The position numbers were made by a program, and so were the translations under genes. A stretch of DNA of 64,000 bases from Bdellovibrionia bacterium (lineage in GTDB: Bacteria; Bdellovibrionota; Bdellovibrionia; Bdellovibrionales; JAGQZY01). The notes beneath the pieces are model-generated. The model saw only the letters and a program-made list of their open reading frames with translations. It had not been told where the DNA came from and did not search any database. The DNA lies in contig JAUICP010000006.1 of NCBI GenBank assembly GCA_030427805.1, positions 62,001 to 126,000 on the forward strand. The letters run 5' to 3'. This document shows positions 1-64,000 of this stretch, in pieces (position 1 is the stretch's first letter; every line of letters begins with the position of its first letter).

Positions 1-309
1 ACCGAGGTTGGAAGCAATGAAGTGAGCACAATTAGCAGCATCCATAAATCCGTTCCTCGCATGATCCTTCATCACCATATACGAAAAGAGAGCTTAGGAT
101 TTCCCATGGGAATTCCATTTCAAAAACTCGATAAAAACGATCAGGTCGTGGGACTCGCTAATGATCTTTGTGACAAAATTGAGTCCATGGCCTCAGAAGA
201 TTCTAGCAAAGTAATAAAAGAGGCCCTTGCAAGTATCGAGGCCAATTTCAGCTCAGAATTAGTAGAAGTGACTCAAAAGATTTTTAATGGTGAATCATTC
301 GAAGAGTAA
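1..309 (+). CDS. HD-GYP-like protein, C-terminal fragment (5' end outside window)
   Basis: The frame is open from base 1 to the TAA at 307-309, so the gene starts outside the window; the GTG at 22 has no ribosome binding site. The visible ~100 residues match the end of an HD-GYP domain: ILHHHIRKESLGFPMGIP corresponds to the HHE..DGxGYPxG block, followed by a helix with LANDLCD where the last metal ligand region lies. HD-GYP domains hydrolyse cyclic di-GMP or related nucleotides. The signature is altered: GFP replaces GYP and the acidic residue after the two histidines is missing, so activity is uncertain. It converges on rel with only 8 bases between the stops. Confidence 0.6.
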   Translation, partial: TEVGSNEVSTISSIHKSVPRMILHHHIRKESLGFPMGIPFQKLDKNDQVVGLANDLCDKIESMASEDSSKVIKEALASIEANFSSELVEVTQKIFNGESFEE

Positions 310-317
310 GATCTTTA

Positions 318-2552
318 TTAGATCTGAGTCACCCGTGTGACACCGAGGACTCCCTGAATTTTCTGTAAGTGTGACATGGCGATTGATAATTGCTCAGTAT
401 CCCGCACCGAGATATCAAAAATACAGATCGCCTTTTTATCTTTTGTCGTGCGAATTTGCGCATTGTGAATATTAATATTCAATGTGGCAAATGTTTCTGT
501 CATCTTTCCTAGCAGTCCTGGTATGTCATGGGAGACAACCCTTACTCGAGCCGTGCGCTCAACACCCTCGGGAACTTTATCAACCGTCCAAGCCACTTCA
601 ATTTCCCTTTGGTCATCCATGGCAAAGACTCGCTCACAATCGGATCGATGAACGGTAATCCCTCTACCACGAGAAATAAAGCCCACGATGGGGTCACCAG
701 GTATTGGGTTACAGCACTTGGCAAAGCGGACAAGGACATCATCCATACCATCAACGCTGATTATTGACTTCGACTTTCTCTTTTTATTGAGAGCTGAGCG
801 ATAAACCTTTTGCAGAAAATTCTCATCATTCTCTTCGACCACAGGTTTCTCGACGGACTCTTTATATTCTGGTGCGTATTCAATTAATATATCTTTAGCA
901 ACGATTTTTCCGTAGCCGACTCTGACGTATAAATCATCGAGATCATTGGCTCCAAGTTTTCTTAAAACTTCCGAAAGCTTAGAAGACTTTTCGAACTTAG
1001 CGAGACTGTATCCGGCTTTTCGAAAATCCTTTTCTAGCATCTGTTCACCCATGACCAAGGCTCTCTTGCGCTCTTCGTTTTTGACATGCCAACGAATTTT
1101 ATTTTTCGCTTTTGAAGTTACGCAGTTTTTCAACCAATCCTTTGATGGACTTTGGTTGTCATTGGTCATTATTTCGATTCGATCTCCACTTTTCATTCTG
1201 GTCTTAAGTGGAACGAGACGACCATTGATTCGTGCGCCTGAGCAATGGTTGCCAACATCGGTATGGATCGAATAGGCAAAGTCTATGGGAGTGGCCCCCT
1301 CTGGAAACTCTTTAACTTCTCCCGTCGGAGTAAAAACATAAATTTCAGATTCAAATAATTCCGACTTTACGTTTTCAAGAAATTCTCCACTCGAACCAGC
1401 ATTTTGATGGTGCGATACCAAGTCTCGAAGCCAATGAAATTTGTCTAAAGAGCCATTCGCCGTGGATTGATTGCCTTCTTTGTAAATCCAGTGAGCGGCA
1501 ATCCCTCGTTCAGCAACCAAATGCATCTCTTGAGTTCGAATCTGAATTTCAATTCGTTCGGCATTGGGACCCATCACGGTCGTGTGCAAACTTTGATAAT
1601 TATTCACCTTCGGCATGGCAATATAGTCTTTAAATCGCCCCGGAATTGGCTTCCAAAGAGAGTGCACGTGTCCCAGCACTTCATAACACTCCGGCACACT
1701 ATCCACTACGATTCTAAAGGCGAGAACATCATACACCTGTTCGTAATCTATATTACGGCGTTCCATCTTGCGGTAGATCGACCACAAGTGCTTCGGTCGC
1801 CCTTGAATTTCATACTTTAGTTTACTGCGCTTATCGAGTTCCGATGCCAACTGATTTTTAACTTCGTCAATGTAGCGCTCGCGCTCTTTCTTTTTCTTCG
1901 CAACCTTTTGCACCAAGTGATAGAACATCTCAGGTTTTGAATAGCGAAAACTCAAATCTTCTAATTCAACTTTAACCGAACTAATCCCCAATCGAGAAGC
2001 AAGAGGTGCGTAGATGTCTAGAGTCTCAGTGGCGATACGCAATTGTTTGTTGTAGGGCATGTGGTTAAGGGTTCGCATGTTGTGCAGTCGATCTGCAAGT
2101 TTTACGAGAATAACGCGAACGTCTTTTCCCATGGCAACAATCATCTTGCGAATATTCTCACCCTGTTTTTCGTGGGTGTTTTTAAACTGCATCTGAGAAA
2201 TTTTAGTCACACCGTCTACGAGTTCACGAACGGACTTACTAAAGTTCTTTTCAATATCGTCGAGTGTGACATCGGTATCTTCGACCGTGTCGTGCAGAAG
2301 TCCCGTAGCAATTGTATCTAAATCGAGCCTGAGGTCGGCAAGAATTCCAGCAACTCCCACCGGGTGCATAAAGTAGGGTTCACCACTTCGACGAATTTGG
2401 CCCTCGTGGGCTTTTTGTGAAAATTCGTAGGCTTTTTCAATAAGAGAGAGGTCACCCTGGCCATAGAAACCACGGATACGGTCGAGAAGTTCTTGCAAAT
2501 TCTTCGGTGAGGTTTCGGATATACCTTCTGAGGCTATAACCGTGTCGACCAT
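318..2552 (-). CDS. rel: Bifunctional (p)ppGpp synthetase/hydrolase (Rel/SpoT family)
   Basis: Makes and degrades the stringent-response alarmone (p)ppGpp in the cytoplasm. From the ATG at 2552 the protein has 744 residues, normal for a long RSH enzyme. The N-terminal HD hydrolase keeps HDxxED (H87, D88, E91, D92). The synthetase domain has RFKD at 306-309, the basic RXKD variant of bifunctional enzymes rather than the acidic motif of RelA, followed by YQSLHTTVMGP. A TGS domain follows near 402-462, a Cys-containing region (FAKCCNPIPGD, ~617) and a C-terminal ACT domain. An in-frame TTG at 2561 is possible, but the AAGG motif sits 2 bases from it and 11 bases from the ATG, so the ATG is preferred. 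It is last in the mutL-to-rel run, after rpoZ as in many proteobacteria. Confidence 0.96.
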   Translation of the reverse strand: MVDTVIASEGISETSPKNLQELLDRIRGFYGQGDLSLIEKAYEFSQKAHEGQIRRSGEPYFMHPVGVAGILADLRLDLDTIATGLLHDTVEDTDVTLDDIEKNFSKSVRELVDGVTKISQMQFKNTHEKQGENIRKMIVAMGKDVRVILVKLADRLHNMRTLNHMPYNKQLRIATETLDIYAPLASRLGISSVKVELEDLSFRYSKPEMFYHLVQKVAKKKKERERYIDEVKNQLASELDKRSKLKYEIQGRPKHLWSIYRKMERRNIDYEQVYDVLAFRIVVDSVPECYEVLGHVHSLWKPIPGRFKDYIAMPKVNNYQSLHTTVMGPNAERIEIQIRTQEMHLVAERGIAAHWIYKEGNQSTANGSLDKFHWLRDLVSHHQNAGSSGEFLENVKSELFESEIYVFTPTGEVKEFPEGATPIDFAYSIHTDVGNHCSGARINGRLVPLKTRMKSGDRIEIMTNDNQSPSKDWLKNCVTSKAKNKIRWHVKNEERKRALVMGEQMLEKDFRKAGYSLAKFEKSSKLSEVLRKLGANDLDDLYVRVGYGKIVAKDILIEYAPEYKESVEKPVVEENDENFLQKVYRSALNKKRKSKSIISVDGMDDVLVRFAKCCNPIPGDPIVGFISRGRGITVHRSDCERVFAMDDQREIEVAWTVDKVPEGVERTARVRVVSHDIPGLLGKMTETFATLNINIHNAQIRTTKDKKAICIFDISVRDTEQLSIAMSHLQKIQGVLGVTRVTQI

Positions 2553-2636
2553 GCTGCCCAATACCTTTCTTCTTCTAAAAAGTTATCGACGGACAGGGCA
2601 AATATCTGAAGTTATTCAGGTTTTTATTTGTAGAAA

Positions 2637-2876
2637 TCAGCGATTCAGATCCCGTTCGACCTGTTCGATCTGACTCATCTTACTTTCGTCGATATTAAAA
2701 AGAACAGAACCTTGAGCCACTTCACGCAAAGAAGAAACAATGTACTTGTTGCTCTTTGTTTGAACCATGGGATTGGCCCCTTTGAGAAGCTGCTTGGCTC
2801 GCTTTGATACAAGCAATACAAGAGCAAAACGGTTATCAACTTTTTCCAGGCAATCTTCAACTGTTACGCGAGCCAT
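2637..2876 (-). CDS. rpoZ: DNA-directed RNA polymerase omega subunit
   Basis: Small RNA polymerase subunit that helps assemble beta-prime and, in proteobacteria, forms part of a ppGpp binding site. The 79 residues begin [20 protein letters not shown] and continue with the conserved [11 protein letters not shown] helix, the family hallmark. The ATG is preceded by GGAGGTG at ideal distance. It lies between gmk and rel in the same direction, the widespread gmk-rpoZ-spoT order, which links transcription machinery to the alarmone enzyme. Confidence 0.95.
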
Positions 2877-2945
2877 GGCACCTCCAGAATCCCTACAATG
2901 TAGCGACTTCCAAGAATTTATTCAAGTTGAATATTAAGTCTTAGC

Positions 2946-3509
2946 CTAACTGAGGCCTAAGAGCTCTTGAATGAGCTTGCGAAATTCCCCGTAGGAGGTC
3001 TTAAAGTCATCATTAACGATCTGGTAGTCGAACTTTTCAGCGTGGGCCATCTCTAACTCGGCATTCTTCATGCGAAGCTCCAAGTCCGCAGGTGCCCCAC
3101 CGTCCCTGCCAATGACTCGTCGACGAAGCTCGTCCAAAGAGGGAGGAATGATAAAAATGGTTTTAGAGTCCGGATACTTGGATTTAAAGGTTCGAGCTCC
3201 CTGAACATCCACGTCCATGATCACGGTCTTCCCCTCTTTCCAGAAGTCCTCTATTTGATGAAGCGGCGTTCCATAAAGATTGCCATGAACCTCTGCCCAC
3301 TCCACAAAGAAGTCTTCTTCAACGAGTTCTAAAAAGCGGTTTCGGTCGACAAAGTGATAGGGATTTCCCTCGGACTCGCCCCGGCGAATCTTCCGGGTGG
3401 TGTAGGTCGTAGTATCTCCAAGCTGATCAAATTCAGAAATGATCGCATTAACAAAACTCGATTTTCCAGCTCCACTTGGGGCCGCAATGATAATCATGGG
3501 AGTTTTCAT
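2946..3509 (-). CDS. gmk: Guanylate kinase
   Basis: Phosphorylates GMP to GDP with ATP in guanine nucleotide synthesis. The 187-residue protein has the P-loop APSGAGKSS at 10-18, the GMP-binding stretch TTRKIRRGESEGNPYHFV, and the IFIIPPSLDELRRR segment typical of the family. Length is normal. It is followed by rpoZ and rel, so GTP/GDP supply, omega and (p)ppGpp synthesis sit in one gene run. About 100 bases separate it from yicC upstream, so it may have its own promoter. Confidence 0.96.
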   Translation of the reverse strand: MKTPMIIIAAPSGAGKSSFVNAIISEFDQLGDTTTYTTRKIRRGESEGNPYHFVDRNRFLELVEEDFFVEWAEVHGNLYGTPLHQIEDFWKEGKTVIMDVDVQGARTFKSKYPDSKTIFIIPPSLDELRRRVIGRDGGAPADLELRMKNAELEMAHAEKFDYQIVNDDFKTSYGEFRKLIQELLGLS

Positions 3510-3613
3510 GGACAGACCTTTGACTTTACAGCCTTGTTTTAGCCTTAGGCCCCAGCGGGGTCAAGTCAGATGCAGATCATAAAAAGCGAAAATATGCCTG
3601 AATTTTAAGCCAC

Positions 3614-4495
3614 TTATTCAATATTCTGAACTTGCTCTCTGATGCGTTCGACTATGGTCTTAGCTTCAACTACCAATTGTGTGAGCTTAGAAATTTGACT
3701 CTTTGAACCAATGGTATTTACTTCGCGCAACAGCTCTTGAGCAAAGAAATCCAGCTTCTTACCGTGGTTTTTCTTATCGTCTTTTAATAATTTTGAGCAG
3801 GCCGCTATATGCTCATTGAGGCGAGTGACTTCTTCGTTAATGTCACTTCGATCAATCTGCATAACCACTTCTTGAGCAATGCGATTTGGGTCTACCACCT
3901 CTTTTAGATCATAATTACTAATTCGATCGAGCATTTTCTTTTCGAGCTCGGTATTTGCCTTCTCGCGAATTTTTTCAACTTGGGCCACCAGGTCACCTAA
4001 CTTCTTTAATTGAGAGTTCACCTCTTTGCGTAAAAACTCTCCTTCGGAAGTTCTCTGCTGAATACAGCCCTCGGCCGCCTCAGAAAGGCATTCTAAGACC
4101 GCCTTTTTTTCTTTGGTGTTCATTTTTTTGATTTCTTCAATATGAATAATCTCGGGGACCTGGACAATTGCTTCCATTTCATCTTCCGAATCGAGCTTTA
4201 ACTCTTTGGCAATTTCTCGGTAGGATTTAAGCCACTTCTTAGCCAGGCCAATATTGGTCATAACACTGACCTGATTTGAGGAGGGCCCCAATCTTTTCTG
4301 GATATAAATATCCACAGTTCCTCGTTTAAAAAACGAAGATAGAAATTTTTTAAGATCAACTTCGATGGCTGAGTATTCTCGCGGCATATGAAAGCGAAAA
4401 TCGAGAAATCGCCCATTGACTGATTTAATACCAATTTCTAAATCGTATTCATCACTACTAAAACGACTACTGCCATAACCTGTCATGCTTTTCAT
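3614..4495 (-). CDS. YicC-family endoribonuclease
   Basis: YicC proteins are a conserved bacterial family with endoribonuclease activity shown for the E. coli member. The 293 residues open with the diagnostic MKSMTGYGSS and end in the DUF1732 domain, with the block GKKLDFFAQELLREVNTIGS and a final VEAKTIVERIREQVQNIE helix. The middle is predicted helical and charged. The start overlaps the miaA stop by 4 bases (ATGA), implying translational coupling. yicC upstream of gmk is a common arrangement. Confidence 0.92.
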   Translation of the reverse strand: MKSMTGYGSSRFSSDEYDLEIGIKSVNGRFLDFRFHMPREYSAIEVDLKKFLSSFFKRGTVDIYIQKRLGPSSNQVSVMTNIGLAKKWLKSYREIAKELKLDSEDEMEAIVQVPEIIHIEEIKKMNTKEKKAVLECLSEAAEGCIQQRTSEGEFLRKEVNSQLKKLGDLVAQVEKIREKANTELEKKMLDRISNYDLKEVVDPNRIAQEVVMQIDRSDINEEVTRLNEHIAACSKLLKDDKKNHGKKLDFFAQELLREVNTIGSKSQISKLTQLVVEAKTIVERIREQVQNIE

Positions 4496-5439
4496 GGATT
4501 TTCTCCGGACTGCACTCGACTTAAAACAAATTTTAATTGCTCATCAAGGCTATCATGCCCTGAGAGACAGGCAATATCTTGTTGTTTTTTAAACCAAGTT
4601 CGTTGTTTTTTTGCCAACTGCCGAGTTCTTAATGAAATCAGCTCCTTCAGTTCGGACAAATCGAGTTCTTCACCTTTTTTAAGGGCTTCAACCACTTCTT
4701 TGTAGCCCACTGATTGCATGGGTTTCCAATTCTCATCACAGACCTGCAATAGGTCTCGGACTTCCTGCAAAAAGCCCATCTCAAACATTTTTTCCACTCT
4801 TTGACTAATTCTTCGACTGAGAAGATCTTTCTCCCACTCAATCTCAAACTTAAAGACTTGTCCCAGAGATGCTAAACCACTTTTTGTTCGCTCCAAACCT
4901 TCTCTGAGCTGCGATAAGGTCTTACCGAAGGCCTGATAAATCTCAAGAGCTCGAATAATTCGATAATGATCTTGCGCAGAAGTTTTTCGTGCCGCCTCTG
5001 GGTCGATGGCAAGCCACTCTTCAAACAAAGCCTCTCCCCCCTCCGTATCGATTCTTTTTTGCAGAGATTTGCGAATGGATGGGTCAATGCTGTCGATTTG
5101 GAACATTCCCTTTTCAATGGATTGTAGGTAAAAGCCGCTCCCCCCACAAAAGACAAAAGACTCGTGCTTTGAATCGGTGACGATATTCATAACTCGATCA
5201 AAGATTTGAGAAGCGTCGAGAAGCTCTGGATAAGAGGCGATCGAGAACAGGTGGTGCTCCACCCCCGTTAACTCACTCTCTGTCGGTTTGGCCGACCCGA
5301 TATCCAAGCGTCGATACATCTGAATACTGTCGAGATTCAATAGCGGGGCTTTTAATTTTTGGCAAAGCTCGATGGCAAGGTCTGTTTTGCCCGTCGCCGT
5401 TGGCCCCAAAATAAAAATAAATTTCTTTTCTCTCATCAT
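4492..5439 (-). CDS. miaA: tRNA dimethylallyltransferase
   Basis: Transfers a dimethylallyl group to adenosine 37 of tRNAs that read codons starting with U, improving decoding. The 315-residue protein has the P-loop GPTATGKT at 12-19, then LDSIQMYRRLDIGSAKP, the region that recognises the anticodon loop and positions the substrate, and a C-terminal RTRQLAKKQRTWFKKQ block typical of MiaA. Two adjacent ATGs (5439, 5436) open the gene, 14 bases after the mutL stop; its end overlaps yicC. The mutL-miaA order is common in proteobacteria. Confidence 0.96.
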   Translation of the reverse strand: MMREKKFIFILGPTATGKTDLAIELCQKLKAPLLNLDSIQMYRRLDIGSAKPTESELTGVEHHLFSIASYPELLDASQIFDRVMNIVTDSKHESFVFCGGSGFYLQSIEKGMFQIDSIDPSIRKSLQKRIDTEGGEALFEEWLAIDPEAARKTSAQDHYRIIRALEIYQAFGKTLSQLREGLERTKSGLASLGQVFKFEIEWEKDLLSRRISQRVEKMFEMGFLQEVRDLLQVCDENWKPMQSVGYKEVVEALKKGEELDLSELKELISLRTRQLAKKQRTWFKKQQDIACLSGHDSLDEQLKFVLSRVQSGENP

Positions 5440-5453
5440 TAACTCAGACTCAG

Positions 5454-7331
5454 TTATAGAACGCGACCGAAATCTTTTTCTAATTTAGTGATGGGGTACT
5501 CGACATAGACTGGGCGACCATGGGGACAAAAACTTGAAAGAGGAAAGTCATCCATCTGGCGCAGCAGACTGACCATCTCTTCTTTACTCAATATTTTTCC
5601 AGCCCGAATAGCACTGTGACAGGCCATAGTGGCAAATACGTGGGAAAGGTAGCGTTCGACGGCGAAGCTGCCTCCCTGCTCGAGAACTTCATTGGCAAAA
5701 AGCTCAATACTCTTCGCCGCTCCCGATTCAGAAATTCCTTCGGGCAGTGATTCAATACTCACCGATTGAGGGCCGGCTTGCTCGAGTTCAATCCCCATAT
5801 CAGTCAGTACCTGTTGGTGAGCGACCAAAGCTTCGATCATTTCTGTTGAAAACTCGAGAGTGAGTGGAATTAAAAACTTCTGGCTTGAAAGACCACCCTC
5901 TCTGTAATTTTTCATGAGTCTTTCGTAGAGAACTCGCTCATGGGCCGCATGCTGATCGACGATCATAATTGACTCATTACTTTGGCATAAAATGTAGGTC
6001 GTATGACTCTGACCAATCACTTCCAGTTGCGACCAAAAGCCTTGGTCTTCGCTTTCTTGAAGCTTACTGAGCTCTTGACCACTCACATTTTTTTGCGGAG
6101 CCCCCGTCTGATTTTTGTACTCAGCTCTGGCCTGGTTGACAGAATAACTGTTACCGCCCCCCACTTGAGAGCTCGTCGTTTTACCGGTTGTCTGTGACTC
6201 TAATACATTTTGTGAAAATTCTTTTTTTGCGAACTGTGTTCTATTGAGGTCATCGGTATTAAAGATAAGATTGGCCGCCTCAACATTTGAAACCTGAACC
6301 TCTTTCTTTTTGAACTCACTGAGCTCTCTTTCTCGGTCGGCTCGAATTTGAATCCACGGCGTTTTTTCGAGAGCCATTCTCAGACCACGATTGATCACCC
6401 TAAAGGCTTTGTCCTGGCTTGCGAACTTCACCTGGGACTTGGTTGGATGAATATTGACATCCACTTCATCAGGTGGACAATCCACAAAACAGACACAATG
6501 GGGATACTCACCGTGCATGAGCAAACTGCGGTAAGCTTCCATGACTGCTGCTTGCAGGCTCCGATCCTGAACCCAACGATCCTGAACAAAAAACCACATT
6601 CCTTTTCTGACTCGCATTGTTTTGTTGGGAGCAGAAAAAATGATTCTCGATTTGAAGTCTTCGAACTCAAACTCTGTATAAAAGAGTTCGTCCATTTCTA
6701 GAACCTGCTTGGCTCTTTCAAGCAAACTCTCTACTTTTTGATAATTAAAAACGAGTTGCGACTTACTTTTAAACTTAAAACCCACGTTCGGGTGAGAAAG
6801 AGCAAAGGCTTTAAGGCAATTTTTTATGGCTGTAATTTCGGCCGAATCAGATTTTAAAAATTTCTTTCGCGCTGGCAGGTTTTCGAAAAGCTCAGAGATA
6901 TGAATTTGCGTACCCGGTTTTGCACCCGTCTCAATGAGTTGAGCTTTTTCTCCGAAGTTCACTTTTAAGCTGTAAGCCTTATCCGCATCTTTTAATTTCG
7001 AAATCATTTGTAAGCGGGATACGGAAGAGATTGAAGCCAGTGCCTCTCCTCTAAAACCAAAGGAATGAAGGTTGTAAAGGTCCTCAGATTTACTAATTTT
7101 TGATGTCGCATGACGGGCCACCGAAAGGGGCAAGTCCTCTGGCCCCATGCCCGAACCGTTATCGAGAATGGAAAGCTTTCTCCCGCCCTGATCGACTTCG
7201 ATATCAATCTGATCGGCTCCAGCATCAATACTGTTTTCGAGTAATTCTTTGAGCATCTGCGCTGGGCGCTCAATGACCTCTCCGGCGGCAATTTGATCGA
7301 CAACTTGTGGACTTAATTGATGAATTTGCAT
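5454..7331 (-). CDS. mutL: DNA mismatch repair protein MutL, endonuclease type
   Basis: Couples MutS mismatch recognition to downstream repair. The N-terminal GHKL ATPase has IAAGEVIERPAQMLKELLENS, DNGSGM and the FGFRGEALASI lid. The C-terminal dimerisation domain carries DQHAAHERVLYE at 459-470, a full DQHAx2Ex4E endonuclease motif, plus ACHSAIRAGK and FCPHGRP, so it should nick DNA itself like MutL of bacteria lacking MutH. The linker between is Gln/Ser-rich. I chose the ATG at 7331 (625 aa) because it places MQIHQLSPQVVDQIAAGEV at the usual start; a GTG at 7367 with GGGA seven bases upstream would add 12 residues and cannot be excluded. Confidence 0.95.
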   Translation of the reverse strand: MQIHQLSPQVVDQIAAGEVIERPAQMLKELLENSIDAGADQIDIEVDQGGRKLSILDNGSGMGPEDLPLSVARHATSKISKSEDLYNLHSFGFRGEALASISSVSRLQMISKLKDADKAYSLKVNFGEKAQLIETGAKPGTQIHISELFENLPARKKFLKSDSAEITAIKNCLKAFALSHPNVGFKFKSKSQLVFNYQKVESLLERAKQVLEMDELFYTEFEFEDFKSRIIFSAPNKTMRVRKGMWFFVQDRWVQDRSLQAAVMEAYRSLLMHGEYPHCVCFVDCPPDEVDVNIHPTKSQVKFASQDKAFRVINRGLRMALEKTPWIQIRADRERELSEFKKKEVQVSNVEAANLIFNTDDLNRTQFAKKEFSQNVLESQTTGKTTSSQVGGGNSYSVNQARAEYKNQTGAPQKNVSGQELSKLQESEDQGFWSQLEVIGQSHTTYILCQSNESIMIVDQHAAHERVLYERLMKNYREGGLSSQKFLIPLTLEFSTEMIEALVAHQQVLTDMGIELEQAGPQSVSIESLPEGISESGAAKSIELFANEVLEQGGSFAVERYLSHVFATMACHSAIRAGKILSKEEMVSLLRQMDDFPLSSFCPHGRPVYVEYPITKLEKDFGRVL

Positions 7332-7441
7332 GTCCCATGTATAGGACCGAGGATTTGAGGCTGTCACCTATAATCCCGAATTCCTGACGACTCAGGGTGT
7401 TGCTCTGCGCGTTATCTACTTGGAATTAGGTAAGGGCCTCA

Positions 7442-8527
7442 CTACTTATAGTGATACTGAAGACTGATGTTAACTCCGAGGTAGGATTTTCTTTCGAGGT
7501 AAAAGCGGCCATCGATCTTACCAATCAGTCGTCCGAACCGACGCCCGTAGCCCACTCCTAGAACGCCACCCACTTTAGCCTCTTGAAGATCGAAGTTTAC
7601 AGCATCATCCACTGTTCCTCCAATGGGAACGACGACTAAGGAGTAAGTGGAATAATGAATTAAGGGACCTACTGAGGCGTAAAACAAGTTCTTACCAGCC
7701 TGCTTGATCGGAAACACAATAGACAGGTCAGCAAACACCGCAAAACCACTGGGAGAATTAGCAGCTACATCTTGTAAATACTTGGGTGCTCCAAAACTCA
7801 AAGCGACATTGAAATCCAGCACGGGACCGCTAATCAAAAAGTCAGGCCCTGTAATTCTGAAGCCAACAATTGGCAAATTCGCTTTGGCATCGAGACCATT
7901 GATATCTTCCTGATAATTATAGTACCCCGCGAATCCACCCATCATATTCATAAAATAAATCGGAGGCTCTCCATCGACATCGGGCTTAGAAAAATCTTTT
8001 TCGTCGGCAAAAATGTCGCCCGAATTATCGCGGTCATCGTCTCTTAAATCATCATCATCGTCGTCATCGAAATCGTCATCATCTCGATCTCGACTTCGAG
8101 CACTTTTCTTTTTCTTTTTGCGTTTTTTATTGGCGGTTTTCTTGCGACGCTTTTTCTTGTTCTTGGCCTTCTTTTTGCGTTTTTTCTTCTTTTTAGCTTT
8201 TTTCTTACGCTTCTTTTTCTTTTTGTCAGAGACGTTTTCAGCACCACCACTGGCCTTTACATCGACATCAATAATGGCGATGTAGCCAATTCCCTCTTGT
8301 AATTTTACTTTATAGAATTTGCCATAGTTGCCGTAGATCTTCTTAGAAACCGAGATTTTCTTGCCCTTGGCAAGATTGGTGAGGACTTCCGAATCAAATG
8401 ACGGCTCCGTAAATACGAAGGCACTTTCTTGGGTAACAATCGCAGCCAATAAACTTTGAGCCCATAGAGTCCCAAAAACTAAAACACTTAAAATGAAGAA
8501 TTTACGCAATCTAAATCGATCAAACAA
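7442..8527 (-). CDS. SH3-domain outer-membrane barrel protein with polybasic/polyacidic linker
   Basis: Function unknown. The 361 residues show a signal peptide (about 1-28, ending SLLAA), a bacterial SH3-like domain (about 32-90: FTEPSFDSEVLTNLAKG...YGKFYKVKL...GYIAI), a lysine/arginine tract at 102-146 interrupted only by a few A, N, T and S, an aspartate-rich tract at 147-167, and a C-terminal region of alternating strands ending SLQYHYK that looks like a small outer-membrane beta-barrel. SH3 domains of this kind often bind peptidoglycan, so it may bridge cell wall and outer membrane; that is inference. There is no ATG: TTG at 8527 overlaps the glycosyltransferase stop by 8 bases, and a TTG at 8509 giving MRKFFILSV is an alternative. 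Confidence 0.72.
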   Translation of the reverse strand: MFDRFRLRKFFILSVLVFGTLWAQSLLAAIVTQESAFVFTEPSFDSEVLTNLAKGKKISVSKKIYGNYGKFYKVKLQEGIGYIAIIDVDVKASGGAENVSDKKKKKRKKKAKKKKKRKKKAKNKKKRRKKTANKKRKKKKKSARSRDRDDDDFDDDDDDDLRDDDRDNSGDIFADEKDFSKPDVDGEPPIYFMNMMGGFAGYYNYQEDINGLDAKANLPIVGFRITGPDFLISGPVLDFNVALSFGAPKYLQDVAANSPSGFAVFADLSIVFPIKQAGKNLFYASVGPLIHYSTYSLVVVPIGGTVDDAVNFDLQEAKVGGVLGVGYGRRFGRLIGKIDGRFYLERKSYLGVNISLQYHYK

Positions 8528-9215
8528 ATCTCATAACCCAAACACGGTAAAAGGCCTCAACCACAATTTTAAGGCTCATCTTACTTTCACCGGCTCGGCG
8601 GTCCTCAAAAAGAATGGGGACCTCTAAGGCTTTTTGGCCTCGCTTCAGCGCTTTATATTTCAGTTCAATTTGAAAACTGTAACCCTCAGATCGAACCGAT
8701 TCTAAGTTGATGGCCTCTAATGCCTGGCGGGACCAGGCATTAAAGCCTCCCGTCCAGTCATATAAAGGATAACCGAGAATCGTTCTGGCGTAAAAGCTTC
8801 CGCCCTTACTGATAATCTTTCGTCCAAGGCCCCAATTAGCGGTTCCACCACCCTCAGTGTATCGAGAGCCAACCACAAAGTCCGCTTTAGGAAAGGATTC
8901 TATGATTTTCTTGAGGTCATCAGGACGATGGGAAAAGTCCGCATCCATTTCGACAAACCAGTCGTAATCCTTCTCAAAACCCCACTTAAATCCAGCTAGA
9001 TAGGCTTTTGCCAATCCCGATTTACCAGGGCGTTCCAGAATGTGCAGCCGTGGATATTCGCTCTGTAGAGATTTAACGATATCGCCAGTTCCATCGGGAG
9101 AGTTGTCGTCCACGACGAGAATATCGCAATCGACACTCTTTTTATAGATATCGCGAACGAGGGACTCGATATTTCCGGCTTCATTGTAAGTAGGTATTAT
9201 TACTAGTGTCTTCAT
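8520..9215 (-). CDS. Polyprenol-phosphate mannosyltransferase-like GT2 glycosyltransferase
   Basis: A GT-A fold family 2 enzyme of the dolichol/polyprenol-phosphate mannose synthase type, which moves a sugar from a nucleotide donor to a lipid-phosphate carrier at the inner membrane. Seen: IIPTYNEAGNIE at the N-terminus, VVDDNSPDGT, the metal-binding DADFSH motif, GSRYTEGG, and the WTGGFNAWSRQAL acceptor region. At 231 residues it is the soluble catalytic domain without a C-terminal membrane anchor. Sugar and acceptor cannot be told from sequence; neighbouring glycan genes are absent. It overlaps the downstream SH3-barrel gene by 8 bases, so the two are probably co-translated. Confidence 0.9.
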   Translation of the reverse strand: MKTLVIIPTYNEAGNIESLVRDIYKKSVDCDILVVDDNSPDGTGDIVKSLQSEYPRLHILERPGKSGLAKAYLAGFKWGFEKDYDWFVEMDADFSHRPDDLKKIIESFPKADFVVGSRYTEGGGTANWGLGRKIISKGGSFYARTILGYPLYDWTGGFNAWSRQALEAINLESVRSEGYSFQIELKYKALKRGQKALEVPILFEDRRAGESKMSLKIVVEAFYRVWVMRFV

Positions 9216-9232
9216 GGCACAAACTTACAGAT

Positions 9233-9652
9233 TTATATCTGTAAATTCAAAGTATTTTTACTGGATTTCTCGGCTCCTGGCTTCACTTTCCGGACGGGTA
9301 GCTTTGGCATAGGGCGCAGAAATGAAGTGGGATCCATCTTGCGATGCTCTAGGTGAGCTTTGACCTTCTGAGCGGCGGCTTCGTTGTTCTTTTTGTAGAG
9401 GACAGGGTCAAAACCACAGGATTTACATTGAAGGGATAATCGCCAGCGGAGGTGTGTTAACACCTCGCCGATAAAAGCCAAGCAAACAAATATCACCAGG
9501 GCCCTGAGATCAAAATCATCCCAAACGATGAACATTAGGTAAAAACTCAAGATCCCAATCATCAGAAAGTTAACTGGACCTAGATGGCGATGGCCATAGA
9601 CCTTCATCGAGCTACCACAGAATGCACAGAGTGCTTTTTGAATTCGAGCCAT
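9233..9652 (-). CDS. Small membrane protein with two zinc-ribbon-like CxxC pairs
   Basis: Unrecognised 139-residue protein. An N-terminal CAFCGSS and a later CKSCGFD could together bind one zinc ion. Between them lie two hydrophobic segments (about 29-45 and 51-66), so the two CxxC pairs would face the same side of the membrane. The C-terminal third is basic and Pro/Lys-rich. The ATG follows GGGAGG with five bases spacing. It ends 17 bases before the GT2 start, so it is probably first in that small operon. Confidence 0.65.
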   Translation of the reverse strand: MARIQKALCAFCGSSMKVYGHRHLGPVNFLMIGILSFYLMFIVWDDFDLRALVIFVCLAFIGEVLTHLRWRLSLQCKSCGFDPVLYKKNNEAAAQKVKAHLEHRKMDPTSFLRPMPKLPVRKVKPGAEKSSKNTLNLQI

Positions 9653-9795
9653 CCTAGCCTCCCTTCAATTTCATTGGAGAAATCTCTTCTCCAGTCCAAT
9701 TTTCGCAGGCTTTTGGCAATTTTGAAAGACGAGATTTTGATCCTGGTTCCGCCTTTGGTACAATAAACGAGTCACTTAGCTCAGGGAGGAATTAG

Positions 9796-10443
9796 GTGCG
9801 TTTACTTTCTATTGTTATGGCTATTTTGGCCTTCTCATTGGTTCTACCCCTTAAAGCCGAAGAACGAGTTTACGGATACGATGCGATCGTTTCCGAACTT
9901 TCCCGAACCCGCACGAGCAATCAAGTCACCTATGTAAAGGATCCGTTCTCGGCCGTGCAAATTCACGCTGGCCTCGGTCTCGCCAATACTCTTTTTAGCT
10001 TACAGCGGGATGGCCAACGGGATCTCAATATTGCCCAAAGTGGACTCCAACTCTCTTTGGGAATTGATTTGTTTTCGCGAAATTGGATGGCCGAAGGGAC
10101 AATCAGAAATTTTGGTAAAACGAAAAAAGAAGGAATTGAGTCAACCCTAAGAGAGTTTGAACTCAAGCTTGTTTATCGATCCCACCTCAATACCTTCTTA
10201 AAGCTGCGCACGGGCCTCGGGGTTTCGGGTCGTTATCTCGATCTCAATGGCGTGCGTGGAAATGGTTCTTCATTTGATGAAACCTATACGACGCCTTCAA
10301 CACTTGGCTTTTTGGGTATGAGTACTTTTATTACCGATGGACTCAGTTTTGGAGCTGATATTTCTGGACGCCTATCGATGATTTCTGACACGGCCGACAG
10401 CAGTTCCGTCGATATCACTCTGCGTATGGATAGCCACTTCTAA
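9796..10443 (+). CDS. Small exported outer-membrane beta-barrel protein
   Basis: Unknown 215-residue exported protein. Signal peptide MRLLSIVMAILAFSLVLPLKA, then alternating amphipathic strands (for example VQIHAGLGLANTLFSL, GLQLSLGIDLF, EFELKLVYRS, FLKLRTGLGVSGRYL, LSFGADISGRLSM) and a final VDITLRMDSHF ending in phenylalanine, the usual signal for outer-membrane insertion. The start is a GTG with AGGGAGGA five bases upstream, which decides it. The stop TAA overlaps the next gene's ATG (TAATG), so the two are translationally coupled. Confidence 0.78.
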   Translation: MRLLSIVMAILAFSLVLPLKAEERVYGYDAIVSELSRTRTSNQVTYVKDPFSAVQIHAGLGLANTLFSLQRDGQRDLNIAQSGLQLSLGIDLFSRNWMAEGTIRNFGKTKKEGIESTLREFELKLVYRSHLNTFLKLRTGLGVSGRYLDLNGVRGNGSSFDETYTTPSTLGFLGMSTFITDGLSFGADISGRLSMISDTADSSSVDITLRMDSHF

Positions 10444-11102
10444 TGCTCTTTTTCAGCTTAGCCCTTGCCGTTTTCGTGAGCCTTGGATTGATTTCTGTCA
10501 ATTACTTGCGTTTAAAACGAAGAGTCACTCCTAAGCTGATACCCAACTGCCTTCTCACTCGCTATCCGGTTTACTTTATTACGGGCCGTCGCAGTCTCTT
10601 CTATTTTATGAACTACTGGAACGATATCCCTTTTTACCTCAAGGAACACGGTTATGATGTTCGGGTTCAACACATGAGTTGGAGAGACAATAAAAAACGG
10701 ACTCTCGAGCTTACTGAGTTTATTTTTAAGCTGAGCGGGCCGATTCATCTGATCGCCGATAGTTCTCTCGAAGACGAAATGAGAAGTCTTGCCGACCTCC
10801 ATCTTGAGAATTTAGCATCCATAAGTCTTGTGGAGTCAAATAATCGCATCAGAAAACTCACCACAGAACACCTCAAACCAAAAAATGACGGAATCCAAAG
10901 ACTCTTTGTACCCAATAAGGAGTCTTCGGGATTTACCAATCGAGTGTCTAAAATAGCGCTAAAAGCTAACAACTTGGCCAATTATCCGAACCCGCCCGTT
11001 CAAGCGGCAGAGATTGGTCTAGGTCAATCTCCCGAACACCAAACAATGAAACCCTATTTAGATCATCTAATATCCCTTGCCGAAAAAGATCTCCAATGTT
11101 GA
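10443..11102 (+). CDS. Membrane-anchored lipase-like protein lacking the nucleophile elbow
   Basis: 219 residues with an N-terminal membrane segment (2-20) and a body that follows the start of an alpha/beta-hydrolase lipase: YPVYFITGRRS at the first strand and oxyanion loop, then YWNDIPFYLKEHGYDVRV and a helix. Where a lipase would have GHSxGG it has IADSSLEDE, and the sequence ends before a clear catalytic His. It therefore looks like a non-catalytic relative or a different small fold. It begins on the stop codon of the barrel gene and the Yip1-like gene starts 10 bases after its stop, so the three form one unit. Confidence 0.6.
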   Translation: MLFFSLALAVFVSLGLISVNYLRLKRRVTPKLIPNCLLTRYPVYFITGRRSLFYFMNYWNDIPFYLKEHGYDVRVQHMSWRDNKKRTLELTEFIFKLSGPIHLIADSSLEDEMRSLADLHLENLASISLVESNNRIRKLTTEHLKPKNDGIQRLFVPNKESSGFTNRVSKIALKANNLANYPNPPVQAAEIGLGQSPEHQTMKPYLDHLISLAEKDLQC

Positions 11103-11112
11103 GATAGGGGTA

Positions 11113-11715
11113 ATGGAATTTTCAAAAGAACAAATTAAAAAAGAGCTGACCGACTTTGTTCCCTATCTAAAGAATTTCATTCGTAGACCCATGACTGAAG
11201 TCAGAAAAATTCCTAAATTATCATTACCGAGTAGTTTGATTTTTCTCGCAGCAGCGAGCTTAGTCAGTGGTTTTCTTTCGGGCCTTCTTATGTTTAGCCC
11301 TTTCACTGCCATATTTGGCGGCCTCTTTATGCCCTTTGCTGCCGGAATTTCTTCTGGTTTACTGACATTCTTTATTTATTACTTCTTCTACCTGTTCTTT
11401 TCGACGGAGCTCTCCCTAGAGAAGCTTTTTAATCTCGTCGTTATTTGTAGTATCCCCTTTTTGGTTTTTAATATTGCCGCCGGAGTTGTTCCCTTAATTG
11501 AAATTTTCGCCTATGCCTTTTCTGCGATGCTTTTAGCAGTCGGCCTGGTCGAAAACTTTGGCCTTCCCAAAAAGATCGTCTTAAGACTCGTCGGTGGGAT
11601 ATTTTTGGCTCTCCTTTTGGTTTGGCTCATCAATCTATTGATGTTCTGGGGATCCATGGCCAATACCATGCGACCGAGCCCCCTCGATCAAATCGAAAGA
11701 GAATACTCCCGCTAA
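11113..11715 (+). CDS. Yip1-family integral membrane protein
   Basis: 200-residue inner-membrane protein with a short charged N-terminus and about five hydrophobic helices (LIFLAAASLVSGFLSGLLM, a segment around FAAGISSGLLTFFIYYFFYLFF, LVVICSIPFLVFNIAAG, FAYAFSAMLLAVGLV, ILLALLLVW-like end). The helix layout with SIPFLVFNIA fits bacterial Yip1-domain proteins, whose function is mostly unknown. A TTG at 11077 would overlap the upstream gene; the ATG at 11113, preceded by GATAGGGG, is preferred. Last gene of the barrel-lipase-like-Yip1 unit. Confidence 0.7.
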   Translation: MEFSKEQIKKELTDFVPYLKNFIRRPMTEVRKIPKLSLPSSLIFLAAASLVSGFLSGLLMFSPFTAIFGGLFMPFAAGISSGLLTFFIYYFFYLFFSTELSLEKLFNLVVICSIPFLVFNIAAGVVPLIEIFAYAFSAMLLAVGLVENFGLPKKIVLRLVGGIFLALLLVWLINLLMFWGSMANTMRPSPLDQIEREYSR

Positions 11716-11753
11716 AATTGTAAATTTATTATGTGACAATCAGATTCAGAGAT

Positions 11754-13916
11754 CTATTGAGAGTTCGATGACCCAGTCATTTCGACATAGGTTTGAGAAA
11801 TTTTTTGCACCCTTTGATTATAAAGGTCTGATACGTAAATAAAGTCACCCTTTGCCGCTAACCCCAAGATGCCATTGAAAGCCCCGGCGGTAATACCGGA
11901 AACTCCAAACTCAACTTTTTTTGTGAGCGCTTTCGTATCCCAGATCTGAATAGTATTGTCATAATTTAACAGAAGTTCACCCTCATCATTGACCGCTAAA
12001 GCGTGAACTTTGTTTTCCCCGATATTAATAGAGGCCTCAAGGCTGTCATTAAGAATGTCATAGTAATAAATCCGTTTTCGATTGTTATCAAACCAGTACA
12101 AGGCACCATCTTTAGATACAGCCATTGCTTTACAGTAGAAGTCATCTTTGGGATAGTCGATCTTTCCATTTTCGAAGTTATGGTTGCGACGAATATAATT
12201 GCCGTCGTGGTCGAAAATTATAATTCCCTTATTTCCGGAACCGACAATAAGATAGTCTTCTGTTGCCCCCAATTCTGTTGGTGTCAACCCAAATCCATTG
12301 CCATCACCTGTGTTAAACTCAAAAAGAAACTCGAGACTGAATTTATCAAGGACTATGATTTTGGTTTGGCCCTTAGATGCCAAATAAAGTCGATCTCCGA
12401 TCACAACCAAACTACTCAAATAATTAAAACGCTCATTGTTTGCCCCAAAATTATTTACACGATACATGATTTTGTTATCTTTGCTAATTCCCACGAGAGT
12501 ACTGTAGTCGGAAATAACGAAATAGTTCCCCTCATCATCGGCCGCAATTCGTCGGGGTTCACTCACTCCCGTACCGAATCCACCGAGTCGCGAATAGATA
12601 TAATCGACATCATTTCCATCGAAATCTAGTAAAGCCACATTTTGCTTGGTATCACACACCGAAATCGAGTCATTAACTATAGAAAGGCAACTGGTATGGT
12701 GAAAGTAATGAGTTAAATACCTCATATACATCTTTTTTACAGACTGCTGAGCTACGCTACTCTGATAATTGAGTTTGAAAACCCACTCTTCACCAGTACG
12801 GCCATTAATTGGATTCTTGTATGGTCCCGATTTAAACACGGCATCAGTGAGAAAGATATCTCCCTTAGAATTGATTCTGATATCGGTGACACCAAGAAAT
12901 TCATGCTGAGTTCCGTCTTCCATTATAACTGAATTAAAAGCACTGACCAACTTACCCTCTTCAAAGACCAAAATCCCAAGCCCGCCTTTGTCAGAAACAA
13001 AGTATCGATCCGGATGACTTGGGTCGAAGGCAACTGACGCGATGTAATCAATGACCTGAGAGTCTAAGCCCAGGGTCCCAAGGTAGCCTCCGTCGATGTC
13101 TAGCTCGTGAACCATTTTTCCTAAATAGTCTGCAATATATATTTTAGAATCGTAAAGAGTAAGGCTAACAGAAGATTGAATACTGGAGAATTTCTTGAGA
13201 TCTATAGTCTTAGAGTACTTGTAGTTCAAATCGTATACGTGGACACTCCTGTCTTTTGGATCAAGAATATAGGTGATACCTTCGTACTGTCTAATAACAA
13301 CTCTTTCCGTTAGAAAATCGAGCTTAAGTCGATCGTAGGGCTTCAAAAGCTCGATAGGAATTCCATTTTCATCGAAAACAATGACCTTATTCATACTATC
13401 GTCATAGAGAAGGTAATTATTCTGAGTGACCATTGCCGAGGCTGCCTTCGAAAAATTAAAGACATTATCTGTCACTATGATATCGATTCGCGCACTTGCT
13501 TTATTGCCAACCGCATCAATAACGACAATTTCAAAAGATTGAACTGGTTTACTAAAGTCGTTCACGACTTCAAAGATTTGACCATCACTATTCAAGATAT
13601 TGATCTGACCTTGCGGTGAACTAATCTTATAAGGTGCAACTCCACCTTCGATCGCTATGGTATAGCGCTCGCCTTGGTCGATCGTCGCTGGAACTGTAAC
13701 AACGAGTTTTCCAGTGTAGCCACCAGCATTACCACTACCATCGGCTTCACCCTTAATCGGTTGAAGACTCGGAGGGTTTTGATTAAAATCTGGGGAGATA
13801 TCACCTTTCTTTTCAAAATTACAATTTTGAAAAAACAATACGAGAATTGTTAAAAGGATAAATATTTTAGAGAGCTGCTCTAAAGATCGATTGATCTTTC
13901 TCAGTTTGATACCCAC
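11754..13916 (-). CDS. Lipoprotein with Ig-like domain and beta-propeller
   Basis: Unrecognised 720-residue exported protein. The start is GTG 13916, set by AGGGGA seven bases upstream; the longer open frame runs into the divergent gene. Signal segment KIFILLTILVLFFQNC ends in an atypical lipobox (FFQNC, lipid cysteine 32). After a Gly/Ser linker comes an Ig-like strand-rich domain (about 65-150, IAIEGGVAPYKISSPQG) and then repeated blades such as VIVFDENGIPIELL, VHELDIDGGYLGTLG and IIIFDHDGNYIRR, as in NHL/YVTN-type propellers. Likely a binding scaffold at the outer membrane. It converges on the Yip1-like gene and diverges from the regulator at 14014. Confidence 0.72.
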   Translation of the reverse strand: MGIKLRKINRSLEQLSKIFILLTILVLFFQNCNFEKKGDISPDFNQNPPSLQPIKGEADGSGNAGGYTGKLVVTVPATIDQGERYTIAIEGGVAPYKISSPQGQINILNSDGQIFEVVNDFSKPVQSFEIVVIDAVGNKASARIDIIVTDNVFNFSKAASAMVTQNNYLLYDDSMNKVIVFDENGIPIELLKPYDRLKLDFLTERVVIRQYEGITYILDPKDRSVHVYDLNYKYSKTIDLKKFSSIQSSVSLTLYDSKIYIADYLGKMVHELDIDGGYLGTLGLDSQVIDYIASVAFDPSHPDRYFVSDKGGLGILVFEEGKLVSAFNSVIMEDGTQHEFLGVTDIRINSKGDIFLTDAVFKSGPYKNPINGRTGEEWVFKLNYQSSVAQQSVKKMYMRYLTHYFHHTSCLSIVNDSISVCDTKQNVALLDFDGNDVDYIYSRLGGFGTGVSEPRRIAADDEGNYFVISDYSTLVGISKDNKIMYRVNNFGANNERFNYLSSLVVIGDRLYLASKGQTKIIVLDKFSLEFLFEFNTGDGNGFGLTPTELGATEDYLIVGSGNKGIIIFDHDGNYIRRNHNFENGKIDYPKDDFYCKAMAVSKDGALYWFDNNRKRIYYYDILNDSLEASINIGENKVHALAVNDEGELLLNYDNTIQIWDTKALTKKVEFGVSGITAGAFNGILGLAAKGDFIYVSDLYNQRVQKISQTYVEMTGSSNSQ

Positions 13917-14013
13917 GACACTATCCCCTGACCATCGGATTTCTCCGATTCCCCCAGACAATAGAATACCATATATACCTTTAGATGGATAAGACCCCCT
14001 CCGAAAAAGACTT

Positions 14014-15492
14014 ATGAGCAAAAACCAACCAAAGTGGATACAACAGGCCGATTCCGAAATACGCAAAGGCCAGGGCGCTAAGGTCCTAAAAAAGCTACGA
14101 TCGTTGCAGAAGACAGGGGTCAGCCGAAATCAAATTCTCGATGTAGGAAAACTAGCTCGAAGGGTCGGAATGTATCACTTTGGTGCAAACATTCTCTTTA
14201 GGATTTACAACGATCCTCTTGAAGAAAGTTCCCCCCAACTCATTGCCGAATACGCCTCCTGTCTTGCTGGTGCAGGAAATTACATAGAGGCTCAGAACCT
14301 TTTTTCTAAACTACCAGATGATGTACTCAGTGATCACGTACTGAGCTATTCTGACTCTCTATTTCGCCTTTGGGAGTCTCAAAAGGCCAACGAAGTTCTA
14401 GAGCGATTTGCTCCGAAAAGCCTAGAGACATATGCAGATCTCGTATACGGTTTAAACCTGGCTGCATCCCATATTGTTTGCGACAAATATTCTCAAGCAG
14501 AAGAACTACTTACTGAGATTAAGAAAAAGGCTCACAAAGAAAATCACAATATGATTTACGGCAATAGTCTTGAGCTTTTTGGGCAAATTCACTTTTCTAA
14601 AAATCGAATTGAAAAGGCGAACCAACTATTTAAAGAAAGTGAGAGACTCCTACGATCTTCGAATAATTTGAGCTGGCTGTTCTCGTTAAAGTGGGCCACA
14701 TTTTCTACGATCGAATTAGGAGGTATGTCTCATCAAGAAATGAGTGACCGAATCGATGAAGTGCGTAAAGTAGCAAGACAGTTTCTCAATTGGGAAACCC
14801 TGCGCGAATGTGACCTCTACGAAGCCGTTTGTACGGACAATCAATGTCTATTTAATAGAGTTTATTTTGCGACTCCCCATAGAACATTTAGAGAGAAGGC
14901 TTTAAGGAAAAGTCAGTCTCGATTTCAGCTGAATTCTAGTGTTCAGATTGGACCGGGTAATCAAAAGCGGACTCAATGCTTGGATCTGAATCTTATCGAA
15001 TTCCACCCCTTCGATCTAGAGATGTCAAAAATTCAGAAGATTCTCCTGAAAACAGTCACAAAAGATCTATACAGTCCTATTCCGATCTATCAGCTCTTCT
15101 ACGACCTCTTCCCGGGCGAGTTTTTTAACCCTCTGACTTCAAAAGATAAAACCTATAAACAAATCTCAAAATTGCGATCGATACTCGAGTTACATCCGAG
15201 TCAACTCAGGCTCGATAATTTAAGAAACTACGGATACCGATTTCGAAGTAAAGAACCTCTGACATTGATTTATCCGCTAAAAGAAGAGTCTAATGAAGCA
15301 CTAACCGACAAAATATTTGTTGTTAAGGCTCAAACCCACTTCGGGTCCCGCCCATTTTCGCGTAAAGAATTTAGCCAACTCAATGACATGACCGATCGAT
15401 CCGCAAGTCGAATCCTAAAGCATCTCGAAGAAAGTGGTGACTTCGAAAAAGTCGGCCAAGGTCGATCGACTAAATACAAAGTTGCAAGCTAG
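14014..15492 (+). CDS. TPR protein with C-terminal winged-helix DNA-binding region (probable regulator)
   Basis: 492 residues without a signal peptide. The N-terminal two thirds are helical pairs consistent with tetratricopeptide repeats (for example LIAEYASCLAGAGNYIEAQNLFSKLP and LELFGQIHFSKNRIEKANQLFKES). After about 340 comes an OmpR-like stretch (ISKLRSILE ... LRLDNLRNYGYRFRS) and at the end a second helix-turn-helix (FSRKEFSQLNDMTDRSASRILKHL then a GRSTKYKV wing), like MarR/ArsR-type domains. It is probably a transcription factor whose TPR part binds a partner. It sits back-to-back with the propeller lipoprotein and 139 bases ahead of the G8 gene, both plausible targets. Confidence 0.68.
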   Translation: MSKNQPKWIQQADSEIRKGQGAKVLKKLRSLQKTGVSRNQILDVGKLARRVGMYHFGANILFRIYNDPLEESSPQLIAEYASCLAGAGNYIEAQNLFSKLPDDVLSDHVLSYSDSLFRLWESQKANEVLERFAPKSLETYADLVYGLNLAASHIVCDKYSQAEELLTEIKKKAHKENHNMIYGNSLELFGQIHFSKNRIEKANQLFKESERLLRSSNNLSWLFSLKWATFSTIELGGMSHQEMSDRIDEVRKVARQFLNWETLRECDLYEAVCTDNQCLFNRVYFATPHRTFREKALRKSQSRFQLNSSVQIGPGNQKRTQCLDLNLIEFHPFDLEMSKIQKILLKTVTKDLYSPIPIYQLFYDLFPGEFFNPLTSKDKTYKQISKLRSILELHPSQLRLDNLRNYGYRFRSKEPLTLIYPLKEESNEALTDKIFVVKAQTHFGSRPFSRKEFSQLNDMTDRSASRILKHLEESGDFEKVGQGRSTKYKVAS

Positions 15493-15631
15493 CAACGCCT
15501 ATCACGGCACTCTTCTGAAAATAATTTGTTTCAGTTCAATACGTTTTTCTCGCCAATTTTATCCCTAATTCTCTATTCCCTATTCTCCTATTCTGTAAAA
15601 AGAACGGATGGAAATTTAATTGGGGGAAATA
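15493..15631 (+). promoter_or_regulatory. Leader of the G8-domain gene with a pyrimidine-rich repeat
   Basis: The 139-base gap holds a run of short pyrimidine repeats (TATTCCC, TATTCTCC, TATTCTG) at about 15572-15596, then the ribosome binding site GGGGG six bases before the ATG at 15632. I see no clear terminator for the regulator and no good -35/-10 pair. The repeat could be an operator or unstructured leader; this is weak. Confidence 0.3.
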
Positions 15632-18253
15632 ATGGGGAAAAGTATAGTGAGAAAATCAAGTTATGAACTAATTAGTCTATTAGTGGCTTTCTGCTTAGCA
15701 TTCTTTTTAGCTAAGACTGCTTTCGGAGCCAATTTATCAACTCTTCCTATTAAATCTAATGGCGATGTTGTAGTGCCCGCAGGAACGACTGCTGTGATCG
15801 ATCGCTCCTTAACCATTAACGGAGCTATAGTCGTTAGCGGCACCCTCAAGTGTAAGACGACTGGCGACTACACTCTCAATATACGAGGCGTGATCGTCAA
15901 ATCAGGAGGACTCGTGCAATGTGGCCAATCTAACGACCGAGTGACCGGAAACATTCTATTTCATATCTCCAAGGGTCGAAATGTAAATGTCAATATGACC
16001 ATGCCCGACGGCAGTACTATGACCCACAAACTTGGACAACGGGTTTTTGTCGTCCTTTCGGGTGGCAAACTGGAAATGTACGGAAAGACCAACCGAGCCG
16101 GTTACGTTCAACTCAAAAAAACTGCCAATGCCGGCGATCAGGTCATTCGCATTAATGCCAAGAAACACTGGTCCGTGGGCGACCGAATTGCAATTGCACC
16201 GACAGATTTTGATGCTCTTGAAACTGAACATCGACAAATCACAAAGGTTACTAAGTATGATACATATACAGACCTTGAGCTGAACTCTCCGCTCAATTAC
16301 ACTCACTTTGGTAAAAACCAAGGTTACAGTAGCGCTACAAAATCTTGGACGCTCAAGTCATCGGCTGAAGTTGCCAATCTCAAAAGAAATATTCGCATTA
16401 GAACGGCCGACGCTCAGTGGACCGATGTTAATAACGCTAATCACTTTATGGGTGCCCATATGATGATTATGAAAGGGGGCTCAGGAAAAGTCGACGCTGT
16501 TGAATTTGATCTCATGGGACAGGCTGGACATCTTGGTCGTTACCCATTTCACTGGCATATGCTCGGAGATGCCAGCGGCCAATTTATTAAAAACTCATCG
16601 GTCCACAACACCTTTCAAAGATGCATCGTCATCCACGATACGAATAAAGTTAAGGTCGGAAACAACCTCTGCTACTTCCACCGAGGTCACGGGATCTTTA
16701 TGGAAAATGGTAGTGAAGTCGATAATGAAATTACGGGTAACCTGGTGATGCTATCAATGCTCGCCTACGGTGGTCGTCACCTACTTGAATCGGAAGCCGT
16801 CACTACCCAGAATTCTGGTATGAATGGTCGAAGATGGAGGGCGCCCTCAAGTTACTGGATTGCCAACCCTCGAAATACCGTCGAGGATAATATTTCCGCG
16901 GGCTCCCAGGGGACTGGCTTTTGGATGTCCTTTGAAGCGACCCAACGCTGTAATCCCAGTATCTGCACAACACCCGCTTATACGGCAGCTACCAGTATTG
17001 CGCGCAACAGAGCTAAAGCTAACCTCATTGGTATGACCTGGGATGGGGCCCGGTCGACAAAGTCGGCCAACAATCCGCGAAATAGTACGGATATGATCAT
17101 TCAAGCTTCGAAATATTACCCGCCGAGCATCCCCGTTTTTCGCGGCAACCAAACTATGAAAAGCTCAAAGGCCTGCTTTTATAGTAGAGCAACTACAATT
17201 AATCTCAACGGAACGGTTTCATCAGATTGTAGCTGGCATCACTTTCACGGCTTTAATACAAGGGTGAATGACTCGATTATGATTGGTAAAGGACCCTTTC
17301 CGATTACCCATAAAAACAAACGACTCCTAGCCAACGAAGTGGGCTCTGGACTCTTTGGGATGATTCTTTACGATGGTCCTTTTGAACTTCGAAATGTTCA
17401 CTTCCAAAACTTCTCTCAAGTGGAGGAATACTACAACGATAGTAGGGGGCGTTCGCAGAGAATTACCATGTCGCCTTTCGGAAAAATCGGTGCTGCACAA
17501 AAATATGTAAATCGCACGGAGAGTCTTAGTTTTAGTCCGGAGCCCTACCTGCGAGCCGATTTTAGACCACCTCTTCAAGGGGTTTCCTATAAAGACACCC
17601 ATGTTTCAAACTCAATTCTCGACAAAGATGGCAGCTTATTTGGCGACCCCAATAAAGCCGGTTGGGTTATGGTCACAAAAAATGATTTCAATCGAGCAGG
17701 GCTTCCCTGCAATAACACCAACACATGGAACCGCTGGAATGTTGTGGCCTGCGACTACTCTCGCTACAAATTCGGAATTGTCAAAATCCTCGATTGGGGT
17801 GGTACATCCGATGACCTAAAGACCGTTTACTTTAATGCCATTAGAAACAATCAGTACCCGGTTCACCCAAGTATTTACGCCAATGCCGATGATCAGCTTC
17901 ACACAAAGTTCAATATGCTAACTGATACGAATCAGGTCTACAAAGTAGATATGGACAATCAAGACATACACGATCACGAAGTATTATATCTTTCGGAGCG
18001 AGCTAATGAGTCATCAAACTTAATACGAATTACCAATACGCCAAGCAAAGGCTGCTACCTTGCCTCCGCAACAAGAGTCTATAGCGAGGCTGAACTCCTT
18101 AGCTTTAATGGTGACGCTGCCTATTTTAGACAGGGCATCGGAGGAAATCGCCAAGACTTGGTTATCAGGATTAAAGCTAAAACACCGCAGGCGGATAAGT
18201 ACATCGGTTGGTACATGGCTTATTCCGATGCTCGGAGAATTTATTGTAATTAG
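15632..18253 (+). CDS. Secreted G8-domain / parallel beta-helix protein resembling CEMIP-TMEM2
   Basis: 873-residue exported protein; signal peptide about 1-36 (FCLAFFLAKTAFG). Residues ~45-125 fit the G8 domain: GDVVVPAGTTAVIDRS, INGAIVVSGTLKC, IRGVIVKSGGLVQCG, then an ILFHI strand. Further on are LGRYPFHWHMLGD (R303-H309) and TFQRCIVIHDTNK ... RGHGIFMENGSEVDN, which align by eye with the beta-helix core of animal CEMIP, TMEM2 and fibrocystin-L (GRYPIHFH; TFSRCVTVHGSN; GHCFFTEDG). In animals CEMIP and TMEM2 take part in hyaluronan breakdown; a polysaccharide substrate here is inference. ATG 15632 is chosen over the TTG at 15620 because GGGG lies six bases upstream. Even Cys spacing suggests disulfides. 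An intrinsic terminator follows. Confidence 0.8.
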   Translation: MGKSIVRKSSYELISLLVAFCLAFFLAKTAFGANLSTLPIKSNGDVVVPAGTTAVIDRSLTINGAIVVSGTLKCKTTGDYTLNIRGVIVKSGGLVQCGQSNDRVTGNILFHISKGRNVNVNMTMPDGSTMTHKLGQRVFVVLSGGKLEMYGKTNRAGYVQLKKTANAGDQVIRINAKKHWSVGDRIAIAPTDFDALETEHRQITKVTKYDTYTDLELNSPLNYTHFGKNQGYSSATKSWTLKSSAEVANLKRNIRIRTADAQWTDVNNANHFMGAHMMIMKGGSGKVDAVEFDLMGQAGHLGRYPFHWHMLGDASGQFIKNSSVHNTFQRCIVIHDTNKVKVGNNLCYFHRGHGIFMENGSEVDNEITGNLVMLSMLAYGGRHLLESEAVTTQNSGMNGRRWRAPSSYWIANPRNTVEDNISAGSQGTGFWMSFEATQRCNPSICTTPAYTAATSIARNRAKANLIGMTWDGARSTKSANNPRNSTDMIIQASKYYPPSIPVFRGNQTMKSSKACFYSRATTINLNGTVSSDCSWHHFHGFNTRVNDSIMIGKGPFPITHKNKRLLANEVGSGLFGMILYDGPFELRNVHFQNFSQVEEYYNDSRGRSQRITMSPFGKIGAAQKYVNRTESLSFSPEPYLRADFRPPLQGVSYKDTHVSNSILDKDGSLFGDPNKAGWVMVTKNDFNRAGLPCNNTNTWNRWNVVACDYSRYKFGIVKILDWGGTSDDLKTVYFNAIRNNQYPVHPSIYANADDQLHTKFNMLTDTNQVYKVDMDNQDIHDHEVLYLSERANESSNLIRITNTPSKGCYLASATRVYSEAELLSFNGDAAYFRQGIGGNRQDLVIRIKAKTPQADKYIGWYMAYSDARRIYCN

Positions 18254-18346
18254 GAATTTAGCTTCAATTCAGTACCTCAAGGACGTTTGTGACGAATCAT
18301 TGACTGAAACGAAGACACTTAACACCCATATATACCCTCCCATTTT

Positions 18347-18371
18347 GCCCCCTGAATAAGGGGGCTTTTTT
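18347..18371 (+). terminator. Intrinsic terminator after the G8 gene
   Basis: Stem GCCCCC (18347-18352), loop TGAATAA, stem GGGGGC (18360-18365), then six T. It ends the G8 transcript about 95 bases after the stop and separates it from the next exported gene. Confidence 0.9.
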
Positions 18372-18449
18372 CACGCCAAACGAGTCCGTAAAACTCAGCG
18401 AAAAGGAGGACTATAATAATAAGTGGTTATGTCAGAATAAGGGGACGCT

Positions 18450-18683
18450 ATGAAAAAGAATCGTAACACATTAATCGATAATTCGTTTTTCGACTTAGTC
18501 TTAGTGGTAATACTATTAATTATTTCGATTCAATCAAGAGCGATGCCAACAGGGTATAATTGGACACAAATTCTCAAGTTTGAAACCAAGGCGGATCGCC
18601 TCATAGATATCATGTATTGCGATCATCCGTCTTGTTCCAAGCTAATCGGATCGGGTCCAAAAGATACACTCAATTTTTCGTAA
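18450..18683 (+). CDS. 5' part of a frameshifted exported protein (signal peptide end)
   Basis: 77 codons starting at ATG 18450 with AAGGGG upstream. A basic start and hydrophobic run (LVLVVILLIISIQSRA) form a signal peptide, followed by mature sequence including MYCDHPSCSKLIGSGPKDTLNF, then a premature TAA. Immediately at this point the frame one base back stays open for another 250 codons and carries the rest of the protein. Adding one T to the five-T run at 18674-18678 gives a continuous ~327-residue protein reading DTLNFFVTYPKMQL across the joint. It is either a real frameshift mutation or a sequence error. Confidence 0.7.
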   Translation: MKKNRNTLIDNSFFDLVLVVILLIISIQSRAMPTGYNWTQILKFETKADRLIDIMYCDHPSCSKLIGSGPKDTLNFS

Positions 18684-19432
18684 CATATCCTAAGATGCAA
18701 CTTTGCGAAAAAAACCCTGGAGACATTCCTGACTATTCAACCTTCCAGGCACAAGCTGGAGGGTTCGCATTTTACCAGACTTCAGAGTCCTATGATCAGA
18801 GTGGCGATTCAAAACTTATGTCTGGTGCCAACTATACTTATTCAGCCCCTTTGCGTCCGAGACCTTGGAGTGGAAACAACTCAGCTCTACTGACACGATT
18901 CAAAGTTGCAATGCCACTTGTGGAGTACGACCCTGCATTGGTCAATTCAGCGGTAAGGGTACTTATAAAAATTGGGTACAACAACCCTTCACATCCAGCC
19001 CATAAACTATTTTTTTGGGTAAAACCCCAATTCTACGCAACCGACCCTTCATCCCATACGGACAACGTCCGCGTCGACCCAAACACCAGCATTCTTATGG
19101 TTCGATCTTTCTTTAAAAGAGACTCTCAGTTCATGAAGATATCGGCTGAGAGCTCGCTCGTTCAGTCTAAACCATTTGCCGACGAAAAACTCTTTGAGAT
19201 GATTCTTGAAAAGAAACACCTGAGGAGAATAATCAATGAAATCAACGAGCACCCAAAATATGAGGGAACAAATCTACCTGTCGGAAACTCCCACTGGCAA
19301 TACTACGAAGTAAAAGGTTTTAGCCTCAACCAAGAAACCAACTTAGATAGTCAAGACTTAGGATATGTGAACGACTTTGAGTCTGCCCTCAGAAGCTCCC
19401 TTCTTGAAGCTTATGTGGGCCGTCCGAACTGA
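18617..19432 (+). CDS. 3' part of the frameshifted exported protein
   Basis: Body of the gene that starts at 18450. The open frame from 18617 has only a TTG without a ribosome binding site and no export signal, so it is not a gene by itself; the natural coding starts at the joint near 18675. It contains PKMQLCEKNPGDIPDYS and WVKPQFYATDPSSHTDNV and ends AYVGRPN. I do not recognise the family. The stop (19430-19432) abuts the stop of dut on the other strand with no spacer. Confidence 0.6.
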   Translation: MRSSVLFQANRIGSKRYTQFFVTYPKMQLCEKNPGDIPDYSTFQAQAGGFAFYQTSESYDQSGDSKLMSGANYTYSAPLRPRPWSGNNSALLTRFKVAMPLVEYDPALVNSAVRVLIKIGYNNPSHPAHKLFFWVKPQFYATDPSSHTDNVRVDPNTSILMVRSFFKRDSQFMKISAESSLVQSKPFADEKLFEMILEKKHLRRIINEINEHPKYEGTNLPVGNSHWQYYEVKGFSLNQETNLDSQDLGYVNDFESALRSSLLEAYVGRPN

Positions 19433-19882
19433 TTAAGCCTTACCCGTGCTGCCAAAACCACCGGCACCGCGATCGGTGTCGGTAAGATTGTCTGTGACAG
19501 TGAAGTCCGCTTGAACAATCGGGCAAATCACAAGTTGGGCAATGCGGTCTTGAGGGTTGATTTCAAAAACCTCTTGGCCGTGATTAATTAAGATAATTCC
19601 AACTTCACCGCGATAGTCGGCATCGATGGTTCCCGGAGTATTGACTAAACTAATACCGTGTTTAATGGCCAGACCACTCCGTGGACGGGCTTGTATTTCA
19701 AAGCCAATAGGGATTTCAAAACTAAGACCCGTGGGAATTAACTTTCTTTGCCCGGGCTCAAGAGCCATCGGTGAATCGATTTGTGCTCGAACATCAAACC
19801 CACTCGCCCCTTCACTTTGATAGGCAGGAAGCTCCCCTTGAAAGTTATCTCTCTTAAGAACTTTAACTGATAGTTTTTCCAT
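19433..19882 (-). CDS. dut: Deoxyuridine 5'-triphosphate nucleotidohydrolase
   Basis: Hydrolyses dUTP to dUMP, keeping uracil out of DNA and feeding dTMP synthesis; a homotrimer. All five motifs of the 149-residue trimeric dUTPase are present: SGFDVRA, PRSGLAIKHG, the catalytic GTIDADYRGEV with its aspartate, RIAQLVI, and the C-terminal GAGGFGSTG that closes over the active site. ATG follows AGGAGGGG. It is last in the rpsO-pnp-M16-dut run, an order also known from other bacteria. Confidence 0.96.
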   Translation of the reverse strand: MEKLSVKVLKRDNFQGELPAYQSEGASGFDVRAQIDSPMALEPGQRKLIPTGLSFEIPIGFEIQARPRSGLAIKHGISLVNTPGTIDADYRGEVGIILINHGQEVFEINPQDRIAQLVICPIVQADFTVTDNLTDTDRGAGGFGSTGKA

Positions 19883-19961
19883 TTCCCCTCCTCAATATCT
19901 ACAAGCGATTATGTTTGGGTCCAAAATCAATAGTGCACCTTGGACCCAGGCCAAATGTTTA

Positions 19962-21230
19962 TTAAACCAATTGGCTCACATCCAATTCAGTGCTTTGACC
20001 TAATATATAAATGGACATTTTGTCCGTGTGAAAATCATTTTCTAAAAAGTGAGAGATAGACTCCTGACTCACCTTTGAAATTTGCTCAATGACACGACTG
20101 ACAGGTCGATACTCTCCGTAAAGCCATTCATTAATAGCCAGAGAATTCATTCGAGATTCCATATCATTGCTTCCGAGTAGAATCTGCCCGCGCACCTGGT
20201 GCTTGAAAGACTCAATTTGCTCATCATTCAAACCATTTGTCTTAAGCTTTTCTAATTCATTGAGCACAAGACTTGATATGGGCATGACTTGAGCCTGCTC
20301 GGTTCCGGCGTAGAAAATATTTATTCCAAAATCACGATAGGAAGTCAGCATCGTATAGACATTATAGGCCGCCCCCATTTTCTCACGAATCTCCTGAAAA
20401 AAGAGCGACGTCATTCCACCACCCAAATAAGTATTCACAATATAGGAATCAAATCGTGTTTGTTCTTTGTGGCTCGATACGGGCCACCCCATAACAAGGT
20501 GGGTTTGCTCACTTGGCCTTTGCTTCTTTTCGACAAATTGAACCGGCGCAGGAGCCTTCGGATAGATTTGAGTCTCTGCTTTTTTTAAGTGCCCCAAAAG
20601 CTTTTCAACCTGATTGTGAAGGGCTTCATGGTCCACATTTCCGGCAGCCGTTACAATAATCGTTTCGGGATTCTGGTAATGCTTTTGGTAGAAGTCATAG
20701 ATTTTGTCGCGATCCATTCCCGCAATATTTTGAGCGGTCCCTAAGATGGGCCATCCGGCGGAGTTTCCTTCAAAATAGAGCCCGAAAAATTCATCAAAAA
20801 CTGATTCTTCGAGGTCATCTTCAGTCATTTTAATTTCTTGAAGAACCACTTCTTTTTCGGTTTTTAGGTCCCCAGGGTCAAAGCTCGCACCAGAAATAAG
20901 GTCACATAGGACATCGGCAGAAAGGGCCTGATCTTCTTTTAAACAATGGGCATGAAAGCAAGTATACTCCCTACCCGTCATTGCATTGAGCTCTCCACCG
21001 ACGGCTTCTAAACTTCTTGCGATTTCAAAGCCAGAGCGTTTTTCGGTTCTCTTAAAGACCATGTGCTCAATGAGATGAGAAACCCCCATCATTTCAAGGG
21101 ATTCATAGCGGACGCCTGTTTTTTCAATCCACAGGCCCAAGCAAACAGAATGGGTGCTCGGATATGACTCCGTAAGCACCCTAATTCCGTTGGATAATAC
21201 TGTCTTTTTAAAAGACGAATTGAAGGTCAC
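19962..21230 (-). CDS. M16-family zinc peptidase (processing-peptidase type)
   Basis: 422 residues, one M16 unit pair. The inverted zinc motif HxxEH is at 52-56 (HLIEH), followed by the conserved ELNAMTGREYTCFHAHCL and EVVLQEIKMTEDD stretches, and a C-terminal non-catalytic M16 half with YLGGGMTSLFFQEIREKMGAAYNVY. No signal peptide, so it is probably cytoplasmic; substrates are unknown. It follows pnp by 11 bases, as the ymxG/mlpA-type peptidase does in other bacteria. The GTG start has only a poor ribosome binding site, suggesting coupling to pnp. Confidence 0.93.
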   Translation of the reverse strand: MTFNSSFKKTVLSNGIRVLTESYPSTHSVCLGLWIEKTGVRYESLEMMGVSHLIEHMVFKRTEKRSGFEIARSLEAVGGELNAMTGREYTCFHAHCLKEDQALSADVLCDLISGASFDPGDLKTEKEVVLQEIKMTEDDLEESVFDEFFGLYFEGNSAGWPILGTAQNIAGMDRDKIYDFYQKHYQNPETIIVTAAGNVDHEALHNQVEKLLGHLKKAETQIYPKAPAPVQFVEKKQRPSEQTHLVMGWPVSSHKEQTRFDSYIVNTYLGGGMTSLFFQEIREKMGAAYNVYTMLTSYRDFGINIFYAGTEQAQVMPISSLVLNELEKLKTNGLNDEQIESFKHQVRGQILLGSNDMESRMNSLAINEWLYGEYRPVSRVIEQISKVSQESISHFLENDFHTDKMSIYILGQSTELDVSQLV

Positions 21231-21241
21231 AGGTGACTCAA

Positions 21242-23353
21242 TTAGCTCTCTTTCTGAGGAGCATCGAGAAGAACTTTTCTAGAAAGTTTCATCTTTCCGT
21301 GTTTATCAATATCGAGAACTTTGACGTCGATGTCATCGCCTTCTTTGATAAAGTCAGAAACATTTCTCACACGCTCATGGGCAATCTCAGAAATATGGAG
21401 CAAACCTTGAGTGTTAGGTAGAATCTCTACAAAGGCACCGAAGTCTTTAATGGCAACAACTTTACCGTTGTAAACTTTGCCAACCTCTGCTTCTGCACAG
21501 ATTTCTTCAATCATCTGAATCGCGCGACGTGATTTTTCAGGATCAGTCGATGCGATGTTGATCGTACCATCATCTTGAATGTCGATTTTAACTTCAGTCT
21601 CTTCGATAATAGACTTAATGACTTTACCGCCCGGCCCGATGACTTCACGAACCTTGTCTGGCTTGATCTTAATAGTCTCAATACGAGGAGCAAATTCAGA
21701 AATCTCACCACGAGGAGTAGAGATGACTTTCTCCATTTCACCAAGAATATGGAGACGACCTTCTTTAGCCTGATGAAGAGCTGTCTCAATGACGTCAAAA
21801 GTAATTGAGTCAATTTTGATATCCATTTGAACAGCGGAGATACCTTCTTTTGTACCAGCAACTTTAAAATCCATATCACCCAAGTGATCTTCATCACCAA
21901 GGATATCTGAAAGTACTGCAAAGTCATTTCCTTCGGCGATCAAGCCCATGGCAATACCCGCAACATTTGCTTTGATCGGAATACCAGCATCAAGCATCGC
22001 TAGGATTCCTGAACAAACCGTACCCATTGAACTTGAACCATTGGATTCAAAAACCTCACCAACAAGTCGAATAGTGTAAGGGAAATCATCATAGTCGGGA
22101 AGAATCGCTTTAAGCGCTCTTTCCGCCAAATTACCGTGACCGATTTCTCGACGGGATTGTCCACCCATGCGACCTGTTTCACCCACGCAGTATGGTGGGA
22201 AGTTGTAGTGAAGTAGAAACTTCTTTTTATAAGATCCCATGATCTGGTCGATGATCTGCTCATCTTCACCAGTACCAAGAGTAATTGTACCGAGAACCTG
22301 AGTTTCACCACGAGTAAAGAGTCCAGAACCATGAGCGCGAGGCAAGAAGCCCACTTCACAAGCGATCGGACGAACCGTTTTCATGTCACGACCATCGATT
22401 CGAACTTTATCTTGGATGATCATAGAACGAGCGAGTTCATACTTGAGATCACCGAGAACGATTCCAAGCTCTTTCTTTTTAAGAGCCATTTCATCTTTAT
22501 CTGTGATTCCTTCAAGAAGAGTCGCTTCAGCGTCTTTCTTAGCCTCATCATAGGCCGAGTAACGCTCCATTTTATCAGTCTTGCTCAGAGCAGACTTTAC
22601 TTTATCTCTTAAGAAAGCATCTGCTTTCGCTCGGAAGTCTTCGGTCACTTTGAAAACATCGTATTCACGAGTCGGTACATCGCCTGTAAGTTTACGAAGC
22701 TCATCCTGCATATCAAATATAGGCTTCATGGCATCGTGACCAAACTTGAGTACCTTAAGAAGGTCTTCTTCAGAAATTAGCTTTGCTTCCCCTTCGACCA
22801 TCAAAATACCATTGCGAGTACCGGCAAGGGTGATCTCTAGGTCTGAGTTTTCAAGCTGACTTCGCATCGGATTGATGACGAGTTCACCATCGATTCGACC
22901 TACTGTTAGAGAAGCCGTCGGACCGTTAAATGGGATATCTGAAATATGGCAAGCGGCAGAAGCACCGATACTTGCTAAGCTATCAATTGGGTAGTTTCCA
23001 TCACTACTCAAAATTGTAGCTACGATTTGTGTGTCTTTGTTATAACCTTCAGGAAAACAAGGTCTGATCGGACGGTCAATCAAGCGGGCATTCAACGTTG
23101 CCTCAGCTGAAGGTCGTCCTTCTCTTTTGAAAAATCCACCGGGGAATTTACCTACGGCGTAGTATTTTTCTTGATACTCAACTGTGAGTGGGAAGAAATC
23201 CATATCGGAATCTCTTCGACTGGAAACCGCTGTTACGAGAACAATGTTGTTTTCGCAAGTTACGACGACGGATCCATCGGCCTGTTTTGCTAGGCGTCCG
23301 GTTTCGATCGTGATCGTCTTGCCACCAAGCTGTGTTGTTACGGTTTGTTTCAT
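21242..23353 (-). CDS. pnp: Polyribonucleotide nucleotidyltransferase (PNPase)
   Basis: Phosphorolytic 3'-5' exoribonuclease of the RNA degradosome, trimeric and cytoplasmic. 703 residues: two RNase PH cores (N-terminal with GGFFKREGRPSAEATLNARLIDRP; second with GRDMKTVRPIACEVGFLPRAHGSGLFTRGETQ), then KH (VREVIGPGGKVIKSI) and S1 (GKVVAIKDFGAFVEILPNTQGLLHIS). Length is typical. ATG follows AAGGAG at six bases. A strong hairpin in the gap to rpsO resembles the RNase III-processed leader known from enterobacterial pnp. Confidence 0.97.
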   Translation of the reverse strand: MKQTVTTQLGGKTITIETGRLAKQADGSVVVTCENNIVLVTAVSSRRDSDMDFFPLTVEYQEKYYAVGKFPGGFFKREGRPSAEATLNARLIDRPIRPCFPEGYNKDTQIVATILSSDGNYPIDSLASIGASAACHISDIPFNGPTASLTVGRIDGELVINPMRSQLENSDLEITLAGTRNGILMVEGEAKLISEEDLLKVLKFGHDAMKPIFDMQDELRKLTGDVPTREYDVFKVTEDFRAKADAFLRDKVKSALSKTDKMERYSAYDEAKKDAEATLLEGITDKDEMALKKKELGIVLGDLKYELARSMIIQDKVRIDGRDMKTVRPIACEVGFLPRAHGSGLFTRGETQVLGTITLGTGEDEQIIDQIMGSYKKKFLLHYNFPPYCVGETGRMGGQSRREIGHGNLAERALKAILPDYDDFPYTIRLVGEVFESNGSSSMGTVCSGILAMLDAGIPIKANVAGIAMGLIAEGNDFAVLSDILGDEDHLGDMDFKVAGTKEGISAVQMDIKIDSITFDVIETALHQAKEGRLHILGEMEKVISTPRGEISEFAPRIETIKIKPDKVREVIGPGGKVIKSIIEETEVKIDIQDDGTINIASTDPEKSRRAIQMIEEICAEAEVGKVYNGKVVAIKDFGAFVEILPNTQGLLHISEIAHERVRNVSDFIKEGDDIDVKVLDIDKHGKMKLSRKVLLDAPQKES

Positions 23354-23415
23354 GAATTCTCCTTATACCTTTTTAAAACCTCTCTTTTGAACCACATTTG
23401 CCCAAAAGATCGAGA

Positions 23416-23464
23416 AGCCTGTTACCGCGACTTCTCTTATCTAAGAACAGTCACTCAGCAGGCT
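23416..23464 (-). promoter_or_regulatory. Long hairpin in the rpsO-pnp intergenic region
   Basis: On the minus strand AGCCTG (23464-23459) pairs with CAGGCT (23421-23416), and inside it a 13-base arm (23454-23442) pairs with 23439-23427 with one mismatch and two G-T pairs. There is no T tract, so it is not an ordinary terminator. Position and shape recall the RNase III stem-loop of enterobacterial pnp, which is cut to start autoregulation; the function here is inferred. Confidence 0.55.
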
Positions 23465-23541
23465 CAAGGAAGAATTCGTAGAATCGATACTTTATCTGAA
23501 CGATTACGGGTCCCCCCATGAACCCACGTGATCTATTCAGA

Positions 23542-23811
23542 TTACTTTCTGATATTAAGTTCTTTAATCAACTTAACGTAAGAGTCGAAATTCTTCTTTT
23601 TAAGATAGCTAAGAAGTTTCTTTCTCTTGTTAACCTGGGCGATCAAACCACGGCGACCATGATAATCGTGCTTATGTTGTTTGAAGTGCTCAGTTAAATC
23701 ATTAATTTTGTAAGTAAGAAGTGCTACTTGAACTTCAGTGCTTCCAGTATCGAGTTCTTTGCGTTGGAAATTCTTAATGATTTCTTGTTTCTGAGAATTG
23801 AGTATTGCCAT
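23542..23811 (-). CDS. rpsO: 30S ribosomal protein S15
   Basis: Binds 16S rRNA in the platform early in 30S assembly. The 89 residues from the ATG at 23811 ([12 protein letters not shown]) match the normal size, with the conserved [35 protein letters not shown] core. An upstream ATG at 23823 is rejected because GGAGG lies between the two ATGs, serving the second. It is followed by pnp, the classical order, with truB upstream at a 160-base distance. Confidence 0.97.
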
Positions 23812-23972
23812 TACTTCCTCCATTGGATGGTTAGAAAAGCCCCATAGATAACGTCATGGCTGTCGCTATTAAGAGCAAAGCGGCATAGTAGAGGATTTGA
23901 CCATCACCGTCAATAGGAATCTCCCTCCTTTTGTTAAAGAAGGAGCCTTAAAAACCCTTTATTTTCAGATAT

Positions 23973-24950
23973 TTACCGACGAGGAAAGACGCGCTTGATT
24001 TTAAAGCGCCCAGTATCACTGGGTTCGAGAAGAGCCAGAAGATGCTTATCCCTTTTACTTATTATCTTCACACCCAGGCCAGATCCTAGTTCACTAAAAT
24101 AGTTCGTCAAAATCAGCGAAATGGATTTAGAAATCTGCCCATTGAGAAGGAGCTTTTCATCGAGCCCTTCGATGCGAAGCCTGGGCCACTCGGGGAGGCA
24201 TTGATCCAATTCAATAAACGCCGGCTTAAGCACACCTTCTTGGATTTCCCTAAGCACAGCCTCCTGACTCTCACATCCTTCGAGCTTTTCTTGAATACTT
24301 TCGAGGGAAAGAGCTGAACCCACCCGATATGGGAGGCTCGCAGTTCTTCGCAAAGCGGACAAGCTCGCTCCACAACCCAGTTTCTTACCCACTTCGTGGA
24401 CAAAGCTGCGGACATAACTCCCCTTGCTACAAGAAAAGCCAAGACTAAAAGAGTCACTACTAATATCGAGATCTTTAAAGTCAAAAAACTTCATGGTTTT
24501 TTTAGGTATCTCTTCGAGGTCCACGTTTTTCCGAGCGAGTTCATAGAGCTTTTTGCCGTCCCGTTTTATGGCCGAATACATGGGGACTTCTAAATCAAAC
24601 TCCCCTTCATAGCTACGAATGGCGCTTTCGATCTGCGACTGACTGAGATCAAAATCCTTTTGCTCTAGAGTTTCGCCGGTCACGTCTCTTGTGTCCGTGA
24701 CAATTCCCAGTTTTCCAGTGAGGTGATAGGCTTTTTCAGCGGTCAGAAGCTGATCCGAAAGTTTTGTGGCATTACCGATAAGAATGACCAAGAGTCCAGT
24801 TGCCATGGGATCGAGAGTGCCAGCGTGTCCAAGGGCACGACAGTGGAGGGCCGATCGCAATCGTGCGACTATATCATGACTCGTTAGCCCTTCCGGTTTA
24901 TCAACCAGAAGGACCCCGTGAATGAGTTGAGGTTTCTTGGATTTAGCCAT
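23973..24950 (-). CDS. truB: tRNA pseudouridine(55) synthase
   Basis: Isomerises U55 in the T-loop of most tRNAs. 325 residues with GVLLVDKPEGLTSHDIV, the catalytic block GHAGTLDPMATGLL with D47, and SCSKGSYVRSFVHEVG. The C-terminus extends with a PUA-like part typical of longer TruB. The ATG lies 6 bases after the infB stop with AGGA four bases upstream. rbfA, usually between infB and truB, is not here. Confidence 0.96.
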   Translation of the reverse strand: MAKSKKPQLIHGVLLVDKPEGLTSHDIVARLRSALHCRALGHAGTLDPMATGLLVILIGNATKLSDQLLTAEKAYHLTGKLGIVTDTRDVTGETLEQKDFDLSQSQIESAIRSYEGEFDLEVPMYSAIKRDGKKLYELARKNVDLEEIPKKTMKFFDFKDLDISSDSFSLGFSCSKGSYVRSFVHEVGKKLGCGASLSALRRTASLPYRVGSALSLESIQEKLEGCESQEAVLREIQEGVLKPAFIELDQCLPEWPRLRIEGLDEKLLLNGQISKSISLILTNYFSELGSGLGVKIISKRDKHLLALLEPSDTGRFKIKRVFPRR

Positions 24951-24956
24951 TCAATC

Positions 24957-27818
24957 CTATTGAAGCTCTCTTTGACGCTCTTCTTTGATAAAGGCCTCGA
25001 TGACGTCGCCCACTTTAATATCATTGAAGTTTTCAATACCGATACCGCACTCGTAACCAGATTGAACTTCTTTAGCGTCGTCTTTAAAACGCTTCAACGA
25101 AGACACATTACCTTCGTAAACAATTTTACCATCGCGAACCAGTCGCAATAACGAGTTACGAGTAATTTTTCCGTCTTCAACGTAACAACCAGCAATCATA
25201 CCGATTTTAGGAACGCTAAAAGTATCGCGAACTGCTGCACGACCGTGGGCCACTTCCACAACGTCTGGTTCAAGAAGACCAGAGAGGGCTTTCTTAATAT
25301 CATCCATCAATTCGTAGACAATCGAGTAGCACTTTATTTCGACGCCCTTTTCTTGGGCCACCTTTTGCGCTCCACCATCTGGTCTCACGTTAAACCCAAC
25401 GATCAAACCACCCGCTGTCGAAGCAAGAAGCACATCGGATTCACTGATTCCACCGACAGCTTTGTGAATGACTTTAATAGATACTTCATCACTTTCGATT
25501 TTATCAAACATTCCGATAATGGCTTCGGCAGAACCGGCAACATCAGTTTTTAAAACAATTGGAAGTTCTTTGAGGTCACCGGTTTGTACTTTTGAAAAGA
25601 GATCTTCAAGGGACATTTTAGATGCCGGCTTAATAGACTCTTGTTTTTGCTGCTCAATTCGTTTAGCAGAAATTTCGTCGGCCGTTTTCTCATCAACAGT
25701 TACGTCAAAGCGATCCCCAGCCATCGGGCAGTCTTTAAGACCCATGATTTCAACCGGTACACTTGGCCCAGCCTCTTTAATGTTGGCACCAGTGTGATCC
25801 ATTAAACTTCGAACCCGACCGGAAACGAGACCGACCACATAGGTCTGACCCAGCTTTAAGGTACCATCTTGCACAAGAACTGTGGCCACAGGTCCACGGC
25901 CTTTTTCGACTTTAGATTCGACAACAATACCCGTTGCTGAGCGCTCAGGATTGGCTTTAAGTTCGGCCATTTCAGCGAGCAAAGTAATTTGATCGAGAAG
26001 ATCAGGAATTCCGTCACCCTGAAGGGCTGAGACCTTAACAAATGGAGTATCTCCACCCCACTCTTCGGGAACCAACTCATGCTCTGTCATTTGCTGAGTG
26101 ATCTTATCGACGTTGGCCTGAGGTTTATCAATTTTATTCACGGCTACGATGATAGGAACACCGGCTGCTTTTGCGTGGTTAATCGCTTCGATAGTCTGAG
26201 GCATCACACCATCATCGGCAGCACACACGATGATAACGATATCTGTAACATTGGCACCACGGGCTCGCATTGCCGTAAAGGCTTCGTGACCGGGAGTGTC
26301 GATAAACGTGATTTTGCCGTTATCAGTTTCAACCTGGTAGGCTCCGATGTGCTGGGTAATCCCACCCGCTTCACCTTGCACGACATTGGCTTTTCTAATG
26401 GTATCGAGAAGTGTCGTTTTACCGTGATCAACGTGTCCCATGATTGTTACAACCGGTGGACGCGTTACTGGTTCAGCTTCGAGATTTCCAAAAGCTGCAG
26501 CAGTGATCAATTCATCTTCAGACCGAGCCACGTTTTCAGCTTCGAAACCAAATTCAGGAACAATCAATGATACTGTATCGAAATCGAGCTCCGTATTTGG
26601 CTTGGCCATTATACCATTTTGAATAAGTACCTTCGTTAATTGCGGCATTTTAAGGGCCATCTCTTGCGCTAAGTCCGAAACCTTAATGGTGTCGTAAACT
26701 TTTACCACTCGCTTACTCGCCTTTGGCGTAGTGATCTGGGTTTTCTTAGCTTCTCGGTTCAACATTCCCTTTTTCTTTCTCGGCTGAAAAACCATCTCCC
26801 TCTTCTTAAATTCAGAGGTGTGGAATACTGGCGGACGCTCTTCCTCTTTTCCAGTGTTTTTTGAAGGATCCTTTGCCGAAGTTGTGGGAGTTGCCTTACG
26901 CTTATCGCGATCCTTGCGTGTATCCTCTTTGTTAAATTGAGGATCCTGGGGGTGTTGTTGGCTCGAGGCATCTTGCGTTCCGGTGCTACGATTTCGTTTG
27001 GCATCGTCTTCGCTCACATATCCAGGGCGAATATTTCCGCGACCGCGACCGCCTTGATTCTTTTGCATTTCTTTAAAGCGACTTGGATCAATGCGACCAA
27101 CGATATTTCCACCACGTCGTTCAGACTTTACACCACTGATGGGGCCATCTTTAGTCATGGAAACTTCGCGCTTACGCTTAGTCGTTTTCTTTTTGTCGTC
27201 AGAGTCCGACTCTTTAGCATCTACTTTTGAATCTTCAGCCTCTGCTGTAGCTGGAGCCTCCGTTTTCGCCTCGGCACTCGCTTCTACCTGAGCCTGAGGA
27301 GTCTCTTCGGCTTGAGCCTGAGGAGTTTCAACAGCAGGAGTTTCCGTGGCAGTTTCTGCAGTAGCTTCAGCGCTCGCTGCTACTTTGGCTTCTTCTGCTT
27401 CAGCCGCTTTTGTGCTGGCTTTCTTTCGAACGACAGTCCTTTTAACCGGTGGCGCCTGAACTTCTTCTGCCGCCTCTTCTGCCTCAACTGATTTTTTCTT
27501 GCGTACGACTGTCGTCTTTTTAACGACAACCGTCTTTTTAGCAGCCGCTTTTTTAGCCGTCTTCTTTTTGGCGGTTGTCTTTTTCTTTGCCGTCGCTTTC
27601 TTTTTAGAAGCGGCTTTTTTCTTGGCAGTTTTCTTTTTTGTCTTTTTCTTACTCGACTTTTCTTCGTCCAGTTTTTCTTTAATCTGATCAATGATCTCGG
27701 GAGACAGGGCCGCCATATGGCTCTTCACCGGAAGCTTCCATTCACGGATCTTATCCATTAGTGCCAGGGTTTCTAGGCCCATTTCTTTTGCAAATTCAAA
27801 TACTTTAGGTTGACTCAC
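24957..27818 (-). CDS. infB: Translation initiation factor IF-2
   Basis: GTPase that brings initiator tRNA to the 30S subunit and promotes joining. From the GTG at 27818 the protein has 953 residues. An IF2_N motif (MSQPKVFEFAKEMGLETLALMDKIREW) is followed by a ~400-residue low-complexity extension: Lys/Ala/Thr-rich like histone H1 tails, then Ala/Glu-rich with repeated TPQAQ, then basic Gly/Arg-rich. The GTPase follows with GHVDHGKT at 461-468, DTPGHEAF and NKID, and the C-terminal tRNA-binding domains. GTG is chosen because GAGGAG lies ten bases ahead; the TTG at 27836 has none. It lies downstream of nusA as usual. Confidence 0.95.
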   Translation of the reverse strand: MSQPKVFEFAKEMGLETLALMDKIREWKLPVKSHMAALSPEIIDQIKEKLDEEKSSKKKTKKKTAKKKAASKKKATAKKKTTAKKKTAKKAAAKKTVVVKKTTVVRKKKSVEAEEAAEEVQAPPVKRTVVRKKASTKAAEAEEAKVAASAEATAETATETPAVETPQAQAEETPQAQVEASAEAKTEAPATAEAEDSKVDAKESDSDDKKKTTKRKREVSMTKDGPISGVKSERRGGNIVGRIDPSRFKEMQKNQGGRGRGNIRPGYVSEDDAKRNRSTGTQDASSQQHPQDPQFNKEDTRKDRDKRKATPTTSAKDPSKNTGKEEERPPVFHTSEFKKREMVFQPRKKKGMLNREAKKTQITTPKASKRVVKVYDTIKVSDLAQEMALKMPQLTKVLIQNGIMAKPNTELDFDTVSLIVPEFGFEAENVARSEDELITAAAFGNLEAEPVTRPPVVTIMGHVDHGKTTLLDTIRKANVVQGEAGGITQHIGAYQVETDNGKITFIDTPGHEAFTAMRARGANVTDIVIIVCAADDGVMPQTIEAINHAKAAGVPIIVAVNKIDKPQANVDKITQQMTEHELVPEEWGGDTPFVKVSALQGDGIPDLLDQITLLAEMAELKANPERSATGIVVESKVEKGRGPVATVLVQDGTLKLGQTYVVGLVSGRVRSLMDHTGANIKEAGPSVPVEIMGLKDCPMAGDRFDVTVDEKTADEISAKRIEQQKQESIKPASKMSLEDLFSKVQTGDLKELPIVLKTDVAGSAEAIIGMFDKIESDEVSIKVIHKAVGGISESDVLLASTAGGLIVGFNVRPDGGAQKVAQEKGVEIKCYSIVYELMDDIKKALSGLLEPDVVEVAHGRAAVRDTFSVPKIGMIAGCYVEDGKITRNSLLRLVRDGKIVYEGNVSSLKRFKDDAKEVQSGYECGIGIENFNDIKVGDVIEAFIKEERQRELQ

Positions 27819-27881
27819 TCTTAGTCTTCTCCTCAATCAATAATATACAACTCAATAAAAGAACCACGGTTAAGAAAATGT

Positions 27882-29462
27882 TTATTCTTTTGTCGCTTCC
27901 TCCATAACCGGTTCTTCTACGGGTGCAGGCGGCACCACATTTTCACTGGCCGCACCTGCTTCTTCAGTCTCGGGAGCAGCCTCTGCTGTTTCTTCGTTCG
28001 CCTCTTCGGCGCTCGCTTCTACAGCCTGAGCTTCGCCTTCTTCAGAAGTCGCTGCCTCGTCGCTGGCTTCTTCACTGCCTTCTTCTTTAGCAAGGGCTGC
28101 TAATTCCTCTTTCAATCGAGCATCGGCCTGAGACTTCGCATCACCGGTCGCAGCTTCAACAGTTGCCTTAGGCGCTTGCGGAATCTCCATCCCCTCTTGG
28201 GAGTATTTTTCAATAAGATCTTTGGCATCTTGAATAAGCTTTTCAGCTCGCTCTTGCTCTTCGTAGCCCGGAATGCTCAAGATATCTTCGATATCGGCAT
28301 CGGCAAGGGCTTGAAAACTACCAAATCCACTTTGAAATATATTTTGCGCCATAGTTTCATTCATCTCAGGAAGTAGCATGAGATTGAAAATTGATTCGGC
28401 GGTTTTCGCAGAAGCATTGGACTCAGACAAGATATCTAACTTCCATCCAGTCAATCGAGCAGCGAGACGAACGTTTTGTCCCTTCTTACCAATTGCCAAA
28501 CTCAGTTGGTTATCGGGTACAACAATTTCCATTTCTTTATTATCTTCATCGAGGAAGACTCGAGAGATTTCTGCTGGCTGAAGGGCATTACAAGCAAAGC
28601 GCGTAATATCTTCATCCCAAGGTACAATATCAATTTTTTCACCTTTGAGCTCTTGAACAATATTTTGAACTCGAGAGCCTTTCATACCGACACAGGCTCC
28701 TACAGGATCGACGGTGCTTTCTTTTGAATAAACGGCCACCTTCGCTCTTTGCCCTGGCTCACGAGCTGCACCCATGATCTGCACAATACCATCATAAATC
28801 TCTGGGACTTCAACTTCGAAAAGTTTTTCTAGGTATTGAGGAGCCCCTCTAGACATAATAATTTGCGGGCCACGGGTCGTTTGACGAACCTCTGAAAGGT
28901 AACCCTGAATGCGATCTCCTTGGCGATACATCTCACCAGGAATCTGCTCTCTTGGCGGAATATAAGCTTCTGTTCGCCCGAGATCTACAACGATGGATCC
29001 TCTTTCAACTCGACGAACGATCCCCGAAGCGATCTCACCTTTTCTCTGGTCAAATTCATTAAAAATAATTTCGCGTTCAGCATCTCGTACTTTTTGCGTA
29101 ATGATTTGTTTCGCCATCTGCGCGGCGATACGGCCAAGATCTCCGGCCTCAAGACGAATACCGATAGAGTCTTTCAGCTGAACATCAGGATCGAGTTCTC
29201 TTGCCTCGTCGAGAACGATTTCGATAAGCTCGTCTTCAAATTCTTCTGGCGTTACTACTTCTTTAAATTCGAAAAGTTCAACTTCTCCGGTCTCTTCGTT
29301 ATAGCTCGCTTCGATTTCTCGGTAAGTTCCGTATTTTTTTCTAGCGGCAACGAGCAACCCTTGGGTGACGGCATCGATAACAATTTGTCGGTCGATACCT
29401 TTATCCTTACCCACTTGTTCAATCATTCGGCTCAGATCAGAAAACACGCTATCAGCGGCCAT
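27882..29462 (-). CDS. nusA: Transcription termination/antitermination factor NusA
   Basis: RNA polymerase-associated factor for pausing, termination and antitermination. 526 residues: N-terminal polymerase-binding domain, S1 domain (GIVRRVERGSIVVDLGRTEAYIPPREQIPGE), KH domains (VGACVGMKGSRVQNIVQELKGEKIDIV; LSLAIGKKGQNVRLAARLTGW), and a helix-hairpin-helix-like region (ADIEDILSIPGYEEQ). The last ~85 residues are an unusual Ala/Glu-rich acidic tail. ATG follows GAGGTAA. It overlaps nothing but follows rimP by 5 bases, as in most bacteria. Confidence 0.96.
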   Translation of the reverse strand: MAADSVFSDLSRMIEQVGKDKGIDRQIVIDAVTQGLLVAARKKYGTYREIEASYNEETGEVELFEFKEVVTPEEFEDELIEIVLDEARELDPDVQLKDSIGIRLEAGDLGRIAAQMAKQIITQKVRDAEREIIFNEFDQRKGEIASGIVRRVERGSIVVDLGRTEAYIPPREQIPGEMYRQGDRIQGYLSEVRQTTRGPQIIMSRGAPQYLEKLFEVEVPEIYDGIVQIMGAAREPGQRAKVAVYSKESTVDPVGACVGMKGSRVQNIVQELKGEKIDIVPWDEDITRFACNALQPAEISRVFLDEDNKEMEIVVPDNQLSLAIGKKGQNVRLAARLTGWKLDILSESNASAKTAESIFNLMLLPEMNETMAQNIFQSGFGSFQALADADIEDILSIPGYEEQERAEKLIQDAKDLIEKYSQEGMEIPQAPKATVEAATGDAKSQADARLKEELAALAKEEGSEEASDEAATSEEGEAQAVEASAEEANEETAEAAPETEEAGAASENVVPPAPVEEPVMEEATKE

Positions 29463-29467
29463 TTTAA

Positions 29468-30034
29468 TTACCTCTTCTTCTTTTTCTTAGGAGAACGCTT
29501 GGGTTTTGCTGGCGATTGGTTGTGAGCGCGCTCATCAACAAAAACCACGTTACTCTTTTCGACGTCCTCGAAAGGAATCTCTACAGTGACTCCTTCAAAT
29601 TCAAATTTAAAATGCTCGTCACTGGCATCAACAATTTTACCTTCACCTTGCTTGCGCAACCCGAGGTCAGTGTCACCTTCTGTATTGTAGTCAGCAAATG
29701 CAGAACTCGTGCGTACAAAGGCAAGCTCGCCGACAGCCCCTTTAAAGTGCTGTGGCTCGCGCAAGCGTCGTTCTAAACCGGGGCTTGAGACTTCAAGATT
29801 ATAGGCCCCGCCGGGAATGACATCTTCAACATCGAGGAGAAGGTTGAGACCATTGGAAACATTAGAACAGTCATCAATGGAGACCGAACCTTCTCCCGGT
29901 CGATCGATAAAAACTCTGAGAATTCGGCCTTTACCAGCGCCGATAAACTCTAAATCATAAATTTCACAATTCTCCCTCTTGGCCACCTGGTCAGCGAGAC
30001 CTCGTAGCTTGTGGAGAGTTGCTGAGTCGAGCAT
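29468..30034 (-). CDS. rimP: Ribosome maturation factor RimP
   Basis: Needed for 30S subunit maturation. The ATG at 30034 (MLDSATLHKLRGLADQV) with TAGGGA five bases upstream gives 188 residues; the upstream start at 30064 would run into the terminator. Conserved parts are the N-terminal domain with CEIYDLEFIGAGKGRILRVFIDRPGEGSVSIDDC and the SSPGLERRLREPQHF block. The C-terminus is longer than usual, with a polar insertion around residue 125-140 and a basic KPKRSPKKKKKR tail. First gene of the rimP-nusA-infB-truB operon. Confidence 0.93.
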   Translation of the reverse strand: MLDSATLHKLRGLADQVAKRENCEIYDLEFIGAGKGRILRVFIDRPGEGSVSIDDCSNVSNGLNLLLDVEDVIPGGAYNLEVSSPGLERRLREPQHFKGAVGELAFVRTSSAFADYNTEGDTDLGLRKQGEGKIVDASDEHFKFEFEGVTVEIPFEDVEKSNVVFVDERAHNQSPAKPKRSPKKKKKR

Positions 30035-30046
30035 ACAATCCCTAAA

Positions 30047-30075
30047 CAAAAAAAATAGGCCCAATTAGGGCCTAT
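30047..30075 (-). terminator. Intrinsic terminator between the acetyltransferase and rimP
   Basis: On the minus strand ATAGGCCC, loop TAATT, GGGCCTAT (30075-30055) then seven T (30054-30048). It ends the acetyltransferase transcript just before the rimP start, so rimP either has a promoter inside this short region or depends on read-through. Confidence 0.88.
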
Positions 30076-30109
30076 GGAACGATACAGCTTAGTTAACAAA
30101 CCCAGGGCT

Positions 30110-30577
30110 CTAAGGCAAGTTATTTATATAAGTATATAAAATAGCATCGCTTTTATCTGGGTAGTAGGAGGGACGGCGACTGACTTCTTTAAAGCCAAGC
30201 CCCTTGTAAAGGGCAATGGCTCGGTGGTTTAAAGCACTCACTTCGAGCCAGATTTCTTCACCGGGAGCCAACTGGCCCTGAAACCAGTTGATGAGGCTTT
30301 TCATAACACCCTGCCCCCGACACTGGGGTAAAGTCGCTAAGTAATCAATTTCTTTTATTTTTTCATCGATTTCACGATAAATGATAGTGCCGATCGGACC
30401 GCGATCGGCAATTGCGAATAAACTATAGCCCGCCGCAAAGAGGTCAGTGAGCTCACTCGCCTTCTTCTCAAAGACTTCCGAAGCCGCTTCACAGGACGAC
30501 AACTGCTTTTTAAACTGAATCTCTAGTTCAGAATTAGGCCCACGGCTGAACTCAAAGTTTGCTGCCTCTAGTTCCAA
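30110..30577 (-). CDS. RimI-like GNAT acetyltransferase
   Basis: N-acetyltransferase of the RimI type, which acetylates the N-terminus of ribosomal protein S18 in E. coli; the substrate here is not proven. Seen: acetyl-CoA binding LPQCRGQGVMKSLI, the catalytic-side EVSALNHRAIALYKGLGF and the C-terminal RRPSYYPDKSDAILY, all RimI hallmarks. I chose TTG 30577 (155 aa) because AGGGGA lies six bases upstream and the previous gene stops 17 bases before; the ATG at 30637 would overlap that gene by more than 40 bases. Confidence 0.85.
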   Translation of the reverse strand: MELEAANFEFSRGPNSELEIQFKKQLSSCEAASEVFEKKASELTDLFAAGYSLFAIADRGPIGTIIYREIDEKIKEIDYLATLPQCRGQGVMKSLINWFQGQLAPGEEIWLEVSALNHRAIALYKGLGFKEVSRRPSYYPDKSDAILYTYINNLP

Positions 30578-30593
30578 GACGCTTCCCCTCGGT

Positions 30594-31265
30594 TTAAGAT
30601 TTGAAAACCTTAATTTTGTACTTCCGCTGAAGGACATCAAACCAATCTTTCAACCGAGAGTCGACCTGGCGGCGAATGAGAAAGCGCTTAATATTGACCT
30701 TAAAGCGCTCAAAGGGAAGGTTTCCAAAGCGACCCTTATTTTTTTCAAAGTATTCCTTGGCCTCCTCATCGGTCACCGGCACTAGAGAGGAATCCGTTTT
30801 GAATTGAATGAATTTTTTTGCAATCAACTTTCGCTCGGTCATTTCATTGAGCTCTTTCACTCCCACTTCCCAGTCGCGCCAAACTCCGCTCTTTTGATAG
30901 GCTTGATTGATTTTGTTCACTGCAAACTTAACTTCAGCACTCGTAACATTGGTTACACCAAAGGATTTGGCCTCGAGGTACACAACCCACTCGATCAGAA
31001 CGGCATTAACATGCTGCTCAAATTCTAATTCTTTTTTTTGCCCACTATAGGGCTGAAGAACTCTTTCAATGAGTTTGTTAATCTCTAATTCGCGAAGGGT
31101 CAGTATGTGGTCTCCGACCCGAGCTACCGCTTGGCTAACGACCACATCTCTTCGCGTTGTTTGCGCTTGAGAGGTCTCAATGGGTGAAACTAGCGTAAAA
31201 ACAGTCACCGCTAAAGCCATTAGGCTAAAAGCCAATTTGTATCCGAAAGTGCGAAAAACAGTCAT
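30594..31265 (-). CDS. SurA-N-like periplasmic chaperone without PPIase domain
   Basis: 223-residue exported protein: signal peptide about 1-35 (ALAVTVFTLVSPIETSQA), then VSQAVARVGDHILTLRELEINKLIERVL, which resembles the SurA N-terminal chaperone domain, and helices that would complete the fold (AEVKFAVNKINQAY ... VTDEEAKEYFEKNKGRFG). No parvulin isomerase domain is present. Such proteins may hold outer-membrane proteins during transit, fitting the many barrels in this window; that role is inferred. It precedes the acetyltransferase by 16 bases. Confidence 0.72.
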   Translation of the reverse strand: MTVFRTFGYKLAFSLMALAVTVFTLVSPIETSQAQTTRRDVVVSQAVARVGDHILTLRELEINKLIERVLQPYSGQKKELEFEQHVNAVLIEWVVYLEAKSFGVTNVTSAEVKFAVNKINQAYQKSGVWRDWEVGVKELNEMTERKLIAKKFIQFKTDSSLVPVTDEEAKEYFEKNKGRFGNLPFERFKVNIKRFLIRRQVDSRLKDWFDVLQRKYKIKVFKS

Positions 31266-31373
31266 AGTTCCATCATGATCCCATCTAATGCCACTGACAA
31301 GGCCAAGGATGTAAATACTTTGGGCACTTTATTTGCTCCTTAGGGAGCTCTAGAAATAAAAAGAGGAATAAAA

Positions 31374-32960
31374 ATGAAAAAAAGCCTATTGTTTTCAATA
31401 TTTGCACTGACCGCCACAACCTTTTTATCGGCATTCAATACGGCATCGGCCCAGTCTGTAGACGACGTGAACTTTTATTCCCAAGACACATTCTTCTGCC
31501 AGGGACAATTCCTATTCAAGGAGAGACTCTTCAGTACCGAGTACGCACACCCCACTAGACGAGTGTTGCAAGAGAAAAAAGATGGGCAAATCGAAATATC
31601 CGTGGCCCTCGATCGCGACGCTGAAAATATTCATGTGACATACGGTGATGGTACTTTCACGATTCGACCGGACATCAAAGAAAATGCTCAGGTCCTCGAA
31701 CAAGACAGTGAAAAGCGATATCGCTTTAAAAGAGCGATCGGAACCGAAGTGACTAGTACTAAAATTAAAAGACTCGTTCCCACTCCAGACGGAAAAGGCT
31801 TCTATGCTGTCGTCGAAGAAACCTTTAAAACCTACCCGCGAGAGCGCGACGATATGAGCATCCCCTTTGTTGATAATGGCTTTGGCAGCTCGGTCAAAGG
31901 CATTCTTCGGGGTACCATTAATGGCGCCATTGGTTTTCTCACCGATGGCCTTCCCGGTGCCGCCGACCCTCTGACTGTAAAAAAACTTCGCTATTCAGTT
32001 GTAAAGTACAACCTTCAAGGAGAAGTGGTTGATCAAATCAGCATAGACGAGGCTTACGATACCAATGAATTCCTCGATGGAATTGCTAGCCTGAACGGAC
32101 TCAGACTCTTTGACGAAACTCCAATTTACATCAATGGAAACAGTATCTATGTCCGCCCAGCCCGAAAAGAAATCAATCTCGGTGATACTATTCTCAGCTC
32201 GAACCCTTCTGATTTCACAGAAGATGTTTACCGAGTCGATGACACGAATGAGGGCCTCGCTTTAAGTGGTGCTCTCAATCGATTTGATTTTTTCGAGGCC
32301 GCCTCTGGAAACCTCGACGGATCAGTTCAGTTGTTTAGAACTGATTATCGCAAGACACTTTTGGACCTTGCCCCTCGGCCCGATGGAAATATCTTGGTTT
32401 ATGCTTCCAGATGGCTTGGTAATCACAATCCCAGTGAAGTCGTCTTTCAGGAAAACCTAGGTGGATACACCTATCTCAATGGTCAGCTTGTCGAGTCACC
32501 AGACGGAACTCTTTATATGAATAAACCCTTTCTCTGGCAGAGCCCAGTGGATCTCGATGAAGCCCTTATCTGGGGACGTGGTCGCTTTTCTGAAGTTGCT
32601 CCTATGCACCATGCAAAGGTGGTACGAGTCGCTCCCGATGGCGATCTTATTTTTGTATTTCCCTATCGGAGTGAAAACTTAGTTCTCTCCTACGCCGTTT
32701 TAAAAATTCGCCCTGGATACTATGAATCGACTTCTGAGGATGGGTCTGCCCCTGGAGCTCAGAGTGCCCCGATGAGACAAAAAGGTGGAATCGTTGCTGC
32801 ATGGGAAGTCGTTGGAAACAGCGATAATGACAACGATGGCCTCATCGGAGTTTATATTATTGGAAACACTCTCTATCTCCATGGTGATACTGGCTTTGGT
32901 TTATCGGAGGATGATTTTAATTTAGATATGGATCCGACGGTCGTCAGAATTGAACTGTAG
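31374..32960 (+). CDS. Exported protein with propeller-like PDG repeats
   Basis: Unrecognised 528-residue secreted or periplasmic protein. Signal peptide 1-26 (ends FNTASA). The mature part has several strand pairs with a shared PDG turn: VPTPDGKGFYAVV, APRPDGNILVYAS, ESPDGTLYMN and VAPDGDLIFVFP, which suggests a beta-propeller. A glycine-rich patch (GILRGTINGAIGFLTDGLPGAADP) lies near 180. ATG follows AAGAGGAA. It stands alone between divergent and convergent neighbours. Confidence 0.65.
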   Translation: MKKSLLFSIFALTATTFLSAFNTASAQSVDDVNFYSQDTFFCQGQFLFKERLFSTEYAHPTRRVLQEKKDGQIEISVALDRDAENIHVTYGDGTFTIRPDIKENAQVLEQDSEKRYRFKRAIGTEVTSTKIKRLVPTPDGKGFYAVVEETFKTYPRERDDMSIPFVDNGFGSSVKGILRGTINGAIGFLTDGLPGAADPLTVKKLRYSVVKYNLQGEVVDQISIDEAYDTNEFLDGIASLNGLRLFDETPIYINGNSIYVRPARKEINLGDTILSSNPSDFTEDVYRVDDTNEGLALSGALNRFDFFEAASGNLDGSVQLFRTDYRKTLLDLAPRPDGNILVYASRWLGNHNPSEVVFQENLGGYTYLNGQLVESPDGTLYMNKPFLWQSPVDLDEALIWGRGRFSEVAPMHHAKVVRVAPDGDLIFVFPYRSENLVLSYAVLKIRPGYYESTSEDGSAPGAQSAPMRQKGGIVAAWEVVGNSDNDNDGLIGVYIIGNTLYLHGDTGFGLSEDDFNLDMDPTVVRIEL

Positions 32961-33002
32961 AAAATAAACTAGTGAATCTTTAATATCTATTAATTTTGTC
33001 AT

Positions 33003-33032
33003 AAAAAAAGCCTCGACGGGGATCGAGGCTTT
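33003..33032 (-). terminator. Intrinsic terminator, probably bidirectional
   Basis: Ten-pair stem AAAGCCTCGA / TCGAGGCTTT with loop CGGGGA. On the minus strand it is followed by a run of seven T, so it chiefly ends the barrel gene at 33067-34245. On the plus strand only three T follow, enough for partial termination of the gene ending at 32960. Confidence 0.88.
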
Positions 33033-33066
33033 GTATCAATCATTTTTTTAAAATTAATCTTAACGA

Positions 33067-34245
33067 TTAGAACATGAACTTTCCGCTCACTGTAGCGAAG
33101 TAGTAGTCGAATTCTTCAACCGGATTTCCGAAAGTTGGATTCACAAAAGATTGAAGAACTTCAGAGTCCTGTCGGAACGTGATGTTTGTCATGTAAGTAA
33201 AATCAGCACCGATAACAAAACCGGGAGTTACTTCCATTTCTCCACCGACCATAAAGCCCATATCAAAAGCGTTTGAAGACGTATCACCACTGGCGATAAC
33301 AAACTGTCTGTCAGTGTAATCACGACGAGTGAATGACAAAGCAGCACCTACAACCGGAGTGAACTTCGTAGGAAGAACACTATACTTAGCGATTCCAGAA
33401 AAGTTGTACTGATCCATCTCTTTAAAAGAAGGGAATGGATTAGCAAATCCAGTTTGATCAACCACTTCGATATCGTAGTTAGAGTATTTAAAAGAACCTT
33501 CAAAAGTAAAACGGTTTGGCAATTTCACTCCAACACCAAATCCAGTAGCCAGATTACCACGGATGTTAATGACATCTGGGTACTCAGGAAGACCAACGTT
33601 CGCGAAAACGTAAAGCTGCTCAGTGGCTGGCTCTTCTTCATCTTTTAAGTCAGAAATCGCTGAGCGAATTTCTTCTTTAATGTCAGTAGCGTCAACTTTT
33701 TCTACAACAGGTGCTTGTTGAGGAGCTTGATACTGAGGCGCTTGATAAACAGTCGTCGTTTTTACAGGATACTGATTCTGGCTGTACTGATCGCCATCAT
33801 AACTGCTTGCTGAACCATTTAACTTATCGCCGAAAAGTCGTTGCGAACGAGCTCTTTCATCTTCCATACGAGACTCTTCAAGCTTCTCAACAATCTTTTG
33901 CTCAGTTTTAATTTCGAGATTTTCTCTGGCCTTACGCAATCGCTGAGCACGAGACTCAGAAAGTGGTGAAGCTTCAATGAAAGTCGTCGGTTGTTCTTGG
34001 ACTTGTCCTTGGTAACCTTGAAAATCTTGCTGCTGGTTATTCATGATCACAATTTTGTTTGATGAATTAGCGTCACCTTTTTTCTTCTTCATTTTTTTAA
34101 GCTGGCGCGCTTTGATTTTTGACAACGGCTCATTGTATTCCGCTTCGTATTCATCTTCATCGTATTGGCTGCCATATTGTTGAGCCTGTGCCAGTGCTGC
34201 AGGAACAAAAATAGCGAGCATGAGTAGAACTTTAAAAAACTTCAT
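33067..34245 (-). CDS. Outer-membrane beta-barrel protein with coiled-coil N-terminal region
   Basis: 392-residue exported protein. Signal peptide 1-19 (LLMLAIFVPAALA), an acidic Tyr-rich stretch, a basic KARQLKKMKKKKGD segment, a charged helix likely to form coiled coil (ESRAQRLRKARENLEIKTEQKIVEKLEE), a Gln/Tyr-rich linker (YQAPQYQAPQQAP), and then about eight strands (ATGFGVGVKLPNRFTFEGSF, GAALSFTRRDY, GFMVGGEMEV, FVIGADFTYMTNI) ending YYFATVSGKFMF with terminal Phe. An OmpA-like small barrel with a periplasmic stalk is likely. ATG follows GGGGAG. Function unknown. Confidence 0.75.
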   Translation of the reverse strand: MKFFKVLLMLAIFVPAALAQAQQYGSQYDEDEYEAEYNEPLSKIKARQLKKMKKKKGDANSSNKIVIMNNQQQDFQGYQGQVQEQPTTFIEASPLSESRAQRLRKARENLEIKTEQKIVEKLEESRMEDERARSQRLFGDKLNGSASSYDGDQYSQNQYPVKTTTVYQAPQYQAPQQAPVVEKVDATDIKEEIRSAISDLKDEEEPATEQLYVFANVGLPEYPDVINIRGNLATGFGVGVKLPNRFTFEGSFKYSNYDIEVVDQTGFANPFPSFKEMDQYNFSGIAKYSVLPTKFTPVVGAALSFTRRDYTDRQFVIASGDTSSNAFDMGFMVGGEMEVTPGFVIGADFTYMTNITFRQDSEVLQSFVNPTFGNPVEEFDYYFATVSGKFMF

Positions 34246-34787
34246 TGTAGCTCCCCGTAAGGTTAAAAACTCTTCCGAATCTCGTTTGAAACTCGGCTGA
34301 TTGATTGAGTTATGACTAAATAATTAGTCCGTATACCCTGGACTACTAAGCAATACTGGTGCCGAAATCCGAACAAACTTAAGGCGCGATGCATCAAGTA
34401 ACGGGTATTCATATACTTTCGTTAAATTTGCCCCTTTTTTAGGCCGTGGAACTGAAATTTGCAAAGAGCGCGAGTCATTTTGTTAAGTTCAACTTCTTTA
34501 TTAAAAAACTTAAATGATTTAGAAGTCTTATTAAGTTGTAGGCTTTTCACGAAATGCAAATTTAGTCACTTTTCATCTGTCACTAAGAACTAGAACAGGT
34601 ATGAAAAACTTTCGATGACCCTGAAAGCCTTTCACTGCTTTATTTCCTTTTAGCGCAACTTTTGAAGTTTAACAGTTCGGTATTTTGTTCCGATTTGTTC
34701 TTACTCGAAGAAATTACAACTCATCTATTCATGTCCCCATGACTCAGTTATTGTCTGTGCAGAAAAAATATTTCGCTGGAGATAATC
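34246..34787. other. 542-base AT-rich divergent intergenic region
   Basis: No coding frame of note. It separates the minus-strand barrel gene from the plus-strand hydrolase and must hold both promoters, but I see no clean -35/-10 pair. A short inverted repeat TAGTCC / GGACTA lies at 34325-34345. The right half is rich in A/T runs. Confidence 0.5.
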
Positions 34788-36113
34788 ATGAAATCGTACC
34801 TATTGGGATTTGCACTGCTCTTTATTTCACTACCCATCTTTGCACTACCTGAATCGACCTCGCTAGAGACCATGATCAGTTATATGGAAGACGGAAAGAC
34901 TTGTGACGATGGGACTGATTTTTGGAAAAGAAAATCGGTCGAAGTCGTAAAAAACATCTACTCCCATCCGACTCCCTTTCACCGGTTCGGCAAAATATTA
35001 GAAGAACCCAATGGAAGCTACCGAGTTCGTTACAGTAAATACGGGTGCGGCCTTGGAACTAAAGGGTCTATCGTGGTCGCTCCAGGCCGCGGAGAGTCTT
35101 CTGTGGATTATTTCGAAACCGCCATCGATTTTACTCAACTCGGATATTCACCGGTTTACGTGATTGACCATCGCGGGCAAGGACTCTCTCCACGATTGGG
35201 AGACGATCAACAAAAACAACACCTCGTCAATTATGCCCACTACATTACCGACATGGATGCCATTGTTGAAGAGATTCTAGAAGATTTATCATCCTTAGGT
35301 CGATCGAGCGAGCCTCTTTTTTTAACGACCAATTCAATGGGTGGAGGCATCGCCCTCGTTTACTCAATATCGAAGCAAAGTAAAGGTCAGGAGTCACCAT
35401 TTACAGCGATGGCCCTCCTTGCACCTACTATTCGAGTTAATTATCTGAGCTATGTGCGAAAGGCCCCAACAAAGTTAAATAATTTGCTTTATTCAGAACC
35501 GGGAGCCCTTGCAATTGCCTGGAAACGTTGTGGAATCCCTCGTAACTGTGATGTCTATGCCGCTGAAGAATTTAGCACCTACAAGCCAACGGACTTTATT
35601 CTCACCGGGACTCCTAGTGATGAAAATTTTATGACCCATAGTAAAGCGAGATATGACTTCCATAGATATCTCTTCGAAGAATTCTCATGGGATGAAATCA
35701 AAGAAACTGAATACGGTGATGAAAACTGGCAAAGCGTTCTCATTGGTGGCTCAACCGCCGGCTGGGTCGTGGCCTCTACGCCTTACTTCCCCTACTTAAG
35801 AAAATCAGAAACCTTAAAAAAGCTGCCCAATGTTCCAATGCTCGTTATGACAGCTGAATTTGACCACCGAGTTTACCGTCCTTATTTTACGGGCGAAAAA
35901 GACGAGAACGGGAATAAAGTCATTGATCACGACCTCAAATATCATTCTGATTTCTGTGAGAACGTTAACACTCATAATCAGCATGGTAATACAGGTCTTT
36001 GCCGATTCCATGAAGTCAAAGGGGCCTTTCACGAGCTCTACAAAGAAACAGATGTCTTCAGAAATGAGGCCATATCTAAAGTGGACGCCTTTTTTAGGGA
36101 AATGAGCCAGTAA
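34788..36113 (+). CDS. Exported alpha/beta hydrolase, lysophospholipase-like
   Basis: 441-residue serine hydrolase with signal peptide (1-19). The fold follows monoacylglycerol lipase/lysophospholipase: GSIVVAPGRGESSVDY, VYVIDHRGQGLSPR, then the nucleophile elbow TNSMGGG with S183, an acid in TAEFDHRV, and H415 in GAFHELYKE. Cys pairs around RCGIPRNCD and FCENVNT...GLCRF suggest disulfides in the periplasm or outside. Likely cleaves fatty acyl esters of lipids; a role in attacking membranes is inference. ATG follows GGAGATAATC. A stem-loop without T tract follows. Confidence 0.85.
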   Translation: MKSYLLGFALLFISLPIFALPESTSLETMISYMEDGKTCDDGTDFWKRKSVEVVKNIYSHPTPFHRFGKILEEPNGSYRVRYSKYGCGLGTKGSIVVAPGRGESSVDYFETAIDFTQLGYSPVYVIDHRGQGLSPRLGDDQQKQHLVNYAHYITDMDAIVEEILEDLSSLGRSSEPLFLTTNSMGGGIALVYSISKQSKGQESPFTAMALLAPTIRVNYLSYVRKAPTKLNNLLYSEPGALAIAWKRCGIPRNCDVYAAEEFSTYKPTDFILTGTPSDENFMTHSKARYDFHRYLFEEFSWDEIKETEYGDENWQSVLIGGSTAGWVVASTPYFPYLRKSETLKKLPNVPMLVMTAEFDHRVYRPYFTGEKDENGNKVIDHDLKYHSDFCENVNTHNQHGNTGLCRFHEVKGAFHELYKETDVFRNEAISKVDAFFREMSQ

Positions 36114-36131
36114 GTACGAGAGCTAGCATCA

Positions 36132-36151
36132 GGCCCCTCTTGTAAGGGGCC
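36132..36151 (+). terminator. Weak stem-loop after the hydrolase gene
   Basis: GGCCCCT, loop CTTGTA, AGGGGCC. Strong seven-pair stem but only CTTCC follows, so an imperfect terminator. Confidence 0.5.
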
Positions 36152-36263
36152 CTTCCGGATTCCATGACTCGATCCCATAATTGAAAAAGATTTGCTTGTT
36201 TCTGCCCAAAAATTCTATTACTTTCCGAAATCTACCTATTGACTCTTCTAGAGTAAACCATGT

Positions 36264-36350
36264 GCCGACGTGGCGGAATTGGTAGACGCGCTGGATTCAA
36301 AATCCAGTTCCCTCACGGGAGTACGAGTTCGATTCTCGTCGTCGGTACCA
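36264..36350 (+). tRNA. tRNA-Leu (anticodon CAA)
   Basis: 87 bases including CCA. Acceptor GCCGACG pairs with CGTCGGT (first pair G-U), D arm GGCGGAATTGGTAGACGC, anticodon stem CTGGA/TCCAG with loop TTCAAAA, so anticodon CAA reading UUG; the extra arm (TTCCCTCACGGGAGT) is long as expected for leucine; T arm CGAGTTCGATTCTCG; encoded ACCA end. Confidence 0.96.
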
Positions 36351-36388
36351 TTCTCATTTTTAAATTTTAATAAATTTGAGTTTGATTA

Positions 36389-36422
36389 AGAGGATTGCGC
36401 CTTTCAGTAAACGCAATCCTCT
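36389..36422. terminator. Eleven-pair stem-loop between tRNA-Leu and the FIST-like gene
   Basis: AGAGGATTGCG / CGCAATCCTCT perfect inverted repeat with a 12-base loop. Neither side has a T tract. Lying between converging genes, it probably protects or ends transcripts from both directions. Confidence 0.6.
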
Positions 36423-36433
36423 AGTGATCACTA

Positions 36434-37426
36434 CTAATTCTTTTTCATAACTTCTAGATAAACAGCCGTTTGATTCAACAACACGTATGCAATTTCACCG
36501 AAGGTTATTGGTCCATAGAAACTGCCTGTGCTTTTTCCCTCGAGATTGGAGTAGAGGTAATTCAGAATACAATTGCAACTAAATCCTGGGGAGTTGCCGC
36601 TATCTTTCATTTCGCGCCGAAAAGCACTTTCATAATCCCCAAGGGGTTTTGAAAATTGATATTCAACACCTTTTACCACAGGAGCATAAAAGCTCACCTT
36701 TTTACTTTCAAAATCGACAGCCTGAAAGCAAACGTTCACATTGGAGCCATTGTAATTGGCGATAATAGGCAGCTTCTCTTGGTAGCCTTGGGATTTCAAA
36801 TAGTCTGCGAACACCACTTCTTTGCCGTTCACAATGGCATCTTCAACCTCAAAGGATGTTTCTTTGAACTCAATTCTGTCGCCTTCAAGTGCTTCAAAAG
36901 GGTTTACAATTTCTAACCGCGGATAATAGCCCTCTTCTATTTCACAATGCATAACAAGTGCCTGATCAAAAGACTGCTGTCTTGTGTTTCCATCAAACAC
37001 ACTGGCCTTGGCTCCCTCTTTATTCAGATCGAATCCAGAAACCCAGCCAACTAATGGTGAGTTAAATATTCCGTCGATTTCGAGCGCATTTTCTCCAAAG
37101 CTAACATGGGTTTTCGAAAAACCAGGAATACAAATAAATGAAACACCATTCTTCGGATAATCGGCTGCAATCCCTTTTATACTCTCGGCATCGTACTTTT
37201 CGATACTTTTGAATCGAATCGAATCCTCGAGTTCTAAAATCTGAACGATCTTATCTGACTGAATTCCTCCCTCTTCGGTCATAAAGTAAGGAATCGATCC
37301 GCCAATCCAGTTTCCTTCGGGGAGTTCACCTAAAAGAGACTCGTCGCCAGCTACCATCAATGGCTTTTCTTTATTATTTAAAATGAACTGTACGGCATCT
37401 TTATGAGTGTAAATTGTCTTTCTCAT
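36434..37426 (-). CDS. FIST-like sensory protein (tentative)
   Basis: 330-residue soluble protein. The middle of the first third has NWIGGSIPYFM, like the G.S..G turn of FIST_N, and the end SFYGPITFGEIAYVLLNQTAVYLEV resembles FIST_C, whose C-termini have a GEI and NQT block. FIST domains are sensory domains thought to bind small ligands such as amino acids. The similarity is by pattern only. ATG overlaps the stop of the small upstream gene (ATGA) and follows GAGGGGG, so the two are coupled. Confidence 0.55.
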   Translation of the reverse strand: MRKTIYTHKDAVQFILNNKEKPLMVAGDESLLGELPEGNWIGGSIPYFMTEEGGIQSDKIVQILELEDSIRFKSIEKYDAESIKGIAADYPKNGVSFICIPGFSKTHVSFGENALEIDGIFNSPLVGWVSGFDLNKEGAKASVFDGNTRQQSFDQALVMHCEIEEGYYPRLEIVNPFEALEGDRIEFKETSFEVEDAIVNGKEVVFADYLKSQGYQEKLPIIANYNGSNVNVCFQAVDFESKKVSFYAPVVKGVEYQFSKPLGDYESAFRREMKDSGNSPGFSCNCILNYLYSNLEGKSTGSFYGPITFGEIAYVLLNQTAVYLEVMKKN

Positions 37427-37653
37427 AGCCCCCTCGCAATCAGTTCCAAATCGGTTTTAACCAAGTCTTTATTGGATGTAAAAAACTCGTGGGCGATAAG
37501 AGCCGCTTCTTCAATTTTTTCACGATTTCCTGGATTAAGCTTGATCAGCATTTGGCATCTTTTAAACATCATTCTCGTCGCTAAATTCTGAAATGGGACT
37601 TCATTTTTCTCGACAAGAACCCTCCACTTTGGACTGTCTTTTGGTGGAACCAT
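37423..37653 (-). CDS. Small hypothetical protein coupled to the FIST-like gene
   Basis: 76 residues, mostly helical and basic in the middle (FQNLATRMMFKRCQMLIKLNP). No recognised family. ATG follows AAAGGGGG at good spacing, and the last bases overlap the FIST-like start, so the proteins are made together and may interact. Confidence 0.6.
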   Translation of the reverse strand: MVPPKDSPKWRVLVEKNEVPFQNLATRMMFKRCQMLIKLNPGNREKIEEAALIAHEFFTSNKDLVKTDLELIARGL

Positions 37654-37813
37654 AAATACCCCCTTTTATTGGCTCTACAAAATTATAAGGCAGGATTGAA
37701 TCCAAAAAAGACTGGAAGTAACAGAACTATAAATTTCTGGTTTCAAAGCTGAAACCAGGACTCAGGCAATTCCTCAAGATTCAGAATTGACAAGCCTTTT
37801 TAAGGTTTCTTTA

Positions 37814-38602
37814 ATGAAAGTTACGAAAAGACTAAAGACTATGGTTATGACTGTAAAAGACATACTTCGCAGAGAACTGCTTAAAAGACAGACAAAAAAT
37901 ACCAGCTATTCTCTAAGGAGTTTTGCTAACCACCTTGGAGTCAGCCACTCTTGTTTGAGTTTAATCATGACCAACAAGCGTTCGCTTTCAAAAAAACTCG
38001 CTCAGATACTTATAGAGAAACTAAGTCTCAGCGAAGAAGAGAAATCCATCGTTTTGAAAACTCAAGGGAGCCGCATAGAGGCGAAGATTCCAAAACCGGC
38101 TCTCGATAAAAGAGAGCCAACGACTGGGGTTTCAAGTATCAACCGTCTCGAACACCTGGCAATTCTAGCGCTAATTAATCTTCGGGGGCCCTTGAATCGA
38201 GAACAATTATCAAGTGCTATTGAGCGCCCGATCGGCAAAACAAAAGAGTTACTTGATAGCTTGTGCAAGGGTGGCTACCTCCTAGAGCATGATGGTTACT
38301 TCTCAAGAAAACAGGAATCTCTAAACATTAAAACAAGTCAAGACAATGAAATTCACGAGGAATACCTAAAAACTGCATTGGCAGCACTAAATACCACAAG
38401 TAACTCAGAATCGGCCTATAGCTTTAATTGTGTTAATGTCGATCAAAATAATATTCCCTTCTTAAAAGAAAAAATAGATGAATTCTTACAAACCATTTGC
38501 CAGCAGTTTAGCAGTTCCGAGTCAGGAGGCCAAATTTCGTACTGCGGAATTCAACTGGTTCCTGCCACCACCACAGAGTCACAAAAGAAGCCTCCACTTT
38601 AA
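37814..38602 (+). CDS. TIGR02147/DUF4423-type helix-turn-helix protein
   Basis: 262 residues from the ATG at 37814 (AAGG eight bases upstream; TTG 37787 and ATG 37847 are alternatives). After ILRRELLKRQTKNTSYSLRSFANHLGVSHSCLSLIMTNKRSLS comes the N-terminal helix-turn-helix, then a winged-helix region (HLAILALINLRG ... TKELLDSLCKGGYLLEHDGYF) and a strand-rich C-terminus. The layout is that of the TIGR02147 family, abundant in Bdellovibrio and Fibrobacter; targets unknown. The terminator overlaps its last codons. Confidence 0.8.
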   Translation: MKVTKRLKTMVMTVKDILRRELLKRQTKNTSYSLRSFANHLGVSHSCLSLIMTNKRSLSKKLAQILIEKLSLSEEEKSIVLKTQGSRIEAKIPKPALDKREPTTGVSSINRLEHLAILALINLRGPLNREQLSSAIERPIGKTKELLDSLCKGGYLLEHDGYFSRKQESLNIKTSQDNEIHEEYLKTALAALNTTSNSESAYSFNCVNVDQNNIPFLKEKIDEFLQTICQQFSSSESGGQISYCGIQLVPATTTESQKKPPL

Positions 38603-38614
38603 TGGAGGTTTTTT
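38591..38614 (+). terminator. Intrinsic terminator overlapping the stop codon
   Basis: CCTCCA, loop CTTTAA, TGGAGG, then six T. The left arm encodes the final Pro-Pro and the TAA stop of the preceding gene lies in the loop. Confidence 0.88.
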
Positions 38615-38697
38615 AAGTTTAGTATTTACATGAAACCAATTAGACCACCTATGGGTGACTTCACATTTGTGTCAAAAACATGCAATAAACTGGGAGT

Positions 38698-39051
38698 TTA
38701 CTTTTCGGGTCGAGAAACAATAAAGCCCGAAACTCCCAAGAGGATTATACTCACACTGAGCTTAAGCCAAAATATTTCAACCTTTAGCCAAAGGATCGTC
38801 ATGGAAATAGCGATTAAACTGACAGCGAGGATCTTTACGTTTCGTCGAATAGCGCCGGTTCGCTCCCAATCTTTGAGAGCCTGACCAATATAGGGTTGTC
38901 GATAGAGCCACGCGTGCATTTTAGGGGAGCTCCGTAAAAAACACCAAGCTGACAAAATCAAAAATGGAGTCGTAGGCAAAAGCGGAAGAAAAATTCCGAC
39001 GATCCCCAAAATTAAACTCAATATTCCAATGCCAAATAGAACTGTTTTCAC
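38698..39051 (-). CDS. DUF454 (YbaN-like) inner-membrane protein
   Basis: 117 residues with two N-terminal hydrophobic stretches flanking the family signature GIFLPLLPTTPFLILSAWCFLRSSPKMHAWL, then QPYIGQALKDWERTGAIRRNVK and two more helices. Function of the family is unknown. GTG start with poor ribosome binding site. It diverges from the next operon. Confidence 0.88.
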   Translation of the reverse strand: MKTVLFGIGILSLILGIVGIFLPLLPTTPFLILSAWCFLRSSPKMHAWLYRQPYIGQALKDWERTGAIRRNVKILAVSLIAISMTILWLKVEIFWLKLSVSIILLGVSGFIVSRPEK

Positions 39052-39174
39052 TTGTTACTTCTGTTTATTAAAATCAACTACTGTATATTAGTGGCCCTTA
39101 ATAGGCCTTGCACGATACTCGCTGAAATCTTACTATATATGGCAGAATAATGTCATTTAAAGGAATTTATCTTC

Positions 39175-39702
39175 ATGAGTAGGATCAATTGGCGACAAAT
39201 AGCCATTATTCTTATTTTCGCCACGCAAATCATATTTGCAATCATCGTCTCGCCCTTGACCGGTATCGAAGATCTATTCCCTCTCCACAAATGGGCCCTC
39301 TTCCACACTGCTGTAAAAGGTCGAGTTTATCCGATTATGTACATTCACCAGTGGGACGATGAAAAATTTGACCCTCCCATTAACTATCACGATTTTTTTC
39401 GCGGCAAAAAACACATCGACTTTCTCGCCGGTCGCGATCACTTAGTGTTTTGGACCGATAAACTCAGGGAACATCGTGAAGACGCTCAGTATGAAAAAGA
39501 AACATTTGAAAAGCATTTTTTTGGTGAATCTAAAGTCATCTACTCAGTGAATGAAGAGTACCTCGATCAGGTCGAATTTAGAAAAACGAGAAAGGTCATC
39601 CGTACTGAAGAGTCCCATGGACCTTTCACCTACCCGACCGATGATAGTTTCTCTAGAGAAAAAAACAGTCCAGCTCCACGAGGTAACGAGGTGGAGCCGT
39701 GA
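39175..39702 (+). CDS. Membrane-anchored hypothetical protein
   Basis: 175 residues: one N-terminal membrane helix (IAIILIFATQIIFAIIVSPL), then a charged domain outside the membrane with PIMYIHQWDDEKFDPPINY and several aromatic and acidic patches. No known family. Its TGA overlaps the GTG of the next gene (GTGA), so it is coupled to the HTTM-like membrane protein and is likely its partner. AAAGGAA lies 11 bases before the ATG. Confidence 0.6.
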   Translation: MSRINWRQIAIILIFATQIIFAIIVSPLTGIEDLFPLHKWALFHTAVKGRVYPIMYIHQWDDEKFDPPINYHDFFRGKKHIDFLAGRDHLVFWTDKLREHREDAQYEKETFEKHFFGESKVIYSVNEEYLDQVEFRKTRKVIRTEESHGPFTYPTDDSFSREKNSPAPRGNEVEP

Positions 39703-40532
39703 GAAAAGCATTGAACTCCTACCACATCATTATGTTTTTCTACTTCTTATCTTTGATCAATTTAATTTCTAGATTGCGACAGTATGCCTTTAATGACTTT
39801 CAGTTAGTGGCGACCAAAGACAACTACATGTATGGCTGGATCCCAAACGATATTGACGTAAACGCCTATCTTTCGTTTATCAATCCCGTCATTATGATTC
39901 TCTTAGTATTTTTATTTCCACTGATTCGCTATCAAAGTGTCCGAATCCTTTGGGCTTTGATTTGTTATTGCGTAGAAGGCTTTCAATTCGCCTACATTCT
40001 CGGCCATAGCAGTCACGCCTTTGTCTGGTGTTCATTCTTTTTTGCCTTGATTCCAGGAGACCTGACCTATAGGGCCCAAGCTAAAAAGTGCGACCTTGAT
40101 GGCTACCTCCGAGCTGGGCAACTTCAAATTTTTTTGATTTATGGGCTAGCCGGCTTTTGGAAAGCAATCGGTTTTACGCAAAGTCTTTTTGATCCGAAAA
40201 TAGCCGGTGGCTTTGACTACCTCCAGTACGCCATGTCCTCTGAATTTGTTCACAGTAATACAATGGGAGCCGCTGCGAACTGGGTCGCTGATCAACCAAT
40301 AATGGGGTTCTTTCTCTCGGGACTGGTACTTTTCGCGCAAACGGGTTCTTTAGTTGCGGCTTTTATTCCAAGAACTTACTTTTTTTGGGGGCTCACTTTA
40401 GCGAGCTTTCACATAGGGACACTGATAACGACAAATATTATTTTCTATTGGTCCATACCACCAATACTTTTACTCTTGACCCTTCGACCCATGAGTGACG
40501 AATCGGTTCTAGCACCCCTTAAGAGAATTTAA
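39699..40532 (+). CDS. Multi-pass membrane protein, HTTM-like (tentative)
   Basis: 277 residues with about six to seven hydrophobic helices. The pattern LQIFLIYGLAGFWKAIG and FHIGTLITTNIIFYWSIPPILLLL resembles the HTTM domain (vitamin K-dependent gamma-carboxylase-like membrane proteins), but catalytic residues cannot be assigned. GTG start inside the previous gene's stop, i.e. translational coupling. A 12-pair stem-loop follows. Confidence 0.6.
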   Translation: MRKALNSYHIIMFFYFLSLINLISRLRQYAFNDFQLVATKDNYMYGWIPNDIDVNAYLSFINPVIMILLVFLFPLIRYQSVRILWALICYCVEGFQFAYILGHSSHAFVWCSFFFALIPGDLTYRAQAKKCDLDGYLRAGQLQIFLIYGLAGFWKAIGFTQSLFDPKIAGGFDYLQYAMSSEFVHSNTMGAAANWVADQPIMGFFLSGLVLFAQTGSLVAAFIPRTYFFWGLTLASFHIGTLITTNIIFYWSIPPILLLLTLRPMSDESVLAPLKRI

Positions 40533-40567
40533 GGTTGAGTTAGGTTTTAATATCGAATCAGAAGTCT

Positions 40568-40598
40568 AAGCTTCAAACCGCACTTGGGTTTGAAGCTT
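40568..40598. terminator. Twelve-pair stem-loop between converging genes
   Basis: AAGCTTCAAACC / GGTTTGAAGCTT with a seven-base loop, located between the stops of the HTTM-like gene and mscS. No T tract on either side; probable bidirectional terminator or 3'-end stabiliser. Confidence 0.65.
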
Positions 40599-40617
40599 GA
40601 ACCACAAGCCGGGGTAA

Positions 40618-41478
40618 TTAGGGCCTTGGTGATGGAGAGAAACTATTGTTTTTAATAGGATCAGGAATATTAATTTCCATTTGTGGAAAGGGAATTCCAA
40701 TTTTCTCTTTATCGAGTTCTTCTTTAACTCTTTTGGTGAGTTCGTCCATGGTTGGCCAATAGTTTTCAGTTTTAACCCACACACGAACCGCCCAATCAAC
40801 ACTCGAGGCACCAAGACTAACCAGGGCAACGGCTGCTTCTGGCTCTTCTAATTTATGCTCCAACTTACTGATGGCCGTCATCAGGACTTCGCGAGTTTTA
40901 TCGAGATCGGCAGCGTAATCTGTTCCAACAAAGACATCGACCCGACGAGTATCGTGAAAGGTCGAATTAATAATTTTAGATCCAAAAACAGCGCCATTTG
41001 GAACAATGACACGACGGTTATCTGGAGTATCGATCATGGTAGAAAACAAATCGATTTCGGCAACTTTACCAATTGTCCCCGCGATATCAATAACCTGCCC
41101 TGGGCGGAAGGGTTTAAAGATCAAGAGCATGACTCCAGAGGCAAAATGCCCAAGGGTCCCTTGCAGAGCCATACCGACGGCAAAACCCGCCGAAGCCAAG
41201 ACGGCCGCAAAACTGGCAGTCTGGATGCCAAAAATCCCCAAACAGGTTATAACACCTAAAGTCACAATCCCCCACTTGGCCATTTTAGAAAAGAAATTTG
41301 CCAGGGCATCATCGAGCTTCGATCGGCTCAAGCTGCGAAAGACGATTCTTCGCGTCCATCCCGCAACGATAAAGGTGGCGATCAGTAAAATGATAAACCC
41401 AACAATTTTGGCACCATAGGTTAAAAAAAGTGTAGTTAACTTCTCTACGTCTAATGACTTTAGATCGAACACAGACAT
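40618..41478 (-). CDS. Small-conductance mechanosensitive channel (MscS family)
   Basis: Opens under membrane tension to release solutes. 286 residues, the same length as E. coli MscS. Three membrane helices: about 20-43, 66-88, and the pore-lining TM3 with its Gly/Ala pattern ASAGFAVGMALQGTLGHFASGVMLLIFKPFRPGQ, followed by the beta domain (VIVPNGAVFGSKIINST) and the alpha/beta cytoplasmic vestibule ending FPQMEINI. ATG sits directly after GAGGAG, a short spacing. Confidence 0.94.
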   Translation of the reverse strand: MSVFDLKSLDVEKLTTLFLTYGAKIVGFIILLIATFIVAGWTRRIVFRSLSRSKLDDALANFFSKMAKWGIVTLGVITCLGIFGIQTASFAAVLASAGFAVGMALQGTLGHFASGVMLLIFKPFRPGQVIDIAGTIGKVAEIDLFSTMIDTPDNRRVIVPNGAVFGSKIINSTFHDTRRVDVFVGTDYAADLDKTREVLMTAISKLEHKLEEPEAAVALVSLGASSVDWAVRVWVKTENYWPTMDELTKRVKEELDKEKIGIPFPQMEINIPDPIKNNSFSPSPRP

Positions 41479-41575
41479 CTCCTCGTTAGACCTAAGCTCT
41501 TACGAATCAATCACCTTAAAGTCAAATTATGCTTGTGAAGTTGCCCCTCAGAACAAATCTCTATAGCATTGAGAT

Positions 41576-42061
41576 ATGAAGATTTTATTACTTATTTTCA
41601 CAGTCTCCCTAGGTTTATCCACTTCGGCGAAGGCCTGCGAACCTCCCCCGTCTTTGGATTCAGAGTGTAAATTCGGCGAGAAGGTCGATTACCAAGATCA
41701 AGTAACCCAGGAGCTTTACAAAAACGTTAAGGCTTTTTACGACATTCTGCTGGCAGAAATTAAGGGAAAGAAACCAAAGGTATTCAAGTCCCGATATGGC
41801 GATGGATCTTGCTATCTCTTTAATTTTGCTCCCGACCATTTAAAGGACCTTAAGGACTTTGCAAAGTCCCACCTTGGAAAGATCTGTTCCCAAGACGCTG
41901 GTTACATTAAAAGTGAACTTGAGCGGCTCATTGACCCAAAAGCTGAAGAGCTCGGTGACATCGACTCTAAAGATGCCATGGCGAAACTGAAAGAACTGCG
42001 GCAAGCCATTCAGAAAACCTTACCTCGCTTTATGAAAGCTCATCAGGCCAGTAAAAAATAA
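41576..42061 (+). CDS. Small exported protein with four cysteines
   Basis: 161 residues. Signal peptide about 1-20 (LLIFTVSLGLSTSAKA), mature start CEPPPSLDSEC, and two later cysteines (GSCYLF, KICSQD), enough for two disulfides. The rest is charged and helical, with Lys-rich end. Unknown family. No obvious ribosome binding site. Confidence 0.6.
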   Translation: MKILLLIFTVSLGLSTSAKACEPPPSLDSECKFGEKVDYQDQVTQELYKNVKAFYDILLAEIKGKKPKVFKSRYGDGSCYLFNFAPDHLKDLKDFAKSHLGKICSQDAGYIKSELERLIDPKAEELGDIDSKDAMAKLKELRQAIQKTLPRFMKAHQASKK

Positions 42062-42141
42062 TATTTCGACGAGGATCCACATTTGTATTGTGCCGACAAT
42101 GGGGAATTACGCGAGTGCGCTACCAAATGGTACCCGGCACC

Positions 42142-42585
42142 TCAGAGTTTGAGTTGGGCGATCAAGGGGTCGAAGAATCGGTCACTCATGAGATCGAGTT
42201 CCCATTCTTCTTCGGCTTGGTTTTCGATTTCTTTGTTAATCACGAGATCACCGGCTGAGTCGAGAGTGATATCGGCGTCTGAATAAAAAAGAAACTCACG
42301 GTCCTCTTGGAGTTTTTCTGAGTAGTAGGGAACCTTGAAAGAAATAATTGAGCAATTTTCAGGCAACATTTCACTGACCATTGAGGCCTGGTGAAGAAAT
42401 GTCACCGATACGTATTCCATAAAGATCTTGGTGCCTGGGTTGCTTTCGATCCAAGAAATCCACTTGGCAATCCCCGAAGAGTTGATGGCTCGATTATCTT
42501 CGAAGGTAATATGGAGCGACTCCACCCCTTGAAGACTCGGAAATTCACATTGCTCGTTGATAAATTCAGGTACGCTATAATCCAT
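42142..42585 (-). CDS. STAS-domain protein (anti-sigma antagonist-like)
   Basis: 147 residues from ATG 42585, chosen because GGGAG lies four bases upstream; a longer TTG start would overlap the FecR gene. LHITFEDNRAINSSGIAKWISWIE matches the STAS strand-loop-helix, with S36/S37 at the DSSG phosphorylation site of SpoIIAA-like proteins. A C-terminal acidic extension follows. STAS antagonists are switched by phosphorylation and reactivated by PP2C phosphatases; the HAMP-PP2C gene 1.6 kb away is an obvious candidate. It follows the FecR gene by 14 bases. Confidence 0.75.
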   Translation of the reverse strand: MDYSVPEFINEQCEFPSLQGVESLHITFEDNRAINSSGIAKWISWIESNPGTKIFMEYVSVTFLHQASMVSEMLPENCSIISFKVPYYSEKLQEDREFLFYSDADITLDSAGDLVINKEIENQAEEEWELDLMSDRFFDPLIAQLKL

Positions 42586-42599
42586 TGAGCTCCCAACTA

Positions 42600-44156
42600 C
42601 TAACAAATATAATTATATCGGATATTTGGCAAGTGTGAACCCTTCCACTGGATCGCTTTTATAATTACCTTTTTTGGTCTAGACCACTGGGACGATTCAT
42701 CGCCGTTGATGACGCGAGCACGCCAATAGTAGGTGCCAGGCTTTAATCGGTTGGAGAATAGCAGGCGCTTTTGATCGGTGGTGGTTTTTTCTATGACCGT
42801 TGAGAAATCCGGTGTCTTTGAGACCTCGAACTCAAGACTTGCCCCCGGTTTGTAGGAGTTTGGATCCCAATTAAGGCGCATGACGACTGGAAACTTTTTA
42901 TTGGCGATAAAGGTCTCACCATCGGAAAGCCCTTTTAATTTTGGCGAACTTAAAAACATGGGCTTTGGCGGCGCAGGTGGCCCCATCGGTGCAACTGGAA
43001 TCAAACCGCCGACCGGTGGAATACTGGCTGCCCCTCGATCCGGTTTTTCAACTTTCACATCGACCTTGCGAACCTCGGAATACTCACTCCAATCGCGATT
43101 GGATAAATCGAAATAGCGCACTCGCACGTAGAAGTCTTTTTTCGGAAACTTTTCAAATGCCACACTATTTTTGCGCAATCGTCTCTGGGAGAGAACGTCC
43201 TTAAAGCTCGGCTCAGTGGAGACTTGAAAGTCAAAGACCCGATCGCCCATTTCGACATTTAACGACTTCGCAACCAGGTCCTGATCTTCGCCGGCTTCGA
43301 TGAACTTGCCTTTTTCTTTCATTTGCTTTTCGCTGACTTCAAGTTCCAGTCGATTGAGATTGAGCTCCGGTTTATCAAGAATCTCGAACTCAACGGCCGT
43401 TAGCTCTCTTGTTCGATCAATTGCAGCCAATGACTTGTCATGAACCGTCGGCCCAATAATTTCCTCACGGATCTCTTCGGTGATATCACCCACAAAGGGA
43501 TCCGAAAAGGATTCAAGTGAGGTGTCGATGAGTTCAATCTTGTCGAGGTCGATGGCTTTACCTATCGCCAGAGGACTTTTGTCCACTTCGACAGACTTTG
43601 ACACCAGCTTCTTGTTCTTAGCTAGTTTTAGTTGACCAGAGACAACACTCAACTGGGATTTCTTTTTGCCAACCTTGAGCTTGACCCGAGCTTTGGATTG
43701 GTCACCACGAAGATTGAGGCGTTTACCTTTTGAAGCGAGGACAATGGGCTGACTCACATCCACTTCGATTTCACCAAACTCGAGATTAATCTCTGGTGAG
43801 TTTGAACGGGTGTTCACTTTTGCCAGCGTATAAGCTCCGAGGCTTATCGACTGGTTGCCCACTTCAATTTCCACCTGACTCTCGGCCCCTGTAAAGATCT
43901 CATCGCCTTCTTCTAGGGCTAAACTCTCACCAACCTGGTACCAACGATAATCGCCTTGCTCTTTGATTCTAACGTCATTCTGGTAGCTCTTAACGAGTCC
44001 CACGGTTTGTTCATTCATTGTTCGTGATAAGGAGTTTCCGAGGAGAGATTTGTAGAGTTGAGACAAAGCAATCCCCATCAATGTCAGAAAGACAATGACC
44101 AACAAAAGATCAATGGAGATAGTTCTCAGTCGTTGACTGAGCAAATTCTTATTCAT
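42600..44156 (-). CDS. Membrane-anchored FecR-domain protein
   Basis: 518 residues: N-terminal membrane helix (IDLLLVIVFLTLMGIALSQL, about 15-35), then a FecR domain (YRWYQVGESLALEEGDEIFTGAESQVEIEV ... GAYTLAKVNTRS), a long linker of charged repeats, a Pro-rich stretch (PPVGGLIPVAPMGPPAPPKP) and an Ig/FN3-like end (GTYYWRARVINGDESSQWSRP). FecR domains in such proteins act in periplasmic sensing or as scaffolds, not necessarily in iron signalling. It shares a 43-base divergent promoter region with the phosphatase gene. Confidence 0.78.
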   Translation of the reverse strand: MNKNLLSQRLRTISIDLLLVIVFLTLMGIALSQLYKSLLGNSLSRTMNEQTVGLVKSYQNDVRIKEQGDYRWYQVGESLALEEGDEIFTGAESQVEIEVGNQSISLGAYTLAKVNTRSNSPEINLEFGEIEVDVSQPIVLASKGKRLNLRGDQSKARVKLKVGKKKSQLSVVSGQLKLAKNKKLVSKSVEVDKSPLAIGKAIDLDKIELIDTSLESFSDPFVGDITEEIREEIIGPTVHDKSLAAIDRTRELTAVEFEILDKPELNLNRLELEVSEKQMKEKGKFIEAGEDQDLVAKSLNVEMGDRVFDFQVSTEPSFKDVLSQRRLRKNSVAFEKFPKKDFYVRVRYFDLSNRDWSEYSEVRKVDVKVEKPDRGAASIPPVGGLIPVAPMGPPAPPKPMFLSSPKLKGLSDGETFIANKKFPVVMRLNWDPNSYKPGASLEFEVSKTPDFSTVIEKTTTDQKRLLFSNRLKPGTYYWRARVINGDESSQWSRPKKVIIKAIQWKGSHLPNIRYNYIC

Positions 44157-44199
44157 TTTTGTCTTAACAACTCCTTAAAATTTTTTTACTCTATATAAT

Positions 44200-45996
44200 A
44201 TGTTTCGGCTGCAACTAGGGATCCGCTTTAAGATATTGATTTACTTTCTTGCACTCACTTTGGTCGTGTGTGCGAGCTTGATCTATGTCGCGGTCGACTA
44301 CTTTGAACGGGACAAAATTTCTTACTTATTCGATTCTTCACTCAGTTCAACTCGGCTGAAGGCCAGACAAATCAGGCAATCCATCGATTCAGAGCTGCAA
44401 AACATCCGAAACTTGCTGATTCACTTCGACCCCAAGGCCAAAGACTTTACAAAAAAGGGCCGGCAGATCTTCGCTCGCAATCGAAATATCCTAAAAATCC
44501 AGGCTGGCTCTTTGGCCAATTTTCAAGAGAACAAAATGATCACCCTGGTAAATACCCAGGCCATCAAGCCCCCTGGCCAGTCCAGTCTAGACATTCAGTC
44601 CAGCCAGAACTTCGATGCTTTGGGCTTTCAAGTCACGCGGGCAAAAGAAGGAATCGTTACACTTTTCTTTCCATCAAATCTTAAAGGCGAAATTATTGCC
44701 TGCGAAGTTTACATCAGAAGTCTCGAAGAACTTTTATCTGAAGCTTCACCTTGGAAAACCTCTTTGCTCTTTGATCAGAGCCGAAGGGTTTCGTTTAGCT
44801 CGCAAAAAAATGATGAAGGCCTGTTTGCCGAAACGGCTCAGTGGATTGAAAACCTGACGACTCCAGAGGGCACTCGCTTTATTGGGCAGATGGATTCGCA
44901 CTTAGTATCGGCGTCCTCGATCGGTTTTAATTTTTATGCCGCAGAATTGATCCCCAAGAATCAAGCACTCACAGCCATATTCGAATATCGGCAAATGGCT
45001 ATTTGGTTGGGGATTTTTCTATTCAGTCTCGCTGCCATCGCCGGATTGATTTTCTCGAAAAGTATTTCGAAGAATATTTCTTCACTAGTGACAGCTACTG
45101 ATCAGATTTCAAACGGAAATTTTGATATCGATATTTCCATTTCATCCAACGATGAAATCAAGAACCTGGGAGATCGCTTTAACCAGATGGCCAAAGAAGT
45201 CTCAAGACTTCTTAGCGAGTCGGTGCAAAAAGCCAGAATGGAAACAGAACTTAAAACGGCGCAATTGGTACAACAAACACTCGTGCCCCAATCCGGTTAC
45301 AAAGATGATCTCATTGAAATCTACGGACTCTATGAGCCAGCCAACGAGTGTGGGGGCGATTGGTGGCATTTTCACCACGACGCCCGCGGAAGACTTTTCT
45401 TATGGCTTGGCGATGCCACAGGACACGGTGCTGGACCGGCTTTGATCACTAGTGCTGCGCGAGCCACCGCTGGCATTTTAGAGAGCATGGACAATATGAC
45501 GCCAGCCCAGGCCCTCGGTGTACTCAACGATGCGATTTACAAAACTGCTCGCGGCGAAATCGTGATGACTTTCTTTTTGTGTTGCTTTGATCCAGAAACT
45601 AAAAAACTTTACTTTACAAATGCCTCCCATATTTCTCCCATCTACTTGAGAAATGTAAAACCCGGAGAGGCCAATAGAAAGTCATTTCTTTCACTCGAAG
45701 GGTCAATGAATCCTCGTGTGGGATCAAAAGAGAATTTTAATGATTTTAAATTGGATGAATTCCAATTGGAGTCCGGCGATCAGCTCTATATTTTCACTGA
45801 TGGAATGCTCGAGGCCGAAAATAGAGATAAAAAAATGTACGGCAATAGGCGCTTCCGACAAAAACTCGCTGAAGCCTATAATAATGGACTTGGCGTTAAG
45901 CAGGCCCTTCGCGCCCTTTACTCGGATGTGAAAGTTTTTGAGGATGGACTGCCCCAAGAAGATGACATAACAATCATTGGCTGCAGGGTTCTATGA
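44200..45996 (+). CDS. Membrane HAMP-PP2C (SpoIIE/RsbU-type) serine phosphatase
   Basis: Receptor-type phosphatase, 598 residues. TM1 (LIYFLALTLVVCASLIYVAV), a ~220-residue periplasmic sensor part, TM2 (MAIWLGIFLFSLAAIAGLIF), HAMP (SSLVTATDQISNGNFDIDISISSNDEIKNLGDRFNQM), linker helix (AQLVQQTLVPQ), then PP2C: ECGGDWWHF, GDATGHG at 404-410, FTDGMLEAENRD and EDDITIIG with the metal-binding aspartates. It should dephosphorylate a STAS protein, probably the one at 42142. ATG 44200 has no ribosome binding site and a TATAAT directly abuts it. Its stop overlaps the next gene (ATGA). Confidence 0.9.
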   Translation: MFRLQLGIRFKILIYFLALTLVVCASLIYVAVDYFERDKISYLFDSSLSSTRLKARQIRQSIDSELQNIRNLLIHFDPKAKDFTKKGRQIFARNRNILKIQAGSLANFQENKMITLVNTQAIKPPGQSSLDIQSSQNFDALGFQVTRAKEGIVTLFFPSNLKGEIIACEVYIRSLEELLSEASPWKTSLLFDQSRRVSFSSQKNDEGLFAETAQWIENLTTPEGTRFIGQMDSHLVSASSIGFNFYAAELIPKNQALTAIFEYRQMAIWLGIFLFSLAAIAGLIFSKSISKNISSLVTATDQISNGNFDIDISISSNDEIKNLGDRFNQMAKEVSRLLSESVQKARMETELKTAQLVQQTLVPQSGYKDDLIEIYGLYEPANECGGDWWHFHHDARGRLFLWLGDATGHGAGPALITSAARATAGILESMDNMTPAQALGVLNDAIYKTARGEIVMTFFLCCFDPETKKLYFTNASHISPIYLRNVKPGEANRKSFLSLEGSMNPRVGSKENFNDFKLDEFQLESGDQLYIFTDGMLEAENRDKKMYGNRRFRQKLAEAYNNGLGVKQALRALYSDVKVFEDGLPQEDDITIIGCRVL

Positions 45997-47294
45997 TTCG
46001 CGCACTCAAAATCATTACTCTACTGAGCCTTTTTCTTGTAGCGAGCGCTTCGGCTCAGACTGATGATAAGGCAAAAATCGAAAATGAAGAGAGTGTCGCG
46101 ACCCCTAAAGAAACCTCTGAAGCCAGCCCCATAAAAAATCAAAAAAGAATCCCAAAAAATACCCCAAAAAACACCAAAGACTCGAAAAATAAATCAGTGC
46201 CGTCGGCGCAAATCACATCTGGAAATATAAAACTCGAATTTTACCAACCCTTTCTTGGCTTGGGCACTAACAAGAAGTTTGTTGACGTGGTGATCACCGG
46301 AAAGACGCTCCCATACTCGACCGTAGAGTACTCTCCGGATATTATCCGAATTCTCGATGCCTCTGTTAAAGAAGTTAAGGTTAAAAAAAGCTTTATGCCC
46401 ATCCAACAAACACAGGCGAATTCTAAGGGCGAGTTTCAACTCCAAGTTATTCTACCCAAGGGAGCCTATCAAATTCCGATCAAAGTAAGAAAGGGTTCGC
46501 AAAACGCTTCTTATCAACTGATTCTCGAAATCAGTCCTGAAAAAATTATTGCTAACACTCCTACCTTAGCGGGCAAGTCTCCTTTTTTAAAAACAAATCA
46601 ACTCTCGGTGGGCTTAGGGGTTAACTTTGTTCTCTTTAAACAAGACTCCAATTATCCCTCGAGTACGACGTTTCAGAGTATTAATCTCGGGGCTTTTTAT
46701 ATCGATTACTGGAAGCAACTTTCGAACGAATATCAAGTGCTTTTGACAGCAAAACTCACTCCCGGCGAAACAGCCTCTTCAGAGCAAGCCCAAGTCCGGG
46801 ATAAAACTTTTAATTGGATTATGGCTTCGGCGACCGGAGTTTACTTTCCACAAAAGTTTCGCTACAAACGCCCGAACGACACTCTGAGAATGGGTTTCCA
46901 GGCGGGTCTGCAGTACCACTCCGTACCTTTTATAAATATTCTCAGCGAAACTCCCAGCGTTGTTGAGGTCAATAATAACCAAATACTTTTTGGCGCCCTG
47001 GGTATGCACTTTGAGCTTGAACAGGCGCGCACCTTTTTATACGAAATCTTTTTTAGATTACAGTTTCCGCTCTATTCAGAAAATGTTTTTAATCTCGATT
47101 CAGCCTATGGAATCGAAGGCTCTATTGGCCTAGAAAAGTATTTGGGAAAAAGATGGAGTATCGGCGCTTTCTGGTACGGCGTTTTTCATTGGTACACCTT
47201 TAGTCAAAACAATACGTCCTTGTCGCAAAACCTAAAGGGCGACATTTACCTCTTTTACTCAAACGCTGAATTTCGCGTGGGTTATCGTTTTTAA
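45993..47294 (+). CDS. Outer-membrane barrel protein with basic linker, coupled to the phosphatase
   Basis: 433 residues. Signal peptide 1-21 (LLSLFLVASASA), a Lys/Asn/Pro-rich linker (KNQKRIPKNTPKNTKDSKNK), an Ig-like domain (about 68-190, FVDVVITGKTLPYSTVEYS ... YQLILEIS) and a barrel of long strands (LSVGLGVNFVLF, INLGAFYIDYW, YQVLLTAKLTPG) ending AEFRVGYRF with terminal Phe. The start overlaps the phosphatase stop by 4 bases, so it is part of the signalling module, perhaps its outer-membrane arm. The stop abuts the adhesin stop on the other strand. Confidence 0.75.
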   Translation: MIRALKIITLLSLFLVASASAQTDDKAKIENEESVATPKETSEASPIKNQKRIPKNTPKNTKDSKNKSVPSAQITSGNIKLEFYQPFLGLGTNKKFVDVVITGKTLPYSTVEYSPDIIRILDASVKEVKVKKSFMPIQQTQANSKGEFQLQVILPKGAYQIPIKVRKGSQNASYQLILEISPEKIIANTPTLAGKSPFLKTNQLSVGLGVNFVLFKQDSNYPSSTTFQSINLGAFYIDYWKQLSNEYQVLLTAKLTPGETASSEQAQVRDKTFNWIMASATGVYFPQKFRYKRPNDTLRMGFQAGLQYHSVPFINILSETPSVVEVNNNQILFGALGMHFELEQARTFLYEIFFRLQFPLYSENVFNLDSAYGIEGSIGLEKYLGKRWSIGAFWYGVFHWYTFSQNNTSLSQNLKGDIYLFYSNAEFRVGYRF

Positions 47295-50200
47295 TTACTC
47301 AACCGAAGCAGGGGCGCGACTCGAAGACGCCGAAAGCGCTTCCATCATGGCTTCGAGACGATCCATGCGGTTTTCTAGGCTCTCGTTCTTTTCTTTTAAT
47401 GACTTGATCTCTTGATCCTTTTTGTTCAACTCTTCTTTGAGTTTTGCGATCTCAGAATTTTGCTGAACATCGGTCGAAGAAATATTGATATACACATTTC
47501 CGCTTGCTAAGGCAAAACCCAGAGGTGCACCGTCATTGGCATAGGCAAAACCATTATGATAGTAAACTTGATCGGATTGAACCGGAAGTTGTCCAACAAG
47601 ACCAACGAGAACGACATTATCTTGATTTTGTAGTTCAGCATTACCGATCACACCGGGGTTGGTAGATACAATACCAAGAAGGGCATCACCCTTTTGGTAG
47701 CCACGGGCGAGTCCTGTAGCGGGGTTCAAACCAACCAGATCACCTGGCTCTAGCTCTTCTTCTGCGGCAAAGTATTCCGCGTAATCGGCACCTTCTGAGT
47801 TGTAGGCCACAGCTGATATCTCACCACCAGCAGGCACAGTACTACAGGTCCCATCGCCGGTAACACAAAGTCCTTTACCGGCTCCAGAGCCATCAATGTG
47901 GACAAGGGAATCGGGAGAAGTCGTTCCAATACCAAAGTTTCCTGATACATCGATGCGCATTCGCTCAGCGTAGGATGATGCGCCCGTTTGCTGAACCCAG
48001 GCGTAGGATGGAGAGTAAGTGCCTGCTCCAGAGTTCGAGAAGGCTCCCGTAAAGAAATACTGATCATTGGCTGAATTTCGTACATTGTGGGTTATAAAAA
48101 CTGAGTTTGAATCAACAAACCAACTGTTTTCTAAAAAGAGATGATGGTCCGGAGCAGACCCAGGAGTGTACGCAGTATTTTTGCCTTTAGTAACAAAGAA
48201 GTTACCACTTTTAATGTCGGCAGAAAAATTACCCGAACCAAACCCACCGGCTCCATCTCCGACTTCTAGAAGAATACTTCCTCCAGTATTCGAAGCGGGG
48301 CCCGTCGAATCTTGAGCGTAAAGCTTTATTCCTTTACCCTTCGTACTAGCCGGAGCCGCCGAAGGCTCGACGTGCAGTATAGAATCAGGAGCTGCTGTTC
48401 CAATACCAACGTCACCGTCGGCATCGATGCGAAGAGACTCAGATCCAGAGTTAGAAAATGCAATTTCATTAGAGGCTGGCGTGAAAAGACCTGTATCGGG
48501 ATCGTTTACAAATGTGAATGCGGGGTTGGCTTCGACACCGGCAGCAGAGCGCATAGCAGCCGAGCCAAAATCTTTACCTTCAAATCGGTTTTGATTGACT
48601 TCAAACTTCATACTTCCCGCAGCAGTAAAAGCCATTTGATCCGCGGCAATTCGATAAATCCCTAAATCTTCATCTCCGTCAAAAGTGATCCCAGGTGCTG
48701 CGGCTGTACCAAAATCAGCTGTGAACTGACCAGTCATTGGAATCGTACCATCCGCCAGAAAATCACCACTTCCACCACCGGCGGCACTCCACGAAAGTAC
48801 ACCTGATCCATTGGTTGTTAAAACATGCCCGTTTGATCCATCAGCCGCAGGTAACGTGTAAGTCTGGGTCCCGGTTACTGTAGCTGGCGCCTTGAAACCG
48901 ACGTATTCACCACCCGTTGCATCTTGTAAGCGAAGTTCTTTTTCGGCCAAAATATTAGTGTGTCCCGAATTATCAATGGTCATACGTCGATTTGCTTCAG
49001 CGCTTCCATCGGTGAAAAAACTAATCGAACCGGAAACTCCGTTGCTTCCAGAAAGAGATAAGCCGTTAGTACCACTGGCACTAATCAACGAAGAGTTTGG
49101 AGAATTAGCACCCGTGCCAGTACTACTTGAGCTAATTTGTGTAAATGAAAAGTTCGCCGAGCTCGTACCTAAAATCATTTGCGAGTCAGCATTGGCTCCC
49201 GCAGTAAAGTTATCGACCCTAAAGGTCGTCGTTGCATTTTGATCTTTTCTAACATGAAGTTCTTCTGTTGGATCGACACCAATACCGAGGCGTCCAGTAC
49301 TATCGAGAGTCATTCTTTCGGTCGCACCTGTTGCAAATGAAATCTCGTCGATACCAGATCGATACATTCCCGTATCGTCATCTCCATAGAAGGCAAACGA
49401 AGGCTGAGCCGCTCCACCCGGCGCCGCCATACTAATTGAAGCCGCACCCGTTCCGCCACTACCATATAAAAAGACGGCGTCCATGACCATCACAGCTGAA
49501 TTATTGCGCTCAAACTCTAAGTCAAATCCATCGTTCGTACCGATCGTCATGGTAGCACCAAAGGAGTTACCATTATTATTGACATCACCACTTCCGCCAC
49601 CGGTGGCACTCCACGAAAGCACACCAGAGCCGTTTGTCGTTAAGACTTCACCATTAGAACCATCGGCCGCTGGTAGAGTGTAGGTTTGACTTGTCGTTAC
49701 CGTTGCTGGAGCCTTGAAACCAACGTATTGGCCACCGGCAGCGTCTTGCATTCTAACTTCATTTTCTTTGAGTAAATTAATATCTCCCGATTCTGTTATT
49801 AAAACAGCATTTTCAGATGACGTCGTACCACTTGGAGTCACACTGAAACGCAAGCCCGTACCGCGGTCTGTGGCATTGAAGTTTTCAATGGCAATGACTT
49901 CCATTCCACCACCCGTATGCCAGTTGGGAGTCGTATTATAAGCGCCAAGTCCTACAAAACTTGCCAGGACATCGCCCGTTTGGGTTTCTGTCGGTAAAGC
50001 TTTTGTTCCCCGACTGGTTCGACCAGCAAACGTAGGAGCACCGAGAATCGTTGCACCCTTATGATGATCGACGATGAAGCCAGGGTATCTCGCAACAGTT
50101 GAATCTGTATTTGTTACTTTAACTGCGACCGTCGTATCGGTTCCCTCTACATGGAGCTCCTCTTCGGGAGCGGCAGTACCAATTCCGACATATCCCGTTG

Positions 50201-53200
50201 AGTAATCCCAAGTCTGAAAATATCCGCCAGAGTTATTTCTAATATGCAGGTCTTCAGTGTCATTACCGCTAAAGCCAAAATGCCATTTATCGAAGGAGGC
50301 TTGTCGGAAGCGCACTCCCATATCGTATGACCAATTGTTATTTTCGAGAATTAAGTCGCCTTCACCATTGACAGTGTGACCACTGTAGACATGGAACTTG
50401 GCTCCAGGTGCTCCATTTCCAATCCCAACATTGCCGTCGGTATCGACAAAGACGCCTTCACTTCCACCATCGTTACTGAGGTAGTTTCCGTTTAAGCGAA
50501 TGTTGCCCGTCATTGACACGGTACCATTCGCTAAAAAGTCACCTGCGCCAGTCGATTGCCATGATAAAACACCACTGCCATTTGTAGAGAGAACTTGTCC
50601 GTTGGTTCCGTCGGCTGGTGGTAATGTATAAACACCAGATCCAGTAACCGTCGCCGGCGCTCTAAAACCGGTATACTGGCCGCCAGAGTCATCTTCGAGG
50701 CGAAGATCTGTACTCGAGTGAATGGCCACATAGTTATCATAGGCAATTGACATCGCTGTTCGTGGCACACCTTGATCCGTTACATTGAACTTAAGGTCAG
50801 CCGTACGATTGGCGTCAACGGCATTGGTCCAAGAAGAAGAAATATTTGCTTGCTCACGCATGAGGCTGGTTGAAGTTTCAGCCTTAAAAGTCATCTGTGC
50901 ACCAAGGCCTGGTCCACCCCCAGCGCCTCCATTTTCAGCTTCAAGAGATAAAATTTCATAAATTGCGTTTGTTAAATCTTGCTCTTGTACAGTAAGGCGC
51001 GATGATGGAGCCTCTGTACCGATACCGACGTCAAGATCCTTGGTGATCCGCATGGACTCGTTATAACCTGTAGCAGCCGTTTGTTGTCCAAAGACTAATT
51101 CTGGGGTGAAGGTTCCGTCGTTTGAAACAGCACCTATATAGGCCGTTTGTTGAGTTCCCGTGCTATTTTCGACACTAAATACGGCTAGCGAGGCGGCACC
51201 CGCATTTTCAGAAGTGTTTTCAATCGAAAGAGTTGGAGCATTAGGAGTGTAAATGGCCGCACTACTAGAGACATAACCACTATTGATCGAATCGTTAATA
51301 TGAACAGAGGATAAAAACGTCGTATAATCCGGACCAAACCAAATGGAGTCGGCACCATTTGAACTATAGGCCGTCCATCCATCGCCCCCCATGTTATAAA
51401 ATCCGGTATCTTGATCATTTGTATACGAAAGTGAAGGTGCCGCAGCGGATCCATCTGGCAGGTCGAGTTGCCCGGTCATAGCGACACTACCATCGGATTC
51501 AAAGTCTCCACCCGAAGCTGGAGTTGTCCAAGACATGACTCCTGTACCATCGGTCGTTAAAACTTGCCCGTTGGTTCCAGGGCCATTTGGTAATGTAAGG
51601 TTTGTGTCAGCCGTTACATCGGCTGGAGCAACGAGAGCGACATATTCGTTGGTACCAGTATCGTAAAGGCGAATACGATTGTGATCGAGCATATTAAGAT
51701 TACCGTCGTCACCGAGTTCCATTTGTGTTTTGGTGGAACTCGCTCCAACTTCGCGGGTGATAAATTCTAATTTAGTAGGCGCGCGATTGGCTCCAGTGTC
51801 GGCCGTCGCCGTCGCTTGAATTCCCGCAGCTCCTCGGTAAGTACTAGAGGTATCATAAGAATGAAAGAACAAAGACCCTACTTTATCGCCAGTCAAAACA
51901 GGTGTTAGCGTATTAGCATCTCCTCGACTTCGACGTAAAATTAAATCCGGGCCTTGGTTGAATATATCGTTGTGCCCATCGAAATAAAAATCTCTATTAT
52001 TGTCATCTGTAATATGTACAGCACCAATGGGGCTCGGATTAAATATACCGAGTTGAGCCGTATCCCGTTCAGCGTGAAGTACCGTTTTTGAAGTTCCTGC
52101 TTGAATTCGATTCAACTGAAAAGAATTATCCGATTCATCGTGGTGAACCATCTCAAAACCATGATTATAGTTACCACTATTATAGCCACGCATACTGATG
52201 CTTATATTCGTATCATCAACATTACCATTGAGTTGTAAATTGGGGTTGGTCCCTTCAATATGAAGAATCGAACTCGGGTCAACACCAATACCGACACGGC
52301 CAACACTTGTAACACGAACCCGTTCAGTTCCACCCGTCGTAATCGCCACATTGTCAGCAGCCGGGCTAAAGAAACCGGTATTGGCATCAGTGCCAAAACT
52401 AATACCAGGATTCCCTTGGTTACCTAGTATGGCGTCAATTTGCCCTGTCATTGCCACTGAACCGTCAGATTCAAAGTCACCGCCACCACCAAGGCTCGAC
52501 CACCCTAGTTGACCCGTACCGTTGGTAGAAAGTACCTGACCCGAAGTTCCGTCCGCAGGAGGTAAAGTCCAAACAGTCGTAGTCGTCACGTCATCTGGTG
52601 CACGTAGCCCCACATAATCTGTTCCAGCCGAAGCATCCAGTTCGTATAGGTAAAACTGGCCACCATCACCGGCAGCTGTCCCTTTCGGATCAATCTGAAC
52701 AACACCGTCTACCTGAAGTTGCGACTGAACCGAACTACTAGAGAAGTCACCAATCCCCACCTTACCATCTTTTTGGATTTTGACAGCTTGGGTTTCACCA
52801 CCCGCTCCACTATCAACCCAAAAGGTCATGTCTGCTGGAATGTTTGCACCACTCGGAGTTCCGTTAACTTCCATCTGTATATAACCAGCTGTGTAGTAGT
52901 CCGGACCACCGGTGTTTTCGAAACCTCGGAACATAAAGGTACCGATGACATCGTTATCAACAACGGATGTGGGCGCACCTACAGTTCCATTTTGCCTTGC
53001 CACGGCGATGGAACTCTCAAAGGCTGTGGATATATTGTATTGTTCAGTAGCGCCAGCAGACAAAACGGTTAACTCCCTAGTCGGAGTAGTAGTACCGATT
53101 CCTACTTGTCCCGATGAATTGATCGTCATCGCGTCAGCTCCGCCAGTTACAAATGTCAATTCATCGGCTGTGTCAGAATACAGACCCGTATCCGAATCAG

Positions 53201-55193
53201 CTGCAAAAGAGTAAGATGGCTGGGCCTCAGTTCCGTTACTACCACGGAGTAATACGGAATCAGTGCCCGTTCCTCGAAGACCACTGTTAGTAACGTAAAA
53301 TCGTCTCGTACCACCAGTGGTAAACGCAATTTCATTGGCACTAGAACTATAGATACCTGTATCAGCATCCCCATTAAAACTAATACTTGGAGCTGCATTA
53401 GTACCCTGCTCTAAGTTCACAATTCCATTATTATTTAAATTTAGATCACCGCTCATTGCCACAGAACCGTCGGATTCAAAATCACCTGTACCAACAGAAG
53501 CCCAACTAAGTACTCCACTGCCGTTCGTTTGCAGAACTTGTCCGTTTGTTCCGTCGGCTGCAGGAAGCTCCCAAATTATGGATGCAGCATCACCAACGGC
53601 ATCAGGGGCGCGGAATCCAACATAGTCAATTCCACCCGCTCCAATGTTTGCCGCAAGTTCTTCAAAGACAATAGCTCCACCTTCTCCAGCTGCAGTCCCT
53701 TTCGGACCAGAAACGATGGTCCCTTCGACATCGAGTTTTTCGATAGGAGACGTTGTACCAATTCCGACATCTCCAGTTGAGGTAATGCGCAATCTCTCTG
53801 CAGGAGAGCTACCATTTTCTCGTGTGGCAAAAGAGAGATAACCCGCATAATTACCACTAATCGCATTTTCTTTTAATCCACCAATGTTAGCAAAGTCCCT
53901 CATTTGCACGCCGTCAGAGCCGCCGAAACCGAGAGTTCCACCGACTCCAACACCTTGAGCAGAATTAGAATTAATACTGACTAAACCTCGAGCTGTCGTA
54001 ATCGGTACAGCCGTACCATTCACCTCAAGAAGCGACCCTGGGTTATTGGTTCCAATTCCAACCTCTCCAGTCGCATCCACAAATACACCTTCATTACCAC
54101 CGTCACCACTCAAATAGTTTCCATTCAGTGGAATGTTACCTGTCATGGCAACACTACCGTCAGATTCAAAATCGCCACCGGTTGCATCGGTCACACAAGA
54201 CCAGGCATAAACGGGACCGGCACTCATTTGTAGTTTCTCAGAAGCCAAACAGTTAGGAACGGCGTCAGCACCCATGGCATCACCTGCTGCAGTACCAATA
54301 TCAAAACCACCAATGACTTGGGCCGCAGCACCATCCCAGATTTTGAGTTCATCACTTGTTGAATTATACCAAGTCACACCTTCATGGCCTGCCGTTAACC
54401 CCGGAGGATCAGTCGCATAAGTCCCAAGGTGTAAGTAGGTATTAGCTGACATGGTAATAAAACCGGAGTTGAGAATGTCATTTCCACCCATGTCGATATC
54501 GCCCGTCATAGTTCCACCGGCCAAAGGAAGTTTTGTTGCATCTGTAGCCGTCGGAGTATTAGCGACCCAGGTCGTTCCATTCCAAGTCAGAACTTTTCCG
54601 ATATCAGCTCCACCGGCCAAACCCGAGAGGCTTGCCGAATCGGCTGCAGCTCCCCCGATGTAGGTATCTGAGTAATTCTTTGTAGCAGCGTCTGTGGCGT
54701 TGGTAGGATCCGCTAGATTTTGCAGGGCTTGGTTATTGAAATCGACGGGAGCTGTCGGCGTAAAGTTGGCTCCAGCCGGGTCTGCGTACTGGGCACTCGT
54801 ACCGTTAATCAGGTTCATGAGTTCGGTGTAGTTTCCGCCACCAAATACATTTTGTAAGTTGGTTTGATCGATGTTGTTAGCGCCATCTACGGATAAAAAG
54901 TCATTTGCTCCATGCCCTTCTAACTTTGTGGCATAGCGAGCGTAGGGTACCGAGGCCATGTTGATGTTTTCAGAAAACTGAATAACACCCGTACCTTCGT
55001 TGATCGTTAAACGAATGGCGCGTGCATCACCGGGGGCAGCATCATAAGCTGTTCCCGAATCACAGGTCAAAGGAGTTACATTCCCTAAACCATTATCAAA
55101 GGCTTGATCGAGTGTTGAAGTATCTTCGTAGTCCGTTCCAGCCCTTGCACCAGAACCCACTTTTAAGTTGAAAACTCCGGCAGATGTCGACAT
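47295..55193 (-). CDS. Giant tail-fibre-like surface protein (main open frame)
   Basis: 2,632 residues of repeats. Eleven VGIGTxxPxxxLxV-type elements (VGIGTTSPIEKLDV, VGIGTAAPDSILHV), seven DTGxYxxxxxEIAFxTGG elements, and six junctions APATVTxxxxYTLPAADGTNGQVLTTNGSGVLSW followed by GDFESDGSVAMTG. Such repeats occur in phage-tail-like and Bdellovibrio adhesins and build trimeric shafts. The end has GADYAEYFAAEEELEPGDLVGLN and a leucine-zipper coiled coil (IAKLKEELNKKDQEIKSLKE), with no S74 autoprotease motif. ATG 55193 is only the first start in this frame; the open frame extends to about 55320 with natural N-terminal sequence and no start, so the true gene begins at 55401 behind a frameshift. 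Confidence 0.85.
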   Translation of the reverse strand: MSTSAGVFNLKVGSGARAGTDYEDTSTLDQAFDNGLGNVTPLTCDSGTAYDAAPGDARAIRLTINEGTGVIQFSENINMASVPYARYATKLEGHGANDFLSVDGANNIDQTNLQNVFGGGNYTELMNLINGTSAQYADPAGANFTPTAPVDFNNQALQNLADPTNATDAATKNYSDTYIGGAAADSASLSGLAGGADIGKVLTWNGTTWVANTPTATDATKLPLAGGTMTGDIDMGGNDILNSGFITMSANTYLHLGTYATDPPGLTAGHEGVTWYNSTSDELKIWDGAAAQVIGGFDIGTAAGDAMGADAVPNCLASEKLQMSAGPVYAWSCVTDATGGDFESDGSVAMTGNIPLNGNYLSGDGGNEGVFVDATGEVGIGTNNPGSLLEVNGTAVPITTARGLVSINSNSAQGVGVGGTLGFGGSDGVQMRDFANIGGLKENAISGNYAGYLSFATRENGSSPAERLRITSTGDVGIGTTSPIEKLDVEGTIVSGPKGTAAGEGGAIVFEELAANIGAGGIDYVGFRAPDAVGDAASIIWELPAADGTNGQVLQTNGSGVLSWASVGTGDFESDGSVAMSGDLNLNNNGIVNLEQGTNAAPSISFNGDADTGIYSSSANEIAFTTGGTRRFYVTNSGLRGTGTDSVLLRGSNGTEAQPSYSFAADSDTGLYSDTADELTFVTGGADAMTINSSGQVGIGTTTPTRELTVLSAGATEQYNISTAFESSIAVARQNGTVGAPTSVVDNDVIGTFMFRGFENTGGPDYYTAGYIQMEVNGTPSGANIPADMTFWVDSGAGGETQAVKIQKDGKVGIGDFSSSSVQSQLQVDGVVQIDPKGTAAGDGGQFYLYELDASAGTDYVGLRAPDDVTTTTVWTLPPADGTSGQVLSTNGTGQLGWSSLGGGGDFESDGSVAMTGQIDAILGNQGNPGISFGTDANTGFFSPAADNVAITTGGTERVRVTSVGRVGIGVDPSSILHIEGTNPNLQLNGNVDDTNISISMRGYNSGNYNHGFEMVHHDESDNSFQLNRIQAGTSKTVLHAERDTAQLGIFNPSPIGAVHITDDNNRDFYFDGHNDIFNQGPDLILRRSRGDANTLTPVLTGDKVGSLFFHSYDTSSTYRGAAGIQATATADTGANRAPTKLEFITREVGASSTKTQMELGDDGNLNMLDHNRIRLYDTGTNEYVALVAPADVTADTNLTLPNGPGTNGQVLTTDGTGVMSWTTPASGGDFESDGSVAMTGQLDLPDGSAAAPSLSYTNDQDTGFYNMGGDGWTAYSSNGADSIWFGPDYTTFLSSVHINDSINSGYVSSSAAIYTPNAPTLSIENTSENAGAASLAVFSVENSTGTQQTAYIGAVSNDGTFTPELVFGQQTAATGYNESMRITKDLDVGIGTEAPSSRLTVQEQDLTNAIYEILSLEAENGGAGGGPGLGAQMTFKAETSTSLMREQANISSSWTNAVDANRTADLKFNVTDQGVPRTAMSIAYDNYVAIHSSTDLRLEDDSGGQYTGFRAPATVTGSGVYTLPPADGTNGQVLSTNGSGVLSWQSTGAGDFLANGTVSMTGNIRLNGNYLSNDGGSEGVFVDTDGNVGIGNGAPGAKFHVYSGHTVNGEGDLILENNNWSYDMGVRFRQASFDKWHFGFSGNDTEDLHIRNNSGGYFQTWDYSTGYVGIGTAAPEEELHVEGTDTTVAVKVTNTDSTVARYPGFIVDHHKGATILGAPTFAGRTSRGTKALPTETQTGDVLASFVGLGAYNTTPNWHTGGGMEVIAIENFNATDRGTGLRFSVTPSGTTSSENAVLITESGDINLLKENEVRMQDAAGGQYVGFKAPATVTTSQTYTLPAADGSNGEVLTTNGSGVLSWSATGGGSGDVNNNGNSFGATMTIGTNDGFDLEFERNNSAVMVMDAVFLYGSGGTGAASISMAAPGGAAQPSFAFYGDDDTGMYRSGIDEISFATGATERMTLDSTGRLGIGVDPTEELHVRKDQNATTTFRVDNFTAGANADSQMILGTSSANFSFTQISSSSTGTGANSPNSSLISASGTNGLSLSGSNGVSGSISFFTDGSAEANRRMTIDNSGHTNILAEKELRLQDATGGEYVGFKAPATVTGTQTYTLPAADGSNGHVLTTNGSGVLSWSAAGGGSGDFLADGTIPMTGQFTADFGTAAAPGITFDGDEDLGIYRIAADQMAFTAAGSMKFEVNQNRFEGKDFGSAAMRSAAGVEANPAFTFVNDPDTGLFTPASNEIAFSNSGSESLRIDADGDVGIGTAAPDSILHVEPSAAPASTKGKGIKLYAQDSTGPASNTGGSILLEVGDGAGGFGSGNFSADIKSGNFFVTKGKNTAYTPGSAPDHHLFLENSWFVDSNSVFITHNVRNSANDQYFFTGAFSNSGAGTYSPSYAWVQQTGASSYAERMRIDVSGNFGIGTTSPDSLVHIDGSGAGKGLCVTGDGTCSTVPAGGEISAVAYNSEGADYAEYFAAEEELEPGDLVGLNPATGLARGYQKGDALLGIVSTNPGVIGNAELQNQDNVVLVGLVGQLPVQSDQVYYHNGFAYANDGAPLGFALASGNVYINISSTDVQQNSEIAKLKEELNKKDQEIKSLKEKNESLENRMDRLEAMMEALSASSSRAPASVE

Positions 55194-55287
55194 ATCGAGG
55201 TTGTGTGTTTCCTCGTAAAGAACACAACCATCGGTTGTTGAAATGATTTGTACGGTAAAATCGACGCTGGCCGCGTTCAGTGGAGTA

Positions 55288-55401
55288 TCATCCGGACGGA
55301 GGATGCGGCCATTGATTAAAATACAATGGGTCTGCTTTCAGCTCTAAAGCCAAAACAAAGATGAATGTAAATGAGAGAAATGCTTTTAAGTATTGATTCA
55401 T
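55288..55401 (-). pseudogene. Signal-peptide end of the giant adhesin, separated by a frameshift
   Basis: ATG 55401 opens MNQYLKAFLSFTFIFVLALELKADPLYF, a good signal peptide, but the frame ends at TGA after 37 codons. From 55320 the other frame reads LINGRILRPDDTPLNAASVDFTVQII and joins the adhesin. Removing one base of the four-A run at 55318-55321 (plus strand) gives a continuous protein reading ADPLYLINGRILRPDDTPL, matching the usual QGRI.KPDGTPL start of this adhesin class. The gene then spans 47295-55401, about 2,701 residues. Confidence 0.75.
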
Positions 55402-55544
55402 TAACCTACGTCCTACTAGTCTTTTATCGGCCTAGACATAAGCTAACTTCACAATTTAACTCTGTTTTCTCAATATAAGATGGCACTCTCTTTACCTAAA
55501 TTGAGTAGTTGTTAAGATTCCTGAAGAGAATACCGGAGGAACAA

Positions 55545-55910
55545 TTATTCCGTATAGATATGATCTAAAGAAAAGCCCTTGGAGTAGAGAATATAATTAT
55601 CCCCTGGAGCGCCTATTGGATCGGGACCTTCAATTAAAGTCTCAGAATTAAACGATGTTGAAAACACACCCTTGTATCCTGTGGCCTCTGTTTGCCCCTG
55701 TTCGATGAGAAACAATCGACCCGAAAAATCGACCGTAGCCCCTTGTAGTTTATAGCCTCCGTCGATGATGGGAGTTCCATCACCAGGGCCATCACCAGGA
55801 TCGTCACCATCACCGGATCCACCGATTCCGATTTGATGGTTAAACATCTCACTACAAGCTAGACCTGAAAACATTAAAAAGCCACAAAGGACCAAGCGTA
55901 AAAATAGCAT
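55545..55910 (-). CDS. Small Gly/Asp-rich lipoprotein
   Basis: 121 residues. Signal LFLRLVLCGFLMFSGLAC with lipobox GLAC (Cys19), then a flexible IGIGGSGDGDDPGDGPGDGTP stretch and a short C-terminal domain (YKLQGATVDFSGRLFLIEQGQ). Unknown function. It lies 143 bases upstream of the adhesin in the same direction and could be co-transcribed with it. Confidence 0.65.
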   Translation of the reverse strand: MLFLRLVLCGFLMFSGLACSEMFNHQIGIGGSGDGDDPGDGPGDGTPIIDGGYKLQGATVDFSGRLFLIEQGQTEATGYKGVFSTSFNSETLIEGPDPIGAPGDNYILYSKGFSLDHIYTE

Positions 55911-55935
55911 TACTCTAAGATTAAAGAGAAGTGAC

Positions 55936-56376
55936 CTAAAAAATAAAGGGAATGATTCGCTTCGTGCCCTTTTGATACTTCTTAAAGGATTTAAAGCGAG
56001 TTCCCAGTTCTTTTTCTTCGATTATGATTTTTATCACCAGAGTTCCAAGGAGTAGAAAAAACACTATCGAGTAAATCCCGTTCATTTCAACAAGGACTTT
56101 TGGGAGAAAAATTATGAGCAGGCTCAAGTACATGGGATGACGAACCCATTTATAGGGACCCTTTTTAACGAACTGTGCCGACTTTTTAAGGTGAGGATAA
56201 ACCGAAAAGGACTTACCCATAACGACTAGGGCCCAAAGTCCCAGAGCCAATCCCAACAAAAGAGCTAGAAACTCAACAAAATAGGTTTCCTTTGAACGGA
56301 CAAAGAACAGGTAGAGCATAGTTAAAACCTGAATGCTCACCAGTGAGGTAGAAATAATCTTCTTTTGTCGGTCCAT
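55936..56376 (-). CDS. Isoprenylcysteine carboxyl methyltransferase-family membrane protein
   Basis: 146 residues, four membrane helices and the methyltransferase end GPYKWVRHPMYLSLL and IIIEEKELGTRFKSFKKYQKGTKRIIPFIF, where the RHP and E.EL...F..Y motifs bind S-adenosylmethionine. The bacterial members methylate unknown, often lipid-like, substrates. It is first of the minus-strand run before the lipoprotein; 240 bases separate it from the plus-strand cassette. Confidence 0.85.
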   Translation of the reverse strand: MDRQKKIISTSLVSIQVLTMLYLFFVRSKETYFVEFLALLLGLALGLWALVVMGKSFSVYPHLKKSAQFVKKGPYKWVRHPMYLSLLIIFLPKVLVEMNGIYSIVFFLLLGTLVIKIIIEEKELGTRFKSFKKYQKGTKRIIPFIF

Positions 56377-56417
56377 TTTCTACCCCATTCCTTAGACGCA
56401 AAAAGCCGCGCGACCTA

Positions 56418-56448
56418 GCAAAAATCAGGAATACCTGAGGACTTTTGC
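56418..56448. promoter_or_regulatory. Bulged hairpin in the divergent region before the metalloprotease cassette
   Basis: GCAAAA-A-TCAGG, loop AATA, CCTGA-GGAC-TTTTGC: two perfect stems with an internal bulge. On the minus strand TCAGG..CCTGA is followed by five T, but no minus-strand gene lies upstream. Possible operator, leader structure or antisense terminator. Confidence 0.4.
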
Positions 56449-56616
56449 ATAATTATCTCTAATTTCAAGTATAAAATGCCTCTCCACCTCTCACTGAAGG
56501 CTTCTAAACTATTGATTACTGGTGATAACTGGATCCAATTTTTTTTAACTTTTAACGGACTCAATCTATTAACTTCGTACGACTCTTGCTTAGTTCTTAC
56601 CTTCGGGAAGTGAAGC

Positions 56617-57654
56617 ATGAAGTTAGATAGAAGAATTCAAATTTTACACCTTATCATTTTGGCTATTGTCATTAGCCTCGCGTCTTCCCATGCCGCTTAC
56701 TCGCAAACGCCCGATGCCTCACCGAAAACTACGACTATCGATTATTCGCAAAAAGCCCGATCTTCTAAGAAAAAGCTCTACGCTCAATCGAAAAAGCGTT
56801 TTAAAAAACGAAGTCGTAAAGCCAGTCGTCGTTTACGAAAAAAACGGAGCTATAAATCCAGCAAGAAAACTTTTGTCGTCAAACGACCTAGCCTGAAAAG
56901 CCAAATAAAGCGAAAAAAACAACAAAAGTTCTCCCTAGCCTTTTCTACAACCTATTCTGAATCTTCCATTAATTTTCAAGATGGAAGAGATAGCCAGAGT
57001 CTTTCGGGGCAACTCTCAGCTGGCTACCAGTTTCATAAAAACTTTAAACTGGGTGCTAGTATTGATGGCTACCAGGACCTAAACAAGCGATCTGAAGATT
57101 ATGGTGACCTCCATGCCTTTGACCTCAACGGGCAGCTTCCAGGGCTCATCCCCAAAATGGCTGCATGGCATACCCTGACGCCAATTCTTGGTTTGAGCCT
57201 GCCTCTTAGCAAAACTCTGACAGAATATGACTCCTTAAACCTCTCTTTGTCGGCGGGGTTATCCAACCTTATTCGCATCCCTAGTACGAAGCTTTCTTTG
57301 AGCTACTTGATTAACTACGCCCGAAATATTCACGAATTCGAAGAATCCCTCCGAGGCTTTGATAACAAACAACACATACTTACTAACAGCTTTGGTGCAA
57401 GCTACCAGATTTTGGACAAGCTTTCTCTTACTCTCAACTTCGCACTGAGTAGTCGATGGACCTATGAGTCGGTTTACGATTCTGTTTTCTCATCGAGCCA
57501 GACATTAAAGTACAACCTTCACAAAAATATGAGTTTAAAGTTCGGTCACATGAACAGTGGACAAACCCTCCACTCCGATGGTCGCTCGAGCAATATACAG
57601 CTTTATAACGAAAACTCTTCGGGAGTTTTCTTGGGGATTAGCGCATGGATTTAA
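56617..57654 (+). CDS. Outer-membrane barrel protein with Lys/Arg/Ser-rich linker
   Basis: 345 residues. Signal peptide about 1-29 (LAIVISLASSHAAYS), then a basic stretch from about 47 to 108 (ARSSKKKLYAQSKKRFKKRS ... KSQIKRKKQQ) without acidic residues, then roughly ten to twelve amphipathic strands (FSLAFSTTYSESS, LSGQLSAGYQF, LSLTLNFALSS, SLKFGHM) ending GVFLGISAWI. The end is not the usual Phe. Its TAA overlaps the ATG region of the metalloprotease gene, so the two are coupled. Function unknown. Confidence 0.75.
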   Translation: MKLDRRIQILHLIILAIVISLASSHAAYSQTPDASPKTTTIDYSQKARSSKKKLYAQSKKRFKKRSRKASRRLRKKRSYKSSKKTFVVKRPSLKSQIKRKKQQKFSLAFSTTYSESSINFQDGRDSQSLSGQLSAGYQFHKNFKLGASIDGYQDLNKRSEDYGDLHAFDLNGQLPGLIPKMAAWHTLTPILGLSLPLSKTLTEYDSLNLSLSAGLSNLIRIPSTKLSLSYLINYARNIHEFEESLRGFDNKQHILTNSFGASYQILDKLSLTLNFALSSRWTYESVYDSVFSSSQTLKYNLHKNMSLKFGHMNSGQTLHSDGRSSNIQLYNENSSGVFLGISAWI

Positions 57655-60600
57655 TGAAGAAACTTCTAAGCAAAACTCGATTGATGGTAATAGCATTGCT
57701 AGCAATGGGCCTTATTTCGTGTACCGAAAAAAGACCCGCCAAGTTCCCGGATGGGGCTGGCGACAATATCTTTTCGATCAGCACTCTAAAGAAAATGCGA
57801 GTCACTGGCAGCACCGGACAAGAGGCCGATGCCCGCATCTATCAAAGTAGAAATGTGTTTCGCCCACAAGTTTTAAGTCAATTCCAAGCTTCGAGTGTAC
57901 CCGGAGCCTTAAAACCCCTTTTTGACGAGCTTTACCTAGAAACGAGCACTGGCCAATCACTTGAATTCAACCTTGAGGTGAACGAGAAATACATAACGGT
58001 TTACCAGGTTCTTAATGAAGAGGTCGCCGCTCACATTAGAAACAAAGCCATCGTATCGAGCCACAATAACTCCCAGGTCTATCCTGCCTTCATGTACCGG
58101 GTCCAATCCTACGGTAAAACTAAAAGAATCAAAAACACCATCGACGAAGAAACGAGTCTTTTACGCCTTCAAGAAACATCTTGGGAAAACGCAACCCACC
58201 TGAGATTCTCACCTTCCGTAAGAAGTCGAATCATGGTGGACTTCCCTCAAACCATTAAACCTCAAATGTTTGGACTCGAGCAGTTCAACGGAATTCAGTT
58301 TGAAGTCACTCTTGCTGAGTCCGAAGAGATGTTTAAGGAGAGTCCCTCATTCGGTAGACTCCTTCCCGTAGCCAGTAGTAGTGCTCCCGAGCAGATGAAA
58401 CTGCTTCTTGATGAACTCTATCTTCCTGGAACTCCAGGGGAGCAAATTCAATTAAAAATCGCATTTGATAGCTCCTATATGACGGCCTATAAAGTCAGTA
58501 GCAACCCTGAAAATCTTTCGTCCATTCAGCAACAAATCAGTATTCAATCTGAAGATGGAAAGACCATCACTCCCCTTTTTAAAGTTCCCGTCATCTCTTA
58601 CGGAAAAGTCGCACAAATAAAAGATGATCAAGGATTCAAAGGCCCCACTCTTTACCTAGAAGAGTCGAGCTTTTCTGAGGCAAGTCACGTACAAATTCCC
58701 CTGAATAAAGACCGCAGGCTCGCCGTCGACATGCCCCTTAACACCGATGATGCCGGCAGAGAAATTCTGAACTCGCGGGATTTCGACCAGCGCATTTTTA
58801 CGGTCGGACAATTTGAGAGCGTGTCGGGTCTAAATATCAATTTAGATGATAATGCACGAATATTAACGCGCACATTTAGCAGTGGCCTTTATATTTTTAA
58901 AATAACGACTCTCAATGATTCGAGCATTACTGAGCGCAGAAGGCAGCTTCTCGCTCAAGGTCAAGATCAAGAGAGAATCCGTCGATGTACCCCAGAAGAA
59001 GCCTCTCAGTCAGGACTCAATCCCGGCAATTGCGTGGTTGTTATATCTCATAGAGTTCCCATCCAACCCATTGAAGTCTTTTTGCCTTCAATTCAAGCCG
59101 ATAATGATATTCAATCTCCCACTCTTTCAACAAGACGGGCGCTCAATCCGGGAGCTCAGTTTTTAATGATTATCGATTCGAGTGCCACTCCTGAAGTTAT
59201 TAGAGATGGTCTCACGGGTGACCTCAGAAACACCCTCATCGTCGATCAAATGAGAAATCAAGAATTTCTTTTTAGAAGAACACTACTCGATTCTCCAAAT
59301 CGCTTTCCACTGACCTTTCCTGGTCTCAATGGTCAACTCGAGATCGTGAAGTTTTATTTTGAAGAAGAGCGAGTCGTAGTAAAAAGAGCCTATGCTCTCG
59401 ATCCCCATCCTAATAATACAGAAACGGATTTTGAAGAACTCATTTCCCTTCCAGCTCGTTATTATGTTCGAAGGAACCAAAACGAACGGGGCGAAGACCT
59501 CTGGTCTGATGAATACATCGAGAGTTCACCCCAGGCTGAAGGTGCAATCGCCATCATCGACTGGAGACAAAATACAATTCCAATCGTTGCCTCTCCCCTT
59601 TCTTACTTTGGGGCAGGTCAGTGTTTAATTCGCCAGGCGAATAGTACTGTGGACGATATTGACATGCGCCTACCCTCTGATGGAGTTCTTAACTTCTCTC
59701 TTGAGGGAACCTATGCCGTTCACCCTTACCCCGGTTGTAGTTACCAGTGGCTGACCTCTGGCTTAATTCATTATTGGTATCCGTCACAAGCGAACTTTAC
59801 CTTCAAGGAACGTATCTCTTTTAAAAAGTATAATGGAGAAAACGACGTTCCCGACATCGAAGCCATTCCCTACGAGGCCCAACGTCGGCTCGGATACGGT
59901 ATTTTCACATTTAGAGGCAAGAATCCCAATGAGTACAATAATATCGGACGCATTGGCACAAGACCACCCCTTCAAATGCAGCATAGTTTTAGAAATGGCA
60001 AAGTTATTACCTATACTCTTGCAGGTCTTCCGACCAATGATGGGCGTCTGCGCGCAGGCCTTATTGAAGCCACTCAAAGTGTCATCGAAGACTGGAACAG
60101 AACCCTTAAGAAGGCTTTTAAAGACACTCCCCTTGAGCGCCAGGGTAACTACTTGGCTCTCGAAGTTCTAGAGGACGATTCGGCCCAACTGGGTGACCTC
60201 GATAAGAACTTTATTTACTGGCTCGACAAAGATCTTCGCATGAAAGTTCTAGGAATGGTTAACCCTTCTCCGAATCCGCGCTCTGGAATTTTTGAAAATT
60301 CAGATGTCATGGTTTATGGCGGAAACATTCGCAACGTTTTAGAATGGGAAAAGGATCGCGCTCTCGCCCGTAAAGAATACAACGAAAACATGAAGTATCG
60401 AGAGACCATTGAACGTCTGAATCAACTTGAAGATATCCAAGAACAAATCGATGAGGAACGTCGCGAAAGAGTCCGTCAGGCGGGCGAGAGAATGCGCGCT
60501 GAAATGGAAGCTCTTGAGGCGAGAAGAGATGGCGAGGCTGGCGACAGCCAAGAGGTCGCTATCCCTTGGTATTCTGATATGGATTTCACAAGCTTTAATC

Positions 60601-63032
60601 CAACTATCAATTATGTAGAGCGACTCGACACCCTTCCACAAGAGAGCCGAGATCGAAACATTTTTCAGGCAACTCTTAGTATGAATAGAAATTTGCTGGA
60701 TATTAGAAGCCTCGAGGTTCCGAACCATCAAGTAGGCACTGAAGACCCTAAACTTAAAAGAGAGCTCTTCTTACTCAGGACTTTACAAAATACCCTCGAA
60801 GAAGGCGCACTGACTGACGAAGCAAAAATTGGAGAAAGCCTCGGTCGTGAATTAATGGAATACATCCGCACCAGTGAGCGTTTGGATCAAAATACAAAAC
60901 AAATGGCACTTTTTGAAATTCAAAAAGAACTTTTCACCAATGAAGTTATTAAAAATATTAATTCTGGCCACACGGTCCTAGAAACCAAAGAAATCGGCTA
61001 TTCGGAGCGCTATATCGATGGTAATATTACCGACCTTTTAGTTTCAAGCTATCGCAAGACTCTGAGCCATGAACTGGGCCACGCCTTCGGCCTTCGTCAT
61101 AATTTCTTGGGTTCCTATGACAAAAAGAATTGGAACTTTGATGACGAAAACCCCGAAGAGGTCAACCGTAACTACACCACAGTTATGGATTATATTTCAG
61201 ATGCCCATCTAGAGTATAACGGCCCCGGCCCCTATGACGTTCAAGCGGTTCGCGCGGCCTATACGGGACTTCTAGAGGTTGATCAGAGTCGAATAGCTGA
61301 TAGTGAACAAAATTGGAATATCGTTAACAATCGTTTTATTCAGATTTCAGATATTAAAGAACAGCTCGATCTCGAGCACTGGGAAGAAATCGAAACCTCA
61401 CATATTAGGCAGATACCCAACAAGCGTTATATGTACTGTAGTGATGAAGATACTCGTCGCTCGCCTATTTGTAATCGTCATGATCTCGGCACGACACCCG
61501 CTGAAATCGTGAGTAATGTTATTGATGACTATCACGCCTTTTACAGCCTTACGAACTTGCCAAAGGATCGCATTAACTTTCAGTGGTATCAAGTCTATCG
61601 CTACATCTATCGGCTCTACTTTTATTTTATTCGTATTAGGCACTTTCTTGACGAAACAGCCTTCCGAATTCGTAGCTTACAGACTGAGGCACAAACACGA
61701 AGCGAAACTGATCTCGGCTTGCGCATGCAGTTTGGTGCCATCGAAGACGAATTTGGTTCAGCGGCAATACTTGGTCGCGACTTTTTCCATTCGATTATTC
61801 GAACCCCCGAGCTAAATCCTTTACTCGATATCGAAAATCGCTTTAAAGAAGTCACAATTCAGCCTCAGGATCTTCCGGAAATCACCTATGTTGTCGAACG
61901 CAAACCTTCGAGAGATCAGTGGCTACAAGGTTCATTGGGACGCCTTAAAGTCAGAGGAATCGAGTTTGATCAAGTGATTGCCATGATGATGCTCACTACT
62001 CGACGCATTGGTATTCCCGAGTACGATCAGCAACTCGTTCGATTCTCCTACCCAGATTTGGAAAAAGTAATTTCAGGAAGCGCATTTGAATCTGATACCA
62101 TTCAGTTAATCATATCGATTCTCTCCGAGAGACTCCGGCCTGCCTTTTTAACGCCGCAAAAGACCCTAGAGATTGTCCCCGATGCAACTTTTTCAGCCTC
62201 GTCCAGTGAACTTGTCCGCATCTACTCGGTCATTGCTGCGATGGTTATGCTCGACACCAATACAATTGAGGCCACTGACAATTTTTCTAGCTTCTTTCGC
62301 TTTGGCAGTATTTTAGGTCACGAAAGCGAACGACTTTCTGGAGTTCCAATGCTCACACAACTTGGTGCGAACCCAGACTCTATCAATACCCTTAAGTATT
62401 GGCCATTTGATGGGGCCATCGGATCTTATATGATTCACAGGCAAGCTGCTAACCTGAGATTTATGATCGAGCACGAAAACGAATTCCGTCCGCGCTTTAA
62501 AGAGTATTTTATTACCCACCTCAGAAAACAAAAAGCTGAACAAGAAATTCGCGCCGGAAGAGAAGAGGAAGTTTACACTCTCGATGGTGGTGCAACTCAA
62601 ACAGAACTCGAAGCTCTCGACGAGCGAAAAGAACAAATTCGAAACGCCATCAATGAAGGGCTTAGGAACTTTCCAGAAAATACTGGATCGAGAGAGGCGC
62701 GGCTTTTCCTCCAAGAAATGGACAAGCTCATTCAAACGGCCGTCCAGGTCGTTGAAATTCAAGAGGATGACAATGTTCCTCTCCAAGAAAAATTTGAGTT
62801 TATACTGGCCCAGCAAAACCGTATTAAGAATTTTATTCGCCTCAACCCAGGCATTTGGATTGCCTATGCGACTCTACTCAAGGACGACCTTGGCCTTCCG
62901 AGACCATTAAAGAATGCTCTAAGTATTCTATTGAGCGAAAGCTTTATGGAGCTTCAGTACGCATACCTATTTAGTAATATCCAATTTATGAATATGTTTC
63001 TTTACTTTACTCACCCGGAGTACGTTCAATGA
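57645..63032 (+). CDS. Giant metzincin-type zinc metalloprotease lipoprotein
   Basis: 1,795 residues. Lipoprotein signal VIALLAMGLISC (Cys26). Residues about 83-205 and 245-368 are a clear internal duplication: SSVPGALKPLFDELYLET and SSAPEQMKLLLDELYLPG, YRVQSYGKTKRIK and VPVISYGKVAQIK. A charged coiled-coil stretch lies near 900-970. The protease core has HELGHAFGLRHN from 1142 (HExxHxxGxxH, three His ligands) and the Met-turn YTTVMDYIS with M1181, like the DUF4953 zinc-dependent metalloproteases, which are much shorter. ATG 57645 has GGGGA eight bases upstream; ATG 57654 is an alternative. The stop overlaps the next gene. Confidence 0.88.
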   Translation: MDLMKKLLSKTRLMVIALLAMGLISCTEKRPAKFPDGAGDNIFSISTLKKMRVTGSTGQEADARIYQSRNVFRPQVLSQFQASSVPGALKPLFDELYLETSTGQSLEFNLEVNEKYITVYQVLNEEVAAHIRNKAIVSSHNNSQVYPAFMYRVQSYGKTKRIKNTIDEETSLLRLQETSWENATHLRFSPSVRSRIMVDFPQTIKPQMFGLEQFNGIQFEVTLAESEEMFKESPSFGRLLPVASSSAPEQMKLLLDELYLPGTPGEQIQLKIAFDSSYMTAYKVSSNPENLSSIQQQISIQSEDGKTITPLFKVPVISYGKVAQIKDDQGFKGPTLYLEESSFSEASHVQIPLNKDRRLAVDMPLNTDDAGREILNSRDFDQRIFTVGQFESVSGLNINLDDNARILTRTFSSGLYIFKITTLNDSSITERRRQLLAQGQDQERIRRCTPEEASQSGLNPGNCVVVISHRVPIQPIEVFLPSIQADNDIQSPTLSTRRALNPGAQFLMIIDSSATPEVIRDGLTGDLRNTLIVDQMRNQEFLFRRTLLDSPNRFPLTFPGLNGQLEIVKFYFEEERVVVKRAYALDPHPNNTETDFEELISLPARYYVRRNQNERGEDLWSDEYIESSPQAEGAIAIIDWRQNTIPIVASPLSYFGAGQCLIRQANSTVDDIDMRLPSDGVLNFSLEGTYAVHPYPGCSYQWLTSGLIHYWYPSQANFTFKERISFKKYNGENDVPDIEAIPYEAQRRLGYGIFTFRGKNPNEYNNIGRIGTRPPLQMQHSFRNGKVITYTLAGLPTNDGRLRAGLIEATQSVIEDWNRTLKKAFKDTPLERQGNYLALEVLEDDSAQLGDLDKNFIYWLDKDLRMKVLGMVNPSPNPRSGIFENSDVMVYGGNIRNVLEWEKDRALARKEYNENMKYRETIERLNQLEDIQEQIDEERRERVRQAGERMRAEMEALEARRDGEAGDSQEVAIPWYSDMDFTSFNPTINYVERLDTLPQESRDRNIFQATLSMNRNLLDIRSLEVPNHQVGTEDPKLKRELFLLRTLQNTLEEGALTDEAKIGESLGRELMEYIRTSERLDQNTKQMALFEIQKELFTNEVIKNINSGHTVLETKEIGYSERYIDGNITDLLVSSYRKTLSHELGHAFGLRHNFLGSYDKKNWNFDDENPEEVNRNYTTVMDYISDAHLEYNGPGPYDVQAVRAAYTGLLEVDQSRIADSEQNWNIVNNRFIQISDIKEQLDLEHWEEIETSHIRQIPNKRYMYCSDEDTRRSPICNRHDLGTTPAEIVSNVIDDYHAFYSLTNLPKDRINFQWYQVYRYIYRLYFYFIRIRHFLDETAFRIRSLQTEAQTRSETDLGLRMQFGAIEDEFGSAAILGRDFFHSIIRTPELNPLLDIENRFKEVTIQPQDLPEITYVVERKPSRDQWLQGSLGRLKVRGIEFDQVIAMMMLTTRRIGIPEYDQQLVRFSYPDLEKVISGSAFESDTIQLIISILSERLRPAFLTPQKTLEIVPDATFSASSSELVRIYSVIAAMVMLDTNTIEATDNFSSFFRFGSILGHESERLSGVPMLTQLGANPDSINTLKYWPFDGAIGSYMIHRQAANLRFMIEHENEFRPRFKEYFITHLRKQKAEQEIRAGREEEVYTLDGGATQTELEALDERKEQIRNAINEGLRNFPENTGSREARLFLQEMDKLIQTAVQVVEIQEDDNVPLQEKFEFILAQQNRIKNFIRLNPGIWIAYATLLKDDLGLPRPLKNALSILLSESFMELQYAYLFSNIQFMNMFLYFTHPEYVQ

Positions 63033-63907
63033 AAAAACTTTTATCCATCCCCTTACTACTGCTATTGTCTTCAACAGTCTTCGCTGTGGACCTAGAGAGT
63101 ATAACCGAATTCCCCTTTGTAGAATGTGGGATGCAGTTTAACCGCGTCTTTGTCGAGTATGAACAAGGTGGCGATATGAGCGAAATTGAACTGACCCAAA
63201 GTGAAAGTCGCATTCAAAATATGATGATCGGAAAACACGAGTGGTTTGTTCCCAGTGTCGAAGAACATTCCGGTGGACGATTGGGAGGAGCTGGTCAAGA
63301 GGATGCCGCCTATAAAGTCAGCATTATTCTCAACCTTCACCTCAATAGTTCGCAATGGATTCGCTACGGCGGAGAAGGCAGCCCAAGGGGCCATCGATTA
63401 AAGGCCTATATCACTGTCTCTAGACGCTTAGAAAATGGTAAATACAAAACCGTGGCCCGAGGTATGCGCGATAGTGATGAGATTTGGACTAAAACGCAAC
63501 TGACCGAGGTCAGCGCTAACCGTATGGTTCAACACGTCTTTCGCGCCATCAGAAACCCCGAGGTCTTTGATTACATCGATCCCCAGAGTGAAAAGTACGC
63601 CCTTGGCGACAATAACGATGTTCTTCTTCAATTCGAAAGAGAAGGTCCCGAATTTGGTGTTGAGGCTGCTGGGCAAGCAGGCATTTTCCCAAAAGCACTT
63701 TTTGATAACGTCAATGTCTTCTGTAACGGTGTCTATCGACAAAATGCCATTGCTGAAGACTTGTGGCTCGTGCTTGGTGTGAGCCAATCCGGTGAACTCA
63801 GAAATGCCCCCCAAGGAATCAAAGATATTTGCGAAGCCAAAGTCCCCGAAGTGGATATGGACTTCTTTACAGAAACCTATGGAACGACAGAAGAGCGAGG
63901 AAACTAA
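63029..63907 (+). CDS. Exported protein coupled to the metalloprotease
   Basis: 292 residues. Signal peptide 1-19 (LLSIPLLLLLSSTVFA), then strand-rich sequence with FPFVECGMQFNRVFVEYEQGG and VSIILNLHLNSSQWIRYGGEG, three further-spaced cysteines (VFCNGVY, DICEAKV), and an acidic end. Not recognised. Its ATG overlaps the protease stop by 4 bases, so it is made together with the protease; an inhibitor, substrate or partner role is possible but unproven. Confidence 0.68.
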   Translation: MKKLLSIPLLLLLSSTVFAVDLESITEFPFVECGMQFNRVFVEYEQGGDMSEIELTQSESRIQNMMIGKHEWFVPSVEEHSGGRLGGAGQEDAAYKVSIILNLHLNSSQWIRYGGEGSPRGHRLKAYITVSRRLENGKYKTVARGMRDSDEIWTKTQLTEVSANRMVQHVFRAIRNPEVFDYIDPQSEKYALGDNNDVLLQFEREGPEFGVEAAGQAGIFPKALFDNVNVFCNGVYRQNAIAEDLWLVLGVSQSGELRNAPQGIKDICEAKVPEVDMDFFTETYGTTEERGN

Positions 63908-64000
63908 ATTCATTCAAAGTCTTCTCTTTTAGAGAGAAGCTTGGACGAAATATTCTTGCCTTTAACTCAGTGCCCAAAAGACTGATAAAGCGCCCCCAGA
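63908..64000 (+). other. Window end: short stem-loop, no gene
   Basis: CTTCTCT, loop TTTAG, AGAGAAG at 63921-63939 just after the last stop, without a T tract; a weak terminator candidate. The remaining bases show no feature. Confidence 0.4.

Follow-up and report, generated by a model that had tools for sequence, protein, structure and literature searches.

A FecR-STAS and PP2C-barrel locus of a Bdellovibrionia bacterium as a probable split form of an envelope-facing partner switch

Partner switches of the RsbU-RsbV-RsbW and SpoIIE-SpoIIAA-SpoIIAB type are built from a SpoIIE-type PP2C phosphatase with catalytic aspartates, a STAS protein with a serine at the start of a helix, and a GHKL kinase of the RsbW/SpoIIAB kind. 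The conserved-serine mechanism of STAS switch proteins has been reviewed (PMC8256260), and a sensor phosphatase is also present in the chlamydial Rsb system and in other partner switches (PMC11619594). SiaABCD of Pseudomonas aeruginosa is likewise a set of phosphatase, kinase and switch protein with a non-sigma output, in which SiaA is a HAMP-PP2C protein with two transmembrane (TM) helices, SiaC is phosphorylated on Thr68 and the output of SiaC is the diguanylate cyclase SiaD (PMC7647112). FecI-FecR-FecA shares with the locus described here a protein with one TM helix and a FecR-like periplasmic domain, together with a nearby outer-membrane barrel. A search of the open-access literature for a description of the module reported below found none, and it apparently has not been described there so far.

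The window analysed, a stretch of 64,000 nucleotides from contig C11 of a 4.5 Mb genome, holds a locus of two divergent gene pairs, FecR-STAS on the minus strand and PP2C-barrel on the plus strand, with the following features:

42142..42585, minus strand: STAS protein, 147 aa, presumed switch protein (anti-sigma antagonists matched by profile and by fold; GGGAG before ATG 42585)
42478..42480, minus strand: TCT codon of the invariant serine, presumed phosphorylation site (Ser43 in the 154-aa form, Ser36 in the 147-aa form)
42600..44156, minus strand: FecR-like protein, 518 aa, presumed periplasmic sensor or adaptor (sub-cut-off PF04773 match, hydropathy, family found opposite PP2C)
44157..44199, no strand: divergent intergenic gap, 43 bp, presumed regulatory (sequence)
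44200..45996, plus strand: HAMP-SpoIIE/PP2C phosphatase, 598 aa (Pfam; catalytic Asp residues)
45993..47294, plus strand: outer-membrane beta-barrel protein of 433 aa; signal peptide, beta domain at the N-terminus (model, Foldseek, family alignment)

All four genes named by a first-pass annotation of this DNA, for a STAS protein, a FecR membrane protein, a HAMP-PP2C phosphatase and an outer-membrane barrel, are present. The FecR-like and STAS genes are separated by 14 bp, and the PP2C and barrel genes overlap by 4 bp. The gap between the pairs had been called a divergent promoter of 43 bases; its length is exactly 43 bp, but a two-box promoter scan of the gap found none, which leaves the promoter presumed, and the scan count for the region of the locus equalled the shuffled mean. 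At the end of the FecR-like gene, just ahead of STAS, TTCACA-16-TATAAT (11/12 matches) was observed at 42612-42639 on the minus strand, from which STAS may have its own promoter, such sites being no commoner here than by chance. A TATAAT at 44194-44199 abuts the PP2C start codon and leaves no room for a ribosome-binding site, so that this start codon may be questionable or translation may be leaderless.

A Pfam scan of the window STAS protein alone gave no match. The best solved-structure matches of a profile of 41 relatives were TM1442 (E 0.0028) and STAS proteins of the Ttg2E type, and residues 1-90 of the AlphaFold model (pLDDT 92) align to the YchM STAS domain, TM1442, SpoIIAA, RsbS and RsbV (Z 10-11). 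Foldseek alone returned nothing with E < 0.001 for this model, though its top matches were STAS domains, and the assignment was settled by VIA re-alignment of the Foldseek matches; the modelled fold matches the SpoIIAA/RsbV type. Residues beyond 90 form a C-terminal extension, in which some relatives carry Cys pairs. The protein falls into a divergent subfamily with 20-39% identity to other STAS proteins and lacks the usual N-terminal residues. Its start is most likely ATG 42585 rather than TTG 42606, because GGGAG lies just upstream and the closest paralogues start near the same point; the length of 154 aa assumed earlier, counted from TTG 42606, is replaced by 147 aa.

The first-pass annotation had also proposed a phosphorylatable serine in the STAS protein, the absence of which from homologues it would have counted against the idea. 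Ser43 (Ser36 in the 147-aa form) is a Ser in 106/106 homologues and is preceded by Asn in 105 of the 106. It opens the helix that follows a strand in the AlphaFold model, and its counterpart in TM1442, according to the profile match, is the Ser of the D-S-x-G motif. SpoIIAA and RsbV are phosphorylated at this position, and phosphorylation of the window protein is predicted on this basis.

The phosphatase has TM helices at residues 12-30 and 267-285 with a periplasmic region between them, a HAMP domain at 285-334 and a PP2C domain at 396-597, with Pfam matches to HAMP (5e-10) and SpoIIE (PF07228, 1e-32). Asp387, Asp405, Asp534 and Asp589, the catalytic residues, are present and conserved. Together with the STAS serine and the conserved core neighbourhood described below, these features bear out the partner-switch-like character claimed earlier for the locus. 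The two-TM HAMP-PP2C layout is that of SiaA, but the window locus is without a cyclase; assignment as a SiaA equivalog was rejected at 80.7 bits against a 700-bit cut-off. In a tree of PP2C proteins with an unresolved backbone, the window protein sat on a long branch and was not placed.

The FecR-like protein consists of a short cytoplasmic N-terminus, a TM helix at residues 13-31, a FecR-like domain at 85-175 and an Ig/fibronectin-like C-terminal part. It scores 18.7 bits against PF04773, below the Pfam cut-off of 24; a further member of the family encoded in this genome clears this cut-off with 25.7 bits, and the family is conserved opposite PP2C in relatives. In contrast to FecI-FecR-FecA, only about 12 residues precede the TM helix, hence there is no cytoplasmic anti-sigma domain and a role as anti-sigma factor was ruled out. 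Further differences are that no ECF sigma factor stands beside the gene and that the window barrel is small and, by Pfam, not a TonB-dependent receptor.

The barrel was modelled as an N-terminal beta domain and about 10 long strands, and the best Foldseek matches of the model were outer-membrane barrels, namely OpcA (9e-6), FadL and OmpT-type proteins. Two genera of another family likewise have a PP2C-barrel pair (loci L064 and L078), and barrel paralogues are found behind a STAS paralogue, beside kinase and receiver genes, in L034 of this genome and in L178. Since both PP2C-barrel pairs in two families and barrels behind STAS were found, gene neighbourhoods connect the barrel family with the pathway in two ways. 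The earlier suggestion that outer membrane and periplasm feed a STAS switch agrees with the envelope-facing parts seen here, i.e. FecR-like protein, barrel and HAMP-PP2C. The minus strand at 47295-55193 encodes a protein of about 2,600 aa with repetitive sequence, whose stop codon abuts that of the barrel with zero gap; it shows a weak Peptidase_G2-like stretch and a coiled coil at the C-terminus, as in tail-fibre-like surface proteins.

A gene-neighbourhood search across Bdellovibrionota, as proposed in the first-pass annotation, revealed a conserved FecR/PP2C/STAS core. The divergent FecR/PP2C pair was present in 76 loci of the examined set, a count in which some loci were entered twice by two routes and many had been picked for a STAS or PP2C match. 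In other members of the order it is followed by X-STAS (e.g. L039, L041, L057, L065, L076, L079, L083 and L084), X being a kinase family described below, and in a Bdellovibrio-type genus by STAS directly (L058, L067, L071, L073-L075, L081 and L086), so that the order FecR<->PP2C-(X)-STAS extends over many genera and several families. Within 7 kb of 77 named STAS loci, some of which are clipped by contig ends, we found a divergent FecR/PP2C pair in 42, PP2C in 53, X in 43, a histidine kinase in 51 and a receiver-type protein in 62. The flanking kinases are CheA-like with PAS-Hpt-HATPase domains; in the receiver protein there are DUF4388-like regions and, in some cases, DnaJ regions. In B. bacteriovorus strain kdesi (L107), for example, the order is HK-FecR<->PP2C-STAS-receiver protein.

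What was retained of the arrangement noted earlier is thus the core neighbourhood, whereas the exact order of the window (STAS behind FecR, barrel behind PP2C) was seen in just one genus, in this genome (G000) and in G001. Compared with relatives, the barrel sits where X-STAS sit elsewhere, STAS lies behind FecR, and X is unlinked. This restriction to a single genus, together with a divergent gap lacking a promoter signal, would fit four genes that are chance neighbours, or two unrelated pairs, FecR-STAS and PP2C-barrel. We consider this very improbable: the recurrence of divergent FecR/PP2C in 76 loci argues that the arrangement is not due to chance, the barrel gene is a neighbour of PP2C in two families and of STAS in other loci, and the junctions within the pairs are tight (14-bp gap, 4-bp overlap). 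From these comparisons the locus is probably a genus-specific version, split and rearranged, of an envelope-facing partner switch that is phylum-wide in distribution.

The locus had been described as lacking a kinase, and none was found among the scanned genes of the window locus. As a property of the system this is not supported, however, since X is common in the module and three X homologues are encoded in this genome. X is a GHKL-type kinase family of about 240-310 aa, often encoded between PP2C and STAS, which is nearly invisible to Pfam (weak HATPase matches in 4/24 members). Glu and Asn of the N-box and a further Asp are invariant in its members, which also have a Gly-rich box; the second ATP-binding box is unusual (D-x-F-G-S-L). 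A PDB profile search with X directly gave chance matches only and no solved-structure match; the connection of X to RsbW/SpoIIAB was made by a bridge through the X homologues of this genome. A profile search located these at C7:186362 (595 aa, with an N-terminal cNMP-binding domain), C1:331167 and C1:333220. Compared by profile, X and the C1 pair matched with 96.8% probability (E 2e-10). One of the pair clears the PF13581 cut-off, and all five of its solved-structure matches are RsbW or SpoIIAB (E 0.005-0.08, RsbW at E 0.005). Candidates for the RsbW-like kinases that the first-pass annotation had proposed to seek elsewhere in the genome have thereby been found. Searching relatives with PF13581 lacked specificity, since ordinary histidine kinases match too.

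Across 191 genomes of the phylum, X and STAS occur together in 129, STAS only in 3, X only in none and neither in 59 (Fisher p 3e-46, uncorrected for ancestry). The corresponding numbers for 59 relatives are 38, 0, 2 and 19, likewise uncorrected. A single reading frame encodes X fused to STAS in L162 and in L183, which argues for a direct interaction of both. Genomes of the Bdellovibrio-type genus that lack X between PP2C and STAS carry the gene for an X protein of about 475-560 aa at another site, and the one such protein examined has a cNMP-binding domain. An X kinase domain behind a cNMP-binding domain was also seen in this genome and others of the order (L104:5208-6995, L105:6444-7871 and L106:6603-8333); a cyclic-nucleotide input to the STAS switch through such proteins is possible. 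A candidate for a second, more complex switch in the same genome is L091 (G000:C1:317000-336900), with two STAS paralogues, a 1683-aa protein of protein kinase-AAA-TPR-GAF-SpoIIE layout and two RsbW-like X kinases.

Alternatively, STAS and PP2C might work without a GHKL kinase in this genus; a Hanks-type Ser/Thr kinase would then phosphorylate the STAS protein, or it would stay unphosphorylated. The kinase-less window locus, and the Hanks-type kinase fused to AAA, TPR, GAF and SpoIIE domains near two STAS paralogues in the genome, are compatible with this idea. It is nevertheless improbable in our judgement, given the three X homologues of the genome, the occurrence of X in all except 3/132 STAS-bearing genomes and the retention of the STAS serine. 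The window STAS protein is most likely served by the PP2C phosphatase, signalled through FecR and barrel, acting against an unlinked X kinase, as far as gene content and linkage indicate. The C1 pair appears the better guess for this kinase, because the nearest STAS paralogue (39% identity) is encoded about 11-14 kb away from it.

We infer the phosphotransfer, the direction of the signal, the choice of kinase for the window STAS protein and the output as follows. Barrel and FecR-like protein would read an outer-membrane or periplasmic state and signal to the periplasmic region of the HAMP-PP2C protein, the activity of which would be altered through HAMP. PP2C would strip the phosphate from the invariant STAS serine, which would be phosphorylated by an X-family GHKL kinase, here from unlinked genes, those of the C1 pair (G000:C1:331-334 kb), of the cNMP-binding-X protein (C7:186 kb) or of both. 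Once free of phosphate, STAS would bind X or another partner.

Regarding this partner, the STAS protein may, instead of acting on a kinase of the anti-sigma type, act directly on the PAS-Hpt-HATPase kinase or the receiver/DUF4388 protein and so feed a two-component relay, while X merely sets STAS phosphorylation. The kinase and receiver genes counted above around the STAS loci (51/77 and 62/77 within 7 kb) are in favour of this possibility, as are the loci of the Bdellovibrio-type genus that are without X, yet with kinase and receiver genes. Neither gene adjoins the window locus, linkage is no proof of binding, and one STAS paralogue is encoded alongside an ECF sigma factor; direct action on the relay is accordingly conceivable, if somewhat on the unlikely side. 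The paralogue in question (36% identity) belongs to a row of genes in L032 (G000:C1:643000-662000), at 7260-12750 on the minus strand, that also holds a YfbK-type VWA protein and a TonB-dependent receptor. It shows that a sigma factor as output is possible, while the usual kinase and receiver neighbours would favour a two-component relay. The complete scheme, in which X and an envelope sensor of FecR, barrel and HAMP-PP2C set the phosphorylation of STAS, and STAS directly controls the CheA-like kinase and the receiver/DUF4388 regulator, would make the module a phylum-wide serine switch in a His-Asp relay rather than a sigma factor switch; we propose it tentatively and regard it as rather doubtful in this entire form.

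A counterpart is known for every catalytic element of the module: like RsbUVW and SpoIIE-AA-AB, it has a SpoIIE-type PP2C with catalytic Asp, a STAS protein with Ser at the matching place at a helix start, and an RsbW/SpoIIAB-kind GHKL kinase encoded in the genome. In contrast to these, the kinase is absent from the scanned genes of the window locus, X forms a family of its own that Pfam covers poorly and that has an additional N-terminal part, a FecR-like protein and an outer-membrane barrel are included, and the usual neighbours are histidine kinase and receiver genes, with no sigma factor in the module. Because the catalytic elements all have counterparts and the envelope parts, histidine-kinase linkage and kinase family are different from the compared systems (PMC8256260, PMC7647112, PMC11619594), we regard the module as a variant of the known partner-switch kind.

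Because Pfam hardly detects X, kinases may also have been missed for other 'orphan' STAS-PP2C pairs. The STAS family is found in about two thirds of the sampled Bdellovibrionota genomes (132/191), including one Bdellovibrio bacteriovorus strain, and the module would offer a testable path from outer-membrane or periplasmic state to cytoplasmic regulation in predatory bacteria. If the serine switch indeed feeds a His-Asp relay, it could report the state of the envelope or of prey contact in these bacteria.

Follow-up and report, generated by a model that had tools for sequence, protein, structure and literature searches.

The gene for a 12-stranded outer-membrane barrel and the gene for a giant DUF4953 metzincin lipoprotein form a conserved unit in Bdellovibrio and its relatives. 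There is about an even chance that the two products also function together, as a surface metalloprotease coupled to a barrel. The operon has gained a third, overlapping gene, for an exported protein, in this lineage only. The three genes lie in a 64,000-nucleotide stretch of DNA, termed the window, on contig 11 of a 4.5 Mb genome whose order is the one holding Bdellovibrio, as judged from its named relatives. The features of the locus are as follows.

56617..57654, + strand: barrel gene P0001, 345 aa; signal peptide, basic linker, and 12-stranded outer-membrane barrel
56707..56925, + strand: basic disordered linker of P0001, residues 31-103, net charge +28
56929..57648, + strand: barrel domain of P0001, residues 105-344, 12 strands in the AlphaFold2 model; best Foldseek match FapF
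57645..57654, + strand: 10-base overlap of the barrel and protease genes, identical in the sibling genome G001
57645..63032, + strand: giant DUF4953 metzincin lipoprotein gene P0002, 1,795 aa
57720..57737, + strand: putative lipidated Cys26 and tag CTEKRP, a variant of C-[TA]-K-x-[RK]
57888..58247, + strand: N-terminal module of P0002, copy 1 (residues 82-201), not in aligned relatives outside the genus
58374..58736, + strand: N-terminal module, copy 2 (residues 244-364), the copy common to relatives
60318..60965, + strand: helical insertion predicted ahead of the active-site helix (residues about 892-1107), low-confidence model and poorly conserved
61068..61100, + strand: zinc site HELGHAFGLRH (residues 1142-1152); all 13 aligned orthologues keep HExxHxxGxxH
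61179..61193, + strand: Met-turn TVMDY (residues 1179-1183), Met1181 invariant in 13 orthologues
63029..63032, + strand: 4-base overlap of the protease gene and the third gene, identical in G001
63029..63907, + strand: third gene P0003, 292 aa; exported protein with no function assigned, lineage-specific

The sequence-only reading had described this three-gene arrangement, and its open reading frames and overlaps of 10 and 4 bases are confirmed. All three genes recur with equal overlaps in the sibling genome, whose protease is 97% identical to P0002. Between the two genomes dN/dS is 0.15 for the barrel gene, 0.03 for the protease gene, and 0.025 for the third gene, hence all three encode real, maintained proteins. 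Promoter and terminator scans at the locus gave site counts not above those of shuffled sequence.

Several nearby genes are of separate interest. A small ICMT/PEMT-type membrane methyltransferase is encoded divergently from the barrel gene (55936-56376, minus strand). Positions 47295-55193, also on the minus strand, encode a repetitive, fibre-like protein of 2,632 aa that has a weak Peptidase_G2-type match and a coiled coil near its C-terminus and resembles self-processing tail-fibre or predator surface-fibre proteins. Past the end of the window on contig 11, a 620-aa protein (L050:14632-16494) combines a signal peptide with a subtilase domain and, at its C-terminus, a PilZ domain (E=1.9e-14). 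As PilZ domains are normally cytoplasmic binders of cyclic-di-GMP, one in an exported protein is odd.

Conservation of the barrel-protease pair

The barrel gene lies directly upstream of the protease gene in 41 of 55 loci that were fetched by the protease alone and retain an intact protease start and at least 1 kb of upstream sequence. Such pairs occur in Bdellovibrio, Bacteriovorax, Halobacteriovorax, and Oligoflexia, and outside the phylum in Aeromonas (L100) and Ferrimonas (L107, L110). A separate phylum sample, chosen solely by DUF4953 match and length, contains the barrel at 11/12 long-protease loci vs. 0/8 short-protease loci (p about 7e-5, hand calculation). Among 60 relatives, 39 carry both genes, nine the protease only, none the barrel only, and 12 neither (Fisher p=2e-7). 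The spacing is tight, with 71 of 86 pairs overlapping or no more than 100 nt apart. Matching of paralogues between the barrel and protease trees was correct in 2/2 genomes, which is too few to weigh.

Searches that start from the barrel find a protease downstream within about 2 kb in 52/79 cases and none within reach in 27/79, a few of the latter merely through a contig end. The barrel family therefore also includes uncoupled members. Three members without a protease (L177, L189, L220) are followed by a lipoprotein of roughly 220-240 aa, and another (L192:774-1694) by a 957-aa lipoprotein without a detected catalytic domain. One giant protease, in genome G058, has no adjoining barrel. Within Bdellovibrio proper, barrel and protease usually have a HAD-like gene and an antisense gene between them; the two lie about 0.4-1.8 kb apart there. 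One Bdellovibrio gene located between the two, 8 nt after the barrel (L038:4034-4822), encodes a 263-aa exported protein with the HAD-like motif FDIDWTT.

The window genome holds further DUF4953 loci. A second barrel-protease pair (L052:3809-9093; 334 aa and 1,420 aa) is very diverged from the window pair, and the gene 84 nt downstream of it is unrelated to P0003. Three more DUF4953 lipoproteins of about 1,230-1,260 aa (L051:2295-9595, L053:1143-8510, L054:5718-12963) are each followed by a lipoprotein of roughly 1,200 aa, overlapping or within 10 nt. A Pfam scan of one of these partners gave no match. These proteases belong to a separate clade and, with their partners, constitute a second undescribed protease-partner pair.

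The protease, the barrel, and a candidate sorting tag

P0002 is a metzincin-type lipoprotein of 1,795 residues, as first proposed. Its lipobox GLISC ends at Cys26, the DUF4953 (PF16313) profile matches at 32.7 bits against a curated cut-off of 24.2, and the C-terminal catalytic part carries the metzincin signature of zinc site and Met-turn. Six further cysteines, forming three pairs, are invariant among the aligned orthologues. DUF5117 and DUF5118 are the usual companion domains of DUF4953 and were not treated as a defining feature; neither matches P0002 at E<=1. The literature searched holds no mention of DUF4953.

The protein had also been described as far longer than usual DUF4953 enzymes. 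This is true against the short DUF4953 proteins of the sampled relatives (719-896 aa), but the whole barrel-coupled clade is long, its full-length members spanning 986-2,148 aa with a median of 1,482. The extra length of P0002 has two sources, membership of this long class and a duplicated N-terminal module. The two copies are 31% identical over 121 aa, and the aligned relatives outside the genus have one. By sequence, no solved relative was found for the barrel or the protease family beyond weak metzincin matches. Foldseek of a protease model covering residues 237-1400 returned nothing significant, the metzincins fragilysin and ADAM10 appearing weakly at E about 0.4, and for the N-terminal half neither sequence nor fold searches found a solved relative.

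The AlphaFold2 model of P0001, built with a family alignment of 44 members, shows 12 confident strands behind the disordered linker, with barrel pLDDT mostly >84. The signal peptide and the closed, even-stranded barrel are those of an outer-membrane beta-barrel protein. The early description as a basic-linker barrel fits this one protein, whereas the linker is strong in this genus alone, two marine members have it in moderate form, and most of the family lacks it; it is not a family trait. The possibility that the linker serves to dock an acidic protease was rejected, as the charges of paired proteins do not anticorrelate (Spearman +0.23, the wrong sign). The N-terminus, inspected for a lumen plug, is disordered in the model and varies in length within the family.

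Pfam places no family above cut-off on P0001, giving only weak outer-membrane protein matches, and across the 44 family members weak matches scatter over outer-membrane families, KdgM among them. The PF13557 match of P0001 (E=0.095) is under the cut-off, leaving no family-level match to FapF/COG4313 by sequence. By fold, the best solved match is FapF, a 12-stranded polypeptide transporter (E=1.3e-9), followed by general porins, NanC, OmpG, KdgM, and a COG4313 channel. Matches to ordinary porins reach E about 1e-8, and a fold match does not equate to function. The DUF560 (Slam) profile matches neither P0001 nor any of the 44 family members.

The residues preferred behind the lipidated cysteine of barrel-coupled proteases are T/A, then K at +3, R/K at +5, and P/D/E at +6, with information content declining after about +8. 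The pattern C[TASQ]K.[RK] is present in 54/96 barrel-coupled proteases and in 0/100 other lipoproteins from the same loci, which served as background; it also occurs in 11/25 long proteases for which no barrel was detected. In P0002 the sequence is the variant CTEKRP. The residues just after the cysteine are a likely candidate for a sorting tag, although the pattern may stem from shared ancestry alone. A VWA search for the surface lipoprotein Bd0875, meant for reading its tag, did not reveal Bd0875.

Possible roles of the pair and of the third gene

The conservation of the pair, together with the nearly constant presence of the barrel beside long DUF4953 proteases and its absence beside short ones, suggests a two-component surface protease, a reading given roughly equal chances of being right or wrong. 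Both proteins would reach the outer membrane via Sec, the protease additionally through lipid modification. There the FapF/COG4313-like 12-stranded pore would anchor the lipoprotein or pass it to the outside, and the extensive beta-rich region at the N-terminus probably serves to hold the C-terminal metzincin or direct it at extracellular proteins. In predators, the target would be the prey envelope during invasion. The envelope features (signal peptide and barrel, lipobox, three invariant cysteine pairs) and the invariant zinc site and Met-turn favour this reading, as does the polypeptide transporter FapF as best structural match. Against it stand the 27/79 uncoupled barrels, the barrel-less protease of G058, the intervening genes in Bdellovibrio, and a tag that may reflect mere ancestry. 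The initial idea of a surface protease with a barrel exporter or anchor thus survives as a conserved pair (41/55 loci; 11/12 vs. 0/8) and not as a three-gene set. A more specific proposal is speculative and rather unlikely: that the barrel is the dedicated translocator of its lipoprotein protease of about 100-240 kDa, acting via the C-[TA]-K-x-[RK] tag, in a minimal two-gene secretion/display system that predators use on the prey envelope.

The link to predation comes from B. bacteriovorus. The pair is present in strain kdesi (L083) and in genome G031, which we take to be that of strain HD100. In the latter, the protease lies 39 ORFs before the L,D-transpeptidase (YkuD, Bd3176), which gives Bd3137 (3176 minus 39). 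FtsZ (Bd3189) follows 51 ORFs after the protease and a VWA/MIDAS protein (compare Bd3132) stands four before it, both consistent within one tag. By this gene counting, the HD100 orthologue of P0002 is most likely Bd3137, expected to be the ORF at 3041842-3046752. The two proteins align over nearly their full length at 28% identity, and both have a barrel upstream. Bd3137 differs in having one N-terminal module instead of two, a barrel about 1.8 kb upstream, and no P0003 counterpart. Bd3137 is reportedly one of 31 predator proteins present in killed prey (empty bdelloplasts) and is induced at 30 min of predation/invasion (PMC12546842, PMC11003981), with the caveat that part of the recovered peptides stem from broken predators (PMC11003981). 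As Aeromonas and Ferrimonas are not predators, their possession of the pair speaks against a role in predation alone.

Those non-predators also fit the main rival, in which protein outside the cell is cleaved by the surface protease and the resulting peptides enter through the 12-stranded barrel. KdgM and NanC are enzyme-coupled channels for oligosaccharides. The Foldseek matches of P0001 to NanC, KdgM, and COG4313 uptake channels, the weak KdgM matches in the family, and the barrels that lack a protease are all consistent with such a feeding pair. However, the barrel accompanies the long lipoprotein class only and is missing beside the phylum's short DUF4953 proteases. As the products of short proteases would suit a general peptide porin equally, this restriction counts against the feeding pair, which is possible but unlikely.

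A periplasmic location would give the protease a role in quality control, in which it would process or clear outer-membrane proteins while the barrel provides a docking site or is itself a substrate. BepA acting with LptD is a precedent, both genes are envelope-directed, and a lipoprotein may face the periplasm by default. Yet the size of the protease and its variable N-terminal modules better suit external targets, and peptides of Bd3137 have been reported in killed prey (PMC12546842, PMC11003981), leaving quality control improbable.

The distribution of P0003 bears on a three-gene machine in which it would be an inhibitor or chaperone of the protease. The 4-base overlap, the shared strand, and purifying selection on P0003 (dN/dS 0.025, window genome vs. 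sibling) are compatible with this, but for the inhibitor or chaperone role itself nothing speaks beyond the overlap. Pfam and NCBIfam searches gave no match for P0003. It is found in 2/141 genomes of the order and, among 241 sampled genomes of the phylum, in the query genome only, and no gene downstream of any other barrel-protease pair resembles it. Joint conservation of the three genes in relatives, on which the sequence-only reading hinged, holds widely for the barrel-protease pair and fails for the third gene. Absent at every other barrel-protease locus, P0003 cannot be needed for the core function; on its distribution (2/141, 1/241, no other locus) it was rejected as part of the system, and a three-gene machine is very improbable. 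That the pair is merely co-regulated and its proteins act independently, as the gene distances of about 0.4-1.8 kb in Bdellovibrio might allow, is scarcely credible given the strong co-occurrence and adjacency across long evolutionary distance.

Comparison with known systems

The C-terminal catalytic part of P0002 is like that of the DUF4953/Met-zincin family (PF16313), with HExxHxxGxxH and Met-turn. P0002 differs from that family in its much greater length, unmatched N-terminal beta-rich modules, a predicted helical insertion, and an obligate-looking barrel neighbour. P0001 shares a 12-stranded barrel with the amyloid exporter FapF (PMC5557850), its best structural match, and with COG4313 channels (PMC4493636). 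FapF is encoded together with a protease, FapD, which is a C39 cysteine protease (PMC5557850). Identity of P0001 to FapF/COG4313 is about 10%, however, with no family-level sequence match and no amyloid genes nearby, and no conserved N-terminal plug or coiled coil was evident.

If the barrel exports the neighbouring lipoprotein, the working would be similar to that of Slam (DUF560) translocators (PMC9090332), but P0001 consists of one short barrel, with neither a TPR domain nor a DUF560 match. The candidate tag is like the lipoprotein export signal of Bacteroidetes (Capnocytophaga), which also directly follows the lipidated cysteine and prefers K at +3 (PMC5080379). The Bacteroidetes signal continues with an acidic run, whereas the barrel-coupled proteases have R/K at +5 and P/D/E at +6.

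Taken as a pair, the two genes would make up an undescribed two-part surface protease. A giant unannotated protease of predatory bacteria becomes half of a conserved, testable unit, and its neighbour gains a candidate role. Provided that the assignment in HD100 holds, Bd3137 and the barrel encoded upstream of it are concrete candidates for causing prey damage during invasion. More broadly, the pair could serve as a model of large-lipoprotein delivery to the surface by a route other than those of Slam and Bacteroidetes.

Follow-up and report, generated by a model that had tools for sequence, protein, structure and literature searches.

The window analysed here, a 64,000-nucleotide stretch of a Bdellovibrionia genome, contains an open reading frame (56617-57654, forward strand) for a predicted outer-membrane barrel protein, referred to here as 56617. 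The protein begins with a signal peptide (56617..56706, forward strand), called by a home-made rule which leaves the cleavage site uncertain (residues 24-30), and continues with a strongly basic linker (56749..56931, forward strand; residues 45-105) that directly adjoins the predicted β-barrel (56932..57651, forward strand; residues 106-345), itself neutral with a net charge of -2. According to the ORF translation, this linker coincides with the segment that an earlier note had marked at 56740-56940. Its 61 residues include 30 K/R (20 K and 10 R) and no D/E, and its best 30-residue window has a net charge of +18; the linker charges given below are likewise those of the best 30-residue window, taken on the whole protein and on the mature part. 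How good is the case for a barrel? In Pfam the region matches BBP2 (0.0023) and OMP_b-brl (0.0036), both weakly and under cut-off, 12/22 members of the family end in F/Y, and a search of the family profile against the PDB gave no match.

The gene does not stand alone. It is followed by a gene for a metzincin-like lipoprotein of 1795 aa (57645..63032, forward strand; Pfam DUF4953 Met-zincin, PF16313, 6.1e-8, above cut-off), whose lipobox is apparent on inspection and also fits a simple pattern, and then by a third gene (63029..63907, forward strand) for an exported protein of 292 aa which belongs to no Pfam family and is also present in G001, the genome of the same genus used for comparison. 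The three genes probably form an operon. A metzincin-like ORF lies 3′ of the barrel gene, within about 1.5 kb of flank, in 17 of the 26 loci of the 56617 family (E<=4e-39; own locus and G001 counted), with two further loci matching weakly and seven not at all; the metzincin profile was built from first-round matches, and for those the E-values are optimistic. The gene pair, at 56617-63032 in the window, is conserved across the order. Homologues of 56617 itself occur in 22/39 genomes, own included, and the 20 rows that come from outside the genus all show a gap in place of the bulk of the linker (the alignment omits L022, in which no start was found, L023, and the genus paralogues L002 and L025). 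The barrel thus belongs to a conserved two-gene unit, and its linker is most simply taken as having been added later, within the genus. Elsewhere in the window (47295-55193; also L183) lies a giant protein of 2632 aa with a C-terminal region resembling Peptidase_G2 (weak, 0.0019) and then a coiled coil; the G001 region that matches it does so in several partial matches in different order, suggesting tandem or rearranged copies.

Basic linkers in other exported proteins

Is 56617 an isolated case? The earlier note had listed four barrels with a basic linker in the window, namely 7442, 33067, 45993 and 56617. The most extreme is 7442, encoded on the reverse strand, in which the signal peptide is followed by a bacterial SH3 domain (8276..8425, reverse strand; residues 35-84; Pfam SH3_3 1.7e-5, below its cut-off), an extremely basic linker (8093..8230, reverse strand; residues 100-145; 29 K, 6 R and 1 D; net charge +26), an acidic D-rich stretch 3′ of the linker (7982..8083, reverse strand; residues 149-182; 19 D/E) and a predicted barrel (7445..7972, reverse strand; residues 186-361; net charge 0) which is conserved order-wide. 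Within 7982-8230, 35 K/R are thus followed within a few residues by 19 acidic residues, an unusual block-charged linker that is kept in G001; the D-rich stretch could offset part of the basic charge in cis. The family of 7442, defined by an SH3_3-type domain and a conserved C-terminal barrel region, has matches in 35/39 genomes, own included. SH3_3 is found in 27/30 aligned members at E<=0.01 and a C-terminal F/Y in 23/30, few members have a Pfam barrel match, and the family profile retrieves weak matches from the PDB, some of them SH3-bearing peptidases (best 7.5e-4). The N-terminal region of this family reaches +11 at most in 28 rows from outside the genus, versus +26 in the two genus members.

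The other two proteins are different. The stretch in 33067 (34039..34128, reverse strand; residues 40-69; +9) lies in a protein that is acidic overall (net -15), and that in 45993 (46122..46211, forward strand; residues 44-73) reaches +7. Both are at background level, as +9 is attained by 44/331 and +7 by 110/331 of the exported proteins sampled from the same genome. Two of the four listed barrels therefore keep their place, and the position assigned to the linker, between signal peptide and barrel, is accurate for 56617, while in 7442 the SH3 domain intervenes between signal peptide and linker.

The design does recur independently outside the window. The sample of the genome covers about 1.11 Mb including the window, about 1.04 Mb of it outside, and the screened set comprises the 331 exported proteins without transmembrane helices, window included. 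Genes, signal peptides, transmembrane helices and likeness to a barrel were all called by home-made rules; on known E. coli exported proteins the export rule called 14/14, and the C-terminal barrel rule passed ompF, ompC, ompW and tsx and failed ompA and elfC. A charge of +10 is reached by 25/331 proteins and +14 by 6/331, and within this sample the latter are concentrated among barrel-like proteins (4/41 versus 2/290 other exported proteins, p = 0.0026). The four are 7442, 56617 and two proteins of contig C3, both on the reverse strand and both at +16: C3:376790, a Pfam barrel (OMP_b-brl_2 at 7.9e-14, above cut-off), and C3:30294, in which the linker is accompanied by a small folded N-terminal domain and PF13505 falls on both sides of its cut-off, slightly above with 28.9 bits when the genome was searched and slightly below with 26.8 bits when the protein was scanned. 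Close relatives of these two are found in the genus only, with any match at E<=0.001 in 8/39 and 5/39 genomes, respectively.

The two non-barrel-like proteins at +14 are one of 211 aa, presumably TonB-like, and one of 1166 aa. The latter has, behind its signal peptide, a very basic region some 110 residues long and, with a neighbouring YkuD gene, might be an enzyme-substrate pair (G000:C11:185624-190462, where G000 is the own genome; L154, L155). In the same locus L155, the apparently cytoplasmic ORF C11:191675-192316 (reverse strand), presumably HIT-like, has its N terminus extended by a K-rich stretch; proteins that are not exported can thus carry such extensions too.

Distribution among genomes and conservation of charge

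The earlier note had suggested that basic linkers may be a general anchor in this lineage, an idea that a lack of enrichment relative to other Gram-negative proteomes would refute. For comparison, 400 kb were sampled from each of three genomes of the order: G016 and G011, termed Bdellovibrio-type on kinship labels, and G004, which belongs to the same family as the own genome. With the window excluded, 22/314 exported proteins of the own genome are at +10 or above, versus 0/102 in G016 and 1/110 in G011, and 200 kb of E. coli K-12 gave 0/40; G004, with 7/96 at +10, is on par with the own genome (p = 0.64). The basic-linker trait is thus real and comes in degrees: it stands out against E. coli and the Bdellovibrio-type genomes, though not against G004 when all exported proteins are counted. 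Further exported proteins in the family have it at moderate strength. As a trait of the lineage it holds at the level of the genus and not of the order: orthologues of 7442 and 56617 occur order-wide, and among them strong linkers are confined to the own genus. A basic shift of the whole exported proteome was considered and rejected, as exported proteins average a net charge of -1.07 per 100 residues in the own genome versus -0.42 to -0.70 in three others.

Barrels defined by Pfam (PF13505) give a similar picture. At +8 the own genome has 7/27 versus 1/57 in other genomes of the order (p = 0.0012), at +10 4/27 versus 1/57 (p = 0.035), and at +14 the enrichment is not significant (3/27 versus 1/57, p = 0.10); these p values, like the others given here, refer to each cut-off singly, several having been tried. 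Leaving out the barrels of the window gives 5/25 at +8 (p = 0.009), 3/25 at +10 (p = 0.08) and 2/25 at +14 (p = 0.22), and restricting the own matches to E<=1e-3 gives 5/19 at +8 versus 1/57 controls. The own set derives from 33 matches at 30 loci, with L207 dropped for its stops and one duplicate reading frame counted once; its 27 members still include one gene twice (L209/L213, once read past its stop) and hence 26 distinct genes. As controls, G016/G011 contributed 30 loci out of 37 matches and G002-G004 another 30 out of 55, of which 28 and 29, respectively, encode a signal peptide; as loci were taken best-scoring first, the controls lean towards better Pfam scores, and 55 matches in G014, G026, G018 and G028 lie outside the comparison. 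The set does not include 7442, which the Pfam search missed. The sole control barrel at these cut-offs, L269 of G004, has a small N-terminal domain, a basic linker and a barrel, in that order.

Is the charge itself maintained? Within the genus two genomes can be compared, G000 and G001. Between them 100/103 linker K/R codons are kept as K/R: 35/35 in 7442, 29/30 in 56617, and 20/20 and 16/18 in the two C3 proteins. When neutral change was simulated at the full rate, at 0.7 of it and at half, 55, 66 and 75 of the 103 were kept on average, with a maximum of 88 in 15000 simulations. Silent divergence is 0.32-0.58 per site in the barrel parts and lower in the linkers (0.15-0.37), which the half-rate run roughly covers. 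Because retention exceeds the neutral maximum, the positive charge of the linkers is, judging from these codon comparisons, under purifying selection. In the linker of 56617, 22/31 of the non-K/R residues are kept versus 29/30 K/R (p = 0.012), and the overall dN/dS of 0.71 describes a fast-changing segment of steady charge, as expected where selection acts on charge and not on sequence. One K/R swap between the two genomes in 7442 and another in C3:376790 suggest that charge, rather than lysine itself, is maintained. In at least four predicted barrels of one genus, then, a basic linker on the N-terminal side of the barrel is a real, recurrent and selected design.

Possible roles of the linkers

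What could such a charge be for? The earlier note had raised the possibility that the linkers fasten barrels to peptidoglycan or some other anionic polymer, and we favour a version of that idea. Several unrelated outer-membrane barrels of the genus would separately have gained a K/R-rich segment on their N-terminal side, which we infer to be disordered. In an even-stranded barrel both ends face the periplasm and so, if the predicted topology is right, the linker should lie there, where it would extend from the barrel and tie it electrostatically to some anionic surface, with peptidoglycan as the most plausible candidate and a different anionic polymer as a possible one. The segment may act alone (56617, C3:376790) or beside a folded N-terminal module (the SH3 domain of 7442, the small domain of C3:30294). 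Other predicted barrels of the genome carry folded modules in the same place: LysM in L208 (6e-8, above cut-off), a LysM-like domain in L063 (C3:123556-125004; 0.006) and SH3_3 in L200 (3.8e-5, below cut-off). LysM and SH3 are families frequent in cell-wall-binding proteins, and by analogy a polybasic linker would fit the position that they hold, either by itself or together with a module of this kind. It is for this reason that an electrostatic anchor is preferred, as a possible rather than a probable role. Counting against it are the homologous barrels outside the genus that are linker-free (20 rows of the 56617 family) or have no linker of this strength (28 rows of the 7442 family), the D-rich stretch of 7442, the equal frequency of +10 stretches among the exported proteins of G004, and the K-rich extensions of non-exported proteins. 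The idea that the linkers replace missing OmpA domains is unsupported, as the counts of such domains are normal (7 in the genus versus 9 in G004, 5 in G011 and 7 in G016).

Could the linkers instead bind lipid, or the lumen of their own barrel? Basic peptides do bind acidic lipids, and the basic segment of 56617 is joined directly to its barrel. The AlphaFold models, run on two sequences for 56617 and one for 7442, have mean pLDDT of 36.6 and 43.7 and are too poor to be informative. We regard this role as unlikely. Docking of an acidic partner is quite unlikely. Here the metzincin lipoprotein would be recruited by the linker of 56617, and further acidic partners by the remaining linkers; the lipoprotein (net charge -59) and the third protein of the putative operon (-16) are indeed acidic and the barrel-metzincin pair is conserved, but that pair occurs across the order without the linker, and docking would leave the similar linkers of three further barrels without an explanation.

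A covalent tether, in which linker lysines serve as L,D-transpeptidase acceptors and join the barrel to peptidoglycan, has reported precedents in barrels tethered by LDT via an N-terminal Ala/Gly and in LimB, tethered via an internal lysine (PMC12274547, PMC11841132). G000 and G001 have four matches each to YkuD (L,D-transpeptidase), and one YkuD gene (C11:185624-186766, forward strand) lies directly 5′ of the gene for the exported 1166-aa protein with its very basic N-terminal region. However, a third of the K/R in the 56617 linker is arginine (10/30), and swaps between K and R are tolerated; each of the seven genomes of genus g15 has 6-12 YkuD, yet the examined barrels of its member G016 show no such linker; and for C3:376790 and C3:30294 the home-made rule predicts a mature N terminus of Gln instead of Ala/Gly, those of 56617 and 7442 being uncertain. 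We regard a covalent tether as improbable. Least probable of all is a lineage-specific low-complexity growth of little function, in which K-rich extensions would come from slippage or a compositional bias and be tolerated whether a protein is exported or cytoplasmic: strong linkers do occur in one genus only, K-rich extensions are found in cytoplasmic proteins too and the linker DNA of 7442 is partly repetitive (18-base unit, 2.2 copies), but drift of this kind is weakened by the conservation of charge (100/103 K/R kept versus a neutral maximum of 88), no tandem repeat was found in the linker of 56617, and the GC content is ordinary (44%).

Relation to known systems

Returning to the electrostatic anchor, it seems plausible to regard the linkers as a genus-level variant of barrel tethering. 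The bolder proposal, a convergent, genus-wide and charge-tuned polybasic tether module, non-covalent or covalent through many lysines and unlike Lpp, OmpA and the N-terminally linked barrels, is doubtful. A limited search of the open-access literature, within the text available, found no description of a barrel with a polybasic linker. How the outer membrane is attached to the wall in bacteria without Braun's lipoprotein is an active question, and the envelopes of relatives of predatory bacteria are little studied; if the anchor is real, a charge-selected polybasic linker that recurs on several barrels would offer a simple alternative, open to test, to tethers that are covalent or rely on a domain.

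How do these proteins compare with what is known? OmpA also combines a barrel with a periplasmic part that binds peptidoglycan non-covalently; there the binding part is a folded C-terminal OmpA domain (PF00691), of which Pfam scans found no match in the four listed proteins or the two C3 proteins. Barrels of the intimin/invasin and OmpM types carry, N-terminal to the barrel, a folded LysM or SLH module that binds the wall, and the LysM and SH3 domains that precede barrels in the own genome are alike in this respect; the difference is that theirs is a folded module and not a polybasic linker. TonB has a basic stretch (the KPKPKP region) that spans the periplasm, and it is the most basic exported protein of the E. 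coli sample (+9), but it is an inner-membrane protein and not a barrel. Lpp is attached to peptidoglycan through a lysine. LimB is an outer-membrane protein bound to peptidoglycan through an internal lysine (PMC12274547). Both are lipoproteins with one acceptor lysine, whereas the proteins of this genus are barrels with a polybasic stretch. There is also a likeness to the LDT-tethered barrels (BbpA of Coxiella, the MOMPs of Legionella, the OMPs of Brucella and Agrobacterium), in which the N-terminal periplasmic end of the barrel joins the outer membrane to peptidoglycan (PMC11841132, PMC12274547), the same end of the barrel that carries the linkers here. In those barrels the link is covalent, via an N-terminal Ala/Gly, and the BbpA peptide GGPDYVPAPS contains neither lysine nor arginine (PMC11841132); the candidate tether described here is, by contrast, a K/R stretch of 40-60 residues known from its sequence.
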